Under the pieces are notes generated by a model, which made no database searches, was not told where the DNA came from, and saw nothing but the letters and a program-made list of their open reading frames with translations. From Planktothrix serta PCC 8927 (lineage in GTDB: Bacteria > Cyanobacteriota > Cyanobacteriia > Cyanobacteriales > Microcoleaceae), in NCBI RefSeq assembly GCF_900010725.2, contig NZ_LR734877.1, positions 169,431 to 227,957 of the forward strand: a stretch of DNA of 58,527 nucleotides. Reading direction: 5' to 3'. Shown one piece after another: positions 1 to 58,527 of the stretch (its first letter is position 1; the number at the start of each line of letters is the position of its first letter). The translations under genes and the position numbers were made by a program.

Positions 1-13
1 AGCCCTGACCCCC

Positions 14-45
14 GTGTAGAGACGTTGTATGCAACGTCTCTACAC
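14..45. repeat. Near-perfect palindromic repeat
   Basis: Two 14-base arms (GTGTAGAGACGTTG at 14-27 and its reverse complement at 32-45) flank a 4-base loop. It lies just beyond the 3' end of the minus-strand gene at 85-1125, so its RNA would fold as a strong hairpin and could end that transcript. There is no T-run, so it may instead be a dispersed palindromic repeat. Confidence 0.7.
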
Positions 46-84
46 TACACGGGGAATATACAGCAAACATTAAAGAATGGAATA

Positions 85-1125
85 TTAGACAGTTTGCACA
101 ACTTGATCGGAGAAGATTTCTGTTAATACCTGAAGATAGGGAGAAAAGATCTCGAAATTTTGAGGAAGTAAACGCTTTTCTAATTCTTCAGATAGCGCAT
201 TCAACATATCTTGAGTCAACTTCCAACTAATATGTAGCCGAGGATATAAAATCACACATACAGGAAATAATTCCTGTTGAATCGGACGTAAACTGTTCTC
301 TAACGCACACCAACATAGATAAATCTGAAATAACTCAATATCACGAGTGCTGGAGTATTGAAGGATATGATTTTTCAAATCCCCGCTAATACTGCGATAC
401 CCCACATTCAAATCATGTACTTTATGATAAACCTGGTGAGCAATTGTTGTAAAACTAGAAAGTAACTGTTGAACCGCAATTAAAGCCGGAGAATTTGATA
501 GGTGTTTTGCGGCTAAATCATTGACTTCCCCCAAAGGAGAATATAAATAATCCTCCAAAGTTTTAAAGTATAGGAAAAAAACAGTTCTTTCTTTCATAGA
601 CATCCACTCCAATAACATTCGCCCCATATAATGAAACTGCAACTGTAGCAGAACTAACATTAAAGGTTCAGCTTGCGAGTATTTTCGGCGAAGTTTTATT
701 GTTTCTCGTCCCAAGGATACCGATAAACGGTAAGGATATTCATATTGAGCAAAAACTTCCAAGGTTTGATGATACAAATTACCCACATCTTCTATCAGTG
801 TAGCTGTGTGTTTTAAGGCGAGTTTATTCACAGGATACTGATTCCAGTCAATCCCTAAAATAGTTCCCACTTTATTCCAAGCCAGTGTACCCAAAAGATT
901 CAAGTTCTTCATTAACTCCGCCACAATGCGAGAGCGATCCTCATGAAATTCAGTCACATCAACTTCATGATTTTCTAAAAAGAAATGAGTTGAATTGTGG
1001 GAGCTATGAGCAGCAGCCTTTTCATAATATTTCTGTGCCCATCGAACCGCCATCAATGTCATTTCTCTTCTATCACTGGAACTAGACATAGAGTTCAGTT
1101 GCTCTGGAGTTTTGGAGAACATCAT
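85..1125 (-). CDS. Hypothetical protein, mostly helical
   Basis: A 346-residue protein that I do not recognise. It has no obvious signal peptide or membrane segment. It is rich in Leu, Gln, His and aromatic residues and looks mainly alpha-helical. Two ATG codons are adjacent at the start (1125 and 1122), preceded by a GGAAGC-like ribosome site. It is a single-gene unit: about 310 bases separate it from the next gene upstream and a palindrome lies beyond its 3' end. The long open frame and codon use like that of its neighbours support a real gene. No catalytic motif was seen, so I assign no function. Confidence 0.7.
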   Translation of the reverse strand: MMFSKTPEQLNSMSSSSDRREMTLMAVRWAQKYYEKAAAHSSHNSTHFFLENHEVDVTEFHEDRSRIVAELMKNLNLLGTLAWNKVGTILGIDWNQYPVNKLALKHTATLIEDVGNLYHQTLEVFAQYEYPYRLSVSLGRETIKLRRKYSQAEPLMLVLLQLQFHYMGRMLLEWMSMKERTVFFLYFKTLEDYLYSPLGEVNDLAAKHLSNSPALIAVQQLLSSFTTIAHQVYHKVHDLNVGYRSISGDLKNHILQYSSTRDIELFQIYLCWCALENSLRPIQQELFPVCVILYPRLHISWKLTQDMLNALSEELEKRLLPQNFEIFSPYLQVLTEIFSDQVVQTV

Positions 1126-1435
1126 AAAAGCTTGCTTCCTTGGCAGTAAGGTTCATTAGAGGATTTAGGAAGAGAGGAGTCAAAGTAGAATTCAGAAAAC
1201 TGTTAGTTACTAAATTCTATAGTCTGGTTTAATTATAGCCGAGTTAATTGATGATTTTAGCCGATTTTTATAAAGACTTTATGTAGTTCATCTAAATTTT
1301 AATTTAGTTAAATTTTCATTATAAATTCTGTAATTAGGTATACAAAAATCAATGATAGTGTGAATAAACCTTAATTAAAATTTAATAGAAATGTAGTATT
1401 TCTACTGTGATTGTAGCAACTTTTTTAATCTCGGC
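1126..1435. other. AT-rich intergenic region
   Basis: About 310 bases between two minus-strand genes. The DNA is very AT-rich with many short A/T runs, consistent with the promoter of the 85-1125 gene. I see no coding frame, hairpin or repeat that can be named. Confidence 0.5.
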
Positions 1436-2443
1436 TTAAACCACTGCGTTTTCTAACATTATAATCGTTCCTTGTTCAGCATTAATTTTTACGTCTATTC
1501 CTAAAGGAATAGTAAACTGATCTCGAATATGACCCATCATAGAACCATACCAAGCCGGAATTCCCAACGGTTGAATTAAATCATTTAATACCTGCCATAA
1601 GGTTAAAGAGGGTTCATTTCCTTCGCCTGGGGTGCAGGCGGTACATTGACTAAAAATAAACCCCGAAATTTGATCTAAAATTCCGGCTAATTTCAAATGG
1701 GTTAACATTCGATCAATTCGGTAAATATCCTCTCCCACATCTTCCACAAATAGGATTTTATCTCGCCAATTTGGTAAATATTCAGAACCGACTAAAGCGG
1801 ATAAAACCGATAAATTTCCTCCGATTAACTGTCCTTTTGCTTGACCTCGATAAATTGTTTCAACACGAACATTAGGAGAATTTTGAAAGGTGATGGCTTT
1901 TCCTTCAAATAATAGTTTTTGCAACCAACTGACAGAATAGGGATTCCACATGGAAGTCCCTAATAATCCATGAAACGTGACTAATCCGGTTTTGCTATAT
2001 AATCCTAATAATAAAGCCGTGATATCACTATAACCGAGGAAAATTTTAGGATGTTGGCGAATTAAATCATAATCTAATAACGATAATATTCGAGCACTTC
2101 CCCAACCGCCTCCGGTCGCAATAATTCCCTTAACCGTCGGGTCAGCAAACATGAGATTAATATCTGCCGCCCGTTGTTGATCTGTTCCGGCTAAATAGCC
2201 GTATTCACTGAGAACATGAGGGGCAACTTTAACCGTTAATTCCTGTTGTCCTAATTGCAGTTGAATCCATTTTAAATGTTCTTTTAAAATTGGGCTGGCT
2301 GGAGTCACTAACCCCACTGTATCACCTGGGTTTAAACGGGAAGGTTTGAGTAACCGAGGAACAGATGCAGACTGAGCTAAAACGGGCAACTGAGTCGCAA
2401 TTCCCGTTAAAGTTAATCCCGCTAAAAAATTACGACGATTCAT
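1436..2443 (-). CDS. LD-carboxypeptidase, peptidase S66 family (LdcA-like)
   Basis: A 335-residue S66 peptidase. Family members cleave the bond between meso-diaminopimelate and the terminal D-Ala of murein tetrapeptides during wall recycling. The N terminus carries a twin-arginine-like motif (RRNFLAG) followed by a hydrophobic stretch and an Ala-rich cleavage region, so export is likely. The nucleophile is probably Ser116 in GGGWGS. The Glu of the triad is likely in the FVEDVGEDIYRIDRML stretch, which is typical of the family, and the His is in MMGHIRDQ near the C terminus. Start is ATG 2443. It is followed by a HAD phosphatase gene on the same strand (2513-3241 lies upstream). Most S66 enzymes are cytoplasmic, so the Tat-like leader is notable but is common in cyanobacterial homologues. 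Confidence 0.9.
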   Translation of the reverse strand: MNRRNFLAGLTLTGIATQLPVLAQSASVPRLLKPSRLNPGDTVGLVTPASPILKEHLKWIQLQLGQQELTVKVAPHVLSEYGYLAGTDQQRAADINLMFADPTVKGIIATGGGWGSARILSLLDYDLIRQHPKIFLGYSDITALLLGLYSKTGLVTFHGLLGTSMWNPYSVSWLQKLLFEGKAITFQNSPNVRVETIYRGQAKGQLIGGNLSVLSALVGSEYLPNWRDKILFVEDVGEDIYRIDRMLTHLKLAGILDQISGFIFSQCTACTPGEGNEPSLTLWQVLNDLIQPLGIPAWYGSMMGHIRDQFTIPLGIDVKINAEQGTIIMLENAVV

Positions 2444-2512
2444 GAATCAGTTATCAGTTGTAGGGGCGGGGTTTTCCCGCCCGAACTTAGCTATCAGTTA
2501 AGATTTTGCTGG

Positions 2513-3241
2513 TTATAGAAGGTGATTAATTAATTCTATAACCCCTGCTCCTCGACTATTTTGTGTTACCCAATTAACCCTTTCTTTGACTTCGGGTAAA
2601 GCATTAGCGACGGCTACGGAATAACCACATTGTTCTAAAAAATCACAATCGTTTTCTGCATCCCCAACGCCAACAATTTGTTGTAGAGGGAGGTTGATTA
2701 ATTGGGAAAGTGCGTTTAATCCAAAGGCTTTATTAATGCCTTCGGGTAATACCATTACCGCTCCTTTATTGCAAATAATTTGCAGATTAACCCCTAAGTC
2801 TTGAATCGTTTTCTGAGTAATCTCTAAATAGGGTTCCCAAGTGGCAATAATCACCCGTCCTACTCCCAAAACTTCCAAAATTTGAGGTTGAGCAATCTTA
2901 GAAAATTCCTCTGGAACTGCCTGATTGTTTAAGAGTTGTTGTTTTTGGTCAATGCGATCGCGTAACAGGGTTATAAACGCTTCCGAGGGGCGATCTGCTA
3001 ACAATTTTTCCACCTTTGTAGAAGGTTGATATAACACGGCTCCATTTTCCGCTACTACCCAATCAAACACATTAATAACCGGAATATGCGCGATTAAATT
3101 ATCAAGTTGTCTGCCTGTAATCAGAATTAACTTCCGCCCTGACTGTTGCCACTGTTCTAAAGCGTTTAAAGTAGATTCCTCCACCATTCCATCCGTCGCT
3201 AAGGTTCCATCAAAATCCGTTGCTAAAGCTAAATAATTCAT
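2513..3241 (-). CDS. HAD-superfamily phosphatase (Cof-like, type IIB)
   Basis: A 242-residue haloacid-dehalogenase-type hydrolase. Motif I is DFDGTLATDG near the N terminus (catalytic Asp9, acid/base Asp11). Motif II is the Thr in ILITGRQ, and motifs III/IV are the Lys region followed by GVGDAENDCDFL. The cap lies between motifs II and III, as in Cof-type sugar-phosphate phosphatases. The substrate cannot be read from sequence. Start ATG 3241. The stop lies about 70 bases upstream of the LD-carboxypeptidase start, on the same strand, so cotranscription is possible but no functional link is evident. Confidence 0.85.
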   Translation of the reverse strand: MNYLALATDFDGTLATDGMVEESTLNALEQWQQSGRKLILITGRQLDNLIAHIPVINVFDWVVAENGAVLYQPSTKVEKLLADRPSEAFITLLRDRIDQKQQLLNNQAVPEEFSKIAQPQILEVLGVGRVIIATWEPYLEITQKTIQDLGVNLQIICNKGAVMVLPEGINKAFGLNALSQLINLPLQQIVGVGDAENDCDFLEQCGYSVAVANALPEVKERVNWVTQNSRGAGVIELINHLL

Positions 3242-3325
3242 GATGATCAGAAAAAAATTGTTGAGGAAGGGGTAGATTTAGATTAAATTAATTCTACCAC
3301 TCATCCGTTTAATTAACGCCTAAAT

Positions 3326-3721
3326 TTATGAGTCATCATCTTCATACTCGACCCAAGAATTAGTAGTTTCAGAAACCCTAACTTTTAATTTGACTCCTTC
3401 AGGGACTCGTTTTTTGGTGACATCATAAATATATTTGGCAATCATTTCGGCGGTTGTTTCATATTCCGGGGGTAAAATTTCGTTTAATACCCCATGATCT
3501 AATCCTCCTTTAGTAACATCTTTTTTTGCCCATCGTAAACTTCTAAAATCTGCCACCATCACCGGATGAGGACAATGTTCCGAAGGATGCAATTGGTTAG
3601 ATGTTGCTTCCACTTGCACACGATAACTATGACCGTGCATCCGTCCACAAGGCCCATCATAATCTTTAATATAATGGGCACTATCAAAGGTAAATTCTGT
3701 GGTTAATTTCCATCTCGGCAT
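3326..3721 (-). CDS. queD: 6-carboxy-5,6,7,8-tetrahydropterin synthase
   Basis: A 131-residue QueD/PTPS-family enzyme, which converts dihydroneopterin triphosphate to 6-carboxytetrahydropterin on the route to preQ0 and queuosine. The CGRMHGH signature (Cys25, His29, His31) together with His16 gives the zinc ligands and catalytic Cys. The CxxxHGH spacing is that of QueD rather than eukaryotic PTPS. The later LDHGVLNE and Glu near the C terminus complete the pterin site. I chose ATG 3721; an upstream TTG would add five residues. No Shine-Dalgarno sequence is evident. No other queuosine genes lie nearby. Confidence 0.9.
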   Translation of the reverse strand: MPRWKLTTEFTFDSAHYIKDYDGPCGRMHGHSYRVQVEATSNQLHPSEHCPHPVMVADFRSLRWAKKDVTKGGLDHGVLNEILPPEYETTAEMIAKYIYDVTKKRVPEGVKLKVRVSETTNSWVEYEDDDS

Positions 3722-3860
3722 AGGTACAGGTCTCAACTCAACATCTGATCTTATTTTGACGCCCCCTTGAACTTTCTATCTGTTAACCTAAACCCCATCG
3801 GGAGTTTTATTAACAAAACTTAATACTATCTTCTTGCAAAAGATTATAAACTAAGTTTAG

Positions 3861-3885
3861 CTTATTGATAAAGATACTCAATAAG
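3861..3885. promoter_or_regulatory. Inverted repeat upstream of the isiA remnant, possible operator
   Basis: An exact 8-base inverted repeat, CTTATTGA (3861-3868) and TCAATAAG (3878-3885), separated by nine bases. It lies about 27 bases upstream of the isiA-like start codon at 3913. The position and dyad symmetry fit a regulator site, and Fur control of isiA is known, but the sequence is not a clear Fur-box match. Confidence 0.3.
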
Positions 3886-3912
3886 TTGTTGTCTCGATCA
3901 ATTCATCGACCT

Positions 3913-4011
3913 ATGCAAACCTACGACAATCCAACGGTCAACTCTGACGGGTGGGCGGGTAATGCCCGGTTCATCAACCTCATCGGCTTATTTTCCTCAC
4001 ACCCTTTTTAG
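3913..4011 (+). pseudogene. isiA: 5' remnant of isiA (CP43'-like chlorophyll-binding protein)
   Basis: A 32-codon frame starting MQTYDNPTV and continuing [14 protein letters not shown], then ending in an unrelated tail (SSHPF, stop at 4011). The start matches the conserved N terminus of IsiA/Pcb proteins (MQTYxNPxVxYxWWAGNARFxNLSGLF), which are about 340 residues with six transmembrane helices. Everything after about residue 27 is missing. IsiA is the iron-stress antenna protein, so a relic here, directly upstream of the feo iron genes, makes contextual sense. The start region and possible promoter are kept, so a short transcript may still be made. The identification rests on about 25 residues recalled from the family. 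Confidence 0.65.
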
Positions 4012-4013
4012 TT

Positions 4014-4196
4014 ATGAACTGTCCTTGCTGGTCTGGAAAACTATTGCGACATATTGATCGAAATGGTTTGTACTGGTATTGCCCAGATTGTTGCCAAACA
4101 ATGCCAGTTTCAGAAGCTGTTAATCGGCTCTTATTACAGCAGGAAAATTTGTCAAAACCCAATCCTCAACTTTGGTTATATATTCCCAAATATTAA
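4014..4196 (+). CDS. Small zinc-ribbon-like protein
   Basis: A 60-residue protein with two Cys pairs, CPC near the N terminus and CPDCC about 20 residues later, spaced like a small zinc ribbon (CxC...YWYCPDCC). It starts two bases after the stop of the isiA remnant. Similar small CPxC/CPDC proteins are common in cyanobacteria, often as uncharacterised genes. It might be cotranscribed with the remnant and the downstream Crp/Fnr relic. No function is assigned. The regular Cys spacing is the main reason to accept it as real. Confidence 0.5.
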   Translation: MNCPCWSGKLLRHIDRNGLYWYCPDCCQTMPVSEAVNRLLLQQENLSKPNPQLWLYIPKY

Positions 4197-4242
4197 AGTT
4201 AGTTTTTAAAATCTGTTTTAGACCCAATGTAAAAGCGAGGTA

Positions 4243-4567
4243 ATGATGATCGATGCCAAGCTTTATCTGAAGAAGCGATTAATTGTAGAGATTACGAGAG
4301 GAATTAACACGGAAGAATTTTTTAGCATCATTCATCGACCTTTAATTACTGATCGATTTTTGGGTTTACTGGAATGGTTAGCAAATCAGTTCGGAGAGTC
4401 AACATCTGGTGGGTATTTTACTTAACCTTCGCCTGACACACCAAGACTTTGCTGAAACGATGGGCACTAGCCGTGTTACGATCACACGCTTAATCAATCA
4501 ATGTGAGCGGGAAGGAAAGATTGTACGCAAGGGCAACTTACTTAAGATTTGTTTAAATTTGCTTTAA
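4243..4567 (+). pseudogene. Frameshifted and N-truncated Crp/Fnr-family regulator
   Basis: The first frame (4243-4425, 60 codons) ends WLANQFGESTSGG and matches the linker before a Crp helix-turn-helix. Moving to the next frame at about 4411 restores ILLNLRLTHQDFAE and then GTSRVTITRLIN, a textbook Crp/NtcA recognition helix, running to the stop at 4565-4567. A one-base insertion near the GGTGGGT stretch explains the shift. The cyclic-nucleotide-binding domain (about 120 residues) is also missing from the 5' end, so this is a relic and not only a sequencing slip. It lies 65 bases upstream of feoA and may be a lost local regulator of the feo operon. Confidence 0.75.
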
Positions 4568-4632
4568 ACTTTACCGCTTTATGGTATTAGTTGAAAATTA
4601 ATTTTATTAAGCGAACAAATCTCTAGGAAAAA

Positions 4633-5277
4633 ATGGAAAAGGTCAGAAACTTCATAAATCGTTGGTTGCAAGACCTAAAGCAAGACTATTGGCAATCGTT
4701 TGTTTACTTAAGTGAGTCACCCGATCAAAAAATGAGTAGAGAAAACAGATCCGAAATGGCAAACAGTAGTGAGTTATCAACCATTTGTTTAGCAAAGGCA
4801 AAAGTCGGCGATCGCGTGCGGATCGTCTCCCTGAACTCTGGGGAAGGCAACAATCGCTTAATGGCAATGGGATTGATGCCGGGAGTGATTTTAGAGGTGA
4901 TTAGCTGCACGGGAACAGGGTCTGCGGTCGTGGCATTTGACGGCCAGCGATTAGGGTTAGGTGCAGACATGGCGGAAAAGATTTCTATCACAAAAATACC
5001 GAGTTCTATAGGGACAGTTAAAAATATGACAGGCAATCAAAATTCCCCGGTTAAACTGCGAGATGTGGCGATCGGTTCGATCTTGAAAGTGATCGGTTAC
5101 GAACCCGCATCCCGTGACTACAAACGCAAATTATTAGCTATGGGACTCACCCCCAGCACGGAGTTTAAAGTAACGCGCCACGCACCTCTGGGCGATCCGA
5201 CGGAAATAGAAGTCAGGGGATTTCATCTGAGTTTACGCAAAGCTGAAGCCGATGCCCTCATCGTCGAGCTAGTATAA
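4633..5277 (+). CDS. feoA: FeoA-family protein with two tandem FeoA domains
   Basis: A 214-residue protein, against about 75-90 for a usual FeoA. After a roughly 50-residue leader come two SH3-like FeoA domains. The first runs from about residue 52 to 118 (KVGDRVRIVSL, LMAMGLMPGV, LGLGADMAEKI). The second runs from about 135 to 214 (LRDVAIGSILKVIGYE, LLAMGLTPSTEF, RGFHLSLRKAEADALIV). FeoA domains help FeoB import Fe(II). Start ATG 4633 follows AGGAAAAA; an internal ATG at 4732 would drop most of the leader. feoB begins 13 bases after the stop, so the two form an operon. Confidence 0.9.
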   Translation: MEKVRNFINRWLQDLKQDYWQSFVYLSESPDQKMSRENRSEMANSSELSTICLAKAKVGDRVRIVSLNSGEGNNRLMAMGLMPGVILEVISCTGTGSAVVAFDGQRLGLGADMAEKISITKIPSSIGTVKNMTGNQNSPVKLRDVAIGSILKVIGYEPASRDYKRKLLAMGLTPSTEFKVTRHAPLGDPTEIEVRGFHLSLRKAEADALIVELV

Positions 5278-5290
5278 GGAATCATGGATA

Positions 5291-7657
5291 ATGCTAAATA
5301 AAACTATCGGATTAGTGGGTAATCCTAATTGTGGGAAAACCACCTTATTTAACGCGCTAACCGGGGCAAATCAGCACGTTGGCAATTGGCCGGGTGTTAC
5401 GGTTGAACGCAAAGAAGGTAGCTATCGCTATCAAGGTAAAAATATTAAAGAGGAGCAGACGATTACGGTTGTCGATTTACCGGGTGTTTATTCTCTGGAT
5501 ACGAGCGATAACACAACGGGACTCGATGAATTAGTGGCGCGAGACTATCTCCTGAGTGGTCAAGCGGATTTAATTGTTAATATTGTCGATGGGTCTAACT
5601 TAGAACGCAATCTTTACCTGACAACGCAGATTCTAGAAATGGGCGTGCCGATGGTGATTGCCCTAAATATGATGGATCTGGCTAAAAATCGGGAAATTAT
5701 TATCGATCCAGAAAAACTCTCGGAAAGATTGGACTGTGCTGTAATTCCTTTGTGCGCCAATAAGGGTAAAGGCGTGACTCAGTTGTGCGATGCGATCGCT
5801 TTAGCATTATTAGATTCAGAAAGCAAAAACATCCCAAAAGCCTACTGTCCTTATCCACCTATAATTGAGGAAGCTTTGGCAGATTTGGTTTCTATTTTGT
5901 CATTCCAATCTATTAAGAAAGGGAGTCAACGATGGTTTGCCCTGAATTTGCTGCAATATGACGATCGGCATCTGCCGGAATTCGGAGAAGATCTGTTACA
6001 ACGCATTGCTGAACATCGCCATCGCATCCATCAAACCTTAGCAGAAGATACCGATTTATTGATTGCTGATAGTCGGTATAGCTGGATTCATCAAATCATG
6101 CAAGGAGTCGTAGAACGCCCCAATCTCGTCCAACAAACGGTTAGCGATCGCATCGATCAAGTGGTTCTCAATCGCTGGTTGGGAATTCCGATCTTTTTGG
6201 TTGTCATGTACTTAATGTTTTTCTTTTCCATTAATGTTGGCGGTGCATTTATTGATTTCTTCGATATCGGTGTTGGCGCTATTTTTGTCGGCGGGACTGC
6301 CCATTTATTACAACAAATTAATGCGCCGGGTTGGTTAATTGGTTTACTGGCCGATGGAGTCGGAGGCGGAATTCAAACCACAGCAACCTTTATCCCTCAA
6401 ATTGGAATGCTGTTTATTTTCTTAGCTATTTTAGAAGACTCTGGCTATCTCGCCCGGGCAGCATTTGTGATGGATCGCTTAATGCGATTTATGGGATTAC
6501 CGGGTAAATCTTTTGTGCCGATGATGGTCGGTTTCGGTTGCAATATTCCCGGAATTATGGCGACGAGAACTTTAGAAAATCGGCGCGATCGCTTAATGAC
6601 AATTTTGATGAATCCCTTCATGTCCTGCGGCGCACGTTTACCTATCTATGCTTTATTTTGTGCAGCTTTCTTTCCGACTAATGGACAAAATATCGTATTT
6701 CTGCTGTATATTATTGGCATTTTCGCCGCGATTTTTACCGGATTAGTGATGAAAAATACCTTATTTCAAGGTGAAGCGGCTCCCTTCATTATGGAACTAC
6801 CACCTTATCACATTCCGACTTTTAAAGGAATTGGGATTCGCGCTTGGGAGCGACTGAAAGCTTTCATCACTAAAGCGGGTAAAATGATCGTGATCGTGGT
6901 GTTAATTTTGGGATTAATTAACTCCGTGGGGGTTGATGGTTCTTTTGGTAAACAAAATAGTCAAGATTCAATTTTAAGTGCTTTTAGTCGCACGATTACC
7001 CCGGTTTTTTCACCGATGGGAATTAGTCAAGAAAATTGGCCGGCTACAGTGGGTTTATTTACAGGAATCTTTGCTAAAGAAGTAATGGTGGGGACGATGG
7101 ATTCCCTTTATACTGCTTTGGGAGAACAAGAAATTGGCGGTAATCAAACAGAAGAACCTTTTGATTTTTGGGGTGAGATTGGTAAGGCATTTGCGAGTAT
7201 TCCTAAAAACTTAGCCGATTTAACAAATCAGCTACTTGATCCTCTGGGAATGAGTATTATGAACGATACGGGGGATTTGAAAGCATCCGCAGAAACTCAA
7301 GAAGTGAGTTATACGACCTTCGGACAAATGGCAACTCGGTTTGGCAGTAATACGGCAGCGATCGCATTTCTGCTATTTGTTTTATTGTACTTTCCTTGTG
7401 TTTCTGCTACTGCCACCGTTTATCGAGAAACAAACTTAGGTTGGACGATTTTTGTGGCTTGCTGGACAACTGGATTAGCCTATTGGGTGGCGGTATTCTA
7501 TTACCAATCTATGACTCTAAATCAGCATCCCGGAAGTGCGATCGCTTGGTTAATTAGTTTAGCTTTTGTCATGGGATGTGTTATAATTGGAATGAAACAA
7601 ATTAGCGATCGCCGTCGAATCAAACTAACAGGAAGAATGTCAGAGCCTTCTCTATAA
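5291..7657 (+). CDS. feoB: Ferrous iron transport protein B
   Basis: A 788-residue inner-membrane Fe(II) transporter. The N-terminal G domain has G1 GNPNCGKTT (residues 10-18), G3 DLPGVYS and G4 NMMD. A helical GDI-like region follows, then a membrane half of about eight helices with two Gate-type cores, including GFGCNIPGIMATR and the SCGARLPIY segment whose Cys and Gly residues are conserved in FeoB. The length is usual for the family. Start ATG 5291 sits 13 bases after feoA. feoC-like follows after 18 bases. Together they form a feoABC operon for iron uptake at the cytoplasmic membrane. Confidence 0.96.
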   Translation: MLNKTIGLVGNPNCGKTTLFNALTGANQHVGNWPGVTVERKEGSYRYQGKNIKEEQTITVVDLPGVYSLDTSDNTTGLDELVARDYLLSGQADLIVNIVDGSNLERNLYLTTQILEMGVPMVIALNMMDLAKNREIIIDPEKLSERLDCAVIPLCANKGKGVTQLCDAIALALLDSESKNIPKAYCPYPPIIEEALADLVSILSFQSIKKGSQRWFALNLLQYDDRHLPEFGEDLLQRIAEHRHRIHQTLAEDTDLLIADSRYSWIHQIMQGVVERPNLVQQTVSDRIDQVVLNRWLGIPIFLVVMYLMFFFSINVGGAFIDFFDIGVGAIFVGGTAHLLQQINAPGWLIGLLADGVGGGIQTTATFIPQIGMLFIFLAILEDSGYLARAAFVMDRLMRFMGLPGKSFVPMMVGFGCNIPGIMATRTLENRRDRLMTILMNPFMSCGARLPIYALFCAAFFPTNGQNIVFLLYIIGIFAAIFTGLVMKNTLFQGEAAPFIMELPPYHIPTFKGIGIRAWERLKAFITKAGKMIVIVVLILGLINSVGVDGSFGKQNSQDSILSAFSRTITPVFSPMGISQENWPATVGLFTGIFAKEVMVGTMDSLYTALGEQEIGGNQTEEPFDFWGEIGKAFASIPKNLADLTNQLLDPLGMSIMNDTGDLKASAETQEVSYTTFGQMATRFGSNTAAIAFLLFVLLYFPCVSATATVYRETNLGWTIFVACWTTGLAYWVAVFYYQSMTLNQHPGSAIAWLISLAFVMGCVIIGMKQISDRRRIKLTGRMSEPSL

Positions 7658-7675
7658 ACTGCCAGGAGATAACTA

Positions 7676-7894
7676 ATGATTTTGCAGGAAATTCAGCAAT
7701 ATTTATGCAAGCATCCTGTTAGCTCTTTAACTGAACTTTCCCAACACTTTCACAGCGATCCAGATGCTTTGCGTTTAATGCTAGAACGACTGCAAAGCAA
7801 AGGGCGAGTTCGCAAGTTAGAAGCTAAAAAATGTGGGGGATGCCAGAGTTGCGCCCCAGAAACGCTTGAACTTTACGAATGGATTAATTCCTAA
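7676..7894 (+). CDS. feoC: FeoC-like winged-helix protein
   Basis: A 72-residue protein. Residues 1-48 form a small winged helix (ILQEIQQYL...LTELSQHF, LERLQSKGRV). A Cys cluster KCGGCQSC (Cys53, Cys56, Cys59) follows, resembling the FeoC loop that can bind an iron-sulphur cluster, though classical FeoC has four Cys and here three are clear. A good ribosome site (AGGAG) precedes ATG 7676. It is the third gene of the feo operon. FeoC may stabilise FeoB or sense iron or oxygen; which applies here cannot be told from sequence. Confidence 0.85.
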   Translation: MILQEIQQYLCKHPVSSLTELSQHFHSDPDALRLMLERLQSKGRVRKLEAKKCGGCQSCAPETLELYEWINS

Positions 7895-7914
7895 TTAATT
7901 AAGGAGATACTGTT

Positions 7915-8150
7915 ATGTTATCACCAGCAATGACCGAGGGGTTGAACGAACAAATTAACTTAGAAATGTTTTCCTCCCATCTTTATTTGCAAATGAAGAA
8001 GAATTTTTATTTAAGAGCATTCTTGACAAGATAAAACTAATTGGTGTAGAAGGTCAGGGGCTATTTTTCATTGATCGTGAAATTAGTACCATTGCTGCAA
8101 CAAGAGCAACAAAAAACACTGCCAATGCCCCAACCTCTGCTACTGTTTGA
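7915..8150 (+). pseudogene. Internally deleted, frameshifted ferritin (FtnA-like)
   Basis: The frame opens with [17 protein letters not shown], the typical start of a bacterial non-haem ferritin, and continues SSHLYLQM. It then runs into out-of-frame sequence and stops at 8032-8034. From about 7995 another frame reads [17 protein letters not shown] and [11 protein letters not shown], which matches the ferritin C terminus, and stops at 8148-8150. Roughly 100 central residues, including most ferroxidase ligands, are lost at the junction. The ribosome site AAGGAGATAC is intact. It is directly downstream of feoC, so an iron-storage gene once belonged to this unit. Confidence 0.8.
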
Positions 8151-8174
8151 CAATCAAGTTAACCCAAAATCTAA

Positions 8175-8663
8175 ATGTTAGAAAACCTTAAAATTGCTTT
8201 AATCGAAGCAATTGAAGATGAATACAAAGCCAGGGCAACTTATCGCTCGATCCTGAATAAATTTGGAGCAATTCGCCCCTTTGTCAACATTGTTGAGTCG
8301 GAGGAACGTCATATTCGGGTGCTGATTCCTTTGTTCTGGAAATATGAAATTCCCATTCCCGAAGATAATTGGCAAGGACGAGTTGAAGTTCCAAACTCTG
8401 TGCAAGAAGCGTGTCAAGCGGGTGTGCAAGCTGAAATTGAAAACGCAGAAATGTATCAGCGATTGCTGAATTTAACCCAAGGCTATCATGAGGTACAACG
8501 GGTTTTTTTGAATTTGCAATCGGCATCCCAAAATAATCATTTGCGTGCTTTTCAACGCTGTGCAGAGCGAGGAAATTCCCAATCCGATCAAGAAAGAGGA
8601 GAAGGACACCGACAGGGGCGAGGTTGTAGAGGAAGGAGAGGGCAGAGAATGGGATTAAGGTAA
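8175..8663 (+). CDS. Ferritin-like diiron-fold protein (DUF2202/rubrerythrin-like)
   Basis: A 162-residue protein. Residues 1-130 look like a four-helix ferritin-like bundle with metal-ligand patterns: Glu residues in EAIEDEYKA, an ExxH motif in ESEERHIR (Glu43, His46), ENAEMYQRLL in the third helix and SASQNNHLRAFQRC in the fourth. The last 30 residues are a Gly/Arg-rich basic tail. It starts 24 bases after the ferritin relic and may replace it functionally; that is inference. The metal and substrate are unknown. A strong hairpin repeat follows the stop. Confidence 0.75.
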   Translation: MLENLKIALIEAIEDEYKARATYRSILNKFGAIRPFVNIVESEERHIRVLIPLFWKYEIPIPEDNWQGRVEVPNSVQEACQAGVQAEIENAEMYQRLLNLTQGYHEVQRVFLNLQSASQNNHLRAFQRCAERGNSQSDQERGEGHRQGRGCRGRRGQRMGLR

Positions 8664-8670
8664 AAGAACT

Positions 8671-8727
8671 TAGTTGGGCTTTAGCCCTGATAATGCCTGG
8701 TTTCATCAGAGGGCTAAAGCCCAACTA
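8671..8727. repeat. Palindromic repeat, TAGTTGGGCTTTAGCCCT family
   Basis: Perfect 18-base arms at 8671-8688 and 8710-8727 flank a 21-base loop. It sits between the convergent ends of the ferritin-like gene and cbiO and could serve as a two-way terminator. A close relative occurs at 42198-42250, so this is a dispersed repeat. Confidence 0.75.
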
Positions 8728-8749
8728 CATACAAAGAATCAGACTAATC

Positions 8750-9634
8750 TTATTGGCAATGTTGATATTGCATCAAACGCGATCGCAATTCTGCCACTGT
8801 TTTCGGAGGGGATTCGCGTTCGCGTAGCGTGCCGTTAGCCGTATCGCGGAATGCCATCGGCAGTGCATTCCAAATTTCCCACAACGTAGGCATTCCCAAT
8901 TCTAACTGTTCTAGCAATGTAACATTATTAAACACTTGATCGGCCTGATCGGACACCAGCACCCGCCCTTGATGCAGTACGATCGCCCAATCTGCCCAAC
9001 CATAAGCTAGATCGAGATCGTGAGTTGCCATCACAATTGTAGTTCCATTACCATGAATGCGGTCTAATTCCTGCATTAAATGGCGAGTTTGCAACCGATC
9101 TAAATAAGCTGTCGGTTCATCAAGTAATAATAATTGCGGTTGTAACGCCATTACCCCAGCTAAAGCTACCCTTCTTTTTTGTCCCAAACTCAGATAATGT
9201 AACGGTCGATTAGCCAACTCTTGTAAGTTAAAATCACTCAAAGTTTGATCCAATCTTGCCACGATTTCTGACTGCGATAGTTGTAAATTACAAAGTCCAT
9301 AAGAAATATCTTCCTCTACAGTTGCCGCCACTAATTGTTGTTCGGGATCTTGAAACGCCAAGCCAATTCTTTGTCGCCATTGATTCAGCGATCGCGCCTG
9401 ATATTGCATCGGTTTACCTTGCCAAGAAATCACTCCCGCACTACAGCGATATAACCCATCTGCTAATAATAATAACGTCGATTTTCCACAGCCATTATGC
9501 CCTAAAATAGCTGTTCTTTTCCCGGCTGGAATAGACAGACTTAAATCTTCAATTGCCGCCTGATTTGCACCTGGATAGGTGTAAAATACATTTTCAAATT
9601 GCAGTAGAGATGGGCTATTATCCAAGATAATCAC
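8750..9634 (-). CDS. cbiO: Cobalt ECF transporter, ATP-binding subunit
   Basis: A 294-residue ABC ATPase of the energy-coupling-factor type that powers cobalt import with CbiMNQ. Walker A is GHNGCGKST, the Q-loop is in AFQDPEQQLV, the signature is LSLGQKRRVALAG, Walker B is LLLLDEPTAYLD, and the H-switch is MATHDLDLA. The Q-loop DPEQQ form is typical of ECF ATPases. I placed the start at GTG 9634, which overlaps the cbiQ stop as GTGA; an upstream TTG at 9670 would add 12 residues. It is the last gene of the cbiMNQO operon and ends near a dispersed hairpin. Confidence 0.92.
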   Translation of the reverse strand: MIILDNSPSLLQFENVFYTYPGANQAAIEDLSLSIPAGKRTAILGHNGCGKSTLLLLADGLYRCSAGVISWQGKPMQYQARSLNQWRQRIGLAFQDPEQQLVAATVEEDISYGLCNLQLSQSEIVARLDQTLSDFNLQELANRPLHYLSLGQKRRVALAGVMALQPQLLLLDEPTAYLDRLQTRHLMQELDRIHGNGTTIVMATHDLDLAYGWADWAIVLHQGRVLVSDQADQVFNNVTLLEQLELGMPTLWEIWNALPMAFRDTANGTLRERESPPKTVAELRSRLMQYQHCQ

Positions 9635-10422
9635 CAAAATTTTAACTCGAAAATCACTAACCCAATACAACCCAATAGAGATTCTAGGGCATAGCGTTGG
9701 GAATAGTTATAGGACTGAGTTGAATAAACTTGAAACTGTCCGTTAAAACCCCGCGCCGTCAGTCCCAGAGAAAATTGTTGATAGCGTTGTAGCGATCGCA
9801 CTACCAACTGTCCTGCCAACAATGCTACACTTTGCATCCAGCGTTGACGAGTACGATAACCGCCTCGCGCTGCCATCGCTAACTGAAGTTGAGTTGCTAC
9901 ATCAAGGAATAAAAATACAAATCGATACATTAAAAGTAATAGATCTAGTAATACGGGAGGGAAACGACATTGACGCAAAATAGATAGTAACTCAGCAAAA
10001 GGAATCGTGAATAAAATAAACAGCAAACAGGAAAAACAAGCCAGCGATCGCATGACAATTTCCATCGCTTGCATCAATCCAGAATAACTCACAAACAGAT
10101 ACCAATTACCAATTACCAATCCACCTAAAGAATTAGCCTGAATAGCTGTAATTTCATCAAGAGCGATCGCATTTATTAACAATGCGGGTAAGCTAGTCAG
10201 TAGAAAGATACTTACAACTCCCAAAACACGCCCATATACTTTAATTGGAATGCGAGCATAGCCGATCGTCCACAGATTCAACCAAACAAAAATAGCTGCT
10301 TGCGTGAGAGGATGAGCCAGTAAAGCGATCGCTAAAGTAGTTAACGCAAATAGCAACTTTTGTAAAGGGGGTAATTGCTTGAGGTGATTGGTATAGGCAT
10401 AAGCATCGAGATAATGGTGCAT
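9631..10422 (-). CDS. cbiQ: Cobalt ECF transporter, transmembrane subunit
   Basis: A 263-residue EcfT/CbiQ membrane protein with about five hydrophobic segments and the two cytoplasmic Ala-Arg-Gly coupling motifs, MAARGGYRTR and LTARGFNG, that contact the ATPases. Start ATG 10422; the cbiN stop is 38 bases upstream. The 3' end overlaps the cbiO start by four bases, which suggests translational coupling. It acts in the cytoplasmic membrane with CbiM as the metal-binding subunit. Confidence 0.92.
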   Translation of the reverse strand: MHHYLDAYAYTNHLKQLPPLQKLLFALTTLAIALLAHPLTQAAIFVWLNLWTIGYARIPIKVYGRVLGVVSIFLLTSLPALLINAIALDEITAIQANSLGGLVIGNWYLFVSYSGLMQAMEIVMRSLACFSCLLFILFTIPFAELLSILRQCRFPPVLLDLLLLMYRFVFLFLDVATQLQLAMAARGGYRTRQRWMQSVALLAGQLVVRSLQRYQQFSLGLTARGFNGQFQVYSTQSYNYSQRYALESLLGCIGLVIFELKFW

Positions 10423-10460
10423 TGGTTATGGGTTGGTTTTTGTTTGTGGGTTAGCACAAA

Positions 10461-10781
10461 TTATCGGATTTTGGTTGATTTTCCTGCGATTCGGTGTTGT
10501 TCTTGCCTACCACGATATAATCCGATCGCATAGCCAATTACTCCCGCTCCCAGTCCCGCTTGCAAAGCAAATAAAAGCGATTCAATTTCACCACTAGCAG
10601 GCTCAAAAATGGGAGTCGCCCAAGGTTTATAGTTAGGATTTACCTCTTGAATAGCCGCCTCGGCTGCACCATCGGCTCCCCCAAACTCGGCTCCCCGAAC
10701 TAGAATTAAAGGAGCGATCGCTAAAGCCGTCACGCCCAATACCAGTAACCCATTATTCCAACTTTTGCGAGAAACTTGCAT
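10461..10781 (-). CDS. cbiN: Cobalt transport accessory protein CbiN
   Basis: A 106-residue protein with an N-terminal transmembrane helix (about 10-28), an acidic periplasmic loop containing GADGAAEAAIQEVNP and YKPWATPIFEP, and a second helix (about 65-88). This is the CbiN plan, in which a small two-helix protein helps load cobalt into CbiM. Its start is three bases after the cbiM stop. CbiN specifically marks cobalt (CbiMNQO) rather than many nickel systems, agreeing with the cobalamin riboswitch upstream. Confidence 0.9.
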   Translation of the reverse strand: MQVSRKSWNNGLLVLGVTALAIAPLILVRGAEFGGADGAAEAAIQEVNPNYKPWATPIFEPASGEIESLLFALQAGLGAGVIGYAIGLYRGRQEQHRIAGKSTKIR

Positions 10782-10784
10782 TTC

Positions 10785-11540
10785 TTAGGCTCCTTCTTTA
10801 ATCACATTTAGCGTTTGTAACTCTTGGTAGTTATAGGTGACAAGCCAGTTCCACACCAGCACCGTTAGCAAACCTTCACTAAGAGCTAAAGGCACTTGAG
10901 TCAGAGCAAAAATACCCGCAAACTTAACAAATGCTGCCCCTATTCCTCCTACTTCTGCCGGAAATGCCAGTGCTAGTTGTACTGAAGTCATCACATAAGT
11001 GAGCAAATCTGCTAAAGAAGCCGCCAGAAAAATAGCCAGAGTTTGTCTACCGCTTGCTTTGATCACCAGTTGATAGATGCCGTAGGCGACAAATGGGCCA
11101 ACTACTGCCATTGAAACCGCGTTTGCGCCCAAAGTTGTTAAGCCACCATGAGCCAATAGTAACGCCTGAAATAACAACACCAAAGCGCCTAGAACAGACA
11201 TTACGGATGGCCCAAATAGCACCGCACCCAATCCAGTCCCCGTAGGATGGGAACAACTCCCGGTGACAGAGGGAATTTTCAATGCAGAGAGGACGAAAGT
11301 AAACGCTCCTGCTAGTGCTAGAAGTAACTTAGTTTCGGGATGCTGACGGGTGATGCGCGTAATTGATCGCAAACCCCAAACAAAGAAAGGAATAAATACT
11401 ACCCACCAGAATATTGCCCACTGTACTGGTAAAAATCCTTCCATAATGTGCATTGCATGGGCAGGAGTAGGTGATGCAATTACTAGATAAAAACTCAACC
11501 CTGCCATCATTATCAGGCGCAACCATTTATGCTGTTTCAT
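10785..11540 (-). CDS. cbiM: Cobalt ECF transporter, substrate-binding subunit
   Basis: A 251-residue protein with a signal peptide ending around PTPAHA, followed by MHIMEGFLP. In this family the leader is removed so that the new N-terminal Met-His inserts into the core and binds Co(II); the conserved MHIMEG is directly visible. Several membrane helices follow, with a conserved [18 protein letters not shown] loop. It is the first gene of cbiMNQO, and the riboswitch at about 11830-11951 lies 290 bases upstream on the same strand. Confidence 0.95.
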
Positions 11541-11595
11541 ACAAGGTTCAAATATCGCAACTTATCAGCCAAAAGTGTTTTTCAAACCCCATAAA

Positions 11596-11793
11596 TTAAT
11601 ATTGGTCGCTCAATACTTTTTCCAGCCGAATTGCGATCGCTAAATAGGTTAATCGAAACCAATAATTTGTAGGGATAAACGATGCTGCTACTCCCATAGC
11701 GATGGCAATTAAGCCAAAGTATCAAAACCGAATCCAGGCAATAGCTTGACAACCAATGATGTATTTTGAATCGAAAAAAGCTTGGGTTAGACA
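11596..11793 (-). pseudogene. Decayed reading frame in the cbiM leader
   Basis: Between the riboswitch and cbiM the minus strand reads SCLTQAFFDSKYIIGCQAI, a TGA stop, then YFGLIAIAMGVAASFIPTN and YWFRLTYLAIAIRLEKVL before the stop at 11596-11598. The composition on both sides of the internal stop looks like real protein, perhaps the C-terminal part of a membrane-associated protein. There is no start codon. I do not recognise the family. Confidence 0.35.
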
Positions 11794-11829
11794 CGATCTG
11801 TACCTCGCAGATGTTGATATAAATAAACA

Positions 11830-11951
11830 CTGATCGGCGGGCATCCTGACTCAGAGACAGCAAAATCTCTTTACAGTTGCGGGACAGCGCCGGATTTACA
11901 CCGAACTTTCCCCCTTTCCTCCAACGACTGCTCCCCGTTGGAACCGATTGC
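11830..11951 (-). promoter_or_regulatory. Cobalamin riboswitch upstream of cbiMNQO
   Basis: Read on the minus strand, this shows the cobalamin riboswitch core in order: GGGAAAGTTCGGTGTAAATC, CCGGCGCTGTCCCGCAACTG, TAA, and the B12 box AGTCAGGATGCCCGCC. A 5' stem (CCAACGGGGAGCAGTCGTTGG) lies at the beginning. It should bind adenosylcobalamin or a related form and lower expression of the downstream cobalt importer when the cofactor is plentiful. The platform to cbiM is about 290 bases, longer than usual. The exact ends are approximate. Confidence 0.93.
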
Positions 11952-12085
11952 TTTTAGATATTAACACGCTGAGTGACTTTTGAAAAGTCTCAAGCGCAAA
12001 AATCTTGCTTCTCGATCCAAAAACATCACTCATCTCTGTATAATTTAATTCTTATTCTTTTTTACTCCCTAATCCTTTTTTGCAA

Positions 12086-13174
12086 ATGGCTAACACAGGT
12101 TATACCCTTCCGGTTTTTGCCGTTGCTTCTGCTAAAGCGGCATTTTTACACTTACAAAATCCCCTTGAGATGATCTCAGAAGTAGCTCTTGATTTGCTAC
12201 CGGATCGCGCCACAATTCCGGTACAACAAGTTGCTAATATTGATGTCGATAGTGCTTTAGCAATTACTCTTAGTGACCCCGGAGATAATTTAGATTTAAC
12301 GCGCAATACGCCGATTTGGGCTTATGTGAAATGGCAAGAACGTCAAACAGAACCTCTGATTTTAGAAGCGGGAGAAGGATTGGGAAAAACCCCATCGGGA
12401 GATCCGGCAATTTACAGATATGCTCGTCGCTTATTTGAGGCTAATTTGTTACCTTTGATTCCCGCCGATAAAACGATTACGATATCAATTATTTTACCCG
12501 AAGGTCGCCAGTTAGCTCAACGAACATCGAATGAGGCGTTTGGCATTTTGCAAGGGTTATCGCTATTAGGAACGAGTGGAATTTCTCAACCTCTTTCGAC
12601 TGAAGAACATCTGGAAGAATTGCGTCATAATTTGCAAATTATAGTTCAAAATAGAAAGGATTTAGTTTTTTGTATTGGCAGTCATGGAACCCATATCGCT
12701 CAAGATTTGGGTATTCCAGAAAATGCGATCGCACAAGCGGGAAACTGGGTTGGCCCCTTGTTAGTAGAAGCAGGACTGCGGGGTGCAAATTCGGTGTTAT
12801 TATTGGGCTATCAAGGAAAGTTAATTAAACTAGCTGGCGGGATTTTCAATACATCAAGTCATCTCGCCGATGCGAAGTTAGAAATTATTAGTGCGGCTGT
12901 GGTGAAAGCGGGTGGGAGTTTGGAAAATTTACGAGCAGTATTAGATACAAAAACGGCTGATGAAGCTTATAAACTATTAGTAGAAATAGGATTAGCCTCG
13001 CCAGTTTTTGATATTTTAGCAGAAACTATTAGTGAAAAAGCCCAAAAGTATGTGCAGAAGTATGGCAATGTTTTTCTAAAAATCGGTGTGATTTTGTTTG
13101 ATCGTCAAGGGAAAATTATTGCCCAAACTGCGATCGCTACTGAGTGGATCGCGCAATTAAAATTGGCAAAATAA
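12086..13174 (+). CDS. cbiD: Cobalt-precorrin-5B (C1)-methyltransferase CbiD
   Basis: A 362-residue CbiD enzyme of the oxygen-independent cobalamin pathway, which methylates C1 of the corrin ring. Family features are the NTGYTLPVFA start, EAGEGLGKTPSGDPAI (usual form GxGxGxxTxxG), GTSGISQPLS and the GSHGTHIAQDLG region. Start ATG 12086 is preferred; a TTG six bases upstream would add two residues. The gene diverges from the riboswitch/cbiMNQO unit and converges on the cobH-cobI unit, with its 3' end overlapping the cobI relic frame. Confidence 0.93.
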   Translation: MANTGYTLPVFAVASAKAAFLHLQNPLEMISEVALDLLPDRATIPVQQVANIDVDSALAITLSDPGDNLDLTRNTPIWAYVKWQERQTEPLILEAGEGLGKTPSGDPAIYRYARRLFEANLLPLIPADKTITISIILPEGRQLAQRTSNEAFGILQGLSLLGTSGISQPLSTEEHLEELRHNLQIIVQNRKDLVFCIGSHGTHIAQDLGIPENAIAQAGNWVGPLLVEAGLRGANSVLLLGYQGKLIKLAGGIFNTSSHLADAKLEIISAAVVKAGGSLENLRAVLDTKTADEAYKLLVEIGLASPVFDILAETISEKAQKYVQKYGNVFLKIGVILFDRQGKIIAQTAIATEWIAQLKLAK

Positions 13175-13340
13175 ATTCCCCCTTGAGTAGAGTTAGAAAC
13201 CCGGTTTCAATTGCGGATATTTTACAAGTAGGATAAGCAATTACCGGAACAGTTGTTAAAATTCGGTGTGCTTTTATTGTCAGCAATTCGGGATCGCCAG
13301 GGCCAATTCCTAATCCATAAAGTTTCCCTAATTTAGTCAT
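13137..13340 (-). pseudogene. cobI: Truncated cobI/cbiL (precorrin-2 C20-methyltransferase) start
   Basis: The frame starts MTKLGKLYGLGIGPGDPE and continues LLTIKAHRILTTVPVIAYPT, the conserved SAM-binding N terminus of CobI/CbiL, normally about 230-260 residues. After about residue 42 the homology ends, and the frame runs into sequence antisense to the end of cbiD and stops at 13137. The ATG overlaps the cobH stop as ATGA, so the original cobH-cobI operon junction survives. The rest of cobI appears to have been lost in a deletion that joined it to cbiD. C20 methylation must come from another copy, or the pathway is broken. Confidence 0.8.
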
Positions 13341-13972
13341 AATTCGTTCTCTTTTGCTAAGGCATTGACTGCTGCTGCCGCGATCGCACTTCCTCCCCTA
13401 CGTCCGTGCAGAGTAATAAATGGCACACCCCGGCTATTTGCTGCTAATTCCCTTTTCGATTCTGTCGCTCCCACAAATCCAACCGGAAAACCTAAAATTA
13501 AAGCAGGTTTTGCGACGCTTTCATCTAGCAATTCTAGTAAGTGAAAAAGTGCTGTTGGTGCATTACCAATTGCTACCACTGATCCGGCTAAATTCGGTCG
13601 CCAAAACTCTAAAGCGGCAGCCGATCGAGTATTATTAATTTGACGGGCTAACTCGGTCACTTCTGGATGATTGAGTGTACAAATAATCTGATTATTTTGG
13701 GATAAACGCGCTTTAGTAATTCCATTCGCTACCATTTGAGAATCACAGAGAATCGATGCACCCTGAGCAAGGGCATTTCGTCCGATTTTCACCGCATCCG
13801 ATGACGCTTCTAAATCTTGGGTTATATCTGTCATCCCACAGGAATGAATTAGACGAACCGCAACATGAGCTAAATCATCGGGTAGATTTTCTAAGTTAGT
13901 TTCAGCCCGAATAATTGCAAAAGATTTCCGGTAAATTTCGTCACCATTCCGCAGATATTCAATCATATTCAT
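13337..13972 (-). CDS. cobH: Precorrin-8X methylmutase
   Basis: A 211-residue CobH/CbiC enzyme that moves a methyl group from C11 to C12 to form hydrogenobyrinic or cobyrinic acid. The IHSCGMTDI segment carries the catalytic His, and VKIGRNALAQGASILCDSQM, GNAPTALFHLLELL and GFPVGFVGATESK are family blocks. I chose ATG 13972 because GGAGGA lies at good spacing upstream; a longer frame to 14023 has an untypical Arg-rich start. The stop overlaps the cobI relic start. Confidence 0.92.
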   Translation of the reverse strand: MNMIEYLRNGDEIYRKSFAIIRAETNLENLPDDLAHVAVRLIHSCGMTDITQDLEASSDAVKIGRNALAQGASILCDSQMVANGITKARLSQNNQIICTLNHPEVTELARQINNTRSAAALEFWRPNLAGSVVAIGNAPTALFHLLELLDESVAKPALILGFPVGFVGATESKRELAANSRGVPFITLHGRRGGSAIAAAAVNALAKENEL

Positions 13973-14217
13973 CTTTCTTCCTCCCGGTCGAATCGCACCA
14001 TAGCGCCGCTTCTCCCGTTCCACCTAAAATCAATACTCTTTTCAACTCTACACCAATTAACAATCCTCGTCCTCTTGTTTCATAGATTTCAACCTAACAC
14101 GATCGCCAAATCCAGTCAAGTTCTATTTCATTCACCTTATCCCCTGAGAGGGGATTGCCATTAAAAACTAATCTGCTACAATATTTATTGCCAGAAAGCG
14201 ATCAGATTTTAAATAAT

Positions 14218-14985
14218 ATGACTCAAAAACAATGGTACGAATCCCTGTTCGAGAATTACGGACAAAAATATGATTCCGAGAATTTTACACAAGGGACAAT
14301 TGGTGAGTGTGATTTCATAGAAAAAGAACTAGAATTTAATAAGTCCTTAAAAATATTAGATGTGGGATGTGGTACAGGAAGACATACAATTGAACTGACA
14401 AAGCGGGGATATTCTGTTACGGGAATTGATTTATCCCAATCCCAGCTTCAAAGGGCAAAGGATAAAGCCAAAAGTGAAAATTTGAGCATTGATTTTCAGC
14501 AGCAGGATGCTAGAAATTTGCCATTTAATCAGGAATTTGATGCAGCGATAATGCTTTGCGAGGGAGGATTTTCGCTCATGGAAACTGATGAAATGAACTT
14601 TGAAATCCTGAAAAATGTCACCCGATCGCTAAAGACAAATGCTAAATTTATATTTACAACTTTAAATGGATTATTCCCATTATATCACTCGGTTGAGCAA
14701 TTCTATGAATCAGCAACGGAAGTAGGAAATGCTACCTACAAAAGCAATAGTTTTGACTTGATGACATTCCGGGAGCATAACATAACGGAATTTGAAGATG
14801 ACCTGGGAAACAAGAAATCTCTTGCCTGTAATGAAAGGTATTATGTGCCGAGCGAAATTACCTGGTTACTTAAATCTCTGGGTTACAGCAGCATAGATAT
14901 TTATGGTGCCAAACTGGGTGCATTTTCCAGAAATGACAAATTAACAACGGTCGATTTTGAGATGCTTGTTATTGCTGAAAAATAA
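14218..14985 (+). CDS. Class I SAM-dependent methyltransferase
   Basis: A 255-residue Rossmann-fold methyltransferase. Motif I is LKILDVGCGTGRHTIEL, motif II is SVTGIDLSQSQL, then FQQQDARNLPF and FDAAIMLCEGGFSLME. The substrate is unknown; the overall plan is like small-molecule methyltransferases. ATG 14218 gives a start (MTQKQWYESLFENYG) typical of this group; a TTG at 14155 is less likely. It is flanked by convergent or divergent genes and seems to be a single unit. Confidence 0.8.
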   Translation: MTQKQWYESLFENYGQKYDSENFTQGTIGECDFIEKELEFNKSLKILDVGCGTGRHTIELTKRGYSVTGIDLSQSQLQRAKDKAKSENLSIDFQQQDARNLPFNQEFDAAIMLCEGGFSLMETDEMNFEILKNVTRSLKTNAKFIFTTLNGLFPLYHSVEQFYESATEVGNATYKSNSFDLMTFREHNITEFEDDLGNKKSLACNERYYVPSEITWLLKSLGYSSIDIYGAKLGAFSRNDKLTTVDFEMLVIAEK

Positions 14986-15024
14986 TTTTGTAATTTGTCC
15001 TTACTCGCTCAATCAGAACTGAAC

Positions 15025-17433
15025 TTAATAGGGAAATTCAACGGTAAAAGTTGTTATATTTTGATTACTTTCAACTTGAATTGTTCCGCCTAATTGTGCA
15101 ACTAACTTTTGCACTAAAGCTAACCCTAACCCGGTTCCTCCTTGCTTCCAGGGGTCTGCATTCGGAACTCGATAAAACTTCTCAAAAATTCGGGGAAGTT
15201 CTTTTTGAGGAATTTCAGCTTGATTGCGAATCACAATTTGTAAGGCAGCGGAAATTGGGGGAGAGGGGAGAGGAATATCTTGTTTCTTTTTTTTGCGTTT
15301 ACTTTTGGTTTCTGCGGTTAATTCTCGCCAGTTAGACAAACCCTGATAATGAATTCCTAGAAAAATTTCTCCCCCATTGGGTGTATATTTGCAGGCATTA
15401 TTTAACAGTTCTGCGAGAATTCGTTCTAAACTATTACAATTGGTTTTTATAGGTTTTAAATGAGGATAATAGGCGACATTTAGCACCTGATGACGTTCTT
15501 GGGTGCGGGAATAAAAGGGAGTGACAATATTAGGCAACCATTCCAATAAATCTAAACTTTCAATAGCAATGGGTGTGGAAGAAGATTCTAACCGTTGTAA
15601 ATCCAATAAATCATTAATTAAATTAGTTTCTCGAATACATTCAGATCCTAAAATCTCTAAATACTTTTGACCTCGCTCGGAATTGGGGGCAATTTTTAAC
15701 ATATGAATTGCCATTTTCATATTAGCTAAAGGAGTCCGCAGTTCATGGGAAACGGTACTTAAAAAGTCATCCTTGAGAATATTTAACTGTTGAAGTTCTT
15801 GAACTTTCTGCTGGAGTTCTGCGGTTCGATCTTGAACTTGACGTTCTAAATCGGTATTTAAAGCTTGAACTTGTTGATATAATTGAGCTTGTTGAATGGC
15901 GATCGCTAATTGAGTGGCAAGCTGTTGTAATAATATTGTTTCTGAGGGTTGCCAATGACGAGAACCTGAACACTGATGTGCCGTAATCATACCCCAAAGT
16001 TGCCCATCTTGTAGAATCGGAACGATGAGATAAGCGGCAACTTCCTGTTTTTTTAACTGACGAATTTCTTCAGGAGTTAAGGAAGATTTGTAAATATCGG
16101 AAATGGCATAAATATTATCATGTTCAAAGACGGTTAAATAACATTGAGCCGAGTCTTTGAAAAGCTGATCATTGGTGAGAGATTTCCATCCAACTGCAAC
16201 GGATTCAGCCACTAATTTTCCCGTTTCCTCCGATTCAAGATGATAAATAAAAACCCGATCAGCCTCTAAAAATTGCCGAACTTCAGCGACCGTTGCATTC
16301 AGAATTTCATCTAAATTTAAAGATTGATGAATTCTCATAGAAATTTTCGCTAATAGTCGTTCTCGTTGTAACTGTTCATGAACTTTAGACGTGCGTTCTT
16401 GAACTTGTTTTTCAAGTTCAGCATTACGACTTTTTAAAAGTTCTACTTTTTCAGTTTGTAATTGATTAACCGATTGCTGTAATTGTCTAACAACCCGATA
16501 CATTTCCGTCGGGTCAAGCATTCTTAATAAACTAACTTGTGTAATGATTCCTAACAATTCGCCTTCATCGCCACAGACAACTAATCGTTGTACCTGTTGC
16601 TTTTGCATTTCTTGATGCGCCATCCATAAAGAATCATTTGCTTTTAAATAAAAGCATAAAGTTCCCATTACCGTTGTTGCGGGAGTAACGGTTAAATCTA
16701 ATTCTAAAAATTGCGCTTCAACAATATCCTGTTCTGTTACTAATCCAACGGGAGTCAATTTTTTCTGAGTTCCTGTCTGAAAAATAACCACACAACTCGC
16801 TTGATGTGCTGCCATCATTTGGGCTAAACTTAATACCGAAGTTGTCATTGGAGCCGTCACAACTTGGGTCGTCATTTCATCTCCAACTCGTCGCAATCTT
16901 AAAATATTAGAAGGTTGTAAAACTCGACGAATCCGTTCTGGGGTAATCACTCCCACTAATTGCCCTCGACTATCTAAAACGGGTAAATGGAGGATTTGAT
17001 GTTGTCGAAATAAGGATAAAGCCGTAAAAATATCTTGATCATCAGATTCTGTTAAACTAACAGAAACCGGAGACATAATTTCAGCCACTCGAATTTTATG
17101 CAGTGGTGCTTCTGTTAAATTATCTAAAATTCCAGTCGCCATTAACTGAACAATATCCCGTTCTGTTACAATTCCTAAAAGGGAGGAAGGTTGAGGTTGT
17201 TCATCAGGAAGAATATGGATGATTTCTTCTGAATCTTGATGAATAACTAACACGCAACTTGCCCTAGAATCTTCTACAGAAGAATTACTAGGGTTTAAGA
17301 GGCAAGAATTCTGAGATTGACCCAGCAACTTAATTACATCTGCTAAAGAAGTTTCTGGTGTTACGATAAATGGGTTGCGATCAATTGCCTGTTCTAAAGC
17401 CGATGAATACCGCACAGACTGATAAAATTCCAT
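15025..17433 (-). CDS. Sensor histidine kinase with four CBS motifs and a GAF domain
   Basis: An 802-residue soluble kinase. Residues 1-310 hold four CBS motifs (two Bateman modules), including GIVTERDIVQL, GVITPERIRRVL, GLVTEQDIVEA and GIITQVSLLRML. A coiled coil follows, then a phytochrome-like GAF domain at about 360-510 (VFIYHLESEE, AAYLIVPILQDGQLWGMI). A second helix leads into HisKA with FLSTVSHELRTPLANMKM (the phospho-His). The ATPase has NNACKYTPNGGE and GGTGLGLALVQK. There are no membrane segments, so it probably senses adenine nucleotides through CBS and another ligand through GAF. The GAF has no clear chromophore-binding Cys. No partner response regulator is adjacent. Confidence 0.9.
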   Translation of the reverse strand: MEFYQSVRYSSALEQAIDRNPFIVTPETSLADVIKLLGQSQNSCLLNPSNSSVEDSRASCVLVIHQDSEEIIHILPDEQPQPSSLLGIVTERDIVQLMATGILDNLTEAPLHKIRVAEIMSPVSVSLTESDDQDIFTALSLFRQHQILHLPVLDSRGQLVGVITPERIRRVLQPSNILRLRRVGDEMTTQVVTAPMTTSVLSLAQMMAAHQASCVVIFQTGTQKKLTPVGLVTEQDIVEAQFLELDLTVTPATTVMGTLCFYLKANDSLWMAHQEMQKQQVQRLVVCGDEGELLGIITQVSLLRMLDPTEMYRVVRQLQQSVNQLQTEKVELLKSRNAELEKQVQERTSKVHEQLQRERLLAKISMRIHQSLNLDEILNATVAEVRQFLEADRVFIYHLESEETGKLVAESVAVGWKSLTNDQLFKDSAQCYLTVFEHDNIYAISDIYKSSLTPEEIRQLKKQEVAAYLIVPILQDGQLWGMITAHQCSGSRHWQPSETILLQQLATQLAIAIQQAQLYQQVQALNTDLERQVQDRTAELQQKVQELQQLNILKDDFLSTVSHELRTPLANMKMAIHMLKIAPNSERGQKYLEILGSECIRETNLINDLLDLQRLESSSTPIAIESLDLLEWLPNIVTPFYSRTQERHQVLNVAYYPHLKPIKTNCNSLERILAELLNNACKYTPNGGEIFLGIHYQGLSNWRELTAETKSKRKKKKQDIPLPSPPISAALQIVIRNQAEIPQKELPRIFEKFYRVPNADPWKQGGTGLGLALVQKLVAQLGGTIQVESNQNITTFTVEFPY

Positions 17434-17563
17434 AGTGATGCCCTAAAAAGGTTCGCAGGAAGAAACAAACGGTTTTAATACTGGGAAGTCAGCACCAAGC
17501 CATCCCGGTCTAATTAACGGTTGATCGCTGATTAGTTTAACTCAATTCGACAATAATATAGTC

Positions 17564-18214
17564 ATGATTGTATCAGTTAATGATCGACATTTTTGGGAAG
17601 AACGTTATCAACAGGGAACCAGTGCCTGGGACTTAGGAGAACCAGCACCCCCCTTTGTTACGTTTTTACAATCTTCTCATGCTCCAGCACCCGGACGAAC
17701 TGCGGTTTTAGGCTGTGGACGGGGTTATGATGCGCTATTATTTGCCACTTATGGGTTTGAAGTGGTTGGGTTTGATTTTGCCGATTCTGCGATTCAAGAA
17801 GCATTACAATTGCAACAATTATTAATCACTCAACCGTCAATTTTAAAGGGGTCAGGAAAATCCTTTCCGACTTCAGCAAAATTTTTACACCGGGATATTT
17901 TTGAATTGATAAAAGAATTTTCAGGAGATTTTGATTATGTGATTGAACATACTTGTTTTTGTGCAATTCCCCCAAACAAACGCGATGATTATGTACAATT
18001 AGTAGAATCCATTCTTAAACCCAATGGGCAATTATTGGGGTTGTTTTTTACCCATACTCGCCCCGGTGGGCCGCCATTTGGGATCACACCTGGGGAAATT
18101 CAACAGTATTTTCAAGAGAAGTTTCAAATTCTGGATCTCCATCCCGTAACGAACTCAACTCCTAGCCGTCAAGGACAAGAACATTGGGGGCATTTTAGGG
18201 TCAAAAAACTATGA
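17564..18214 (+). CDS. Thiopurine S-methyltransferase-family methyltransferase
   Basis: A 216-residue class I methyltransferase of the TPMT group. It shows FWEERYQQGTSAWDLGEPAP at the N terminus, where the WD...G pattern is characteristic, then motif I TAVLGCGRGYDALLFA, GFDFADSAIQEA and the EHTCFCAIPPNKRDDY block. Family members methylate thiols, selenols or tellurite, and in plants halides. ATG 17564 is the start. A hairpin that could end transcription lies just after the stop. Confidence 0.85.
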   Translation: MIVSVNDRHFWEERYQQGTSAWDLGEPAPPFVTFLQSSHAPAPGRTAVLGCGRGYDALLFATYGFEVVGFDFADSAIQEALQLQQLLITQPSILKGSGKSFPTSAKFLHRDIFELIKEFSGDFDYVIEHTCFCAIPPNKRDDYVQLVESILKPNGQLLGLFFTHTRPGGPPFGITPGEIQQYFQEKFQILDLHPVTNSTPSRQGQEHWGHFRVKKL

Positions 18215-18223
18215 GATTTTGAA

Positions 18224-18270
18224 GGGGGAGTTAGGGATTTTAGGCTGAAGTTGATCCCCCTAACTCCCCC
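18224..18270. terminator. GC-rich inverted repeat, probable terminator
   Basis: Perfect 13-base arms, GGGGGAGTTAGGG (18224-18236) and its complement (18258-18270), 10 bases past the methyltransferase stop. The same kind of CCCCCTAACTCCCCC sequence recurs within the 34.5 kb repeat, so it may be repeat-derived. Confidence 0.55.
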
Positions 18271-18366
18271 CGATGGGAATATTTAGAATTGAGTTGAGTT
18301 TAAGAGGCGTTCTACTTGGCAAATTTTAGTATAATAAATAAGGATTAAATCGAACCTTATTTACGA

Positions 18367-19050
18367 ATGAATCAACCGTTAAATTTAGAAAATATTGCCA
18401 TTCAGTTAGAGAGCGGAAACTTAAGAGATCGCTTATTGGGATTAGCATCTTTGCGAAATGTTCCTCCAGAGGATGCTGTTCCGTTGATTAAAAAAGTTCT
18501 CAATGATCAAAGTTTACAAGTCCGTTCCATGGCAATTTTTGCCCTAGGAATTAAACCCACAGAAGAATCCTATCCTCTGTTGGTAAATCTATTAGAAAAT
18601 GATCCCGATTATGGAGTCAGAGCCGATGCGGCGGGAGCCTTGGGTTATTTAGAGGATATTCGAGCATTTGAACCCTTGGTTAGAGCCTTTTATGAAGATA
18701 CAGATTGGCTGGTTCGGTTTAGTGCAGCAGTCTCATTAGGAAACCTCAAAGATATTCGCGCTCGTGATGTTTTGTTAGCTGCATTAGATAGCAATGAAGT
18801 GATTTTACACCAAGCTGCGATCGCTGCAATTGGAGAAATTAAAGATGTTGAATCGATTGATCAAATTCTTCGGTTTGCTCAAGCTGAAGATTGGTTAGTT
18901 CGCCAACGGTTAGCAGAAGCCTTGGGTCATCTGGGAACACAAAAAAGCCTTTCTGCTTTGAATTATTTAGCAAAAGATAGTCATCCCCAAGTTTCTGAAG
19001 CTGCTAAAATTTCCCTAGAACGACTCGAACAAGCGGGATTAAAATCTTAA
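18367..19050 (+). CDS. HEAT-repeat protein, NblB/CpcE-like
   Basis: A 227-residue all-helical protein with about six HEAT/PBS-lyase-type repeats, each with the pattern VRxxAxxALG (VRSMAIFALG, VRADAAGALG, VRFSAAVSLG, VRQRLAEALG). Cyanobacterial relatives are bilin lyases (CpcE/F) and NblB, which takes part in phycobilisome breakdown. Length and single-gene context favour an NblB-like role over CpcE, which usually pairs with CpcF. The function remains inference. Confidence 0.75.
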   Translation: MNQPLNLENIAIQLESGNLRDRLLGLASLRNVPPEDAVPLIKKVLNDQSLQVRSMAIFALGIKPTEESYPLLVNLLENDPDYGVRADAAGALGYLEDIRAFEPLVRAFYEDTDWLVRFSAAVSLGNLKDIRARDVLLAALDSNEVILHQAAIAAIGEIKDVESIDQILRFAQAEDWLVRQRLAEALGHLGTQKSLSALNYLAKDSHPQVSEAAKISLERLEQAGLKS

Positions 19051-19269
19051 GCATTTAATCGCTGAATGGGAAACGGGGAACAGATCGGATCATATTATTT
19101 TGCGAATCAGCACTGATCCCAAACTCGATTATGATAGACTACTGATTCAGTTGATCAAGTTTGGATAAAATCAGGCTTTTGATCAGCCTTAATCAACGGA
19201 TTGGGGATGAATTACCCTTCTGTTCTCTGTTCTCTGTTTCCTGTTCTTTATTCTATTATCAATAGACCT

Positions 19270-20574
19270 ATGACTTCTCCCTTCCCTTCCCGTCGAAAAC
19301 CCAAAATTCTGCAATTATTACTGTTTAGTTTTATTGTCTTATTAATAGCCAGTACATCAGCAACTTTAGGCGCGATAACAGCCCTATTAGCCCCAGAAAA
19401 ATTTGATTTTACTGAGCCGGAATCGAATATTTTAGATGGACTCTGGCGACATCGGTTTAAATATAGTTTATTTCGTCCCGTTAATATTTTAATTTTAGGA
19501 ATAGATGGCAATCCTAACACATCTCAATCTTCCCAGGATTTATTTAAAGGTCGGAGTGATACGGTGTTATTAGTCCGTTTTGAACCCAAAGATAAATCGG
19601 TGAATCTGTTATCAATACCGCGTGATACTCAAGTGCAAATTCCGGGTTATGGAACCGGAAAAATTAATGAAGCCAATTATTGGGGTGGCCCTAAATTAGC
19701 AAAACAGGTAATTCAAAATACCTTAAACAAAGTTGAAGTTAACCGTTATGTTCGCGTTAGTAGCGGTGCATTTCGAGAATTAGTCGATTTTTTAGGAGGA
19801 GTAGAAGTTTATATTCCTCAACCCATGTCCTATCAAGATAATACTCAAAAATTAAAAATTAATTTGGCTTCCGGTTGGCAAACGATTAATGGGGAACAAG
19901 CGGATCAATTTGTTCGATTTCGGGGTGATGGTTATGGAGATTTAGGTCGAGTTCAGCGTCAACAAGCTTTAATGGAAGCGATTTTAGCCCGACTTAAAGA
20001 TCCTACAGTTTTGCCTCGTGTCCCTGAAATTATTCGGATTATGCAAAAATATATTGATACTAATTTGAGTTTTGAAGAAATTTTAACCTTAGTTAATTTT
20101 GGTTTAAATATTGAACCCCAGGATTTTAAAATGGTGATGTTACCCGGTCGTTCTAGTTCTGAAATTGACAGTAATAGTAGTTATTGGTTTATTGATGAAC
20201 GGGGACGCGATCGCGTCATGTATCAATATTTTCGTTTAGATTCAATTGGATACACGTTAAATAAAGCCTACGAACATTCTGCTTATCAAACATTATCTAA
20301 AGAGTTAAAAATTGCTATTCAAAATGCTTCTAGTAACCCCAATAGTGCAGAGAAAATGCTCAATTTTTTAGCCGATCAAGGATTTAATCAAGTTTATTTA
20401 GCACCTAATAACTCCAATCAACAGATGAAAACCCAAATTATTGTTCAAGGGGGAGATTTAGGCGTGGCTAAACTAATGCAAAAAAACCTAGGTTTAGGAG
20501 AGCTTAAATCCTCCTCAACGGGGGAAATTGGATCGGATTTAACTATTCGAGTCGGAGAAGATTGGAGCAAGTAA
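19270..20574 (+). CDS. LytR-CpsA-Psr (LCP) family protein with LytR_C domain
   Basis: A 434-residue membrane-anchored protein. There is one transmembrane helix at about 15-42, then the LCP domain with the conserved ILGIDGNPN, RSDTVLLVRFEPK, LLSIPRDTQVQIPG and RFRGDGYGDLGRVQRQQ motifs whose Arg and Asp residues bind the pyrophosphate of lipid-linked glycans. The last 90 residues resemble a LytR_C domain. LCP enzymes attach glycans to peptidoglycan outside the cell membrane. I chose ATG 19270; a longer frame from 19201 passes through a low-complexity repeat. Confidence 0.9.
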   Translation: MTSPFPSRRKPKILQLLLFSFIVLLIASTSATLGAITALLAPEKFDFTEPESNILDGLWRHRFKYSLFRPVNILILGIDGNPNTSQSSQDLFKGRSDTVLLVRFEPKDKSVNLLSIPRDTQVQIPGYGTGKINEANYWGGPKLAKQVIQNTLNKVEVNRYVRVSSGAFRELVDFLGGVEVYIPQPMSYQDNTQKLKINLASGWQTINGEQADQFVRFRGDGYGDLGRVQRQQALMEAILARLKDPTVLPRVPEIIRIMQKYIDTNLSFEEILTLVNFGLNIEPQDFKMVMLPGRSSSEIDSNSSYWFIDERGRDRVMYQYFRLDSIGYTLNKAYEHSAYQTLSKELKIAIQNASSNPNSAEKMLNFLADQGFNQVYLAPNNSNQQMKTQIIVQGGDLGVAKLMQKNLGLGELKSSSTGEIGSDLTIRVGEDWSK

Positions 20575-20644
20575 AGAGAACAGGGAACAGTTTGATGGTG
20601 CGTAATTTGTGAACATACGCACCATTTTTTACCCGTCGTTACAG

Positions 20645-21676
20645 TCAACTATCAGCTTGTAATTGACACAACATCAAACCCAACCATTGATTTTCATCTG
20701 TCCAAGTGTGTAAGGAAACTAACCCAAAATCTAGCAATTCCTGTTGAATTTGTTGGATCTCAAATTTGCGAGAGATTTCGGTATGAATCGTTTCTCCTGC
20801 GGTAAATTCCAGCGTTAAATTGAGTTTTTTGAGTTCAACAGTTTGCGATCGCAAACTTTTTAAGTGCATTTCAATTTTATGATCTGTTTCATTATAAAAG
20901 GCTAAATGTTCAAATTGCTGTAAATTAAAATCTCCTTCAAACAAATGGTTTAAATGTCGCAACATATTTAAGTTAAATTGTGCCGTAATTCCTTGACTAT
21001 CATCATAAGCAGGTTCTAAAATTGATTTAGGTTTGTGTAAATCAGCCCCCAATAAAAAATAATCCCCAGGTTGTAAAGCTTCAACAATATGGGAAAAGAA
21101 AATATGGCATTCATCCGGTTTTAAATTGCCTAATGTACTCCCAATAAAGCCAATCATTCGAGCAGGTAAAGGCGAAGCATTCAAATGTTTTAAAGCGGTT
21201 TCATAGGTGCTAACAATTCCGTGAATATGAAGCGTCGGGTAATCTTCAAGCAGAGAATAGGCACTTTGTTCTAAAATTCCCCCACTAATATCAATGGGTA
21301 AATAATGAAGTGGATGACCTAACTCTTGATAAGCGTCTAATAAAATTCGGGTTTTTGTAGAACTCCCACTTCCTAATTCCACAATTTCACAAGGGCCTGT
21401 TAAATGAGCAATTTCGGAGGCATAATTTTGTAAAATTTTAGTTTCTGTGCGGGTTACATAATATTCGGGTAACGCACAAATTTTTTCAAACAATAATGAT
21501 CCGTGATCATCATAAAAATATTTAGACGGTAAAGTTTTGGGTGTTTGAGTTAGCCCTTTGATCACATCCTCTCCAGCCGCAACCGGGCATTTTTCTCGAA
21601 AGGTTTCAATCTTTAAGCGAGGGTTAACCTGGATAAACTCGTCTGATGATACGAGGGAAGAATTGGAAATTATCAT
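20645..21676 (-). CDS. egtD: L-histidine N(alpha)-methyltransferase EgtD-like
   Basis: A 343-residue EgtD-family enzyme, which trimethylates histidine to hercynine in ergothioneine synthesis. Signature blocks are LPSKYFYDDHGSLLFEKICA, PEYYVTRTETKIL, CEIVELGSGSSTKTRILL for SAM, YLPIDISGGIL and FIGSTLGNL. No egtB sulfoxide synthase is adjacent, so the partner gene must be elsewhere. Start ATG 21676; the divergent gatB start is 281 bases away. Confidence 0.9.
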   Translation of the reverse strand: MIISNSSLVSSDEFIQVNPRLKIETFREKCPVAAGEDVIKGLTQTPKTLPSKYFYDDHGSLLFEKICALPEYYVTRTETKILQNYASEIAHLTGPCEIVELGSGSSTKTRILLDAYQELGHPLHYLPIDISGGILEQSAYSLLEDYPTLHIHGIVSTYETALKHLNASPLPARMIGFIGSTLGNLKPDECHIFFSHIVEALQPGDYFLLGADLHKPKSILEPAYDDSQGITAQFNLNMLRHLNHLFEGDFNLQQFEHLAFYNETDHKIEMHLKSLRSQTVELKKLNLTLEFTAGETIHTEISRKFEIQQIQQELLDFGLVSLHTWTDENQWLGLMLCQLQADS

Positions 21677-21957
21677 TATAAAAGATAAAAACTCAGCTTA
21701 AGATTAGGATTTTACCGTGTTTTGTCGGTTAAAATCTATTTTTAGATAAAATTAAGCTATTATCTCTCGCGTGATAGACTCAGAGAGGGAAAAAATTATA
21801 CATTTTGGGGGTTTCAAGATTTAATTTTGTCCATGACCTCTGCTGTCAAACATCGCCCTTAACCCGGTCGGAAGTCTTGCTGTCTGCTTGGCAAAAATCA
21901 CTCTAACTTCCTCGATAAAGCTACAATAGTAAATAGTTGTTAAGAAAAGTCTAATCA

Positions 21958-23448
21958 ATGTCTATGGCTGCTACTGCACCTGTTAAAACGGAGTACGAAG
22001 CGATTATTGGGTTAGAAACCCATTGTCAACTGAGTACGGAAACGAAGATTTTCTCCAATTCTTCCACGAAATTTGGGGCTGATCCCAATATGAATATTGA
22101 CCCTATTTGTATGGGATTACCCGGTGTCCTACCTGTATTAAATGAAAAAGTCTTAGAATATGCCGTCAAAGCCGGGTTAGCCATCAATTGTGAAATTGCC
22201 TCCTACAGTAAATTTGATCGCAAACAATATTTTTATCCAGATTTACCCAAAAATTATCAAATTTCTCAATATGATTTACCCATTGCAACAAAGGGATTTT
22301 TAGAGATTGAAATTGTCAATGAAGATGGCAGTTCATTTCGCAAAACTATCGGAATTACTCGCTTACATATTGAGGAAGATGCGGGTAAATTAGTACATGG
22401 AGGGAGCGATCGCCTTTCCGGTTCAACCTATTCAATGGTTGATTATAATCGGGCGGGTATTGCTTTAGTTGAAATTGTGTCTGAACCGGATATCCGTTCA
22501 GGACAAGAAGCCGCCGAATACGCCCAAGAATTGCGTCGAATTATGCGTTATTTAGGCGTGAGTGATGGTAATATGCAGGAAGGTTCCTTGCGGTGTGATG
22601 TCAATATTTCGGTGCGTCCTTTCGGTCAAAAAGAGTTCGGAACGAAAGTTGAAATTAAAAATATGAACTCTTTTAGTGCTATTCAACGGGCGATTGATCA
22701 TGAAATAGAACGGCAAATTGCGGCCATAGAAGCGGGGGAAAAAATTGTTCAAGAAACTCGCTTATGGGAAGAAGGAAGTCAACGAACAATTAGTATGCGG
22801 ATCAAGGAAGGATCAAGTGATTATCGCTATTTTCCCGAACCCGATCTTCCTCCCATTGAAGTGTCTGTTGAACAGTTAAAAACCTGGAGATCTCAATTAC
22901 CCGAACTCCCGGCCGCCAAACGCCACCGCTATGAATCAGAATTAGGATTATCCGCCTATGATACCCGTGTGTTAACGGATGATCATCCGATTTCTGAATA
23001 TTTTGAAGCCACAATTGCTGCTGGTGCTAATATTAAACAAGCGGTAAACTGGATTATGGGTGATATTACAGCCTATCTGAAAACTGAAAAATGTAGTGTT
23101 ACCGAAATCGCCCTGAAACCCGAAGGGTTAGCAGAGTTAATTGCTTTAATTGAAGCGGGAACTATTAGCGGTAAAATTGCTAAGGATTTATTACCTGAAC
23201 TCTTAGCACAAGGCGGATCTCCTAAAGCCTTAGTTGAATCAAAAGGATTAATCCAATTATCCGATCCTAAAGCCTTAGAAGAAATTATTGATCAAGTTTT
23301 AATTGAAAATCCTAAAGAACTTGAACAATATCACGCCGGGAAAACCAAACTTCAAGGGTTCTTTGTGGGTCAAATTATGAAGAAAACTGGGGGACGGGCT
23401 GACCCTAAACTCACGAATCAACTGTTAGGGGAAAAACTGAAAAAATAA
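21958..23448 (+). CDS. gatB: Aspartyl/glutamyl-tRNA amidotransferase subunit B
   Basis: A 496-residue GatB of usual length. The [17 protein letters not shown] start, the [12 protein letters not shown] block, [15 protein letters not shown] and [12 protein letters not shown], and the C-terminal GatB/Yqey tail ([18 protein letters not shown]-like, here [12 protein letters not shown]) identify it. With GatA and GatC it converts Glu-tRNA(Gln) to Gln-tRNA(Gln). Start ATG 21958. A short hairpin follows the stop. Confidence 0.97.
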
Positions 23449-23460
23449 GCAATTTCTGGC

Positions 23461-23487
23461 GGTTGGGTTGTTTGACCTCAACCCAAC
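23461..23487 (+). terminator. Hairpin after gatB
   Basis: Nine-base arms (GTTGGGTTG and CAACCCAAC, 23462-23470 and 23479-23487) with an 8-base spacer, 13 bases past the gatB stop. A related hairpin is at 23641-23670. Confidence 0.5.
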
Positions 23488-23516
23488 TCTCCTTAAATTG
23501 TAAGGAGATTTCAACA

Positions 23517-23612
23517 ATGCAAAAATATGAACGCGATCGCTTTTACTGGCGAGTGAGTTTTCTTTTCCTTTTTTCCCTCCTAGCTTGGGGAATATTCTTG
23601 ATTATTCCTTAG
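23517..23612 (+). CDS. Small single-helix membrane protein
   Basis: A 31-residue frame with an AAGGAG ribosome site six bases upstream of ATG 23517. It reads a charged start (MQKYERDRFYW) followed by one hydrophobic helix to the end (VSFLFLFSLLAWGIFLIIP). The strong ribosome site, the membrane-protein pattern and a hairpin on each side support a real small gene. The function is unknown; similar one-helix peptides often associate with larger membrane complexes. Confidence 0.55.
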   Translation: MQKYERDRFYWRVSFLFLFSLLAWGIFLIIP

Positions 23613-23640
23613 TTTTAAAGGGATAATCATTTTGGGAAGC

Positions 23641-23670
23641 GGTTGGGTTTCAAGACCTCTAAACCCAACC
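23641..23670. terminator. Convergent hairpin
   Basis: Arms GGTTGGGTTT and AAACCCAACC (23641-23650, 23661-23670) around a 10-base loop. It lies between the convergent ends of the small membrane gene and the minus-strand gene at 23677, and is placed to stop both. Confidence 0.55.
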
Positions 23671-23676
23671 TAAATT

Positions 23677-23934
23677 TCAAAATTCCTCAGATTTGGGACT
23701 AAAAAATAATTGATTAAGTTTACTAATAGCCCAACTCACAATCGCCCCACCCATCAAAATTCCAATGGCGGGAGTAAAGACAGGTTCCCAAAGTTTGTAC
23801 CAGAGATCTAATCCCAGATTAACTTTAAAAGAATGCCCTAAAACGGCAATCACTAACCAAAAAAAACTGAATAAGACTAAAAAAACATCGGCTACTAAAA
23901 TTCGATTCAACCATTTGATCAATTGTTCTTTCAT
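23677..23934 (-). CDS. Small two-helix membrane protein
   Basis: An 85-residue protein with two hydrophobic helices, at about 13-34 (ADVFLVLFSFFWLVIAVLGH) and about 48-70 (EPVFTPAIGILMGGAIVSWA), and charged ends. No known motif. Start ATG 23934 precedes a clear open frame, and similar small proteins are frequent in cyanobacteria. No function is assigned. Confidence 0.6.
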   Translation of the reverse strand: MKEQLIKWLNRILVADVFLVLFSFFWLVIAVLGHSFKVNLGLDLWYKLWEPVFTPAIGILMGGAIVSWAISKLNQLFFSPKSEEF

Positions 23935-24050
23935 CGTCCCAACTCAACTCAAAATTAGATTAACTCATTTAATCTTAAACCTTTATCAGTCGCTCCTAAC
24001 GGTTAAAGCCCAGATTGATCATCAAACCTAGACCGTAAAATCTAAATTCC

Positions 24051-24096
24051 CCTATTCCCTATTCCCTATTCCCTGTTCCCTGTTCCCTGTTCCCTA
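24051..24096. repeat. Heptanucleotide tandem repeat
   Basis: About six units of TTCCCTA or TTCCCTG in a row. This is the short tandemly repeated type known from cyanobacteria. Diverged relatives lie at 19218-19256 (TTCTCTG units) and in opposite orientation near 20575-20590. Confidence 0.75.
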
Positions 24097-24237
24097 TTTT
24101 CTTTTATATTTTAAGCATCAGAGGGATATTTTTGCAAATATTAATTCACAATTTGTTGACAAGCTTAACTTAATCTGAATCTAACCTTTGCTACAATAGA
24201 AGTCAAGAGTATAATATAATAGGCGGTTTTTGTTAAT

Positions 24238-24759
24238 ATGGTTCGCTACACCCTTGCTCAAAGTCCAGAAATCGTTCTCACTGTCCGGGGTAAAGATTCA
24301 TCTCAAGCCCGCGAGAAGGCGATGGACAAACTCATGGAATTGATGGATACAGGTAAACTGCCAACGGATTTAGAAGAAGGCTTTAGTCCTCAACAGTTCA
24401 TCGAAGTTAAAGAACCTGATGATAGCCCCTTGGAAGAAGAAGATGCCATTTCCGAAGCGGTGCAAATTCTGAGTAATTTGGCTTCTTTGAAATTGAAAGT
24501 GATGGAATCAAGGGAAGAAGCGTTAAAAGTGCGAGAAGCTATTAATATTTTGTTTACCGATCAACCTGTAACTGTTGAAGAAGTAACAGAATTAAAAGAT
24601 GGGTTTAAGGTGTTAAAAACCTTTGCAGTTTCTAATCTTCGATATCGAGAAGCGAGAGCTAAAGCAGAAGAAGCCAAAGTTATTTTAGATGAAGCTTTAA
24701 AGTCTTCTGAACCTGAACCCAAACCCGAAAATCCTCCCGGTAAAAAAGATAAAAAATAG
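24238..24759 (+). CDS. Conserved hypothetical protein, acidic and helical
   Basis: A 173-residue protein. Residues 1-60 look alpha/beta (VRYTLAQSPEIVLTVRGKDS). Residues 75-155 are likely a long helical hairpin rich in Glu and Lys, and the C-terminal tail is Pro/Lys-rich and disordered. It resembles proteins found widely in cyanobacteria with no known role. Start ATG 24238. The CorA-like gene follows after 69 bases, so the two may be cotranscribed. Confidence 0.7.
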   Translation: MVRYTLAQSPEIVLTVRGKDSSQAREKAMDKLMELMDTGKLPTDLEEGFSPQQFIEVKEPDDSPLEEEDAISEAVQILSNLASLKLKVMESREEALKVREAINILFTDQPVTVEEVTELKDGFKVLKTFAVSNLRYREARAKAEEAKVILDEALKSSEPEPKPENPPGKKDKK

Positions 24760-24828
24760 ATTTTTGTTGGCTGTTGTCTGTTGACCGTTGACAGCCAACA
24801 GCCAGCAGTTAACAGTCAATCACAAATT

Positions 24829-25587
24829 ATGAAATTACCTGCAACTTGGAATCTTCCAACAACAATTAGCGATCGCTTTGGTCAAAAAAGTTTTGGCAAA
24901 CAACGGGCGATGATAGCGGATGATCATCTATTATTAGTATTACACAAAGCCCCCAAACCGGGAGAACGTCACCGAGAAGGGGTATTATTTTGGCGCAGAC
25001 CTGATGGTCGTTGGGAATGTAGTAAAGGCGGTGTGGGGTTTCAACAATTAACTAATCATCTTAAAGAGTATCAAGCCGCCGAAGAAGACTTAAATCAATT
25101 TTATAATACTGCTAAAACCGCAGAGGATTATTTTACCCTATTAGAAGGGATTACCCCGTTACAGTTAGCAATAGAAAACTTACACGCTACGTTACAAACA
25201 GCCAGAGAAGCTATTCCTCAAGATCGAGATATTCTGGATTTAAGAGATTGGGCTTATGAAATTGAACGCACGTTAGATATTCTTTATATTAACACAAAAA
25301 ATGCCCTAGATTTTAAAATTGCTAAAGAAACAGAAGCCGCTGCTAAAGCCGGAAATCGTCTCAACACTTTAGCTGCGGTTTTCTTTCCTCTGACGGCTAT
25401 TTCCTGTGTATTTGGGATGAACTTAAAAAGTGGGTTTGAATCTCAATCTCCTATCATGTTTTGGCTGATTTTCTTAGCCGGAATTTGGTTGGGGTTAGTT
25501 GTTAGACAATGGGTTTTTACGGGAACCTTTTCTCAATTAAGCTTTAATAAATTAGCAATGGATTTAAAACAAGGGTTGAAAGAATAG
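24829..25587 (+). CDS. CorA-like divalent cation transport protein
   Basis: A 252-residue protein whose C terminus matches the CorA pore region: a long helix, then AAVFFPLTAISCVFGMNL with the GMN signature, and a second helix (MFWLIFLAGIWLGLVVRQ). The N-terminal cytoplasmic domain is shorter and different from classical CorA (usually 310-350 residues). This suggests a CorA-family Mg2+/Co2+ channel variant. ATG 24829 is preferred, since the frame upstream is repeat sequence. Confidence 0.75.
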   Translation: MKLPATWNLPTTISDRFGQKSFGKQRAMIADDHLLLVLHKAPKPGERHREGVLFWRRPDGRWECSKGGVGFQQLTNHLKEYQAAEEDLNQFYNTAKTAEDYFTLLEGITPLQLAIENLHATLQTAREAIPQDRDILDLRDWAYEIERTLDILYINTKNALDFKIAKETEAAAKAGNRLNTLAAVFFPLTAISCVFGMNLKSGFESQSPIMFWLIFLAGIWLGLVVRQWVFTGTFSQLSFNKLAMDLKQGLKE

Positions 25588-26026
25588 GAATGCTATTTTA
25601 TTATTAAATCAAAAATGAGTCATCTTTGATCGGGATCAAAAAAGGTGTAAAGATTATTCCGACAGATAGAGTTCTGTTACTATTTTACTACTATTATTAG
25701 CAATAACAAAATTGGATTTATTGGCGATCGCACGCTGACTCTGAAACATGACGAGGGGAAGAACTAACATCGCCGTAAATAATCGACTAATCAGTAATGT
25801 TGATGGTAAAGAAATCGGAAACATTGCTAATAACTCCTCAGTATCTATTCAAAACTCGAAAATTCCAGTCTAGTGAACACTCAATGATCGGGCGACTTGA
25901 TCAAAATCGAGACAGAACAACTGGAGACTAGAGGAAAATCCCGTTAAGATAAGATATCTAAAGTTAAGCCAGGATCGGGAAAAAGTCGGGAAGATATCGC
26001 ATTTTCAGGGAAATATTAAACTGACT
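25588..26026. other. Intergenic region with a small minus-strand gene
   Basis: About 440 bases between the CorA-like gene and the response regulator. It holds the small frame listed at 25654-25824. The rest (25825-26026) probably contains divergent promoters. I see no other named element. Confidence 0.4.
25654..25824 (-). CDS. Small protein with signal-like N terminus
   Basis: A 56-residue frame with GAGGAG eight to nine bases upstream of ATG 25824. The N terminus is hydrophobic (LLISRLFTAMLVLPLVMF), followed by SQRAIA, which resembles a signal-peptidase site, and a short polar remainder. It could be a secreted or membrane-anchored peptide. No family is recognised; the ribosome site and the amino-acid pattern are the support. 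Confidence 0.45.
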   Translation of the reverse strand: MFPISLPSTLLISRLFTAMLVLPLVMFQSQRAIANKSNFVIANNSSKIVTELYLSE

Positions 26027-27229
26027 ATGAAAATTTTGTTGATCGAAGATGATCCGATTTTTGCCTCAATGTTGGTACAATCTTTAACCAACCAGCGTTA
26101 CATTGTCGATCAAACTGAAGATGGTCAAATGGGCTGGGAATATGCCCAAAGTACCACTTATAACTTAATTGTCATTGATGTAGGATTACCGAAATTAGAC
26201 GGCATTACGCTGTGTCAAAAGTTACGCAACCAAAAGAGTACCACACCGATTTTATTGATTACGGCTAAAGATGGAACCAGCGATCGCATCCGAGGTTTAG
26301 ATGCAGGAGCGGATGATTATTTGATTAAACCCATTGATATTGCTGAATTTCAAGCTAGAGTTCGGGTACTATTACAGGCCACTCCTAGCTCCAAAGTCAA
26401 CGTTTTGGTCGTGGATGATGACCCGTTATTTTTAGCCACCTTGCGCCCCGTTTTAGAACCTTGGGGCATCAGAATGACGGGACTTTGTGACCCTCTAAAA
26501 TTTTGGGAGGTTTTAAAATCCGTATCACCCGATTTATTAATTTTAGATGTAGAAATGTTCCCCATTAGTGGCATAGAACTCTGTCAAACTGTTCGGACTG
26601 ATCCCCATTGGCAAGGTTTACCTATTGTGTTTTTGACCGCCCATTGTGATAGTAAAACCATTCAACAAGTGTTTGCAGCCGGGGCAGATGATTATGTTAG
26701 TAAACCTGTCATGGGGCCAGAACTATTAACCCGAATTACCAACCGTTTAGAACGCACTCGGTTATTACAAAATTTCTCCACTAAAGATCCGATCACAGGG
26801 GTGGCAAATTATCCTCAGTCTAGTCGAAAATTAGAACAGCAAATCCAGAACTGTAAACAATTAGGACAACCGTTTTGTTTGGGAGTATTAACTTTTAGTC
26901 AACTTGATCAGATTAATATTCAATATGGGCATTTAATTGGTTATCAAGTTTTGCAACAGTGGGGACGTTTATTTCAAGAAATTTTTGTTGGGATTGAAAT
27001 TATAGGATATTGGGGAAATGGGGAATTTGTGGTGGGAATGCCGGGGTTAACTCAAGCAGAAGCTCACGATCACCTTTCTGATGTTTTAATTTCTCTCCGA
27101 CAACAGGTTTTTACCACTCTGGAAGGGCAAAGATTTCAGGCTATTTGTGAGGTAAAAATTGCCGAATTTCCTACCCAGGGAAAAACATTACAACAGTTAT
27201 ATCAAAAGGTTCATCAGGATAATGGATAG
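26027..27229 (+). CDS. Response regulator: two receiver domains and a degenerate GGDEF
   Basis: A 400-residue PleD-like protein. The first receiver (about 1-120) has the phospho-acceptor in VIDVGLP and Lys in DDYLIKPID. The second (about 128-245) has VDDD, the acceptor in LILDVEMF and SKPVMG. Residues 255-400 are a GGDEF-type domain (STKDPITGVANYPQS) with the active-site loop reading GYWGNGEFVV instead of GGDEF, so cyclic-di-GMP synthesis is unlikely. It may act as a binding or output scaffold. The 3' end overlaps the phosphopantetheinyl transferase start by eight bases. Confidence 0.88.
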   Translation: MKILLIEDDPIFASMLVQSLTNQRYIVDQTEDGQMGWEYAQSTTYNLIVIDVGLPKLDGITLCQKLRNQKSTTPILLITAKDGTSDRIRGLDAGADDYLIKPIDIAEFQARVRVLLQATPSSKVNVLVVDDDPLFLATLRPVLEPWGIRMTGLCDPLKFWEVLKSVSPDLLILDVEMFPISGIELCQTVRTDPHWQGLPIVFLTAHCDSKTIQQVFAAGADDYVSKPVMGPELLTRITNRLERTRLLQNFSTKDPITGVANYPQSSRKLEQQIQNCKQLGQPFCLGVLTFSQLDQINIQYGHLIGYQVLQQWGRLFQEIFVGIEIIGYWGNGEFVVGMPGLTQAEAHDHLSDVLISLRQQVFTTLEGQRFQAICEVKIAEFPTQGKTLQQLYQKVHQDNG

Positions 27230-27941
27230 CGATTTATTAACAAGTTTATCGTCTGAGAGTGTTGATGTTTGGCAAACTAATTTGAAGCGATCGCTTCAAC
27301 AAATTCAATTTTATCAAACGATTCTTTCTCCCGATGAACAAAAACGGGCGCAACGCTTTAAATTTGAAAAAGATCAACAGGCATTTATAATTGCACGGGG
27401 AACCTTAAGAATGATTCTCAGTCAGTATTTAAGTCTTTCTCCAGAACAGATTAAATTTAAGTATACTTCTAAAGGAAAACCCAGTTTAGATCAAGATCCG
27501 TTACCGCTACACTTTAATTTATCTCATGCTTATGGAAAAGCTATTTATGCGATCGCCCTTGATAAAAATATCGGCGTAGATATTGAATATCTGCGTAAAA
27601 TCGAAGTCCTCTCTTTAGCTAAACGGTTTTTTTGTGATTCTGAATATCAATGGTTAAATTCCCTATCTTTAGAAGAACAATATACTGCTTTTTTTAAACT
27701 TTGGACGTGCAAAGAAGCCTATTTAAAAGCAACGGGAGAAGGCTTAGTGGGGTTACAGGATATTGAAATTAAAACGCCTTTGAGTTCATCCTGGAAAATT
27801 TTGCAGATTTCTCAAAATTCAGAAATTGGTGAAAATTGGACGTTACAAACAATTGAAACCGCAGAAAACTATGTAGCAACCTTAGCCCTTGAGGGAATAA
27901 ATTATCAGTTTAATACTTGGCAATGGATAGATGAAGAATGA
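27222..27941 (+). CDS. 4'-phosphopantetheinyl transferase, Sfp type
   Basis: A 239-residue Sfp/HetI-type enzyme that loads phosphopantetheine from CoA onto acyl- and peptidyl-carrier proteins. Signatures are GVDIEYLRKI (Mg-binding Asp and Glu) and FFKLWTCKEAYLKATGEGL. The early SPDEQKRAQRF and LSHAYGKAIYAIA blocks are also typical. I placed the start at ATG 27222, within the end of the regulator gene; a longer frame from 27159 is less likely. Cyanobacteria often use one such enzyme for fatty acid, polyketide and peptide synthases. The overlap suggests coupled translation. Confidence 0.9.
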   Translation: MDSDLLTSLSSESVDVWQTNLKRSLQQIQFYQTILSPDEQKRAQRFKFEKDQQAFIIARGTLRMILSQYLSLSPEQIKFKYTSKGKPSLDQDPLPLHFNLSHAYGKAIYAIALDKNIGVDIEYLRKIEVLSLAKRFFCDSEYQWLNSLSLEEQYTAFFKLWTCKEAYLKATGEGLVGLQDIEIKTPLSSSWKILQISQNSEIGENWTLQTIETAENYVATLALEGINYQFNTWQWIDEE

Positions 27942-27977
27942 CTTAATAATATGATAGCATAAAGGTTGATTACAATT

Positions 27978-28102
27978 TATAGCAATCTTAAATCGGTTTT
28001 AATCTTTTAGCGTAGGGGTTAGGTCTCCTAACCCAGGTACCAAGAGGGTTGGGAGACCCAACCCCTACAGGTTTTGATCACAAATCATTTAGACTTGCTA
28101 TA
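27978..28102. mobile_element. MITE-like element with TATAGCAA ends
   Basis: A 125-base element between imperfect terminal inverted repeats of about 25 bases (TATAGCAATCTTAAAT on the left, and ATTTAGACTTGCTATA on the right). Inside is a palindromic GTAGGGGTT/AACCCCTAC core. A TA at each end fits Tc1/IS630-type target use. The right 40 bases recur at 38789-38831, and the terminal TATAGCAAGTCTAAAT also occurs at 52988. Confidence 0.7.
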
Positions 28103-28168
28103 GTTAAGCCATGTTAATATTATAAAGAGATTGCCATTTAATAGCCTAGATTGAGAGAGGAAAAAGTT

Positions 28169-28744
28169 ATGATTGCTGAACCCCAATATCCCCAAAAAAT
28201 GACGGCGGAAGCATACCTAGAATGGGAAGCAACACAGGAATTTCGTCATGAATATGTTGATGGCAAAATTTTGGCGATGACCGGGGGTAGTATTCCTCAT
28301 AATGATATTGCTCTCAACTTATATACTGCACTTAGACCTCATTTGCGTCAAAAAGGCTGTCGAGTTAATGTTTCTGATGTGAAAGTTCAGACTAATCAAA
28401 ATAGTCGTTATTTTTATCCAGATTTAGTTATAACTTGTGATCCTGAAGACTTAAAATCTCGTAAGTTTATTCAAAACCCTAAAGTTATTGTTGAGGTTCT
28501 TTCTCCCAGTACGGCTAGTTATGATTGTACAAAAAAACTCAAATATTATCGCCAAATTTCGAGTTTACAAGAATATGTGTTAATTGATTCAGAATCTATG
28601 TCTGTTGGAGTTTATCATCGAGGAGAAGGGAAAATGTGGTATTATTATGGGTATGAAAAAGGGGATGCGATCGCATTACAAAGCATAGAGTTTGAGTGTC
28701 CAATGGAACTTCTATATGAAGGAATTAGTTTTGATCCAGAATAA
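28169..28744 (+). CDS. Uma2-family (DUF820) putative endonuclease
   Basis: A 191-residue Uma2-type PD-(D/E)XK-fold protein. Features are MTAEAYLEWEATQEFRHEYV, the GGSIPHNDIALNLY block, FYPDLVITCD for the catalytic Asp, and KVIVEVLSPST with the ExxxS/T pattern, followed by a Lys-rich stretch. Such genes are highly multiplied in cyanobacteria and their function is unclear. ATG 28169 follows GAGAGAGG; an in-frame TTG at 28151 is not preferred. Confidence 0.88.
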   Translation: MIAEPQYPQKMTAEAYLEWEATQEFRHEYVDGKILAMTGGSIPHNDIALNLYTALRPHLRQKGCRVNVSDVKVQTNQNSRYFYPDLVITCDPEDLKSRKFIQNPKVIVEVLSPSTASYDCTKKLKYYRQISSLQEYVLIDSESMSVGVYHRGEGKMWYYYGYEKGDAIALQSIEFECPMELLYEGISFDPE

Positions 28745-28754
28745 AATTCTTGTG

Positions 28755-31457
28755 CTATTGAATTGGAATCTCAACGATAAACTCCGAGCCTTCCCTAGCT
28801 TCAGATGAACACTTTAACTGACCCTGATGTCTTTCCACAACAATTTGATAACTAATTGCTAATCCTAAACCTGTTCCTTTCCCGACTGGTTTTGTTGTAA
28901 AGAAGGGATCAAATAATTTATTTTTAACGGCTTCTGTCATCCCCATCCCATTATCAGCAATGCGAATCAAAACTCTCTCATCCTGAATTACTTCTGTCGT
29001 AATTGTGATCGTAGGTTGCCAAGAATTTAAGGAATTATCCTCTGAAAACAACACCAAATCCTGTGGATTTAGATCAGAATAAACTTGTTCATCCCCTTCT
29101 AATATTTTTTCCTGAACTGCATCAATAGCATTGGTGAGTAAATTCATAAACACTTGGTTAATTTGACCCGCATAACATTCAACTAAGGGGAGATTTCCAT
29201 AGTGTTTAATGACTTGAATCGTTTGTTGTCCTCCCGCTTCTGATAAGCGATTTTGGAGAATTAATAATGTATTTTCTAAACCCTCATGTAAATTTACTTG
29301 TTTCACCGATGATTCATCTAAACGAGAAAAATTTCTTAACGATAAAACAATTTGTTGAATTCGACTTGCACCCAATTTCATCGAACTTAATAGTTTAGGA
29401 AAATCCCGTTGTAAGAATTCTAAATCAACGATTTCAGTCATTTCTTGAATAGGTGAAACAGGTTGAGGATAATACCGTTGATACAACGCTACTAAATTTA
29501 ATAAATCCTCCAGATATTGAGTCGCGTAAGTAACATTTCCGTAAATAAAATTAATCGGATTATTAATTTCATGGGCGACTCCAGCCACTAATTGACCTAA
29601 AGAAGACATTTTTTCGGTTTGAATTAAATGGGCTTGAGTTTGTTGTAATTTGTTTAAAGTCGTTTCTAATTCTAAAGTTTGAGATCTCGCTAATACGGCG
29701 GCTTCACGGGTTTGATTATAGAGTTGGGCTTGGTTAATTGCGATCGCCACTTGCGCCGTCACCGCCTGTAATAATTCCACTTCTGAATCACTCCAGCATC
29801 GGGGTTGCTGATGATTTCCGCAGACTAAAACCCCAATTTCTCCCATTTGGGTTTGGATCGGGAGAGACAGCACAGACACTAATCCAAATTTGAGTAAAAA
29901 TGACTTTCTTTGAGAATCAGAAAGCTGATCAATATGATCAATTCGTCCCATTTTTAAATGCAAATATTTTTCAGACCAAATCCCCACTTCCTCTAAAGAA
30001 TATCGACCAATAATATTGGGAAGAGTGGGATCTTTCGCTTCCGTTACAATTTCCCAATAAGCGGGATTCAAATAAGATTGAGATTGATTTTTATCTCTTG
30101 AATTAAAATTCATTTCTTCTCGACGATACCAACAAAAATAGCAGCGATCAACCTTCATTAATTCCCAAACTTGCAAAACCGTTGTTTCTAAAATTGTTTT
30201 CAAATCTAAGGAATTGCGAATTTGGTTAGCTAAATGATTAATCAGTTTTTCCTGTTGGGCGAGTTGTCGAAACCGAAGTTCAGATTCTGCTAATAATTCT
30301 TCGGCTAATTTTCGTTCGGTAACATCTTCATAAGTTCCTAAAATTCCCACGACCTTCCCCTCTAAATCATGCAGGGGAATCTTATTCGTTTCTATCCAAC
30401 ATTGTTTACCATTCGCATTCAATAGAGTTTCTATAATTCGATAACGAGGGGTATTCGCTGCCATCACTTCTTGATCAATTTTTCGATAATTTTCAACTTC
30501 AGCTAAACTGAAAGGTAAATCGTAATCTGTTTTGCCAATTAACGCTTCAGGAGATTTAAACCCCGCATCTAAAGCCACCTGTAAATTACACCCTAGATAT
30601 ACGGAATTGCGATCTTTCCAAAAAATACCTTGGGGGATCGTATTCATAATTAATTGCAGCATTTGTTGGGATTGTTGAAGATCTTCCTCTACTTTTTTGC
30701 GATCATTAATATCCGTAATTGTGCCAATATATCCCGTCATTTTCCCGCCGGAATCTTTCACGGGAACAGCTTGACCTAATACCCAAATTCCGCTTTGATC
30801 TAATGAGTTTAAACGATATTCTAAAGAAAAAGATTGTTGATTTTGAATCGCACTTGACCATTCTTGAATTAACCGTGCTCGATCATCAGGATAAATGCCA
30901 TCAACCCAACCCCAATTTAAAGCATCCGAGGGTGGCCGTCCTGTAATTCGACATCCATAGTCATTAATATATAAACAATGTCCCGTGACATCGGTTTCAA
31001 ACAAACCCACTGGACAAGCTTGCATTAAATCTTGATAATGTTGCAGGCTGATTTTTAAGGTTTGGTTGATTTTTTCAAGTTCTGGGAAAGGGGGAAGTTG
31101 TAACAGTTTAGGCAGTAAAGAAATTAGGGTATAGGATGTAAAAAGCGAAAGGACAGCCGTGATAGTTTTCAATCCTGCTGATAGCCAATACATTGGATAT
31201 CCCAGGGTAAAAATATCCATTAATGGCTGGAGTCCACAGGCAAAAATAAACGCACTTAATAGAATAAAAACACGGGAATCGGATAAATTTTGATGTTGGC
31301 GAACCCAGTAAATTAATGAGATAGAAATTAAAAAACAAGTCAGTGTAATTAACGAATCTGAGAGCAGATAAAGCCCCATTAATTTAGGTTGCCAACCAGA
31401 AGGCATTTCTGAAGCCATCGCAACCAGTTTTTGTGAAATCATCCAGGGGAAATTCAT
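28755..31457 (-). CDS. Membrane histidine kinase with ethylene-receptor-like sensor, PAS and GAF domains
   Basis: A 900-residue kinase. The N terminus (about 30-125) has three hydrophobic helices that align without gaps to the plant ETR1 ethylene-binding region: Asp34 at the position of ETR1 Asp25, Cys74 at Cys65, but Pro78 where the copper ligand His69 should be. Two PAS domains follow (about 135-260, 263-385; motifs CPVGLFETDVTGHC, ITDINDRKK, YEDVTERK). Then come a GAF domain (about 400-580), a coiled coil and HisKA (LVAGVAHEINNPINF, phospho-His). The ATPase has TNAIDAVQE, ADNGMGM and GKGTGLGLAIS. It acts at a membrane. No response regulator is adjacent. Confidence 0.9.
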   Translation of the reverse strand: MNFPWMISQKLVAMASEMPSGWQPKLMGLYLLSDSLITLTCFLISISLIYWVRQHQNLSDSRVFILLSAFIFACGLQPLMDIFTLGYPMYWLSAGLKTITAVLSLFTSYTLISLLPKLLQLPPFPELEKINQTLKISLQHYQDLMQACPVGLFETDVTGHCLYINDYGCRITGRPPSDALNWGWVDGIYPDDRARLIQEWSSAIQNQQSFSLEYRLNSLDQSGIWVLGQAVPVKDSGGKMTGYIGTITDINDRKKVEEDLQQSQQMLQLIMNTIPQGIFWKDRNSVYLGCNLQVALDAGFKSPEALIGKTDYDLPFSLAEVENYRKIDQEVMAANTPRYRIIETLLNANGKQCWIETNKIPLHDLEGKVVGILGTYEDVTERKLAEELLAESELRFRQLAQQEKLINHLANQIRNSLDLKTILETTVLQVWELMKVDRCYFCWYRREEMNFNSRDKNQSQSYLNPAYWEIVTEAKDPTLPNIIGRYSLEEVGIWSEKYLHLKMGRIDHIDQLSDSQRKSFLLKFGLVSVLSLPIQTQMGEIGVLVCGNHQQPRCWSDSEVELLQAVTAQVAIAINQAQLYNQTREAAVLARSQTLELETTLNKLQQTQAHLIQTEKMSSLGQLVAGVAHEINNPINFIYGNVTYATQYLEDLLNLVALYQRYYPQPVSPIQEMTEIVDLEFLQRDFPKLLSSMKLGASRIQQIVLSLRNFSRLDESSVKQVNLHEGLENTLLILQNRLSEAGGQQTIQVIKHYGNLPLVECYAGQINQVFMNLLTNAIDAVQEKILEGDEQVYSDLNPQDLVLFSEDNSLNSWQPTITITTEVIQDERVLIRIADNGMGMTEAVKNKLFDPFFTTKPVGKGTGLGLAISYQIVVERHQGQLKCSSEAREGSEFIVEIPIQ

Positions 31458-31640
31458 GACACTTTATAATTTATATGGGTAATTAAAGATACAATAAAAT
31501 ATTGAATACAGATTGAGAGAAAACGGGATTAATAATTGATAATAACCTCAACAGTATTGGGTGATCCGATCGCACTCAGCAAAAATCCCCCTTTAGCATT
31601 TATAATTATATTTTTGATGCAAATCTGCGTTTAGGTTTCA

Positions 31641-33290
31641 ATGACTACAGAAATTCAAACTGAAATTCAAACTGAAATTCAAGCCGAGGTTGAGAGACGT
31701 CGTAACTTTGCGATTATTTCTCACCCTGATGCTGGAAAAACGACCCTGACAGAAAAATTGCTCCTCTACGGAGGTGCTATTCACGAAGCAGGTGCTGTTA
31801 AGGTACGCAGATCTCAACGTCATGCAACATCAGACTGGATGGCAATGGAGCAACAACGGGGAATTTCGATTACCTCAACAGTTTTGCAGTTTGAGTATAA
31901 CAACTGTCAGATCAATCTGCTAGATACACCCGGACACCAAGATTTTAGTGAAGATACCTATCGTACCTTAGCCGCAGCAGATAATGCGGTTATGTTGGAA
32001 GATGCAGCTAAGGGATTAGAGCCGCAAACTCGCAAACTTTTTGAAGTCTGCAAAATGCGAGGTCTGCCTATTTTTACCTTTATTAATAAAATGGATCGTC
32101 CGGGTCGAGAACCCTTAGAATTATTGGATGAAATTGAAAAAGAATTAGGGTTAAAAACCTATCCGGTAAATTGGCCGATTGGTATGGGCGATCGCTTTAA
32201 AGGAGTGTTTGATCGTCGTCAACAACAAATTCATTTATTTGAACGCAGCGCCCACGGAAGTCGAGAAGCGTTAGATACGGTTTTAGATTTAGGTGATCCC
32301 CGGATTGAGAAATTCTTAGATCAGGATCTTTATTATCAGTTGAAAGAAGACTTAGAACTCCTTGAAGAAGTCGGCTCAGAATTTAATTTCGATCAAATTC
32401 ATTCAGGAAAAATGACCCCAGTTTTCTTCGGAAGTGCCATGACTAATTTTGGGGTAAAATTATTCTTAGATTCCTTCTTAGACTATGCCTTAAAACCCGG
32501 TTCTCACCTAAGTACATTGGGGGAGATGCCACCGGAATATCCTGAGTTTACGGGCTTTGTATTTAAACTGCAAGCGAATATGGATGCCAAGCACCGAGAT
32601 CGGGTTGCTTTTGTGCGAGTTTGTACCGGAAAATTTGAAAAAGATATGACGGTTAATCATGCTCGTACAGGAAAAGTAATCCGGCTTTCTCGTCCCCAAA
32701 AATTATTTGCTCAAGAACGACAATCGATTGAAATTGCCTATCCTGGGGATGTGATTGGATTAAATAATCCGGGGGTTTTTGCCATTGGGGATACGATTTA
32801 TATGGGCAAAAAATTAGAATATGAAGGAATTCCCTGTTTCAGCCCGGAATTATTTGCCTATTTGAGAAATCCTAATCCTTCTAAGTTTAAACAATTCCAT
32901 AAAGGGGTTTTAGAATTGCGAGAAGAAGGGGCAATACAAATTATGTTTTCCGCCGATGAATCTAAACGTGACCCGATTTTAGCTGCGGTAGGTCAACTAC
33001 AATTTGAAGTCGTTCAGTTTAGATTACAAAATGAATATGGCGCCGAAACTTCCTTAGATCCTTTACCCTATAGTGTGGCTCGTTGGGTAACCGGAGGTTG
33101 GGATGCCTTAAATCAAGCGGGACGAATTTTTAACGCTGCTGTGGTTAAAGATAGTTGGGATCGTCCGGTTTTATTGTTTAAAAATGATTGGAATTGTCGT
33201 CAAGCCGAAGGCGATCACCCGGAGTTAAAATTAAGTTCCATTGCTCCGGTTGTTTCTGTGCAAAATTCTCAATCTGGGGAGGAAGAATAA
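31641..33290 (+). CDS. prfC: Peptide chain release factor 3
   Basis: A 549-residue GTPase that recycles RF1/RF2 after termination. Motifs are [14 protein letters not shown] (G1), [12 protein letters not shown] (G2), [16 protein letters not shown] (G3) and [14 protein letters not shown] (G4), with RF3-specific sequence around [14 protein letters not shown]. The first 13 residues are a tandem [11 protein letters not shown] repeat, coded by three copies of a 12-base unit; these may be extra residues before the usual start. Start ATG 31641. A hairpin terminator follows. Confidence 0.96.
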
Positions 33291-33305
33291 GCGACAAAAA
33301 GCATT

Positions 33306-33335
33306 AACCCCCTCTTCTGAATCGAAAAGGGGGTT
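33306..33335 (+). terminator. Terminator-like hairpin after prfC
   Basis: Arms AACCCCCT (33306-33313) and AGGGGGTT (33328-33335), 16 bases after the prfC stop. There is no clear U-run, but position and GC content fit a transcription stop. Confidence 0.55.
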
Positions 33336-33472
33336 AGGAAAAGGGGTCGAAAAATGGGGATTAAATCAACTGGGTGTGCTCCAATTTCTTCTCCCTTTTT
33401 AGGGATGAACCTCTGGTATTTATAACTAAACTATCAAACACAAAACGAGGAGAAATGTAAAACTTTGATTGA

Positions 33473-34219
33473 TTAAGAATTGGGTTCAGATGGTGATTCA
33501 CCAAATAAACTATTATAGGTTAAAGCTGCGGCAATTCCTCCTAGAATAGGAGCGACCCAGAATAACCATAATTGCTGAATTGCCCAACCGCCAATAAACA
33601 ATGCCGGGCCGGTGCTACGGGCAGGATTTACAGATACATTGGTAACTGGAATTCCGATTAAGTGAATTAAGGTTAATCCTAAACCAATGGCAATGGGGGC
33701 AAATCCTTGAGGTGCGCGGCGATCGGTTGATCCCATAATCACCATCAAGAACATAAATGTCAACACAAATTCATGCAGCAGGGCTGAAAATAAGTTGTAA
33801 CCGCCGGGAGAATGGTCTCCATATCCATTGGTTGCAAATGGGTTAGAACCACTTTTAAAGGCTACTGCATCAAATCCGGCTTTCCCACTGACAATTAAAT
33901 AAAGCACTAAAGAGGCTACAATTGCTCCGGCAACTTGAGATCCAATATAAAGTGCTAAATCTTTGCCTCCAGAGAAGCGTTTACCTGCCCATAATCCAAA
34001 GGAAACCGCAGGATTGAGATGGCAACCGGAAATATGACCAATGGCATAAGCCATCGTTAAAACGGTTAAACCAAAAGCAAATGCAACTCCTGTTAGTCCA
34101 ATACCAATCGCATTCGTCGAATCTGGAAATGCAGCAGCAAAAACAGCCGATCCACACCCTCCAAAAACTAGCCAAAATGTTCCCATAAATTCGGCAAGAC
34201 ATCGCTTAGTCAGTGGCAT
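33473..34219 (-). CDS. aqpZ: Aquaporin Z
   Basis: A 248-residue water channel with six membrane helices and two NPA half-helices, HLNPAVSFG and [13 protein letters not shown]. The selectivity filter reads His in [11 protein letters not shown] and Arg in NPARS, matching the water-specific AqpZ type rather than a glycerol facilitator. Start ATG 34219. It acts in the cytoplasmic membrane and in cyanobacteria has been tied to osmotic responses. Confidence 0.95.
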
Positions 34220-34707
34220 TATTAAACCTCTTAGAATACAACCCAGTTAAAATATCTGTCTACAAGCAGATAACTTTCATTGGAAACCTACCATATAATT
34301 GACAAATTTTGGCGCTATAGGCAGCAAATTCAGAAAAAATTAATAAAAACTTGATTAATTGTTAAGAAATTATAAAAAATATCATTTTTCTATAAATATC
34401 ATTTATGATGTTTGGTTTTTAAAATAAATTTATCAATAATCAGGGGATAAATAAGCATGGGTGTTAACCTAAGCTGAAAACCCCTGATTATAGCTGAGAT
34501 TTGATCCCCCTAAATCCCCCTTAACAAGGGGGACTTTTATCCCCCGTACCCCCTTTTTTAAGGGGAGTTAGTGGGGATCTAATTCCCCCCTTGTTAAGCC
34601 AGGGTTAGGGGGGATCAAGTCTGGGATAAAAACCGGGATTTGAGGCTTAAGTTAAGGTCGAGGGTGCGTGGGCGTTGATGGCTGCAACCAACGGGTTAAT
34701 GATTGAA
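34220..34707. other. Long intergenic region, mostly repeat-derived
   Basis: About 490 bases upstream of aqpZ and beyond the 3' end of the radical-SAM gene. The first 215 bases are AT-rich and presumably hold the aqpZ promoter; the rest is the hairpin repeat at 34438-34655. No coding frame is evident. Confidence 0.5.
34438..34655. repeat. Multi-hairpin repeat, subtype with CCCCCTAAATCCCCC core
   Basis: Terminal arms TTAACCTAAGC (34464-34474) and GCTTAAGTTAA (34645-34655) are imperfect inverted repeats. An additional hairpin AATCAGGGG/CCCCTGATT spans 34438-34489. The interior holds a long-range palindrome of GATCCCCCTAA (about 34503) and TTAGGGGGGATC (about 34606), with further GGGGGA/CCCCC stems. 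The left half matches the repeat at 58368-58527 closely. Confidence 0.75.
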
Positions 34708-36270
34708 TTATGCGGGAATTTTGGTAGGAAGTTGAGCTTTTTGGGCTTGATATTCCGCTAACTGTTGTTCAATTTCAGTTCTGACAATTTGGCGATATTC
34801 TAAGAAATGTTCATTGTGGGCGCATAAGGTTAAATAATGATCCCAGACGGCGGGATTATGTTTGATAATGCTAAATAAATATAGCCAGAATTTCCATCGG
34901 GTTTTGCGTTTCAACCCTTGTCGCCAAATGACAATGGCTAAGGCTTTTAAATCAACCAGGCTGGGGAATTTACCCGGAGGATGACATTTGGGTGCGCCTA
35001 ACTTTAAGAAACAGCGATAGGTGCGTTCTAAATACCGTTCAGGATCATATAATTGCCAGAAGGTTTCAATATATTCTTGAGCAATTTCTTCAACGGGACG
35101 GGTGGGAACAAAGTTAATTAAGGTGGTTTGGTTAATATCAAATTTTTTAGGATTAATTAACCGTCCTTCTTTTTCTAAACGAGTCCATAACGCCGTATTC
35201 GGTAAGGCTTGTAACATACTAAATAAAGCTGTTGGAATTGCTGATTGTTCTACAAAGTCAATAATTCGAGTTCCCGCACCGGGTTTTTCACCATCAAACC
35301 CTAGAATAAATCCCGCCATTGGCCTTAACCCCGCCCGGATTATTTTATCAACGGCTTCTAATAACGGACTGCGGTTATTTTGATATTTTTTGGTCATTTC
35401 TAAACTACTGGTATCTGGGGTTTCAATTCCCAAGAAAACCGCATCAAAGTTACACTCAACCATCAACTCCATTAATTCAGCATCATCCGCTAAATCGATG
35501 GACGCTTCTGTATTAAACCGGAAGGGATATTGATGTTCGGCTTGCCAAATTTTTAGGGCTTTTAATAGTAATTTAACATTACGTTTATTGCCAATAAAGT
35601 TATCATCTACCATGAAAATTGACCGTCGCCATCCTAATTCATAGAGATAGTCTAATTCCTTTAATAATTGTTCTGGGGTTTTCGTCCGGGGTTTGCGACC
35701 ATAAAGCACAATAATATCGCAAAATTCACATTGAAACGGACAGCCCCGTGAAAACTGCACGGACATGGAATCATAAGCATCTAATTCTAATAAATCATAA
35801 CGGGGAATTGGAGTTAAGGTGACACTGGGTTTTTCTGCGGTACGAAATACCCCAGAAGTTTCTCCCCGTTCAATGGCTTCTACAAACATCGGTAGGGTGA
35901 TTTCCCCTTCATCTAAAATCATAAAATCAGCCCCAGCCGTTTCAATTTCATGGGGAACAGAAGTGGGATATGGGCCACCAACAGCGACTAATTTTCCTCG
36001 TCTTTTCGCTTCTTGAATTTGGGCGATAAAATCAGATTTTTGTACAATCATTCCTGATAAAATCACTAATTCAGCCCAGTCCCATTCGGCTTGAGTCACA
36101 GCAGTAATATTGCGATCAACAAGTTTGAATTCCCAGGTTTGAGGTAAAATTGCAGCAACTGTAATTAATCCCAAGGGCGGTAATAAGACTTTGCGATTGA
36201 CTAATTCTAGGATTTTTTCATACGACCAAAATGTAGACGGAAATTCAGGATAAATCAATAAAGTTTTCAT
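34708..36270 (-). CDS. B12-binding-domain radical SAM protein (DUF4070 type)
   Basis: A 520-residue enzyme. The N-terminal cobalamin-binding domain (about 1-150; LLIYPEFPSTFW, VAVGGPYPTS, DFMILDEGE) precedes a radical SAM domain with the 4Fe-4S motif CPFQCEFC (about 177-184). The C-terminal region resembles DUF4070 (PERYLERTYRCFLKLG). Relatives include the hopanoid C2-methylase HpnP and magnesium-protoporphyrin cyclase BchE-like proteins; here the substrate cannot be set. Start ATG 36270. It is a single gene, divergent from the peroxiredoxin gene. Confidence 0.88.
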   Translation of the reverse strand: MKTLLIYPEFPSTFWSYEKILELVNRKVLLPPLGLITVAAILPQTWEFKLVDRNITAVTQAEWDWAELVILSGMIVQKSDFIAQIQEAKRRGKLVAVGGPYPTSVPHEIETAGADFMILDEGEITLPMFVEAIERGETSGVFRTAEKPSVTLTPIPRYDLLELDAYDSMSVQFSRGCPFQCEFCDIIVLYGRKPRTKTPEQLLKELDYLYELGWRRSIFMVDDNFIGNKRNVKLLLKALKIWQAEHQYPFRFNTEASIDLADDAELMELMVECNFDAVFLGIETPDTSSLEMTKKYQNNRSPLLEAVDKIIRAGLRPMAGFILGFDGEKPGAGTRIIDFVEQSAIPTALFSMLQALPNTALWTRLEKEGRLINPKKFDINQTTLINFVPTRPVEEIAQEYIETFWQLYDPERYLERTYRCFLKLGAPKCHPPGKFPSLVDLKALAIVIWRQGLKRKTRWKFWLYLFSIIKHNPAVWDHYLTLCAHNEHFLEYRQIVRTEIEQQLAEYQAQKAQLPTKIPA

Positions 36271-36415
36271 GCTAAAAACGTTAATTGTGGGTTAAAATGT
36301 TAGAGAATCAGTTAAATTGTCCTAGAAAAATCCTCCTTGGGTAGCAGAGTCACCCTGTCCGCGCTATCATAACAAACATTAACATTTCACCAAATCATAC
36401 AGGGTTATCACCAAT

Positions 36416-36877
36416 ATGGCCGTCAAAGTAGGAGATATTGCTCCTGATTTCACCTTAACTTCGCAAACGGGCGAATCAGTTAGCCTCAAAGACTTCCAGG
36501 GGAAAAAATCCGTTGTCCTCTACTTTTATCCCAAGGATGATACTCCCGGTTGTACCGCAGAAGCTTGCGCGTTTCGAGATAGTTATCAAGTCTTTAAAGA
36601 TGCTGGGGCGGAAGTGATTGGCATTAGTTCAGACACAGCCCAATCTCATCAACAGTTTGCCACAAAATACAATCTTCCCTTTATTTTATTGAGTGATACG
36701 GGAAATAAAGTTCGTCAACTCTATGGGGTTCCGGCGACGATGTGGGTTTTACCCGGTCGCGTTACCTATATTATCGATCAAGACGGCATAGTCCGACACC
36801 TATTTGATTCTATGTTGGAATTTCAGCGCCATGTTGAAGAAGCTTTAACCACCCTCAAAGCCCTTCCGATTTCTTAA
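36416..36877 (+). CDS. bcp: Peroxiredoxin, BCP/PrxQ type
   Basis: A 153-residue thiol peroxidase. DDTPGCTAEACAFRD holds the peroxidatic Cys46 and the resolving Cys51, five residues apart as in the atypical two-Cys PrxQ subgroup. The GDIAPDFTL start and YFYPKDDTPGCT block are typical. ATG 36416 is the start. It reduces peroxides with thioredoxin in the cytosol. An AbrB-type permease gene follows after about 35 bases. Confidence 0.95.
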   Translation: MAVKVGDIAPDFTLTSQTGESVSLKDFQGKKSVVLYFYPKDDTPGCTAEACAFRDSYQVFKDAGAEVIGISSDTAQSHQQFATKYNLPFILLSDTGNKVRQLYGVPATMWVLPGRVTYIIDQDGIVRHLFDSMLEFQRHVEEALTTLKALPIS

Positions 36878-36912
36878 CCTTAAATCCCTATAAGAGCGAT
36901 CGCTTCTAGTTG

Positions 36913-38040
36913 ATGAATATAGACTATCAAAATAGCCTCACCCACTTGAGGCAAGAATTATCCCAAACTTTGCCCCAAGTTACCCACCTCCTGCCTCAAT
37001 TTATGTTGGCTGTGGGGGTGGGCTATTTATTTAATCGGTTGCACGTTCCTGTAGGATGGCTGATTGGCCCGATGATCGCGGGAATTATTTATGCTGCGTT
37101 TCACGGTAAACCCCAACCCCTACCCCCGATCTTTTTTATCGTTGGTCAAGCTATCGTTGCGATCGCTACGGCTACAGGGTTTTCACTCCATACCCTAGGG
37201 TTAATGAGGACTTATGCCTTTCCCCTGATGATTTGTATTCTGGTCACAGGGGGTATGAGTGTGGTGAATGGCTATTTTTTAGGACGCTGGGGGAATATTG
37301 ATCGGGCGACGGGTTTTCTCAGTTGTGTTCCTGGGGCGAGTTACAGTTTGATTGCTATGAGTGAGGCAATGGGGGCTGATGCGATCGCCGTTGCTCTGTT
37401 ACAATATCTGCGGATTCTATTAGTTGCAATTATTGTTCCTACCCTCGTCGGCTTCTGGTTTGCGGGTGATGGGACTATCCATTCTGTAGTATCTATTCCC
37501 CTTCAGACTTTACCCGCTTTATCACCGCTTTTCAACTTAGCAATTCTGGGAAGTTGTGGTACGTTAGGGATTATATTAGGGGAAAAGTTTCATTTACCTT
37601 CCTCCTTATTTTTTGGGCCGTTTCTCGTTAGTTTAATGATTTTTTGGACAGTCCCCTATTCCCTTGAAATGCCCTCCTTGCTATTTACCATTGGGTTATT
37701 ATTTGTGGGGTTTTCTATTGGGTTAAAGTTTGATTGGAATAATGCCAAGAAATTAGGGAAAGCTGTTTTACTTGAAATTGTCTTAGTTCTGATATTAATC
37801 CTGTTCTGTTTAGGCGCGGGCTATCTATTTCATCAAATCACCCAAGTTGATACCATGACGGCTATATTGGGTTCTACACCCGGAGGAATTACAGCCATGA
37901 TCGCAACGGTAATTCAACTCGGAGGAGATTCAGGGATTGTATTAGCGATGCAAATGACCCGAATGTTATTGATCTTATTAATTAGTCCTTGGTTTGGCAA
38001 TGTATTAATTAAAAGTCAAAAACAATCTCACCCAACCTAG
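36913..38040 (+). CDS. AbrB-family membrane permease
   Basis: A 375-residue integral membrane protein of the AbrB/AmoA-like permease family, with two repeats of about five helices each. The family blocks LPQFMLAVGVGYLFNRLHVP, PVGWLIGPMIAGI and, in the second half, STPGGITAMIATVIQLGGD are visible; the first half has the matching SCVPGASYSLIAMSEAMGAD. The substrate is unknown. Start ATG 36913 (an in-frame TTG lies three bases upstream). It follows bcp closely and may be cotranscribed. Confidence 0.85.
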   Translation: MNIDYQNSLTHLRQELSQTLPQVTHLLPQFMLAVGVGYLFNRLHVPVGWLIGPMIAGIIYAAFHGKPQPLPPIFFIVGQAIVAIATATGFSLHTLGLMRTYAFPLMICILVTGGMSVVNGYFLGRWGNIDRATGFLSCVPGASYSLIAMSEAMGADAIAVALLQYLRILLVAIIVPTLVGFWFAGDGTIHSVVSIPLQTLPALSPLFNLAILGSCGTLGIILGEKFHLPSSLFFGPFLVSLMIFWTVPYSLEMPSLLFTIGLLFVGFSIGLKFDWNNAKKLGKAVLLEIVLVLILILFCLGAGYLFHQITQVDTMTAILGSTPGGITAMIATVIQLGGDSGIVLAMQMTRMLLILLISPWFGNVLIKSQKQSHPT

Positions 38041-38554
38041 GATGGGCGTAGCCCATCACCAACTCATGGGATTTTTGATGTTACCACAAAGACACGAAGA
38101 CACGAAGAAAGGATTAAGAGGGTTTAAATCTGCTGGATTTATGTTAATTTTTTCTAATCTATTCTGGCAAATCGTTTTGTTTTTTAAAAGATTGTCAGGG
38201 AATCCTGATATTTTATTGAAAATAGCTCTCAAATAGTTGACGAGATTATAGGGCTTCTGGTATACTTAAAAAAACACCACCCAAGGGCTTATTGTGTCTA
38301 TAGCTCAAAATTGGGGCTAAAACCCTGATTATACCGTTAAATATTGTGATTTTTCCCTAAAATTTAGGTAGTGCGATGCACCAATTTTGGGAAGGAAAGA
38401 TCAAGCCCTAAAGCGGTATCTTGACAAAAATTACAATTTATGCAGGTAGAGACGAAGGGGATGTGCTGTTTCCTAGAAACTGGGTTTCCACCTCGGACAA
38501 GCGTACTGGACAGGATTAAAAAACCTCAACTTAATATATAGGAATCCGTGTAGG
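38041..38554. other. Gene-free region with short palindromes
   Basis: There is no convincing coding frame. Right after the permease stop lies GATGGGC-GTA-GCCCATC (38041-38057), a possible terminator. A GACACGAA tandem (about 38093-38107) follows. The rest is unrecognised, apart from the repeat that begins at 38555. Confidence 0.45.
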
Positions 38555-38831
38555 GGTTGTAATATTTTAGGGTAGGGGTGGCGTCCATTGCAAGGAGTGT
38601 CAACTTAATCCACGTTAGCCCTGAACTCAAGTTCGGGCTAAGAAGCTCAAGTCATCTAAAGATGACTCAAAACTTCTCTTTCTTAACCCGTTTTAACGGA
38701 TTTGTAGGGGCGAGGCGCGCCTCGCCCCTACGCCTGAAATTGATTTCAAGGCTTTTGGCGCGATTGTTGACACTGATACGTCCCTCCCAACCCCTACAGG
38801 TTTTAATCACAAATCATTTAGACTTGCTATA
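38555..38831. mobile_element. Nested repeat: MITE end plus multi-hairpin element
   Basis: The outer part contains GTAGGGG near 38555-38575 and, on the right, CCAACCCCTACAGG and a 43-base end (38789-38831) almost identical to the right end of the 27978-28102 MITE. Nested within is a unit from TGTCAAC (38598) to GTTGACA (38772). Its hairpins are AGCCCTGAACTCAAGTTCGG-type, AGTCATCTAAAGATGACT, AACCCGTTTTAACGG and a GTAGGGGCGAGGCG palindrome at 38704-38731. Confidence 0.7.
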
Positions 38832-38833
38832 TT

Positions 38834-39913
38834 GTGTCTGAACTTTTACAACAAACAGAATCCTATTTAAAACAAAAGATTTCCCCCGATGCTAATCAGA
38901 TTGATGGTTGTTCAAAATTACTTCAAAAAGCATTTAATGGATTAGGAGCATTAGGAGTTTTGGGATTAAGAATTCCTCACCGTTGGGGAGGGCCACAACT
39001 CGATGCCGAAACCTGTTTTCAATTTCAAGAATTAATCGCCCGTTATTCAGGAGCGTTAGCCTTTTTACAAACCCAACATCAAAGTGTTGCTGCGATGTTG
39101 ATTCAAAGTTATAACACTCAATTACAAGCCGAATATTTACCCCGAATGAGTCAGGGAAATGCTAAAATCGGTGTAGGCTTTTCCCATTTAAGACGATTAG
39201 GAAATCCCTCAATCATTGCTATTCCTGTAAGGGGAGGCTATCAACTCAATGGCTTTGTTCCTTGGGTAACAGGATGGGGAATTTTTGAAGAATTTGTAGT
39301 TGCTGCAACGTTACCCGATAATCAATCTGTGTGGGGGTTAGTACCATTTTCAGAACAAAAAATAGGGGAAAGTGCGATTAAATTAAGTTCTCCTATGTCT
39401 CTCTGTGCTATGACTTCCACCAATACGGTAACAGCAACTTTTACCCAATGGTTTTTACCTGAAGAAAAAGTAGTTTCTATTCATCCCGTTGGCTGGATGC
39501 AAGAAAATGATCAAACCAAAGTTTTACAAGCCAGTTTCTTAGCGTTAGGCTGTGCTAGAGCAGGATTAGAGATTGTAGAAACAGCTTTTAAAAAAACAGA
39601 GTTTTCCTTTATTCAAGATGCCTTTAATTCCTTAAATCAAGAACTCAATCAATGTCGTTCTCAAATATTTGCGGCTCAAAATCATCCTCAAACTATTAAT
39701 ACTTCCGAAAAATATCAACTCCGCGCCTGGGCGATAGAATTAGCCGTGCGTTGCGCCCAGGCTGCGGTCACAGTCTCCAGTGGTGCCGCCAATTTAAACA
39801 GCCATTCCGCTCAAAGAATCTATCGAGAAGCGTTAGTTTTTACGGTGTCCGGTCAAACAACAGAATTAATGAAGGCTACCCTAGAAAAAATCAAGAATTG
39901 TAAGGTTTTATAA
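38834..39913 (+). CDS. Acyl-CoA dehydrogenase-like flavoprotein
   Basis: A 359-residue protein with the acyl-CoA dehydrogenase plan: a helical start (LGALGVLGLRIPHRWGGPQ), the middle beta domain (IGVGFSHLRR, GYQLNGFVPWVTGW) and a C-terminal helical domain (RAWAIELAVRCAQAAVTVSSG, AQRIYREALVFTVSGQT). The usual catalytic Glu is not clear, so the substrate is unknown. The start is GTG 38834, three bases after the end of a MITE-like element, so promoter and ribosome site must lie in repeat DNA or have been changed by it. Confidence 0.8.
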   Translation: MSELLQQTESYLKQKISPDANQIDGCSKLLQKAFNGLGALGVLGLRIPHRWGGPQLDAETCFQFQELIARYSGALAFLQTQHQSVAAMLIQSYNTQLQAEYLPRMSQGNAKIGVGFSHLRRLGNPSIIAIPVRGGYQLNGFVPWVTGWGIFEEFVVAATLPDNQSVWGLVPFSEQKIGESAIKLSSPMSLCAMTSTNTVTATFTQWFLPEEKVVSIHPVGWMQENDQTKVLQASFLALGCARAGLEIVETAFKKTEFSFIQDAFNSLNQELNQCRSQIFAAQNHPQTINTSEKYQLRAWAIELAVRCAQAAVTVSSGAANLNSHSAQRIYREALVFTVSGQTTELMKATLEKIKNCKVL

Positions 39914-40012
39914 TCTTTGTTGTAACTTGAATGGTAACTCCATTTACCATTATGGTAGATTGCTATGATAGAATATCTCTAAAATCATTAATCTATTGAT
40001 TAATTGAGAGCC

Positions 40013-40831
40013 ATGTCACCACCACAAGAAACACTCCTAAATGGGATAATATTACCGCCCACACAAGATGAACTACCCTTTGACGATGGAGTCCCCATGG
40101 AAACCCAACGCCATAAACTGCAAATGGATTTACTGATTGATCAGTTAATTCCTTGGTTAGAACCGCGAGAAGATGGTTATGTTGGGGGTAATATGTTCCT
40201 CTATTTTAGTTTAGCCCAAGTGCGAAACCAAGACTTCAAAGGCCCCGATTTTTTTGCCGTATTAGGAGTTCCCAAAAAAGAACGAAAAAGTTGGGTCGTT
40301 TGGGAAGAAGGAAAAGCACCCGATGTGATCATTGAACTGTTATCACCCAGTACCGCCCAAGAAGATAAAACCAACAAAAAACTCATCTATCAAAATCAAG
40401 TTCGAGTTCCTGAATATTTCTGGTATGATCCCTTTAATCCCGATGATTGGGCAGGATTTACATTGAAAAATGGTATTTATGAACCGATTATTTTAGATCA
40501 ACAAGGACGCTTACTCAGTCAACAATTAGGCTTATCATTACTGCGATGGTCAGGTGTTTATAAAACTGTCGAAACAGTATGGTTAAGATGGGCAACTCCA
40601 GAGGGTGAAATTCTTCCCACACCCGATGAATTATCCGCCCAAAAAGCCGAAGAAGCTCAACATCAAGCCGAACAAGCCCAACGCCAAGCTGAACAAGCCC
40701 AACTTCAAGCTGAACAAGCTCAATTTCAAGCTGAACAAGCCCAACAGCGTTCCCAAGAGTTAGAAGCGTTGCTCAACCGCTACCGTCAACAGTTCGGCGA
40801 ATTACCCGAATCTAGTTCTGATCACTTTTAA
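40013..40831 (+). CDS. Uma2-family protein with C-terminal coiled coil
   Basis: A 272-residue Uma2/DUF820 protein. The nuclease-like domain (residues 1-190) includes GNMFLYFS, FKGPDFFAV with the catalytic-type Asp, and PDVIIELLSPSTAQED. Residues 205-255 are a coiled coil of five imperfect heptads of the AEQAQxQ type, coded by near-identical 21-base units (40660-40745), then an ELEALLNRYRQQFG tail. ATG 40013 is preferred over TTG 40004. The function is unknown. Confidence 0.85.
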   Translation: MSPPQETLLNGIILPPTQDELPFDDGVPMETQRHKLQMDLLIDQLIPWLEPREDGYVGGNMFLYFSLAQVRNQDFKGPDFFAVLGVPKKERKSWVVWEEGKAPDVIIELLSPSTAQEDKTNKKLIYQNQVRVPEYFWYDPFNPDDWAGFTLKNGIYEPIILDQQGRLLSQQLGLSLLRWSGVYKTVETVWLRWATPEGEILPTPDELSAQKAEEAQHQAEQAQRQAEQAQLQAEQAQFQAEQAQQRSQELEALLNRYRQQFGELPESSSDHF

Positions 40832-40903
40832 GATCAAACGGGGTATTCTCAAAATAGGTGCTATTAAAGCCAACTAATCGAAAATCCGAGGAAGGTATTA
40901 GCC

Positions 40904-41329
40904 ATGAATCCCGCCGAGAAAGAATCCTTAGAAAGGCAATATGGAGCAGAGCGTATCCGCAAAATGGAACGCTCTAAGCAAGTACAAAAAGTCATTATGA
41001 TCCTATCAATGGTATCTTTTTTTGGAGCCAGTATTTTTGGATTAGGGAAAGTTTTCAAAGGAGTCTTTGACAAAGAACCTCAACCGACTCAACCCACAGA
41101 AGAACAATCTGCAACCGCTTTATTACAAAAACAAGAAAAAGGCTATGAAACGGTATTAAAACGGGAACCCAATAACCCAACAGCTTTAGAAGGGTTGCTA
41201 AATGTTCGACTACAACAGAATAATATTAAGGAGGCAATTGAACCGTTAGAGACGTTAGTTAAATTATATCCTGATCGGCAGGATTATCAAAATTCATTAA
41301 CTGAATTAAAACAGAAAAATAAAAAATAA
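40904..41329 (+). CDS. Membrane-anchored TPR-like protein
   Basis: A 141-residue protein. It has a charged N terminus (NPAEKESLERQYGAERIRKM), one transmembrane helix (about 28-48, VIMILSMVSFFGASIFGLG), a Pro/Gln linker, and about two TPR motifs (YETVLKREPNNPTALEGLLN; AIEPLETLVKLYPDRQDYQN). Similar small tetratricopeptide proteins are common in cyanobacteria. Start ATG 40904. It lies eight bases before the nucleotidyltransferase gene, so it may share an operon with the MntA/HepT-like pair. Confidence 0.75.
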   Translation: MNPAEKESLERQYGAERIRKMERSKQVQKVIMILSMVSFFGASIFGLGKVFKGVFDKEPQPTQPTEEQSATALLQKQEKGYETVLKREPNNPTALEGLLNVRLQQNNIKEAIEPLETLVKLYPDRQDYQNSLTELKQKNKK

Positions 41330-41337
41330 ATCCAGTC

Positions 41338-41697
41338 ATGAAACATTTAGACTACTGGATAAAACAGCAAAAACAGCAACAGTTAGAAGATCAAATTAGA
41401 ACAGAACAAGCCAGAACAGAAGTTCAAGCGATTGTTAAAGTATTAATAGAACGATTTTCTATTAAAAAAATTATTCTGTTTGGTTCTTTAGTTCGAGGAA
41501 AATTTCATGAAAACTCTGATATTGATTTAGCGGTAGAAGGAGTTCCCAAAAGGGATTATTTTACAGCCGTTGCGATCGCTAACAACCTAACATCCCGATG
41601 GGTAGATTTAAAACCCCTAGAAGACTTAGAACCTCACTTTCGAGAAAGGGTTTTAGCCACAGGAGAATCTGTTTATGAAGCCAATGTCAGCAAGTAA
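41338..41697 (+). CDS. MntA-like nucleotidyltransferase (antitoxin candidate)
   Basis: A 119-residue minimal nucleotidyltransferase. KIILFGSLVRGKFHENSDIDLAV shows the GSxxRG and DxD active-site motifs. In MntA/HepT systems this enzyme neutralises a HEPN ribonuclease by AMPylation. Here an additional Gln/Glu-rich helix of about 35 residues precedes the core. The stop (41697) lies inside the next gene by 23 bases, and the pair should be translationally coupled. Confidence 0.8.
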   Translation: MKHLDYWIKQQKQQQLEDQIRTEQARTEVQAIVKVLIERFSIKKIILFGSLVRGKFHENSDIDLAVEGVPKRDYFTAVAIANNLTSRWVDLKPLEDLEPHFRERVLATGESVYEANVSK

Positions 41698-42175
41698 AAT
41701 TAGAGAACTAGCGACGGATATTGAAATTGAGTTAGAACGTTTAGGAAGGTTGGAATTAGCGATCGCTCAAGTCCATGAGGAAATTCGACGTGATCCAGAA
41801 AGATCGGCAATTTTTTATGAAAGTCTAGCCTTAAAGTTACATAACTTTTATACAGGTTGTGAGCGGATTTTTCAACTCATTGTTTCTGAATTAAATGGTT
41901 CTTTACCCTCAAGTTTTGATTGGCATAAAAGACTTTTAAATAGAATGAGTATAGAAAGAGAAGGGTTGCCAGCAGTTTTGACTTCAGACACAGTTGTTCG
42001 GTTAAATGAGTATCTAGGTTTTAGGCATATTGTTAGAAATTTGTATGGTTTTGAATTAGATCCAAACAGGCTAGAAAAACTTGTTGAACATTATCCTACG
42101 GTTTGGCATCAAGTTAACTTTGAACTCAGAGAATTTATCAATTGGCTTAGACAACTCTCTGAACAGTTAGAATAA
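41675..42175 (+). CDS. HepT-like HEPN-domain protein (toxin candidate)
   Basis: A 166-residue HEPN-family helical protein. The catalytic-type motif lies in GFRHIVRNLYGFELDP: the Rx4HxY pattern is recognisable, but the His position is Asn (R-H-I-V-R-N-L-Y). A paired MntA-like gene overlaps it by 23 bases, which is the usual HepT/MntA order reversed in some systems. Start ATG 41675 (a second ATG is at 41684). Whether it still cleaves RNA is uncertain. Confidence 0.7.
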   Translation: MKPMSASKIRELATDIEIELERLGRLELAIAQVHEEIRRDPERSAIFYESLALKLHNFYTGCERIFQLIVSELNGSLPSSFDWHKRLLNRMSIEREGLPAVLTSDTVVRLNEYLGFRHIVRNLYGFELDPNRLEKLVEHYPTVWHQVNFELREFINWLRQLSEQLE

Positions 42176-42197
42176 TCAAAAGTTACGAGTGTAAATA

Positions 42198-42250
42198 GTT
42201 GTTGAGCTTTAGCCCTCTCTGCTTTCCTTTTAGGGCTAAAGCCCAACAAC
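42198..42250. repeat. Palindromic repeat, GCTTTAGCCCT family
   Basis: Arms of 19 bases with one mismatch (42198-42216 and 42232-42250), closely related to 8671-8727. It lies between the HEPN gene and the convergent GT41 relic and encodes the last residues (VVGL) of that relic. Confidence 0.7.
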
Positions 42251-42525
42251 GGTTTGATAAAATTCCTCTAATGCAGCCACACAAACCTGATCATCAAAAA
42301 TCAGATGATGGCGATCGCTCATTTGTTCAGAAATTGTTTTGCGCCATACAGGATCTAACCCTAATTTAACTGCTATTTTAACATATTCTGCTTCATTTTC
42401 TGCAATTGTTTCTGTTAAGCCGATCATTTTTAGGAAACTATCAGCATGACGTCCGCGCATAAATTCCCCAGGGCAAGTTACAATGGGTAAATTACAAGCG
42501 ATCGCTTCTAAGGTGGGAGGATTGA
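42236..42525 (-). pseudogene. 3' fragment of a SPINDLY/GT41-type glycosyltransferase
   Basis: Read on the minus strand this gives LEAIACNLPIVTCPGEF and MRGRHADSFLKMIGLTETIA, then a Trp/His-rich end and a stop at 42236. It is the conserved C terminus of the O-GlcNAc-transferase-like (SPINDLY) proteins. Upstream, an in-frame stop (about 42529-42531) and the loss of homology show that the rest (over 600 residues) is gone. The intact protein at 53395-55632 is a related but distinct copy. Confidence 0.8.
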
Positions 42526-42606
42526 AAATTCCCTAATCCCCGTATATACATATAATAACCTTATTTTCATCCGAGAAAACCTGCGTTGATCAAAATTGGG
42601 ACAGAT

Positions 42607-44226
42607 ATGATCAGGAAAATAACTAAGTTGAGACAATTGCTGGACTCACAACAGTTAGAGTTTCTCATGGAAGCTCATAATGGATTAAGTGCTAGAATTG
42701 TAGAAGAAACTGGGTTTAAAGGCATTTGGGCGAGTGGTCTTTCCATCTCCGCAGCGCTAGGCGTTCGAGATAATAATGAGGCTAGTTGGACACAAGTGTT
42801 AGAAGTGCTTGAATTTATGTCCGATGCCACATCCATTCCAATTTTGTTGGATGGAGATACGGGTTATGGTAACTTTAATAATGTTCGTCGTTTAGTTAAA
42901 AAATTAGAACAACGGGGAATTGCTGGCGTTTGCATAGAAGATAAAGTCTTTCCTAAAACCAACAGTTTTATCAATGGAACAGCCCAACCTTTAGCGGATA
43001 TTGACGAATTTTGTGGAAAAATTAAGGCAGCTAAAGATGCTCAATTAGATGAAGATTTTGTCGTGATTGCTAGAATTGAAGCGTTTATTGCTGGATGGGG
43101 TTTATCGGAAGCTTTAAAACGAGCCGAAGCTTATCATCAAGCTGGAGCGAATGGGATTTTAATTCACAGTTCCTTACGAGTCCCCGATGAAATTTTAGCG
43201 TTTAAACAAGAGTGGGGAAATCGATGCCCTGTTGTGATTGTTCCCACTAAATATTATACCACACCGACTCAAGTTTTTCGAGATTATCAATTTTCAATTG
43301 CCATCTGGGCTAATCAGGTTTGTCGAGCCGCCATAACAGCAATGCAGCAAGCAACAAAACGAATTTTTACAGAAGAAAATTTATTAAATATTGAAGAAGA
43401 TATTGTTCCCGTTTCAGAAGTTTTTAGATTACAAGGAGCTTTAGAATTACAAGCGGCTGAAAAGCGTTATCTTCCTCAAAATCAAAAACAAAGCAGTGCC
43501 TTACTCTTAGCCGCATCAAGAGGAATTGAGTTGGGAGAATTTACCCTCGATAAACCTAAGTGTATGCTGGAGTTAAGGGGCAAACCTTTACTCTCTCAAG
43601 TGGCAGATACTTACCGAATGGTTGGGATTAAAGAGATTACTGTGGTTCGCGGATATAAGAAAGAGGTTATTAATTTACCCAATCTCAATTATATTGACAA
43701 CGATGATTATGACTCAACAGGGGAATTGATATCACTTCAGTTAGGCTTACAAAAATTTTCAGAAGGAAATCAGGATTTAATCATCGGTTATGGCGATGTT
43801 TTATTTAAAAAGTATGTCTTGCAACTGTTATTAGATAATAATCATGATTTTGTAGTAGTTGTTGATGCAAATAGCCAAGGTCAATCTAATTCTGTTCGCC
43901 CAGATTATGTTAGTTGTTCATTACCCAATTCTAAACAAGCTTTTTATACTGAGGTTTATTTACAGCAAATTAACAATCAACTTTCAAAATCGGAAAGTTG
44001 TGGGATGTGGACAGGAACTTTAAAAGTTTCTAGTCAAGGTCAAAATATCTTACGGGATACCTTGAAAACTTTACTGTTAGAAGAAACTGCACAGAAACAA
44101 GGAAGAATGCCAACCTTAATCAATGAAATTATTAAGCTTGGATATCCAATTCAGGTAATTTATATTACTGGCAATTGGTTAGATGTCGATGAAATTGAAG
44201 ATATGATTAAAGCAGGGAGTTTCTAA
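42607..44226 (+). CDS. aepX: Phosphoenolpyruvate mutase fused to a nucleotidyltransferase
   Basis: A 539-residue bifunctional enzyme. Residues 1-290 are PEP phosphomutase, which rearranges PEP to phosphonopyruvate, the entry step to nearly all phosphonates; [11 protein letters not shown] at 111-121 is the diagnostic PepM motif, with DGDTGYGN nearby for Mg. Residues 305-539 are an NTP-transferase domain ([31 protein letters not shown]) whose usual GxGxR loop is changed to AASRG. Such fusions (PntC type) make CMP-2-aminoethylphosphonate. I chose ATG 42607 over TTG 42586. It is the first gene of a six-gene operon. Confidence 0.92.
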
Positions 44227-45371
44227 TGATTCCAGCCGAAACGTTTATTCAAGCAACACAAAAGTTAGGATTTGGATTATATACAGGTGTTCCCTGTTCC
44301 TATCTGACACCTTTCATTAATTATGTGATTGATTCTACGGATTTACGCTATGTGGGGGCAGCTAATGAAGGGGATGCTGTAGCGATCGCATCGGGTGCAG
44401 AATTAACCGGAATTCCCAGTATTGTTATGTTTCAAAACTCTGGGTTAGGAAATGCGGTTAACCCCTTAACATCCCTCAATCAAACCTTTAAAATTCCCAT
44501 CCTAATTATTGTGACATGGCGGGGTCAACCCGATGGGGTTGCTGATGAACCTCAACATCATCTAATGGGACAAATTACACCGCAATTGCTGGAATTAATG
44601 CAAATTCCCTGGGATTATTTCCCCACAGAAGTTGAGGAAATTCAACCGACATTAAACCGGGCAATGGAACATCTGAAAACCCAGCAAACTCCTTATGCTT
44701 TAATTATGAAAAAAGGATCAGTGGAGTCTTGCCCTTTGAATTCTAGCCTACCCCCTAAACCTGATCAAGTTCCGAATACTTCAGCACAATTTGAATCTCA
44801 TGAAAGTTATAGTCGCCATGACATTTTGAAAGCAATTAAAAATCAGATTCAACCCTCAGATATTCTGTTAGCAACAACAGGCTATTGTGGTCGAGAACTG
44901 TATGCCATTGAAGATTGCCAGAATCAATTTTATATGGTTGGGTCAATGGGATGTGCTTCCAGTCTTGGCTTAGGAATTGCTTTGAATAAACCTCAACACC
45001 GTGTTATTGTTTTAGATGGAGATGGAGCCGCTTTAATGCGTTTAGGAGCCTTAGCAACTATTGGTTATGAACGGCCAACGAACCTTATTCATATTTTATT
45101 AGATAATCAATGCCATGAATCCACAGGAGGTCAATCTACCGTTTCCCATTCTATTGATTTTAGCGCGATCGCCTCGGCTTGCGGTTATGAAAAATTAGCC
45201 TGTTTAACGACACCCGAACAACTACAAAGTGCTTTAAGTTCCCCTTCAGAACAATTGACTTTCCTACACGTTAAAATCAAACCAGGAATTCCAAAACAAT
45301 TACCTCGACCCACCATTACCCCTCCTGAAGTTGCCCAACGTTTACGACAATTTTTATTAACCCAAGTATGA
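44226..45371 (+). CDS. aepY: Phosphonopyruvate decarboxylase
   Basis: A 381-residue thiamine-diphosphate enzyme that converts phosphonopyruvate to phosphonoacetaldehyde and makes the PepM step irreversible. Visible are GVPCSYLTPFI near the start, the Glu in AANEGDAVAIASG, and the ThDP/Mg motif GDGAALMRLGAL followed by DNQCHESTGGQ. The length is normal. Its ATG overlaps the previous stop (TAATG), giving tight coupling. Confidence 0.95.
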   Translation: MIPAETFIQATQKLGFGLYTGVPCSYLTPFINYVIDSTDLRYVGAANEGDAVAIASGAELTGIPSIVMFQNSGLGNAVNPLTSLNQTFKIPILIIVTWRGQPDGVADEPQHHLMGQITPQLLELMQIPWDYFPTEVEEIQPTLNRAMEHLKTQQTPYALIMKKGSVESCPLNSSLPPKPDQVPNTSAQFESHESYSRHDILKAIKNQIQPSDILLATTGYCGRELYAIEDCQNQFYMVGSMGCASSLGLGIALNKPQHRVIVLDGDGAALMRLGALATIGYERPTNLIHILLDNQCHESTGGQSTVSHSIDFSAIASACGYEKLACLTTPEQLQSALSSPSEQLTFLHVKIKPGIPKQLPRPTITPPEVAQRLRQFLLTQV

Positions 45372-46462
45372 AAATTCCCCATCGTCCTATTTTACTAAAC
45401 CCTGGCCCAGTAACTCTGAGTGAAAGAGTTCGTAAAGCTTTATTGCGAGAAGATTTATGCCATCGAGAACCAGAATTTGCTGAATTAATATTAGACATCA
45501 AAACTCGTTTATTGCAGGTTTATCCAGAAGCGACAAAAGATTATGAAGCCATTATTTTAACAGGTTCAGGAACCTCGGCTGTAGAAGCGATGCTATCAAC
45601 TTTAATTCCTCCATCAGGAAAAGCTTTAGTTGTCGCCAATGGGGTTTATGGAGAACGGATGGCTAAAATGATTCAAACTCACAATAAACCCTTAACAATC
45701 GTCAAATCTGCTTGGGATGAACCGATGAATCTCAATGAAGTTGAGAACTGTTTAAACCAAGATTCAACCATTACCCATATCGTAGCCGTTCACCATGAAA
45801 CAACGACAGGACGATTAAATGATATCGAAAAATTAGGAGAAATTTGCTACAATAAAAATATTGCTTTATTGTTAGATTGTGTCTCTAGTTTTGCAGCAGA
45901 AACCTTAAAATTCTCCCAGTGGAATTTAGAAGCTTGTGCCGCAACAGCTAATAAGTGTTTGCATGGGGTTCCAGGGTTGTCATTTGTTGTGGTGAAAAAA
46001 TCCGTCTTTGAGTCTCGTCCCTCGGCCGCTAATACCCTATATCTTGACCTTTATCCCTATCAAAAACAGCAACAAGAAGGTTACTCACCCTTTACTCAAG
46101 CCGTACAAATTAGTTATGCTTTGCAAGAAGCTTTAAAAGAATTAGAAGATTTAGGAGGATGGAAAACGAGACAACAGTTATATCAATATCGCTCTCACCA
46201 AATTCAAAATAAATTACAAAGTTTGGGAATTAAAACTCTTTTAGAACCTCAAGCTTATTCCTGTGTTTTAAAGTCTTATCAGTTACCGACGGGCTACACT
46301 TATCAGCAAATTCATGATCACTTAAAACAATCAGGTTTTGTCATTTATGCAGGACAAGGAGGGTTAGAAAACCGTATTTTCCGTATTGCTAATATGGGAG
46401 ATATTCAAGAAATTGAAATTCAATATCTTCTAGAATGCTTTGAAAAATTACTTCAATCTTAA
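45368..46462 (+). CDS. 2-aminoethylphosphonate aminotransferase
   Basis: A 364-residue fold-type-I PLP aminotransferase of the AEP/alanine-glyoxylate group. LNPGPVTLSERVRKALL is the typical start, ILTGSGTSAVEAML binds PLP phosphate, and the Schiff-base Lys is in ANKCLHGVPGL. In this operon it should run toward synthesis, aminating phosphonoacetaldehyde to AEP; PhnW, its relative, runs the other way in catabolism. It overlaps aepY by four bases (ATGA). No phosphonate-degradation genes are nearby. Confidence 0.9.
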   Translation: MKIPHRPILLNPGPVTLSERVRKALLREDLCHREPEFAELILDIKTRLLQVYPEATKDYEAIILTGSGTSAVEAMLSTLIPPSGKALVVANGVYGERMAKMIQTHNKPLTIVKSAWDEPMNLNEVENCLNQDSTITHIVAVHHETTTGRLNDIEKLGEICYNKNIALLLDCVSSFAAETLKFSQWNLEACAATANKCLHGVPGLSFVVVKKSVFESRPSAANTLYLDLYPYQKQQQEGYSPFTQAVQISYALQEALKELEDLGGWKTRQQLYQYRSHQIQNKLQSLGIKTLLEPQAYSCVLKSYQLPTGYTYQQIHDHLKQSGFVIYAGQGGLENRIFRIANMGDIQEIEIQYLLECFEKLLQS

Positions 46463-46472
46463 AGGAGGGTTT

Positions 46473-47030
46473 ATGGCTTTTAATTGGCATGAAGTTTGGG
46501 AGCGAAAGGGACGTTTAGAAACGACCAATTTAAAAGAGTTAGATGGGTTTGAAGAAACTACCATTGACCCGGAATGGGTAGCCAAGCAAATTAGTGATAT
46601 TTTAGAAATCAAACCCGATGATAAAGTCTTAGAAGTCGGTTGTGGGGCTGGGATGATTGCCCAATATTTAAACTGTGATTATGTCGGGATTGACTATTCA
46701 AAATCCTTAGTCCAAAAACATATTCAACTGCTGGGTCATTCAGTTTTACAGGGATCAGCGAATAATTTAATTTTTAAAGACCAATCCTTTGATAAAGTTT
46801 TTGCTTATAGTGTATTTCACTATTTCCCTGATTTAGATTACGCTAAAACCGTGATTCGAGAGATGAAAAGAGTTGCTAAAACGGCTATTTTTATTGGAGA
46901 TTTACCCTGCAAATCCCATCGTGCAGAACATCTTCTTTTTAATGCAGAAGATTTTAACGATGCTGAAACTACCCCAGGTTTTTATAATCCTGATCGATTT
47001 AATATCTTAATCAAAAATAAACTCTCTTAA
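46473..47030 (+). CDS. Class I SAM-dependent methyltransferase of the phosphonate operon
   Basis: A 185-residue methyltransferase with motif I KVLEVGCGAGMIAQYL, motif II YVGIDYSKSL and AYSVFHYFPDL. An AAAGGAGGG site precedes ATG 46473, 10 bases after the aminotransferase stop. The target is unknown. By position it may N-methylate AEP or modify the glycan acceptor. Confidence 0.8.
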   Translation: MAFNWHEVWERKGRLETTNLKELDGFEETTIDPEWVAKQISDILEIKPDDKVLEVGCGAGMIAQYLNCDYVGIDYSKSLVQKHIQLLGHSVLQGSANNLIFKDQSFDKVFAYSVFHYFPDLDYAKTVIREMKRVAKTAIFIGDLPCKSHRAEHLLFNAEDFNDAETTPGFYNPDRFNILIKNKLS

Positions 47031-47066
47031 TCCTGATAAACTAGAACTAAGGTTAGGAAATCGCCC

Positions 47067-48620
47067 ATGATAGAAAAGAAACCGATTCGGATTTATGTTG
47101 ATATGGTTGCTGACCTATTTCATGCGGGTCACGCCAATTTTTTGAAGCAAGCACGAGCTTTAGGGGATCAATTAATTGTTGGCATTCACTCGGATGAAAC
47201 CGTTGCTGGATACAAACGTCAACCTTTGATGAGTATGGCAGAAAGAATAGCAGTGGTTGAAAGTTGTCGCTATGTTGATGAAGTGATTCCTAATGCACCG
47301 CTAAATGTAACCTTAGACTACTTGAATCAATTAAAGATTGATTATGTTTGTCATGGCGATGATGTCTCTCCTGAAAATCTGGAAAAATGGTATGGAGAAA
47401 TTCACAAACAAGGTCGCCTCAAGTTAGTTCCTTATACTAAAAATATTTCTACCACTAATTTACTCCAGCGCGTTTCATCAAGAAGCAAATTTAATTTTAT
47501 CAGTCAACCCATTCAGGTTGATTTTGTCGCTTACCATGACTTACAAGCTCAAGCAGGACTATCCGTTTTTGAAGCCATGAGTCAACACTTTGATTGTCGT
47601 TGGTTAATTGGCCCTGAGCAACAACCCACAGGTGCAAAAGCCGCCGTTTTACTCGATCATACTCACCATCATCCTCAAATTAGAAAATCAGCGCAGGGTT
47701 ATCAATACTTATTTTATCTTCCCCATGACTTAGGAGATGTGGATGCTTATGAAATTGAAAAGCAACGGTTAAAGGAATTTAATATTATTTTTGTTCCCGG
47801 TTCGTTACACCGAAATTATGCTCAACAAGCATTAGGATTAAGTTATACACAACCTTTTCACAAACCCACCCAATTAATCTTACAAGGAGGCTGGCCAAAA
47901 TACGACAAAATCAACTTAGCTGAAAGTAATAATGAACTTTATTTAAAGTTAACCAACTTACCTTATGAATCTACCATTTTATATGCACCAACTTGGGGAC
48001 ATACGAGAGAATGGGAACAACTGTTACCCCTGTTTAAGAAACTTCCCTGTAACTTGATTATCAAAAATCATATTTATGTTAATCCAGGTCAAGCTTACCC
48101 CAAAGGGTTAGAAGCAATGTATGAAAGTTGTCTTCGTTCTGTTCAAGAAATGGAGGAATTTGCTTTAAACGATAACCCACCTAATATTATCGTAGCTCCC
48201 AGAACCTTAAATATCTGTACCCTATTTCCTTTTGTTGATATTTTAGTTTCGGATCAATCCTCAGTCAGTATAGAATTTCTTCCCTTTGGAACCAGTATAG
48301 AAACAGGTCGTTTTAATCCTGATCCGAATCAACTTAAACCTCAATCGAGTTTAATTTCTCAGGATGTTTTATTTATGCCTTTTGAACAACTTCAGGACGT
48401 TTTTGCTTCTGAGAAATCGTTCACAGATTTTATCAAAGAACAAAAACAAAAATCTGATCGTCAACAGATTGTTAACCAAAAAATTAAATTTTCAGGTCAA
48501 TTAATTGCTCAATTAATTGATCGCTATCTTTCATTCTGGCAAGTTCATGAACATCCAATTCAACCCCATACAGCCTTTGAAGCCCTGATGAATCAATGGC
48601 ATGATTTACTTTTAAGTTAA
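47067..48620 (+). CDS. Ethanolamine-phosphate-cytidylyltransferase-like domain fused to TagF-like phosphotransferase
   Basis: A 517-residue fusion. Residues 5-135 are a cytidylyltransferase: HAGH at 19-22, YVDEVIPNAP, CHGDD, and ISTT at 127-130 for CTP. This is most like eukaryote-type CTP:phosphoethanolamine cytidylyltransferase, and AEP is the C-P analogue of phosphoethanolamine. Residues 150-517 resemble CDP-glycerol/ribitol phosphotransferases (APTWGHTREW, the SDQSSVSIEFLPFG acceptor-site block). It may activate AEP or phosphoethanolamine and transfer it to a glycan or polymer. The precise reaction is inference. Confidence 0.82.
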   Translation: MIEKKPIRIYVDMVADLFHAGHANFLKQARALGDQLIVGIHSDETVAGYKRQPLMSMAERIAVVESCRYVDEVIPNAPLNVTLDYLNQLKIDYVCHGDDVSPENLEKWYGEIHKQGRLKLVPYTKNISTTNLLQRVSSRSKFNFISQPIQVDFVAYHDLQAQAGLSVFEAMSQHFDCRWLIGPEQQPTGAKAAVLLDHTHHHPQIRKSAQGYQYLFYLPHDLGDVDAYEIEKQRLKEFNIIFVPGSLHRNYAQQALGLSYTQPFHKPTQLILQGGWPKYDKINLAESNNELYLKLTNLPYESTILYAPTWGHTREWEQLLPLFKKLPCNLIIKNHIYVNPGQAYPKGLEAMYESCLRSVQEMEEFALNDNPPNIIVAPRTLNICTLFPFVDILVSDQSSVSIEFLPFGTSIETGRFNPDPNQLKPQSSLISQDVLFMPFEQLQDVFASEKSFTDFIKEQKQKSDRQQIVNQKIKFSGQLIAQLIDRYLSFWQVHEHPIQPHTAFEALMNQWHDLLLS

Positions 48621-48656
48621 GCTGTGTTGAATTTAATAATTAAAACTAGGAGATGA

Positions 48657-51164
48657 ATGATGTCAATTGATCCACAAATCTTAGAAACCTTAGAACCGTT
48701 AATTGATCAACTTCCAGAAGTTTATCAATCGATTTACTTAGGGAAGGAATTAGTTCGGGAAGGTTTACGTCAAAATGATTGGGAAAGGCTAGAAGTCATT
48801 AAAGATTATATTAAACCCGGTCAGACGATATTAGATGTGGGTTCTAACGTTGGTTTTTTTACGATTAATCTAGCAAAAATGTTTCCTGACAATGTATTTG
48901 TCAGCGTTGAAAAACAATATAGTTATGCTCGTCTACAAGCCGAATTAATTAAATTAGAAGGGGTTAAAAATGTTATTTTAATTAATTCTGTTGTAACTTC
49001 AGATTGGCTAATTAAAGCTTCCCAATCCTGTACTTATTTTGATGTGACTCTTTTACTTTCTGTCTTACATCATATTGAAGACGCAGAATATTTTTTAACA
49101 GAACTGAACAAAATTTCCAAATCTTTTATTATGGAACTTCCTCACCCCGATGAGTCTAGGGTGTGTGGAAAAGATATTTTAAAAACCCAGCTTACCTTGG
49201 ATAAAATTAGCCAAGTTAAACCCGTTTTTATTAAAATGAATTATGAAGCTACAACCCATTGTGATACCGAATTAACCCGCTCATTTTACTATGCGGATTC
49301 ACCGGATTACGAAAGAGAAGCGTTGTTTCCTTATATTGGCTATCCCTTAAACCCTCGTAACTATATTATTAAATCAACGGATCAAGGTGTTGTCATTCAT
49401 AAATCCCATCTGAAGCAAGATATTCAGATCATTCCAGGTGTTCTCCTTTATGATATTGCTCAAATTGGACAAATTTTTGCTCCTCAATATGAAACAGTTA
49501 AACAGCAAATAGAATCCCAATTTAAACGGCTTAATACTCTTGATAATGTAGCGGATATTAGACCTTGGAATCTATTATTTACAGCCGAGGGTCTAAAATT
49601 TATTGATTATCAATATACTTCTGATTTAGATGTAGATTTAAAATTTGATCATCAAAGAGACTTTAACCTCATCTGCAATTTTATCAATGACCTATTTGGC
49701 ATTTACCCTAAACCTCAAATTTTGATTGATGGCGTTTTTTTCCAACTTTACCAAACAGGAATTGCCAGGGTTTGGAAATCTTTACTCGAAGAATGGTCTA
49801 CTCAAGACTTTAGTAAACATATTTTAGTCTTAGATCGAGCCGGAACATCGCCCCGCATCCGTGGCATCCGATATCGAACTATTCCAGCTTATAGTTATAG
49901 TAGCACAGACCAAGATAAGCAAATGTTGCAGTATATCTGCGATGAAGAAGAAGCAGATTTATTCATTTCAACATACTATACTACTCCTCTAACAACCCCT
50001 TCAGTTTTTATGGCTTATGATATGATTCCTGAAGTTTTAGGGGGAAATTTGAATGAACCCATGTGGCGAGAAAAACATCATGCCATTCGCCATGCTTCTA
50101 CTTATATTTCTATTTCTGAAAATACAGCAAAGGATTTAGTCAAGCTGTTTCCTAATCTCTCTTTAGATGCCGTTACAGTCGCCCATTGTGGTGTATCTTC
50201 TATCTATACTCAGGCTACGGTAGAAGAAATTCGGCAATTTAGAATTAAATATGGAATTTATAAACCCTATTTTATTCTCGTGGGGATGAGCAATGGTTAT
50301 AAAAATGGAGAACTATTTTTTAAAGCTTTTTCTCAACTTTGTACTGCTCATGGCTTTGAGTTAGTTTGTACGGGAACAGGTGCTTTCTTTATGTCAGAAT
50401 TTAGACAATATACCCCTGGAGTTGTTGTTCATCCTTTACAACTCAATGATGAAGAATTAAAAGCGGCTTATTCAGGAGCCGTAGCTTTAGTTTATCCTTC
50501 TATTTATGAAGGATTTGGCTTACCGATTTTGGAAGCTTTAGCTTGTGGCTGTCCTGTGATTACTTGTTCTAATGCTTCAATTCCTGAAGTCGCTGGAGAA
50601 GCAGCTTTATATGTCAATGATCATGATGTAAATGGATTAACAGATGCTTTGTGTGAAGTACAGAAACCCAAAGTCCGTGAGTTTTTAATCGAAGCAGGTT
50701 TAGAACAAGCTAAAAAGTTCTCTTGGTCAAAAATGGCTGATCAGGTCAGTTTAGCTTTAATAAATGCAACACTTTTGCCCCTAAATTTGAGAGAGATCAA
50801 TTTAGTTGTTTTTCCCGATTGGACTCAACCAGAAGAAACCCTTTATTTAGAGTTGGGAACTATTATCCAAGCTATCTCAAATCACCCTGACAGAAGCCAA
50901 ATTACTTTACTGATTGATAATAGTAATATTATTGATGAAGATGCAGATTTAGCTTTATCTAGCGTGATTATGAACCTTATGATGGAAGCAGAATTTGAGG
51001 TTGATGAGAGTGTAGAAATGACTTTAATTGGAAACTTGAGTCAAATGCAGTGGAAAGCTTTATTAACTCATGTTCAAGGGTGGATTAGACTAGAGCATGA
51101 AAATCAAGAGGCGATCGCATCCGTCTGTGCAGAAATTATCCCAATTTATGATTTGACTATTTAG
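48657..51164 (+). CDS. Methyltransferase, kinase-like and GT4 glycosyltransferase fusion
   Basis: An 835-residue protein. Residues 40-180 are a class I methyltransferase (TILDVGSNVGFFTINLA). Residues about 200-345 include DIRPWNLLF and LKFIDYQYT, which resemble the catalytic and metal loops of a WbdD-type kinase (HxDlrPwN, DFD) but without a visible N-lobe. Residues 350-700 are a GT4 glycosyltransferase (YDMIPEVLGG; EGFGLPILEALACGCPVI). The last 120 residues are unassigned. Two ATGs lie at the start (48657 and 48660). It is the last gene of the operon. A role in surface glycan assembly or chain end modification is likely. Confidence 0.8.
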   Translation: MMSIDPQILETLEPLIDQLPEVYQSIYLGKELVREGLRQNDWERLEVIKDYIKPGQTILDVGSNVGFFTINLAKMFPDNVFVSVEKQYSYARLQAELIKLEGVKNVILINSVVTSDWLIKASQSCTYFDVTLLLSVLHHIEDAEYFLTELNKISKSFIMELPHPDESRVCGKDILKTQLTLDKISQVKPVFIKMNYEATTHCDTELTRSFYYADSPDYEREALFPYIGYPLNPRNYIIKSTDQGVVIHKSHLKQDIQIIPGVLLYDIAQIGQIFAPQYETVKQQIESQFKRLNTLDNVADIRPWNLLFTAEGLKFIDYQYTSDLDVDLKFDHQRDFNLICNFINDLFGIYPKPQILIDGVFFQLYQTGIARVWKSLLEEWSTQDFSKHILVLDRAGTSPRIRGIRYRTIPAYSYSSTDQDKQMLQYICDEEEADLFISTYYTTPLTTPSVFMAYDMIPEVLGGNLNEPMWREKHHAIRHASTYISISENTAKDLVKLFPNLSLDAVTVAHCGVSSIYTQATVEEIRQFRIKYGIYKPYFILVGMSNGYKNGELFFKAFSQLCTAHGFELVCTGTGAFFMSEFRQYTPGVVVHPLQLNDEELKAAYSGAVALVYPSIYEGFGLPILEALACGCPVITCSNASIPEVAGEAALYVNDHDVNGLTDALCEVQKPKVREFLIEAGLEQAKKFSWSKMADQVSLALINATLLPLNLREINLVVFPDWTQPEETLYLELGTIIQAISNHPDRSQITLLIDNSNIIDEDADLALSSVIMNLMMEAEFEVDESVEMTLIGNLSQMQWKALLTHVQGWIRLEHENQEAIASVCAEIIPIYDLTI

Positions 51165-51176
51165 AACCGGAAAATG

Positions 51177-51608
51177 TCAAACCTCAGCAAGTTGTTTTTG
51201 GGACTCTAGCCACTGTTGATAAGCCACTTCATCTCCTCCAAATGAATCAACAGAGACTTCACGCTCTGGCATCGGGTTGAGGGTTGCATTGATGGGACTG
51301 TACTTGCAATAGCAGATCACAACCATATCGAAGTCCATTCCAACAGGGATATCTGGTGTATAGGTTTCGACCCGTGTAACTTCCCAATCACTCTGACGGT
51401 AATGAGTTGAAGACTCTGGATAGTTAGAATCAGTAAACTGATCAACTCGGATGAACTCTGGGGGACGGTATCCAAGTTCAGGTAATGCCTTGTCAGAGCA
51501 ATCGTAATGCTCAAATAAGGTTTTTGTGAGAGAGCCAGTGTGAGCATATTTGCGATCTTTCCAACCGGGTTGACGCTTTTCTGCTCGAAAGACAATCCAT
51601 TTACGCAT
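51177..51608 (-). CDS. Hypothetical protein of a four-gene cassette
   Basis: A 143-residue protein, rich in Tyr, Trp and charged residues (WIVFRAEKRQPGWKD, PPEFIRVDQFTDSN, DMVVICYCKYSPI). No motif that I recognise. It is the last of four adjacent minus-strand genes; its ATG shares a base with the previous stop (TAATG). The gene is convergent with the phosphonate operon. Confidence 0.6.
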   Translation of the reverse strand: MRKWIVFRAEKRQPGWKDRKYAHTGSLTKTLFEHYDCSDKALPELGYRPPEFIRVDQFTDSNYPESSTHYRQSDWEVTRVETYTPDIPVGMDFDMVVICYCKYSPINATLNPMPEREVSVDSFGGDEVAYQQWLESQKQLAEV

Positions 51609-51817
51609 TAGCCTTCCTCCTTTTGGGTATCGTAATAGGATTTGGGAAATTCAGTTTTTCCCTCAAACACACAATCAACTTCAAGAACAGGATTACCCGT
51701 TTTCTCTATATCAACCAATTGCCAGCCGTATTTCTCAGCCATTTCTTCACAACAATCCCCATCGACTGCTGCATGGCGTGATTTGTTTTCATCTTCATCA
51801 TATCTAGGTTTTGGCAT
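51608..51817 (-). CDS. Hypothetical small acidic protein
   Basis: A 69-residue acidic protein (PKPRYDEDENKSRHAAVDGD, EEMAEKYGWQLVDIEKTGNP), with CC in the middle. Unknown family. It is second from the 3' end in the four-gene cassette and coupled to the next gene by TAATG. Confidence 0.55.
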   Translation of the reverse strand: MPKPRYDEDENKSRHAAVDGDCCEEMAEKYGWQLVDIEKTGNPVLEVDCVFEGKTEFPKSYYDTQKEEG

Positions 51818-51841
51818 CGTTAAATTGCTCCTAGTTTGGAG

Positions 51842-52051
51842 TCAATCTTTTATCGTTTCTTGCACAATTTCACCCTTATACTTTCCTAATCGATATAAAG
51901 TTAGTGGACTGTGACGGTTATGTTCTTCTACCATAGCGATTAATTCATCCAGTGCTAGGGTAACAGCGTCAATTTTGCGAATAGCCTCCCGCCAGTTCGC
52001 AACAGAACGCGCTCTTGTCTCTGCATCAGGTATTGTGCGTGGGTTATTCAT
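51842..52051 (-). CDS. Hypothetical small helical protein
   Basis: A 69-residue protein likely to be helical (VANWREAIRKIDAVTLALDE). ATG 52051 overlaps the stop of the gene upstream by four bases (ATGA), while the longer frame to 52063 starts with TTG. Unknown function. Confidence 0.55.
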   Translation of the reverse strand: MNNPRTIPDAETRARSVANWREAIRKIDAVTLALDELIAMVEEHNRHSPLTLYRLGKYKGEIVQETIKD

Positions 52052-52392
52052 GGTAGATTCCAAATCCTTTTACTTTCTTGAGTGGTTGCTTCCACCGCAT
52101 CAGCCGTGACTGAAGCTTGTTCAATAGTTTGGCTCAATAAATTGATCATAGCACTAGGAGCAATAGGTTGAGCCTCAGCGATCGCTAATGTCAGAGTAGC
52201 TAGACGAGAATAAGGATTTCTCAGACGTTCTCCGCCATTTTGTAATTGCTCCAATTCTGGAATTGTTTCCTCCGTCTCACCATAGTCTTCAAACAAATCA
52301 TACTCGGCTGTTTTTGCCTGATCAATCAGTTCAACTAAACGTCGTTGCAGGTTGAAAATAATCGTCAAAGTTTGAGGGGATACTTTTGCCAT
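52048..52392 (-). CDS. Hypothetical helical protein, first gene of the cassette
   Basis: A 114-residue, mainly helical protein (IIFNLQRRLVELIDQAKTAE, then an acidic stretch, then SRLATLTLAIAEAQP). Unknown family. Start ATG 52392; the promoter lies toward 52400-52500. Together with the three genes after it, it forms an overlapping unit. Confidence 0.55.
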   Translation of the reverse strand: MAKVSPQTLTIIFNLQRRLVELIDQAKTAEYDLFEDYGETEETIPELEQLQNGGERLRNPYSRLATLTLAIAEAQPIAPSAMINLLSQTIEQASVTADAVEATTQESKRIWNLP

Positions 52393-52514
52393 ATTGAACT
52401 TATATAAATGTACAACCTACCACAATACAATGATTTGCTGTTAACTAGGTTAGAGAAAATCCCGCTATAATAGCAGATAACCTTAATTTGCTATACAGTT
52501 TATCCTTAAGAATA

Positions 52515-53018
52515 ATGAAAGTTATTGAAATTACTGAAACAATAGACGCACTTGCGGACTATGCAAATAGTCAAGAAGTGATTATTTTAACCCAAAATGG
52601 AGAAGTAATCGCAGCGCTAACGCCACTAAAATTCGATCAGAATATAGACAACATTCCTGGTGATTTGAGAGAGATGATCGAGGAAAAACAGTCTCGAAAA
52701 AAAACTGAATTGGAAACCACTTTTTATCAGCTTGTCGAGCAATGGAGAAGAGAAACTCGCGGGGTTTCCTCCACTGAACAATTATCAATGCACTCAGCCT
52801 ATCAGCAAATTATTGGTATGGGTAGTGATGTGATCCCAATGCTGTTGCGGGAACTGGAAAGAAATTCTGGGCGTTGGTTTTGGGCTTTAAAATCAATTAC
52901 CCGCGAAGATCCGGTAACTCCCGAACAGCAGGGAAACACAAAAGAAATGATTGAATCTTGGTTAAATTGGGGGAGAAAAAAGGGTTATATAGCAAGTCTA
53001 AATCAATTGTATAAATAG
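52515..53018 (+). CDS. Phd/YefM-like N-terminal domain with a conserved cyanobacterial C-terminal domain
   Basis: A 167-residue protein. Residues 1-38 resemble a Phd-type antitoxin start (VIEITETIDALADYAN, VIILTQNGEVIAALTPL). After a charged linker, residues 95-160 match a domain recurring in cyanobacteria (AYQQIIGMGSDVIPMLLREL, RWFWALKSITREDPV, SWLNWGRKKGY). The last residues IASLNQLYK are coded by sequence identical to a MITE end (TATAGCAAGTCTAAAT), so the C terminus may have been replaced. ATG 52515 is preferred over an upstream alternative start. Confidence 0.7.
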   Translation: MKVIEITETIDALADYANSQEVIILTQNGEVIAALTPLKFDQNIDNIPGDLREMIEEKQSRKKTELETTFYQLVEQWRRETRGVSSTEQLSMHSAYQQIIGMGSDVIPMLLRELERNSGRWFWALKSITREDPVTPEQQGNTKEMIESWLNWGRKKGYIASLNQLYK

Positions 53019-53036
53019 TTTGACATCCAATTCATC

Positions 53037-53239
53037 GTAGGGGGACGGCGCGCCCAAAGTCCGTCAACTTAAGCCTCCGAAGCCCTGAACTCAAGTTCGG
53101 GCTAAAAGCTGAAGTTATCTAAAGATAACTAAGATCATTCTTCATTAACCCGTTTTAACGGGTTTTAGCTTTGAGCCTGAAATTTATTTCCAGGCTTTTA
53201 GACTTAAGTTGACACGCTTTGGGCGCGCCTCGCCCCTAC
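53037..53239. repeat. Composite multi-hairpin repeat with outer and inner inverted repeats
   Basis: Outer arms 53037-53059 and 53217-53239 (imperfect GTAGGGGGACGGCGCGCCCA type). Inner perfect 11-base arms GTCAACTTAAG (53063-53073) and CTTAAGTTGAC (53203-53213). Inside are four hairpins: 53081-53103, 53113-53130 (AGTTATCT/AGATAACT), 53147-53164 (AACCCG...CGGGTT) and 53174-53196. Same subtype as 38598-38772. Confidence 0.85.
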
Positions 53240-53258
53240 AGGGGAATATAGATATTTT

Positions 53259-53393
53259 TTGAGATTAATAATCACCACTCAAGTTTCTACAAGAGCTAAT
53301 TTCCGAGCTAAACTTTGTGTAGCACGTCAAAAACACGGCAATCAGACATTTAGTGATAGTGTAGAACTGCTGAGAGAGGATAGAAATCGTTAA
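53259..53393 (+). pseudogene. Short antitoxin-like fragment
   Basis: A 44-codon open frame from TTG to the stop at 53391-53393 reads VSTRANFRAKLCVARQKHG and FSDSVELLREDRNR, with the look of the end of a small antitoxin. It begins 19 bases after the composite repeat and has no ribosome site. It could be the displaced 3' end of a gene cut by the repeat. Weak evidence. Confidence 0.3.
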
Positions 53394-53394
53394 A

Positions 53395-55632
53395 TCAATT
53401 CTTACCCTCAATATACTTCTGCCACATTTGTTCATAAGCATTTTCCATTTCACGAGTAAACTGTTTCCCATTCCACAACGGAGCCGTTTGTCTGTTTTTC
53501 CTTAATTTCCAAGCAATTTGTTGGCGTAGATTTTCATCTGTTCCTAACTTAATTCCCCATTTCACATATTCTTCATCTGTCCAAGCAATACCTTCTGTAA
53601 TTCCGGCATTAATCATCATGGTATAACTATTGCGAGCCGCAAATTGTTCACCTACTCGTGTTACCATCGGAATTCCCATCCACAGAGTTTCCATTGTAGT
53701 TGTTGCGCCATTATAAGGATAGGTGTCTAATACGACATCACCAATACCAAGGTTGGCTCTGTGAATTTCCTCAGAAGGAGCCAAAGGTAAAAACTTTAAT
53801 CGTTCACATTCTATTCCTTCAGATTGTGCGATCTCAAAAAAGAATTTTTCCAGAGATTTTTGATCAGATACGCCCTTCACTAGAAGATAGCTATTGGGTA
53901 CAGCTTTGAGAATTTGTAATTGTAACCTTACGATGTCTGGATGACATTTGTATGCTCTTTGGGCGGTCAAATAAATAATAGAATCATTGGGAATATCTAG
54001 CTCATCTCGACGCAGGGTTGGTACACCCACTTCAAAACCATCTACTGCAATATAAGTTTGAGGTAAACGCCAAATTTTCTCCGTATAGTGGGCTTGAGCA
54101 TCCTCTGGAAGCACATAAGGATCAGCGATATAATAGTCAATTGTCGGGATATTACTCGCATCCCAACCCAGCCAGGTCACTTGAACAGGCGCGGGTTTAA
54201 TCGCCATAACATCAGCAGTATTAGTGAGTGTAATGCTATCAAGATCGACTAAAATATCAATTTCATCTTCATAAATTTTTTCAGCCGCTTCTGTTCCAGA
54301 TAATCCTAATAAATGACCTTTATTGACATGATCAAAGTACCAATTTTTCAAAGGATCATTAGTTTTTACTGTACTCATGAAGTAACCATAAATTTCAAAG
54401 CGATTCGGGTCATGGTGCTGAAATACCCATCGCGCTAACCAACCAACAGAATGAGAACGTAAACAATGAGAGAGATATCCTATCTTTAAACGTTTATTGC
54501 TACGTTCTTCAATTTTGATCAGGGGTGATTTCCACTTCCTAAATTTTTCCACTTCCTCGTGGGCATAAGATTCAATATTGAACTGGGCTATCTGGGCGAT
54601 TTGACGACGAATTGCTAAATTTTTATAAGGATTATCTTGAAAATACGCGAAGAAAAAGCTAGATGCAAATAAGCGTACCGTACTTGCAGGATCTAAAGAT
54701 CGCGGTTGCTGATCAAATAAAGTTTGCAACAATAAAAAGTGTTCGTTGAGTGCAACAGTAAACTCCTCCCAATATCCTCCCGCACTCATCAAAGCTCGCA
54801 TCAGGATATAGTTAGCATAGATTTTCTCTGTTAAAGTATCAGCAATAGATATAGAAACTTTAGCTGTTTCTATCCCCTTATTAAACTCATGAATATCCTG
54901 ATACAGGGATGATAAATTTATCAATAGCTCATAATTTTTAGGTTCAAGACGTAAACATAATTCTGTGTATTTTACTGCCAAATAATGGCGAGAAAATATG
55001 TAAGCCGTTTTATAAATAAACTCAATAAAAGTGGCTATAAATGGTGATGTATCCTTCACATAGGGTAAACACGCCTCAGTGAACTCTAATGTAGATGGCT
55101 CAAATGGAGCATAATCTAAAACATTTTTTAAAACTTCGAGTAAAAGATTGGAATCTAACCCAATATCTTTTTCTGAATTGAGGAAATTGATCACTCCCCA
55201 CTCTTTAAGTTCTTCTCCTGTATAGGTTGGAATAAGGGTTGATAATCCGATTAAATGCAATAAATTATTGATATCTTCCGGGTTAATTTCTCGAATATGC
55301 TGACGAATCACCCAAGCATTGGTATAATTTTTTGATTCTAACTGATGGTTAGCTTCAGTTTGCAAAACCTCGATTAGTTCTATTGTCCATTGCTCAATTT
55401 CTTCCGGCTCCCCTTCTGCCATTGCACATAACCAAGTCGTTTGTGCTTCTGTTTCTTGACCTTGTAGCAACAGTGCTAAACCCATGTACCAATAGTAAGC
55501 TTTACACTCCGGTTGAGCTTCAATAGCTTGTTCATAGAGTTGAGTGACTAGCGCATAATTCCCTTTTTGCCAAGCCTCATCAGCTTGCTGCTGCCCATCA
55601 AAAGAAAGAATTAAAGATTGTTCTGATATCAT
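53395..55632 (-). CDS. SPINDLY/O-GlcNAc-transferase-like glycosyltransferase (GT41)
   Basis: A 745-residue protein. Residues 1-280 are TPR-like helices (ADEAWQKGNYALVTQLYEQA, AYYWYMGLALLLQGQETEAQ). Residues 370-740 are the GT41 catalytic half (KRLKIGYLSHCLRSHSVGWL; PVQVTWLGWDAS; VLDTYPYNGATTTMETLWMG). Proteins of this group transfer sugars to protein Ser/Thr; a relative is needed for motility in filamentous cyanobacteria. It lies 124 bases beyond the pilin gene and on the same strand, so pilin is a natural candidate substrate. Start ATG 55632. Confidence 0.9.
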   Translation of the reverse strand: MISEQSLILSFDGQQQADEAWQKGNYALVTQLYEQAIEAQPECKAYYWYMGLALLLQGQETEAQTTWLCAMAEGEPEEIEQWTIELIEVLQTEANHQLESKNYTNAWVIRQHIREINPEDINNLLHLIGLSTLIPTYTGEELKEWGVINFLNSEKDIGLDSNLLLEVLKNVLDYAPFEPSTLEFTEACLPYVKDTSPFIATFIEFIYKTAYIFSRHYLAVKYTELCLRLEPKNYELLINLSSLYQDIHEFNKGIETAKVSISIADTLTEKIYANYILMRALMSAGGYWEEFTVALNEHFLLLQTLFDQQPRSLDPASTVRLFASSFFFAYFQDNPYKNLAIRRQIAQIAQFNIESYAHEEVEKFRKWKSPLIKIEERSNKRLKIGYLSHCLRSHSVGWLARWVFQHHDPNRFEIYGYFMSTVKTNDPLKNWYFDHVNKGHLLGLSGTEAAEKIYEDEIDILVDLDSITLTNTADVMAIKPAPVQVTWLGWDASNIPTIDYYIADPYVLPEDAQAHYTEKIWRLPQTYIAVDGFEVGVPTLRRDELDIPNDSIIYLTAQRAYKCHPDIVRLQLQILKAVPNSYLLVKGVSDQKSLEKFFFEIAQSEGIECERLKFLPLAPSEEIHRANLGIGDVVLDTYPYNGATTTMETLWMGIPMVTRVGEQFAARNSYTMMINAGITEGIAWTDEEYVKWGIKLGTDENLRQQIAWKLRKNRQTAPLWNGKQFTREMENAYEQMWQKYIEGKN

Positions 55633-55756
55633 GATTTAACAAATAAGAGTGACTTAATCATTACTAAATTAATAGCCCTACCTAATCATTAGATTTGACT
55701 AGGCAGGGTTACATCATTTCTTCTATTAACAGAGTCAACTAATAGTTGAGTTAGAA

Positions 55757-56278
55757 TTATTTAGAGACTGCTGTGAAACCACCAGCACAAACCGGCGCCG
55801 CTGTACCATTTATGCTTAGATTTGTAGCAGCAGGAGTGTTACCAACGGCTCCTTCACACAGGATAGTCTGGGTTGTTTTGTCAGTATTCGCAGCACCCAC
55901 TAATCCAACTCCTGCCGCATAAGGCTTGAGACCCGCTGCTGGAGTAGCTCCAGCTGTAGCACCGCCTGCTATAGCTGCTGCCCCGTAAGTATAATTAGCA
56001 GTTAGGGTTTTGATCCCAATACCCAGTGATGGAATATCAGTACCAAACTTAGTATTTTCTACGTAATAGGCTTGTTGACCTTTATTAATGGAAGCTAGGT
56101 ATTGTTTGGCTTCAGATTGTTTGGCTTTATTCGCTTGGCTGAGGAAGGAAGGCAGAGCGATCGCAGCCAGAATACCGATAATGATAATAACAACTAACAG
56201 TTCAATTAAGGTGAAACCTTCTTCTTTTTTTCTATTAGAAACGTATTGCAGGAATTTCGCTTTAAATTCAGTCTTCAT
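55757..56278 (-). CDS. pilA: Type IV major pilin
   Basis: A 173-residue prepilin. After a basic leader, the prepilin-peptidase site is EEG|FTLIELLVV, with the conserved Glu5 and a hydrophobic N-terminal helix. The mature part is rich in Ala, Gly and Thr and ends with two Cys (TILCEGA and APVCAGG) for the C-terminal disulfide loop. ATG 56278 is preferred because CGGAGAAAAGATT precedes it; a longer frame to 56338 is unlikely. It forms adhesive or motility pili on the cell surface. Confidence 0.95.
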   Translation of the reverse strand: MKTEFKAKFLQYVSNRKKEEGFTLIELLVVIIIIGILAAIALPSFLSQANKAKQSEAKQYLASINKGQQAYYVENTKFGTDIPSLGIGIKTLTANYTYGAAAIAGGATAGATPAAGLKPYAAGVGLVGAANTDKTTQTILCEGAVGNTPAATNLSINGTAAPVCAGGFTAVSK

Positions 56279-56376
56279 AATCTTTTCTCCGTTTGGGGGG
56301 ATGTTTGGTTTTTTATCTGGTAGTTCTAACTTACCCACTGCTCTAAAGTTTCATATCACCCCAACAAAATTTTTTT

Positions 56377-56646
56377 TTAACTTGATCCCGAATGCTCCAA
56401 AAGCATATACAGAAAGGTATCTATGGTTTTGAGGACTTCTTTAACCTGCTCAAAGGCGATTTGAGGATTAATCAGTTCTAGGGTAACAGGGTCTACAGGT
56501 TGGATCTGTTGCCAACGTTTTACCAGGGATATTATAGGTTGTTCTACCTCCCACAGGGGCAGCAAATAGGCAGCCAAACGACTTCCCAGGGTAATTCCTA
56601 CAAGGGTTGGTAACTTAACATATTGACTGATATGAACTACGCACAT
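56377..56646 (-). pseudogene. 3' fragment of a methyltransferase split by a TnpB element
   Basis: The homologous part starts at about QYVKLPTLVGITLGSRLAA and ends FLYMLLEHSGSS. It resembles the C terminus of a cyanobacterial class I methyltransferase (LPTLVGITLGSR, VKRWQQIQPVDPVTL). The first residues of the frame (MCVVHIS) come from transposon DNA. The matching N-terminal fragment is at 58022-58240; the middle of the gene is missing. Confidence 0.65.
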
Positions 56647-57887
56647 CCGCTATCGCGCTCGATGTGCGTTTCTAACGCTTCAACTGAGAAACTTGCTTGA
56701 AGCTTCCGCACTCCTGTAGAGGTATTCTCATCTGCGTCTGAAGAGGCACGTTCCATACCCCTTGCGTAATTAAGCATCACCATTGCTGCGGCAACATCTC
56801 TATCACAATGAAACCCGCAATTAACACAATGATGTTCTCTTTCTGCTAATGTTTTCTTTTTCTGATGACCGCAATTTGGGCAAGTTTGTGAAGGTTTAAC
56901 TTTCTGAGTTGGAACCTCAATATAAAACCCACCTGCCTCAGTGACTTTATATTTAATTAAGTCTTTGAGATTTCCAATCCCCACGTCAAGTAAAGATCGA
57001 TTTAATCCTGATTTCTGACGTTTATTTTTACCTTTGGACTTGCGAGTCATCCCCTTAAGGTTTAATTTCTCAGTGGCTACGAAGCTATTACAGCTAACGA
57101 TTTCTGTAGACACTTTATGCTGCCAATCTTGTCTTTGTCTGGCAACCTTAGATTGGATTTTAGAGATGGCTTTATTCGCTTTTCTCCATCGTCGTGAAGC
57201 TTTAACTTTCTTCTGAGGAGGTCTTTTTTTGCGACTGGTTTTAGCGATTTTGTTGATTTTGCTTTGAGCAACTTTAACAAATCTGGGATTCTCAATGAAA
57301 TTACCATTCGAGTCGGCAATTGCATGATGAGTTCCGAAGTCTAAACCAATCGCACCAACGTCTGTTTGATAACGAGATGGTATGCAGTCAACTGTGATTG
57401 ACGCATACCATTTTCCTTGTGTGAACAGGATGGTACAAGTTTTAGGTTTTCCCCAATCTCTGGCTTGTTCCCGCATTTTAATGGTTCCTAAATTCGAGAT
57501 TTTTAGGGAACCATTTTTACCATTGGTTAAAGCTTTCCATCCGCTTTGACAAGGATAAGTCCATCCTTTATAACGCCGACTTTTCTTAAACTTGGGATAT
57601 CCAGATTTAAGCTTAAAGAAGCGTTGAAAGGCTAGGTCAACTCGTTTAACAGTGTCTTGTAATGCGTGGCTACCAAGTTCCTTATAATCCGTCCAGAATT
57701 CTTTGAACTCTGGCAAACAATTCTGTTGGTCGTAATAATTGACCGACTTATTGAATCGTTTGTAAGATGTTTTCCGATGTTCTACACAAGCATTATATAA
57801 AGCACAATGCAGTTTTCGCCAATAGTGCATTTTGTTGGCTTGCGCTTGAGTTGGATAGAGTCGGAAAGTCACTCTTTTGGTAGCCAT
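56637..57887 (-). CDS. tnpB: TnpB RNA-guided nuclease
   Basis: A 416-residue IS605 OrfB. The RuvC triad is visible: Asp in GAIGLDFGTHHA, Glu in FVATEKLNLKGM and Asp in HCDRDVAAAMVML. The zinc finger is CPNCGHQKK...CVNCGFHC. TnpB nucleases use an omega RNA from the element's 3' end and cut DNA next to a TAM. Start ATG 57887. The stop lies in a hairpin. It is intact and of normal length. Confidence 0.95.
   Translation of the reverse strand: MATKRVTFRLYPTQAQANKMHYWRKLHCALYNACVEHRKTSYKRFNKSVNYYDQQNCLPEFKEFWTDYKELGSHALQDTVKRVDLAFQRFFKLKSGYPKFKKSRRYKGWTYPCQSGWKALTNGKNGSLKISNLGTIKMREQARDWGKPKTCTILFTQGKWYASITVDCIPSRYQTDVGAIGLDFGTHHAIADSNGNFIENPRFVKVAQSKINKIAKTSRKKRPPQKKVKASRRWRKANKAISKIQSKVARQRQDWQHKVSTEIVSCNSFVATEKLNLKGMTRKSKGKNKRQKSGLNRSLLDVGIGNLKDLIKYKVTEAGGFYIEVPTQKVKPSQTCPNCGHQKKKTLAEREHHCVNCGFHCDRDVAAAMVMLNYARGMERASSDADENTSTGVRKLQASFSVEALETHIERDSGCA
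56639..56669. other. Hairpin at the tnpB 3' end
   Basis: Nine-base arms ACGCACATC (56639-56647) and GATGTGCGT (56661-56669), overlapping the tnpB stop codon. Subterminal hairpins like this lie at the right end of IS605-type elements, near the omega RNA guide. The overlap suggests that the guide sequence just outside is about 56610-56635. Confidence 0.6.
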
Positions 57888-58021
57888 AACATATCGACCT
57901 TCTGTTATATTTATGATTACTTATTATAATGTAGAATTTAAGAAGCATTACTGGGGTAAAGTTTCGTTTTGGTCTAACTAATACTATGTTGCTTCTTGCG
58001 GAGGCGCACCGATTGAGGTTC

Positions 58022-58240
58022 TTAAGAAATATATCCGGCTCCACACCCAGCATCTAAAATAACTTTTCCTTCTGTATTAATAACTTTCTGATATTTTAAA
58101 TAATAAGGCGTGACTAAATTGTGGATAAATAGCAACTCATAATCGGTTTTAGGCGATTGTTCTAAGGGAATTCTAGGATAGGGTGCTGAGTCAAACTGTT
58201 GACGAATTTTTTCTAATAATTCAGGATCTTGATTTTGCAT
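58022..58240 (-). pseudogene. 5' fragment of a methyltransferase split by a TnpB element
   Basis: Seventy-two codons from ATG 58240 read MQNQDPELLEKIRQQFDSAP and continue to ILDAGCGAGYIS, ending in a stop inside transposon DNA. GCGAG is motif I of a class I methyltransferase, so the break is in the SAM-binding fold. The C-terminal fragment (56377-56646) lies on the other side. The middle of the protein (likely over 200 residues) is missing, so the insertion was probably accompanied by a deletion. Confidence 0.75.
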
Positions 58241-58342
58241 TGTTGTTTTTCAATGGATCGATAAACGGTAAACTATTAAAGGGCGATCGCAACTCTGTTG
58301 GTATCGAATTAAATTGAGTCAGCCGTGAAATCAATTTCCGGC

Positions 58343-58527
58343 GTAGGGGCGAGGCGCGCCCATTAGTGTCAACTTAAGCCGAAAACCCCTGAATTATAGC
58401 CGAGATTAGATCCCCCTAAATCCCCCTTAAAAAGGCAGGGCTGTTTCATTCTACAAAATTGGGGAGACAAATTGAGTCCCCAATTTTCTAAATTAAAACC
58501 CAAAAACTGAGTAATTCTAGCTGAATT
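58343..58527. repeat. Composite repeat, left part (runs off the window end)
   Basis: It starts with GTAGGGGCGAGGCGCGCCC (58343-58361), then GTCAACTTAAG (58368-58378), identical to the inner arm at 53063-53073. The next 50 bases match the 34464-34530 repeat (AAAACCCCTGA, GATCCCCCTAAATCCCCCTT). So its ends are of one type and its core of another. Confidence 0.75.
58455..58487. terminator. Stem-loop with 11-base arms
   Basis: Arms AAAATTGGGGA (58455-58465) and TCCCCAATTTT (58477-58487) around an 11-base loop. The T-rich right arm makes it terminator-like in the plus direction. No gene upstream is seen, so it may be part of the repeat. Confidence 0.45.

Follow-up and report, generated by a model that had tools for sequence, protein, structure and literature searches.

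What does a phosphonate operon make, and to which molecule is its product attached, when it lies beside genes for a type IV pilin and a protein glycosyltransferase? We addressed this question in a stretch of 58,527 nucleotides from Planktothrix serta PCC 8927 (NZ_LR734877.1, positions 169,431 to 227,957; hereafter the window, in whose coordinates all positions are given). The presence of a complete phosphonate operon inside a predicted pilin-glycosylation locus suggests that the pili may carry phosphonate tags. The predicted enzyme families, the intact genes, the synteny and the cassette boundary described below rest on sequence.

The operon spans positions 42607-51164 and consists of six intact open reading frames in the same direction (+ strand), as an earlier note on this DNA had described. 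Gene 1 (42607..44226) encodes a PEP mutase fused to a MobA/LicC-like nucleotidyltransferase (PepM-PntC type), gene 2 (44226..45371) a phosphonopyruvate decarboxylase and gene 3 (45368..46462) a 2-aminoethylphosphonate (AEP) aminotransferase. All three exceed the respective equivalog cut-offs, with 388.2 bits against 319.55 for TIGR02320, 446.4 against 312.5 for TIGR03297 and 388.9 against 360.8 for TIGR03301; the narrower PhnW model TIGR02326 stays below its cut-off for gene 3 (281.5 against 400.8). PF13714 alone is unspecific for PepM, matching 11 of 14 control genomes. Gene 1 carries the EDKXXXXXNS motif given for PEP mutases in the cited part of PMC6697681, conserved as EDK[VL]FPKTNS in five cyanobacterial fusions, and aligns with the Mytilus PEP mutase at E 1.4e-128. 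An identity as isocitrate lyase or phosphonopyruvate hydrolase was rejected, since the prpB model (140.3 against 354.4) and TIGR02321 (237.9 against 374.4) remain under their cut-offs whereas TIGR02320 is exceeded. The full route to AEP that the note had read from the first three genes is thus well supported by family models for all three enzymes, and AEP synthesis is strongly predicted. Their stop-start overlaps were likewise confirmed, as one base between genes 1 and 2 (TAATG, 44224-44228) and four bases between genes 2 and 3 (ATGA, 45368-45371).

AEP would then have to be activated. The PepM fusion partner is a nucleotidyltransferase (PF12804, 47.4 against 27 bits), so that the operon holds two such enzymes, the second being a domain of gene 5. 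The LAASRG, DKPK, YGD[VL]LF and WLD motifs of the PepM-fused enzyme are conserved in five cyanobacterial PepM fusions. In the cited part of PMC6697681, PF12804 is the commonest fusion partner of Ppm (PEP mutase) and AEP is preferred by the two PntCs characterised; the Pnt tailoring set of a Ppm-linked nucleotidyltransferase, Ppd and AEPT is present here. This published precedent for PepM-nucleotidyltransferase fusions supports the activation with CTP proposed earlier, and CMP-AEP is a likely product; the enzyme needs revising, since the PepM-fused domain is by analogy a better candidate than the gene 5 domain to which the step had been assigned. A point against this reading is that, among solved structures, the nucleotidyltransferase half alone matches glucose-1-phosphate cytidylyltransferase best (1tzf, E 1.9e-7), ahead of LicC (1jyk, E 1.3e-4) and Treponema denticola PntC (6pd1, E 0.011).

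Gene 4 (46473..47030, +) encodes a small SAM methyltransferase (PF08241), a candidate AEP N-methyltransferase. It probably starts at ATG 46473, which has AGGAGG upstream, rather than at TTG 46440 as in the list of reading frames, and with this start it does not overlap gene 3. Homologues are found in L032 (72%), L104 (34%) and L035 (31%). Gene 5 (47067..48620, +) joins an ethanolamine-phosphate-cytidylyltransferase-like (CT) domain (residues ~4-138) to a TagF-like CDP-glycerol-type phosphotransferase domain (~144-517), the latter recognized by PF04464 at 27.0 against 22.1 bits. A profile built from three sequences finds the TagF-like polymerase Cps3D with a whole-sequence E of 3.1e-4; the match is distant, its two stretches singly reaching i-Evalues of 8.2 and 0.42. 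Gene 5 has matches in 154 of 386 genomes, among which, in the matches listed, the TagF part occurs only in G000 and G201, the same two of 61 family genomes. As for plasmids, 68 records match gene 5, none over 80% of it, and all of those among the ten listed are matches to the CT domain; the IS region has no plasmid match.

The substrate of the CT domain may be AEP or another compound. Its closest solved protein is human ethanolamine-phosphate cytidylyltransferase (3ELB, E 9.8e-52), which fits an arrangement with two donors, in which the PepM-fused domain makes CMP-AEP, the CT domain makes CDP-ethanolamine and the TagF-like domain mainly transfers phosphoethanolamine, AEP being used elsewhere. 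The TagF-like protein of G201, 60% identical to the TagF part of gene 5 alone (PF04464 19.6 against 22.1, below cut-off), accompanies a head group made without PepM, as this arrangement would allow. However, that protein lacks a CT domain, the CT domain goes with the AEP genes in both genomes that have the fusion, and genes 1-6 are kept together in Anabaena lutea at 67-81% identity, so we regard two donors as distinctly improbable. The preferred reading, in which the TagF-like domain transfers AEP, has its own cost in that it leaves the CT domain without a unique role.

Gene 6 (48657..51164, +) combines a WbdD-like methyltransferase part, matching WbdD (4azw/4azs) at E 1-2e-10, with a kinase-like segment, a GT4 glycosyltransferase (PF13692/PF00534) and a C-terminal domain that is common to cassette proteins. 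The kinase-like segment gave no significant match in a profile search of the PDB; its D300, W304, N305 and D317, matched by eye, resemble D351, W355, N356 and D369 of WbdD. The methyltransferase-kinase half was found in 3 of 386 genomes (G000, G201 and G264).

The neighbourhood narrows the choice of acceptor. On the reverse strand lie a GT41 O-GlcNAc-transferase-type protein glycosyltransferase gene, ogt (53395..55632; PF13844, E 3.3e-55), and next to it a gene for a type IV pilin with the GFTLIELLVV motif (55757..56338; PF07963 and PF16734, with the ATG shared by relatives at 56278), so that the locus is of the ogt-pilA kind. A pilin match occurs in 56 of 59 family genomes, and in each of 30 family loci an ogt homologue adjoins the pilin. 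These loci, the best 30 fetched from the 56 pilin-matching genomes, include the window genome and its nine genus mates; L127 and L130 are cut by contig ends. According to the cited part of a review (PMC12288463, which credits Ogt-PilA to Khayatan 2017 and Suban 2022), ogt and pilA are neighbours in many cyanobacteria, and ogt has a part in glycosylating PilA.

In this locus the operon occupies the variable cassette, and a further ogt-like gene is reduced to its 3' end. This remnant of a TPR/GT41 gene (42236..42511, -; about 90 codons, recognized by alignment to sister loci) is 79-96% identical as a reading frame to the C-terminal part of the intact gene, which flanks the cassette in sister loci with ~1000 residues in five of them and as a 783-residue frame in L063. 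Six of the same-genus loci fetched have the TPR/GT41 gene (L063, L065-L069), and in every one the alignment ends exactly at 42511, which puts the inserted block's left boundary at 42511/42512. Over the remnant by itself, identity to these loci is 86-95%; in those alignments that continue further left it is 87-88%.

A check of gene order in other cyanobacteria had been suggested earlier. In A. lutea the whole six-gene operon stands beside pilin and ogt in the same kind of locus. The two blocks are collinear over 8532 aligned bases (window 42603-51069) at 76.0% identity, differ at 0.36-0.48 of third against 0.07-0.15 of second codon positions, and contain no stops, which together argue that the block is more than a chance assembly. 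Proteins 1-6 are 67-81% identical between the two genomes, no excess over the 83% of the marker RF3, and a recent transfer of the operon between these lineages is therefore not supported (a first marker, at 28755-31457, was useless, with 26 matches in A. lutea). An acquisition into the locus is argued for only by the sharp edge at 42511 and by the patchiness of the PepM fusion, which occurs in 2 of the family's 61 genomes and, within the genus, in 1 of 10.

PepM itself was tried as the pilin-linked element and rejected, with only two of six full fusions so placed. Gene 1 has matches in 36 of 386 genomes, comprising four full-length fusions, one match to the nucleotidyltransferase half only (G276) and 31 mainly to the PepM half; the full fusion was seen in six cyanobacteria, of which G358, G165, G125 and G418 have neither ogt nor pilin in the ~20 kb examined. 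Two of these bear on whether the product could be a phosphonolipid or else a small phosphonate that stays free. The related G358 cluster (L035) includes a CDP-alcohol phosphatidyltransferase and an Fe-ADH-like protein, and in G418 a membrane protein that by eye is DMT/EamA-like comes after the three AEP genes. The window operon, however, has none of these genes and has in their place TagF-like and GT4 enzymes, for which no membrane segments are predicted, which makes such a product very improbable indeed.

The link to the pilin locus belongs to the TagF-like and gene 6 core, which adjoins ogt-pilin in all three genomes found to have it (G000, A. lutea and G201). At the ogt-pilin locus of G201, TagF-like, gene-4-like and gene 6 homologues are accompanied by a fusion of a nucleotidyltransferase with a CobD-HisC-type protein where the AEP genes would be. 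That AEP ends up on a surface glycan or glycoprotein, as had been proposed, is plausible, and the ogt-pilA neighbourhood favours a glycoprotein over a polysaccharide, with the pilin as the most likely one. AEP on an exopolysaccharide, capsule or LPS-type glycan, with the pilin nearby by accident, nevertheless deserves weighing. Polymers are the substrates of TagF-like enzymes and WbdD; G264 has the methyltransferase-kinase half alone, among neighbours that include no ogt or pilin and read by eye like sialic-acid-type sugar genes; and most phosphonate clusters are predicted, in the cited part of PMC6697681, to serve cell-wall phosphonoglycans and phosphonolipids. Against this stand the flanking of the core in three of three genomes, the constancy of the ogt-pilin unit across the 30 loci and, in the cited part of PMC8931226, the finding of Prochlorococcus SB phosphonate in the protein and not the polysaccharide fraction. 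Moreover, family models for flippases, polymerase-exporters and oligosaccharyltransferases gave no match among the six genes. We consider a polysaccharide acceptor rather unlikely.

A pilin glycan is the preferred reading, and in its favour hydropathy indicated no membrane-spanning segment in the six proteins or ogt. We propose the following steps, whose order is inferred. Genes 1-3 would convert PEP through phosphonopyruvate and phosphonoacetaldehyde to AEP, which would be activated to CMP-AEP, most likely by the PepM-fused nucleotidyltransferase, and N-methylated, probably by gene 4. From the CMP donor, the TagF-like domain of gene 5 would pass the phosphonyl group on to a short O-glycan, linking it to one of the sugars. 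The neighbouring cytoplasmic GT41 enzyme would begin this glycan on protein, and gene 6 would add or cap a further sugar; the carrier would most likely be the type IV pilin whose gene adjoins ogt, putatively the major pilin. Two points count against the pilin. Since pilins insert into the membrane, a soluble enzyme would have to modify them beforehand or while they are being inserted, and gene X, a conserved pilin-linked methyltransferase, is disrupted in the window genome. We give an even chance to this scheme, in which the logic of flagellin 'type A' glycans recurs with AEP and the head group comes as an exchangeable cassette in the ogt-pilA locus. More tentatively, and with somewhat less than even confidence, we suggest that type IV pili of some filamentous cyanobacteria bear (N-methyl-)AEP and that ogt-pilA is a cassette site at which head modules are swapped round a transferase core to give pilus 'serotypes'. 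The window and A. lutea would then have a phosphonate module, G201 one with a phosphate-linked amino-alcohol, and other loci modules with other sugars and methyl groups. (N-methyl-)aminoethylphosphonate would be a zwitterionic and hydrolysis-resistant tag.

The locus touches two open questions, namely which macromolecules carry cyanobacterial phosphonate and which enzymes attach activated AEP, by offering a candidate carrier protein and a candidate AEP transferase; tailoring steps after C-P bond formation are termed enigmatic in the cited part of PMC6697681. Among the open-licence papers listed by literature searches, no title or abstract opening reports phosphonate on cyanobacterial pili or in pilin glycosylation, nor a CMP-AEP transferase. 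G201, with different head-group genes and the same kind of core, is a natural comparison, and a (non-axenic) culture exists of one operon host, Anabaena lutea FACHB-196, which makes the proposal directly testable. If pili carry phosphonate, this would bear on where freshwater phosphonate comes from and on resistance to phages and grazers.

Several known systems resemble parts of this locus. The Pnt clusters of T. denticola and Atopobium rimae (PMC6697681) share with it Ppm with a nucleotidyltransferase, Ppd, AEPT and a presumed CMP-AEP donor for an acceptor at the cell surface; the cited part of that account names LicD-like transferases and glycosyltransferases, whereas the window has a TagF-like transferase fused to a second, ECT-type cytidylyltransferase and, unlike those clusters, sits at an ogt-pilA locus. 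As in the ogt-pilA locus described in the cited part of PMC12288463, a GT41 ogt lies directly beside the pilin, with a phosphonate operon as the variable part beyond ogt in the window. The methyltransferase and kinase-like arrangement and the catalytic D/W/N/D pattern recall Escherichia coli O9a WbdD (PMC3482155), the kinase homology being without statistical support; unlike WbdD, gene 6 is fused to a GT4 and lies outside a polymannose locus. For Prochlorococcus SB, too, the cited part of PMC8931226 proposes phosphonate on a surface glycoprotein, there by a PglC/Wzx/PglL lipid-carrier route, whereas the window has enzymes without membrane segments, ogt and a named candidate carrier. The Clostridioides difficile type A (cd0240-cd0244) and Pseudomonas aeruginosa b-type systems resemble the proposed scheme in logic, with a protein-linked sugar, a LicC-like CTP transferase, a small N-methyltransferase and a TagF-like enzyme near the filament gene; of these, a CTP-type nucleotidyltransferase, a small methyltransferase and a TagF-like domain do lie together near the pilin gene in the window. 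The type A model, as proposed in the cited part of PMC10714395, has a glycosyltransferase add GlcNAc, followed by a LicC-like CTP transferase, an N-methyltransferase and a TagF-like transferase acting onto the GlcNAc; the roles of CD0242-CD0244 are themselves hypotheses there, and our comparison with them is one of described roles. In these systems the head is phosphothreonine and the filament flagellin, whereas in the window they would be AEP, a phosphonate, and a type IV pilin. AEP itself has been seen by mass spectrometry on type A GlcNAc (PMC8861647, cited part); the ions reported for AEP-bearing type A of C. difficile include m/z 126.03 and 311.10, the second of which corresponds by our arithmetic to HexNAc plus AEP. 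No family match to the CD0241/PA1089-type phosphoserine-phosphatase-like enzyme occurs among the six operon genes, and we therefore describe the locus as working like type A without classing it as a member.

As the earlier note proposed, six co-directional genes (genes 1-6) fill 42607-51164 on the forward strand as an operon, and the first three give the full route to 2-aminoethylphosphonate (AEP), each exceeding its NCBIfam cut-off: gene 1 is a PEP mutase (TIGR02320, 388.2 bits against 319.55), gene 2 a phosphonopyruvate decarboxylase (TIGR03297, 446.4 against 312.5) and gene 3 an AEP aminotransferase (TIGR03301, 388.9 against 360.8). The stop-start overlaps reported for these genes are also present, with 1 base shared by genes 1 and 2 and 4 by genes 2 and 3. 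Gene 4, a small SAM methyltransferase (Pfam), most likely starts at ATG 46473, preceded by AGGAGG and 10 bases past gene 3. The genome holds one PF13714 match. The mutase half of gene 1 matches a solved PEP mutase, which we take to be the Mytilus protein, with an E-value of 1.4e-128, and contains the motif [10 protein letters not shown]; the motif EDKXXXXXNS is described as a mark of Ppm (PMC6697681).

On the opposite strand beyond the operon lie a GT41 O-GlcNAc-transferase-type gene (ogt, 53395-55632, -) and a type IV pilin gene (55757-56338, -), both identified by family match. The pilin was matched in 56 of 59 family genomes searched, and 30 loci were examined, one per genome, from the best of these matches, including the window's own and those of nine genus mates. 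A GT41 homologue adjoins the pilin in all 30, and a conserved methyltransferase gene (gene X) lies on its other side in 27. According to a review, ogt adjoins pilA in many cyanobacteria and has a role in PilA glycosylation (PMC12288463); the adjacency seen here therefore identifies the window locus as an ogt-pilA locus. Gene X is disrupted in the window (56377-58291, -): compared with the genus locus L063 it lacks some 290 codons of its middle and keeps both ends, one as far as 56631 and the other starting at 58030, and a TnpB-like ORF, named by eye, sits between the ends at 56637-57887.

We infer that the TagF-like domain of gene 5 would take a small 2-aminoalkyl-phosph(on)ate from a CMP or CDP donor and place it on a sugar linked to the pilin, and that the donor module of the cassette would be exchangeable; gene content, enzyme families, synteny and the cassette boundary are shown by the sequence, and every substrate after AEP, N-methylation, the acceptor sugar and the carrier are predicted parts of this scheme. 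Against AEP decoration of the pilin, membrane insertion of pilins narrows the stage at which soluble enzymes could modify them, and gene X in this genome is reduced to two ends. Hydropathy revealed no membrane-span-like segment in the six operon proteins, ogt or intact gene X, whereas the pilin and a CDP-alcohol phosphatidyltransferase, used as controls, each showed one; in the head fusion of the related genome G201 a single value, 1.61, lay just at the threshold of 1.6.

Two domains are candidate activators of AEP, and sequence does not settle between them. Gene 1 carries a fused MobA-like nucleotidyltransferase (PF12804, Pfam), a fusion of a known kind because PMC6697681 describes Ppm-PF12804 fusions, which make up about a third of Ppm proteins. 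The same source notes clusters with both fused and separate nucleotidyltransferases, and two characterised PntCs that favour AEP, the product CMP-AEP being identified for one. Solved relatives of the gene 1 domain are all distant: glucose-1-phosphate cytidylyltransferase ranks first (E 1.9e-7), followed by GlmU, then by LicC (1.3e-4), with T. denticola PntC lower (0.011). LAASRG, DKPK, YGD[VL]LF and WLD are kept in five cyanobacterial PepM-nucleotidyltransferase fusions. In gene 5, a PF01467 cytidylyltransferase is fused to the PF04464 TagF-like part (Pfam); this N-terminal domain carries HAGH and ISTT, and human ethanolamine-phosphate cytidylyltransferase is its closest solved match (E 9.8e-52).

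The C-terminal part of gene 5 is likely to be TagF-like, though distant, scoring 27.0 bits against PF04464 (cut-off 22.1); the G201 homologue scores 19.6, below the cut-off. A three-sequence profile of this part reached Cps3D, a capsule polymerase of TagF-like type (E 3.1e-4 for the whole sequence; the two matched stretches taken singly, 8.2 and 0.42), placing K333-N334-H335 opposite R-G-H and DQSS opposite DYSS. Gene 6 comprises a methyltransferase (weak Pfam matches), a segment without a family and a GT4 glycosyltransferase. When its first half was searched as a four-sequence profile, WbdD was the top solved protein (4azw, E 1.1e-10), matched over the methyltransferase part. In the segment D300-I-R-P-W304-N305...D317, the residues D300, W304, N305 and D317 are invariant in all four sequences, and their spacing, matched by eye, equals that of WbdD D351, W355 and N356 and, to within one residue, D369, which are placed in the kinase active site (PMC3482155); this segment by itself had no significant match in the PDB. 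The distance of the TagF, PntC and kinase-like matches also counts against the pilin-AEP reading, as does the gene 5 cytidylyltransferase-like domain, which has no unique part in it. Elsewhere, genome G264 (locus L105, 9683-10822) encodes a homologue (39%) of the WbdD-like methyltransferase-kinase half as a separate protein, among genes read by eye as NeuB/NeuA-type sugar biosynthesis genes.

Loci were fetched from eight other genus members; L064 stops at a contig edge just past ogt, and the wider G389 locus was left out. Beyond the ogt gene or genes they hold differing glycosyltransferase and methyltransferase genes, bounded in six of the eight by a further TPR/GT41 gene (about 1000 residues; a 783-residue ORF in L063). 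Similarity to the window ends exactly at 42511 in all six same-genus loci with this gene, whose last ~90 codons remain in the window up to that position; the phosphonate block therefore replaced or broke into a cassette. No PepM fusion was found in the nine genus mates searched. The GT4 half and C-terminal domain of gene 6 have counterparts in five of seven long-enough loci (L063, L065, L067, L069 and L070) and none in L066 or L068, and the N-terminal halves of these counterparts differ (GT2 in L063, Methyltransf_23 in L065, FkbM and others in L070). The ~125-residue C-terminal domain itself (residues ~709-833, 50781-51161), for which Pfam searches listed no family, recurs in L065-L070, sometimes in two copies per protein, in otherwise dissimilar pilin-locus cassette proteins, and could be a shared docking domain.

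Gene order is conserved further afield, a check that the earlier note had suggested: the whole block occurs in Anabaena lutea FACHB-196 (8532 bases aligned, 76.0%, changes mostly at third positions), followed by two DUF29 ORFs, ogt, pilin and gene X. This strain was among the eight non-axenic cultures used in work on phycosphere bacteria that degrade phosphonates, the consulted portion of which does not mention the cyanobacterium's own pepM (PMC10291797). G201, from the window's family, has an ogt-pilin locus with a different cassette head, a fusion of a nucleotidyltransferase with a PLP enzyme of CobD/HisC type (CobD 166.6 bits, below the 290.55 cut-off; HisC 138.7, likewise below) whose product is a matter of prediction. 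It has no PepM match, and encodes a small methyltransferase that matches gene 4 at 33-34%, a TagF-like domain (60%) without cytidylyltransferase and a gene 6 homologue (62%).

The TagF-like/gene-6 core adjoins ogt-pilin in all three genomes where it was found. Full PepM fusions were seen in six (the window's own, A. lutea, G358, G165, G125 and G418), only two of which have ogt or pilin in the examined stretch, so the AEP genes are less tied to the pilin than is the core; in G418 a single contig carries both, with over 1 Mb between the three AEP genes and the pilin. In G358 (L035, 3174-8553), the PepM-nucleotidyltransferase/Ppd/AEPT cluster has as neighbours a CDP-alcohol phosphatidyltransferase, a further nucleotidyltransferase and an Fe-ADH-like protein, and resembles a variant for phosphonolipids or for some other tailoring. 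In G165 and G125 (L036 and L037; Pfam for the L036 copies only), the AEP genes come after another MobA/LicC-like nucleotidyltransferase and a HalD-like protein of the 2OG-Fe(II) oxygenase family; hydroxylated AEP is a possible product there. Outside the window's class, many members of the phylum (1.7-2.3 Mb genomes; for example, G335:C27, G214:C17 and G140:C3) have ~440-residue frames with a PF01467-like cytidylyltransferase before a PepM-like domain, a Fom1-like domain order.

That a cyanobacterium may make a phosphonoglycoprotein is not a new idea, because phosphonate fractionated with protein in Prochlorococcus SB, for which a route by way of a lipid carrier and PglL was suggested (PMC8931226). 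New here are the position at ogt-pilA, a candidate transferase of TagF type and head-group exchange, for which no earlier report appeared among the matches listed in the open-licence literature.

A parallel is type A flagellin modification in C. difficile, in which CD0240 is thought to put GlcNAc on flagellin, CD0242, like phosphocholine cytidylyltransferase, to make CDP-threonine, CD0243 to N-methylate and the TagF-like CD0244 to move phosphothreonine onto GlcNAc, the activities of CD0241, CD0242 and CD0244 being hypotheses according to the authors (PMC10714395). Type A mutants are described in PMC4441256 and the P. aeruginosa b-type in PMC11833859. AEP on type A GlcNAc was seen by mass spectrometry in C. 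difficile, which was negative in a pepM survey (PMC8861647). The window and G201 cassettes differ from this system in having no CD0241-type phosphatase, and resemble it in grouping the rest of its set of activities with a filament gene and an enzyme for protein O-glycosylation.
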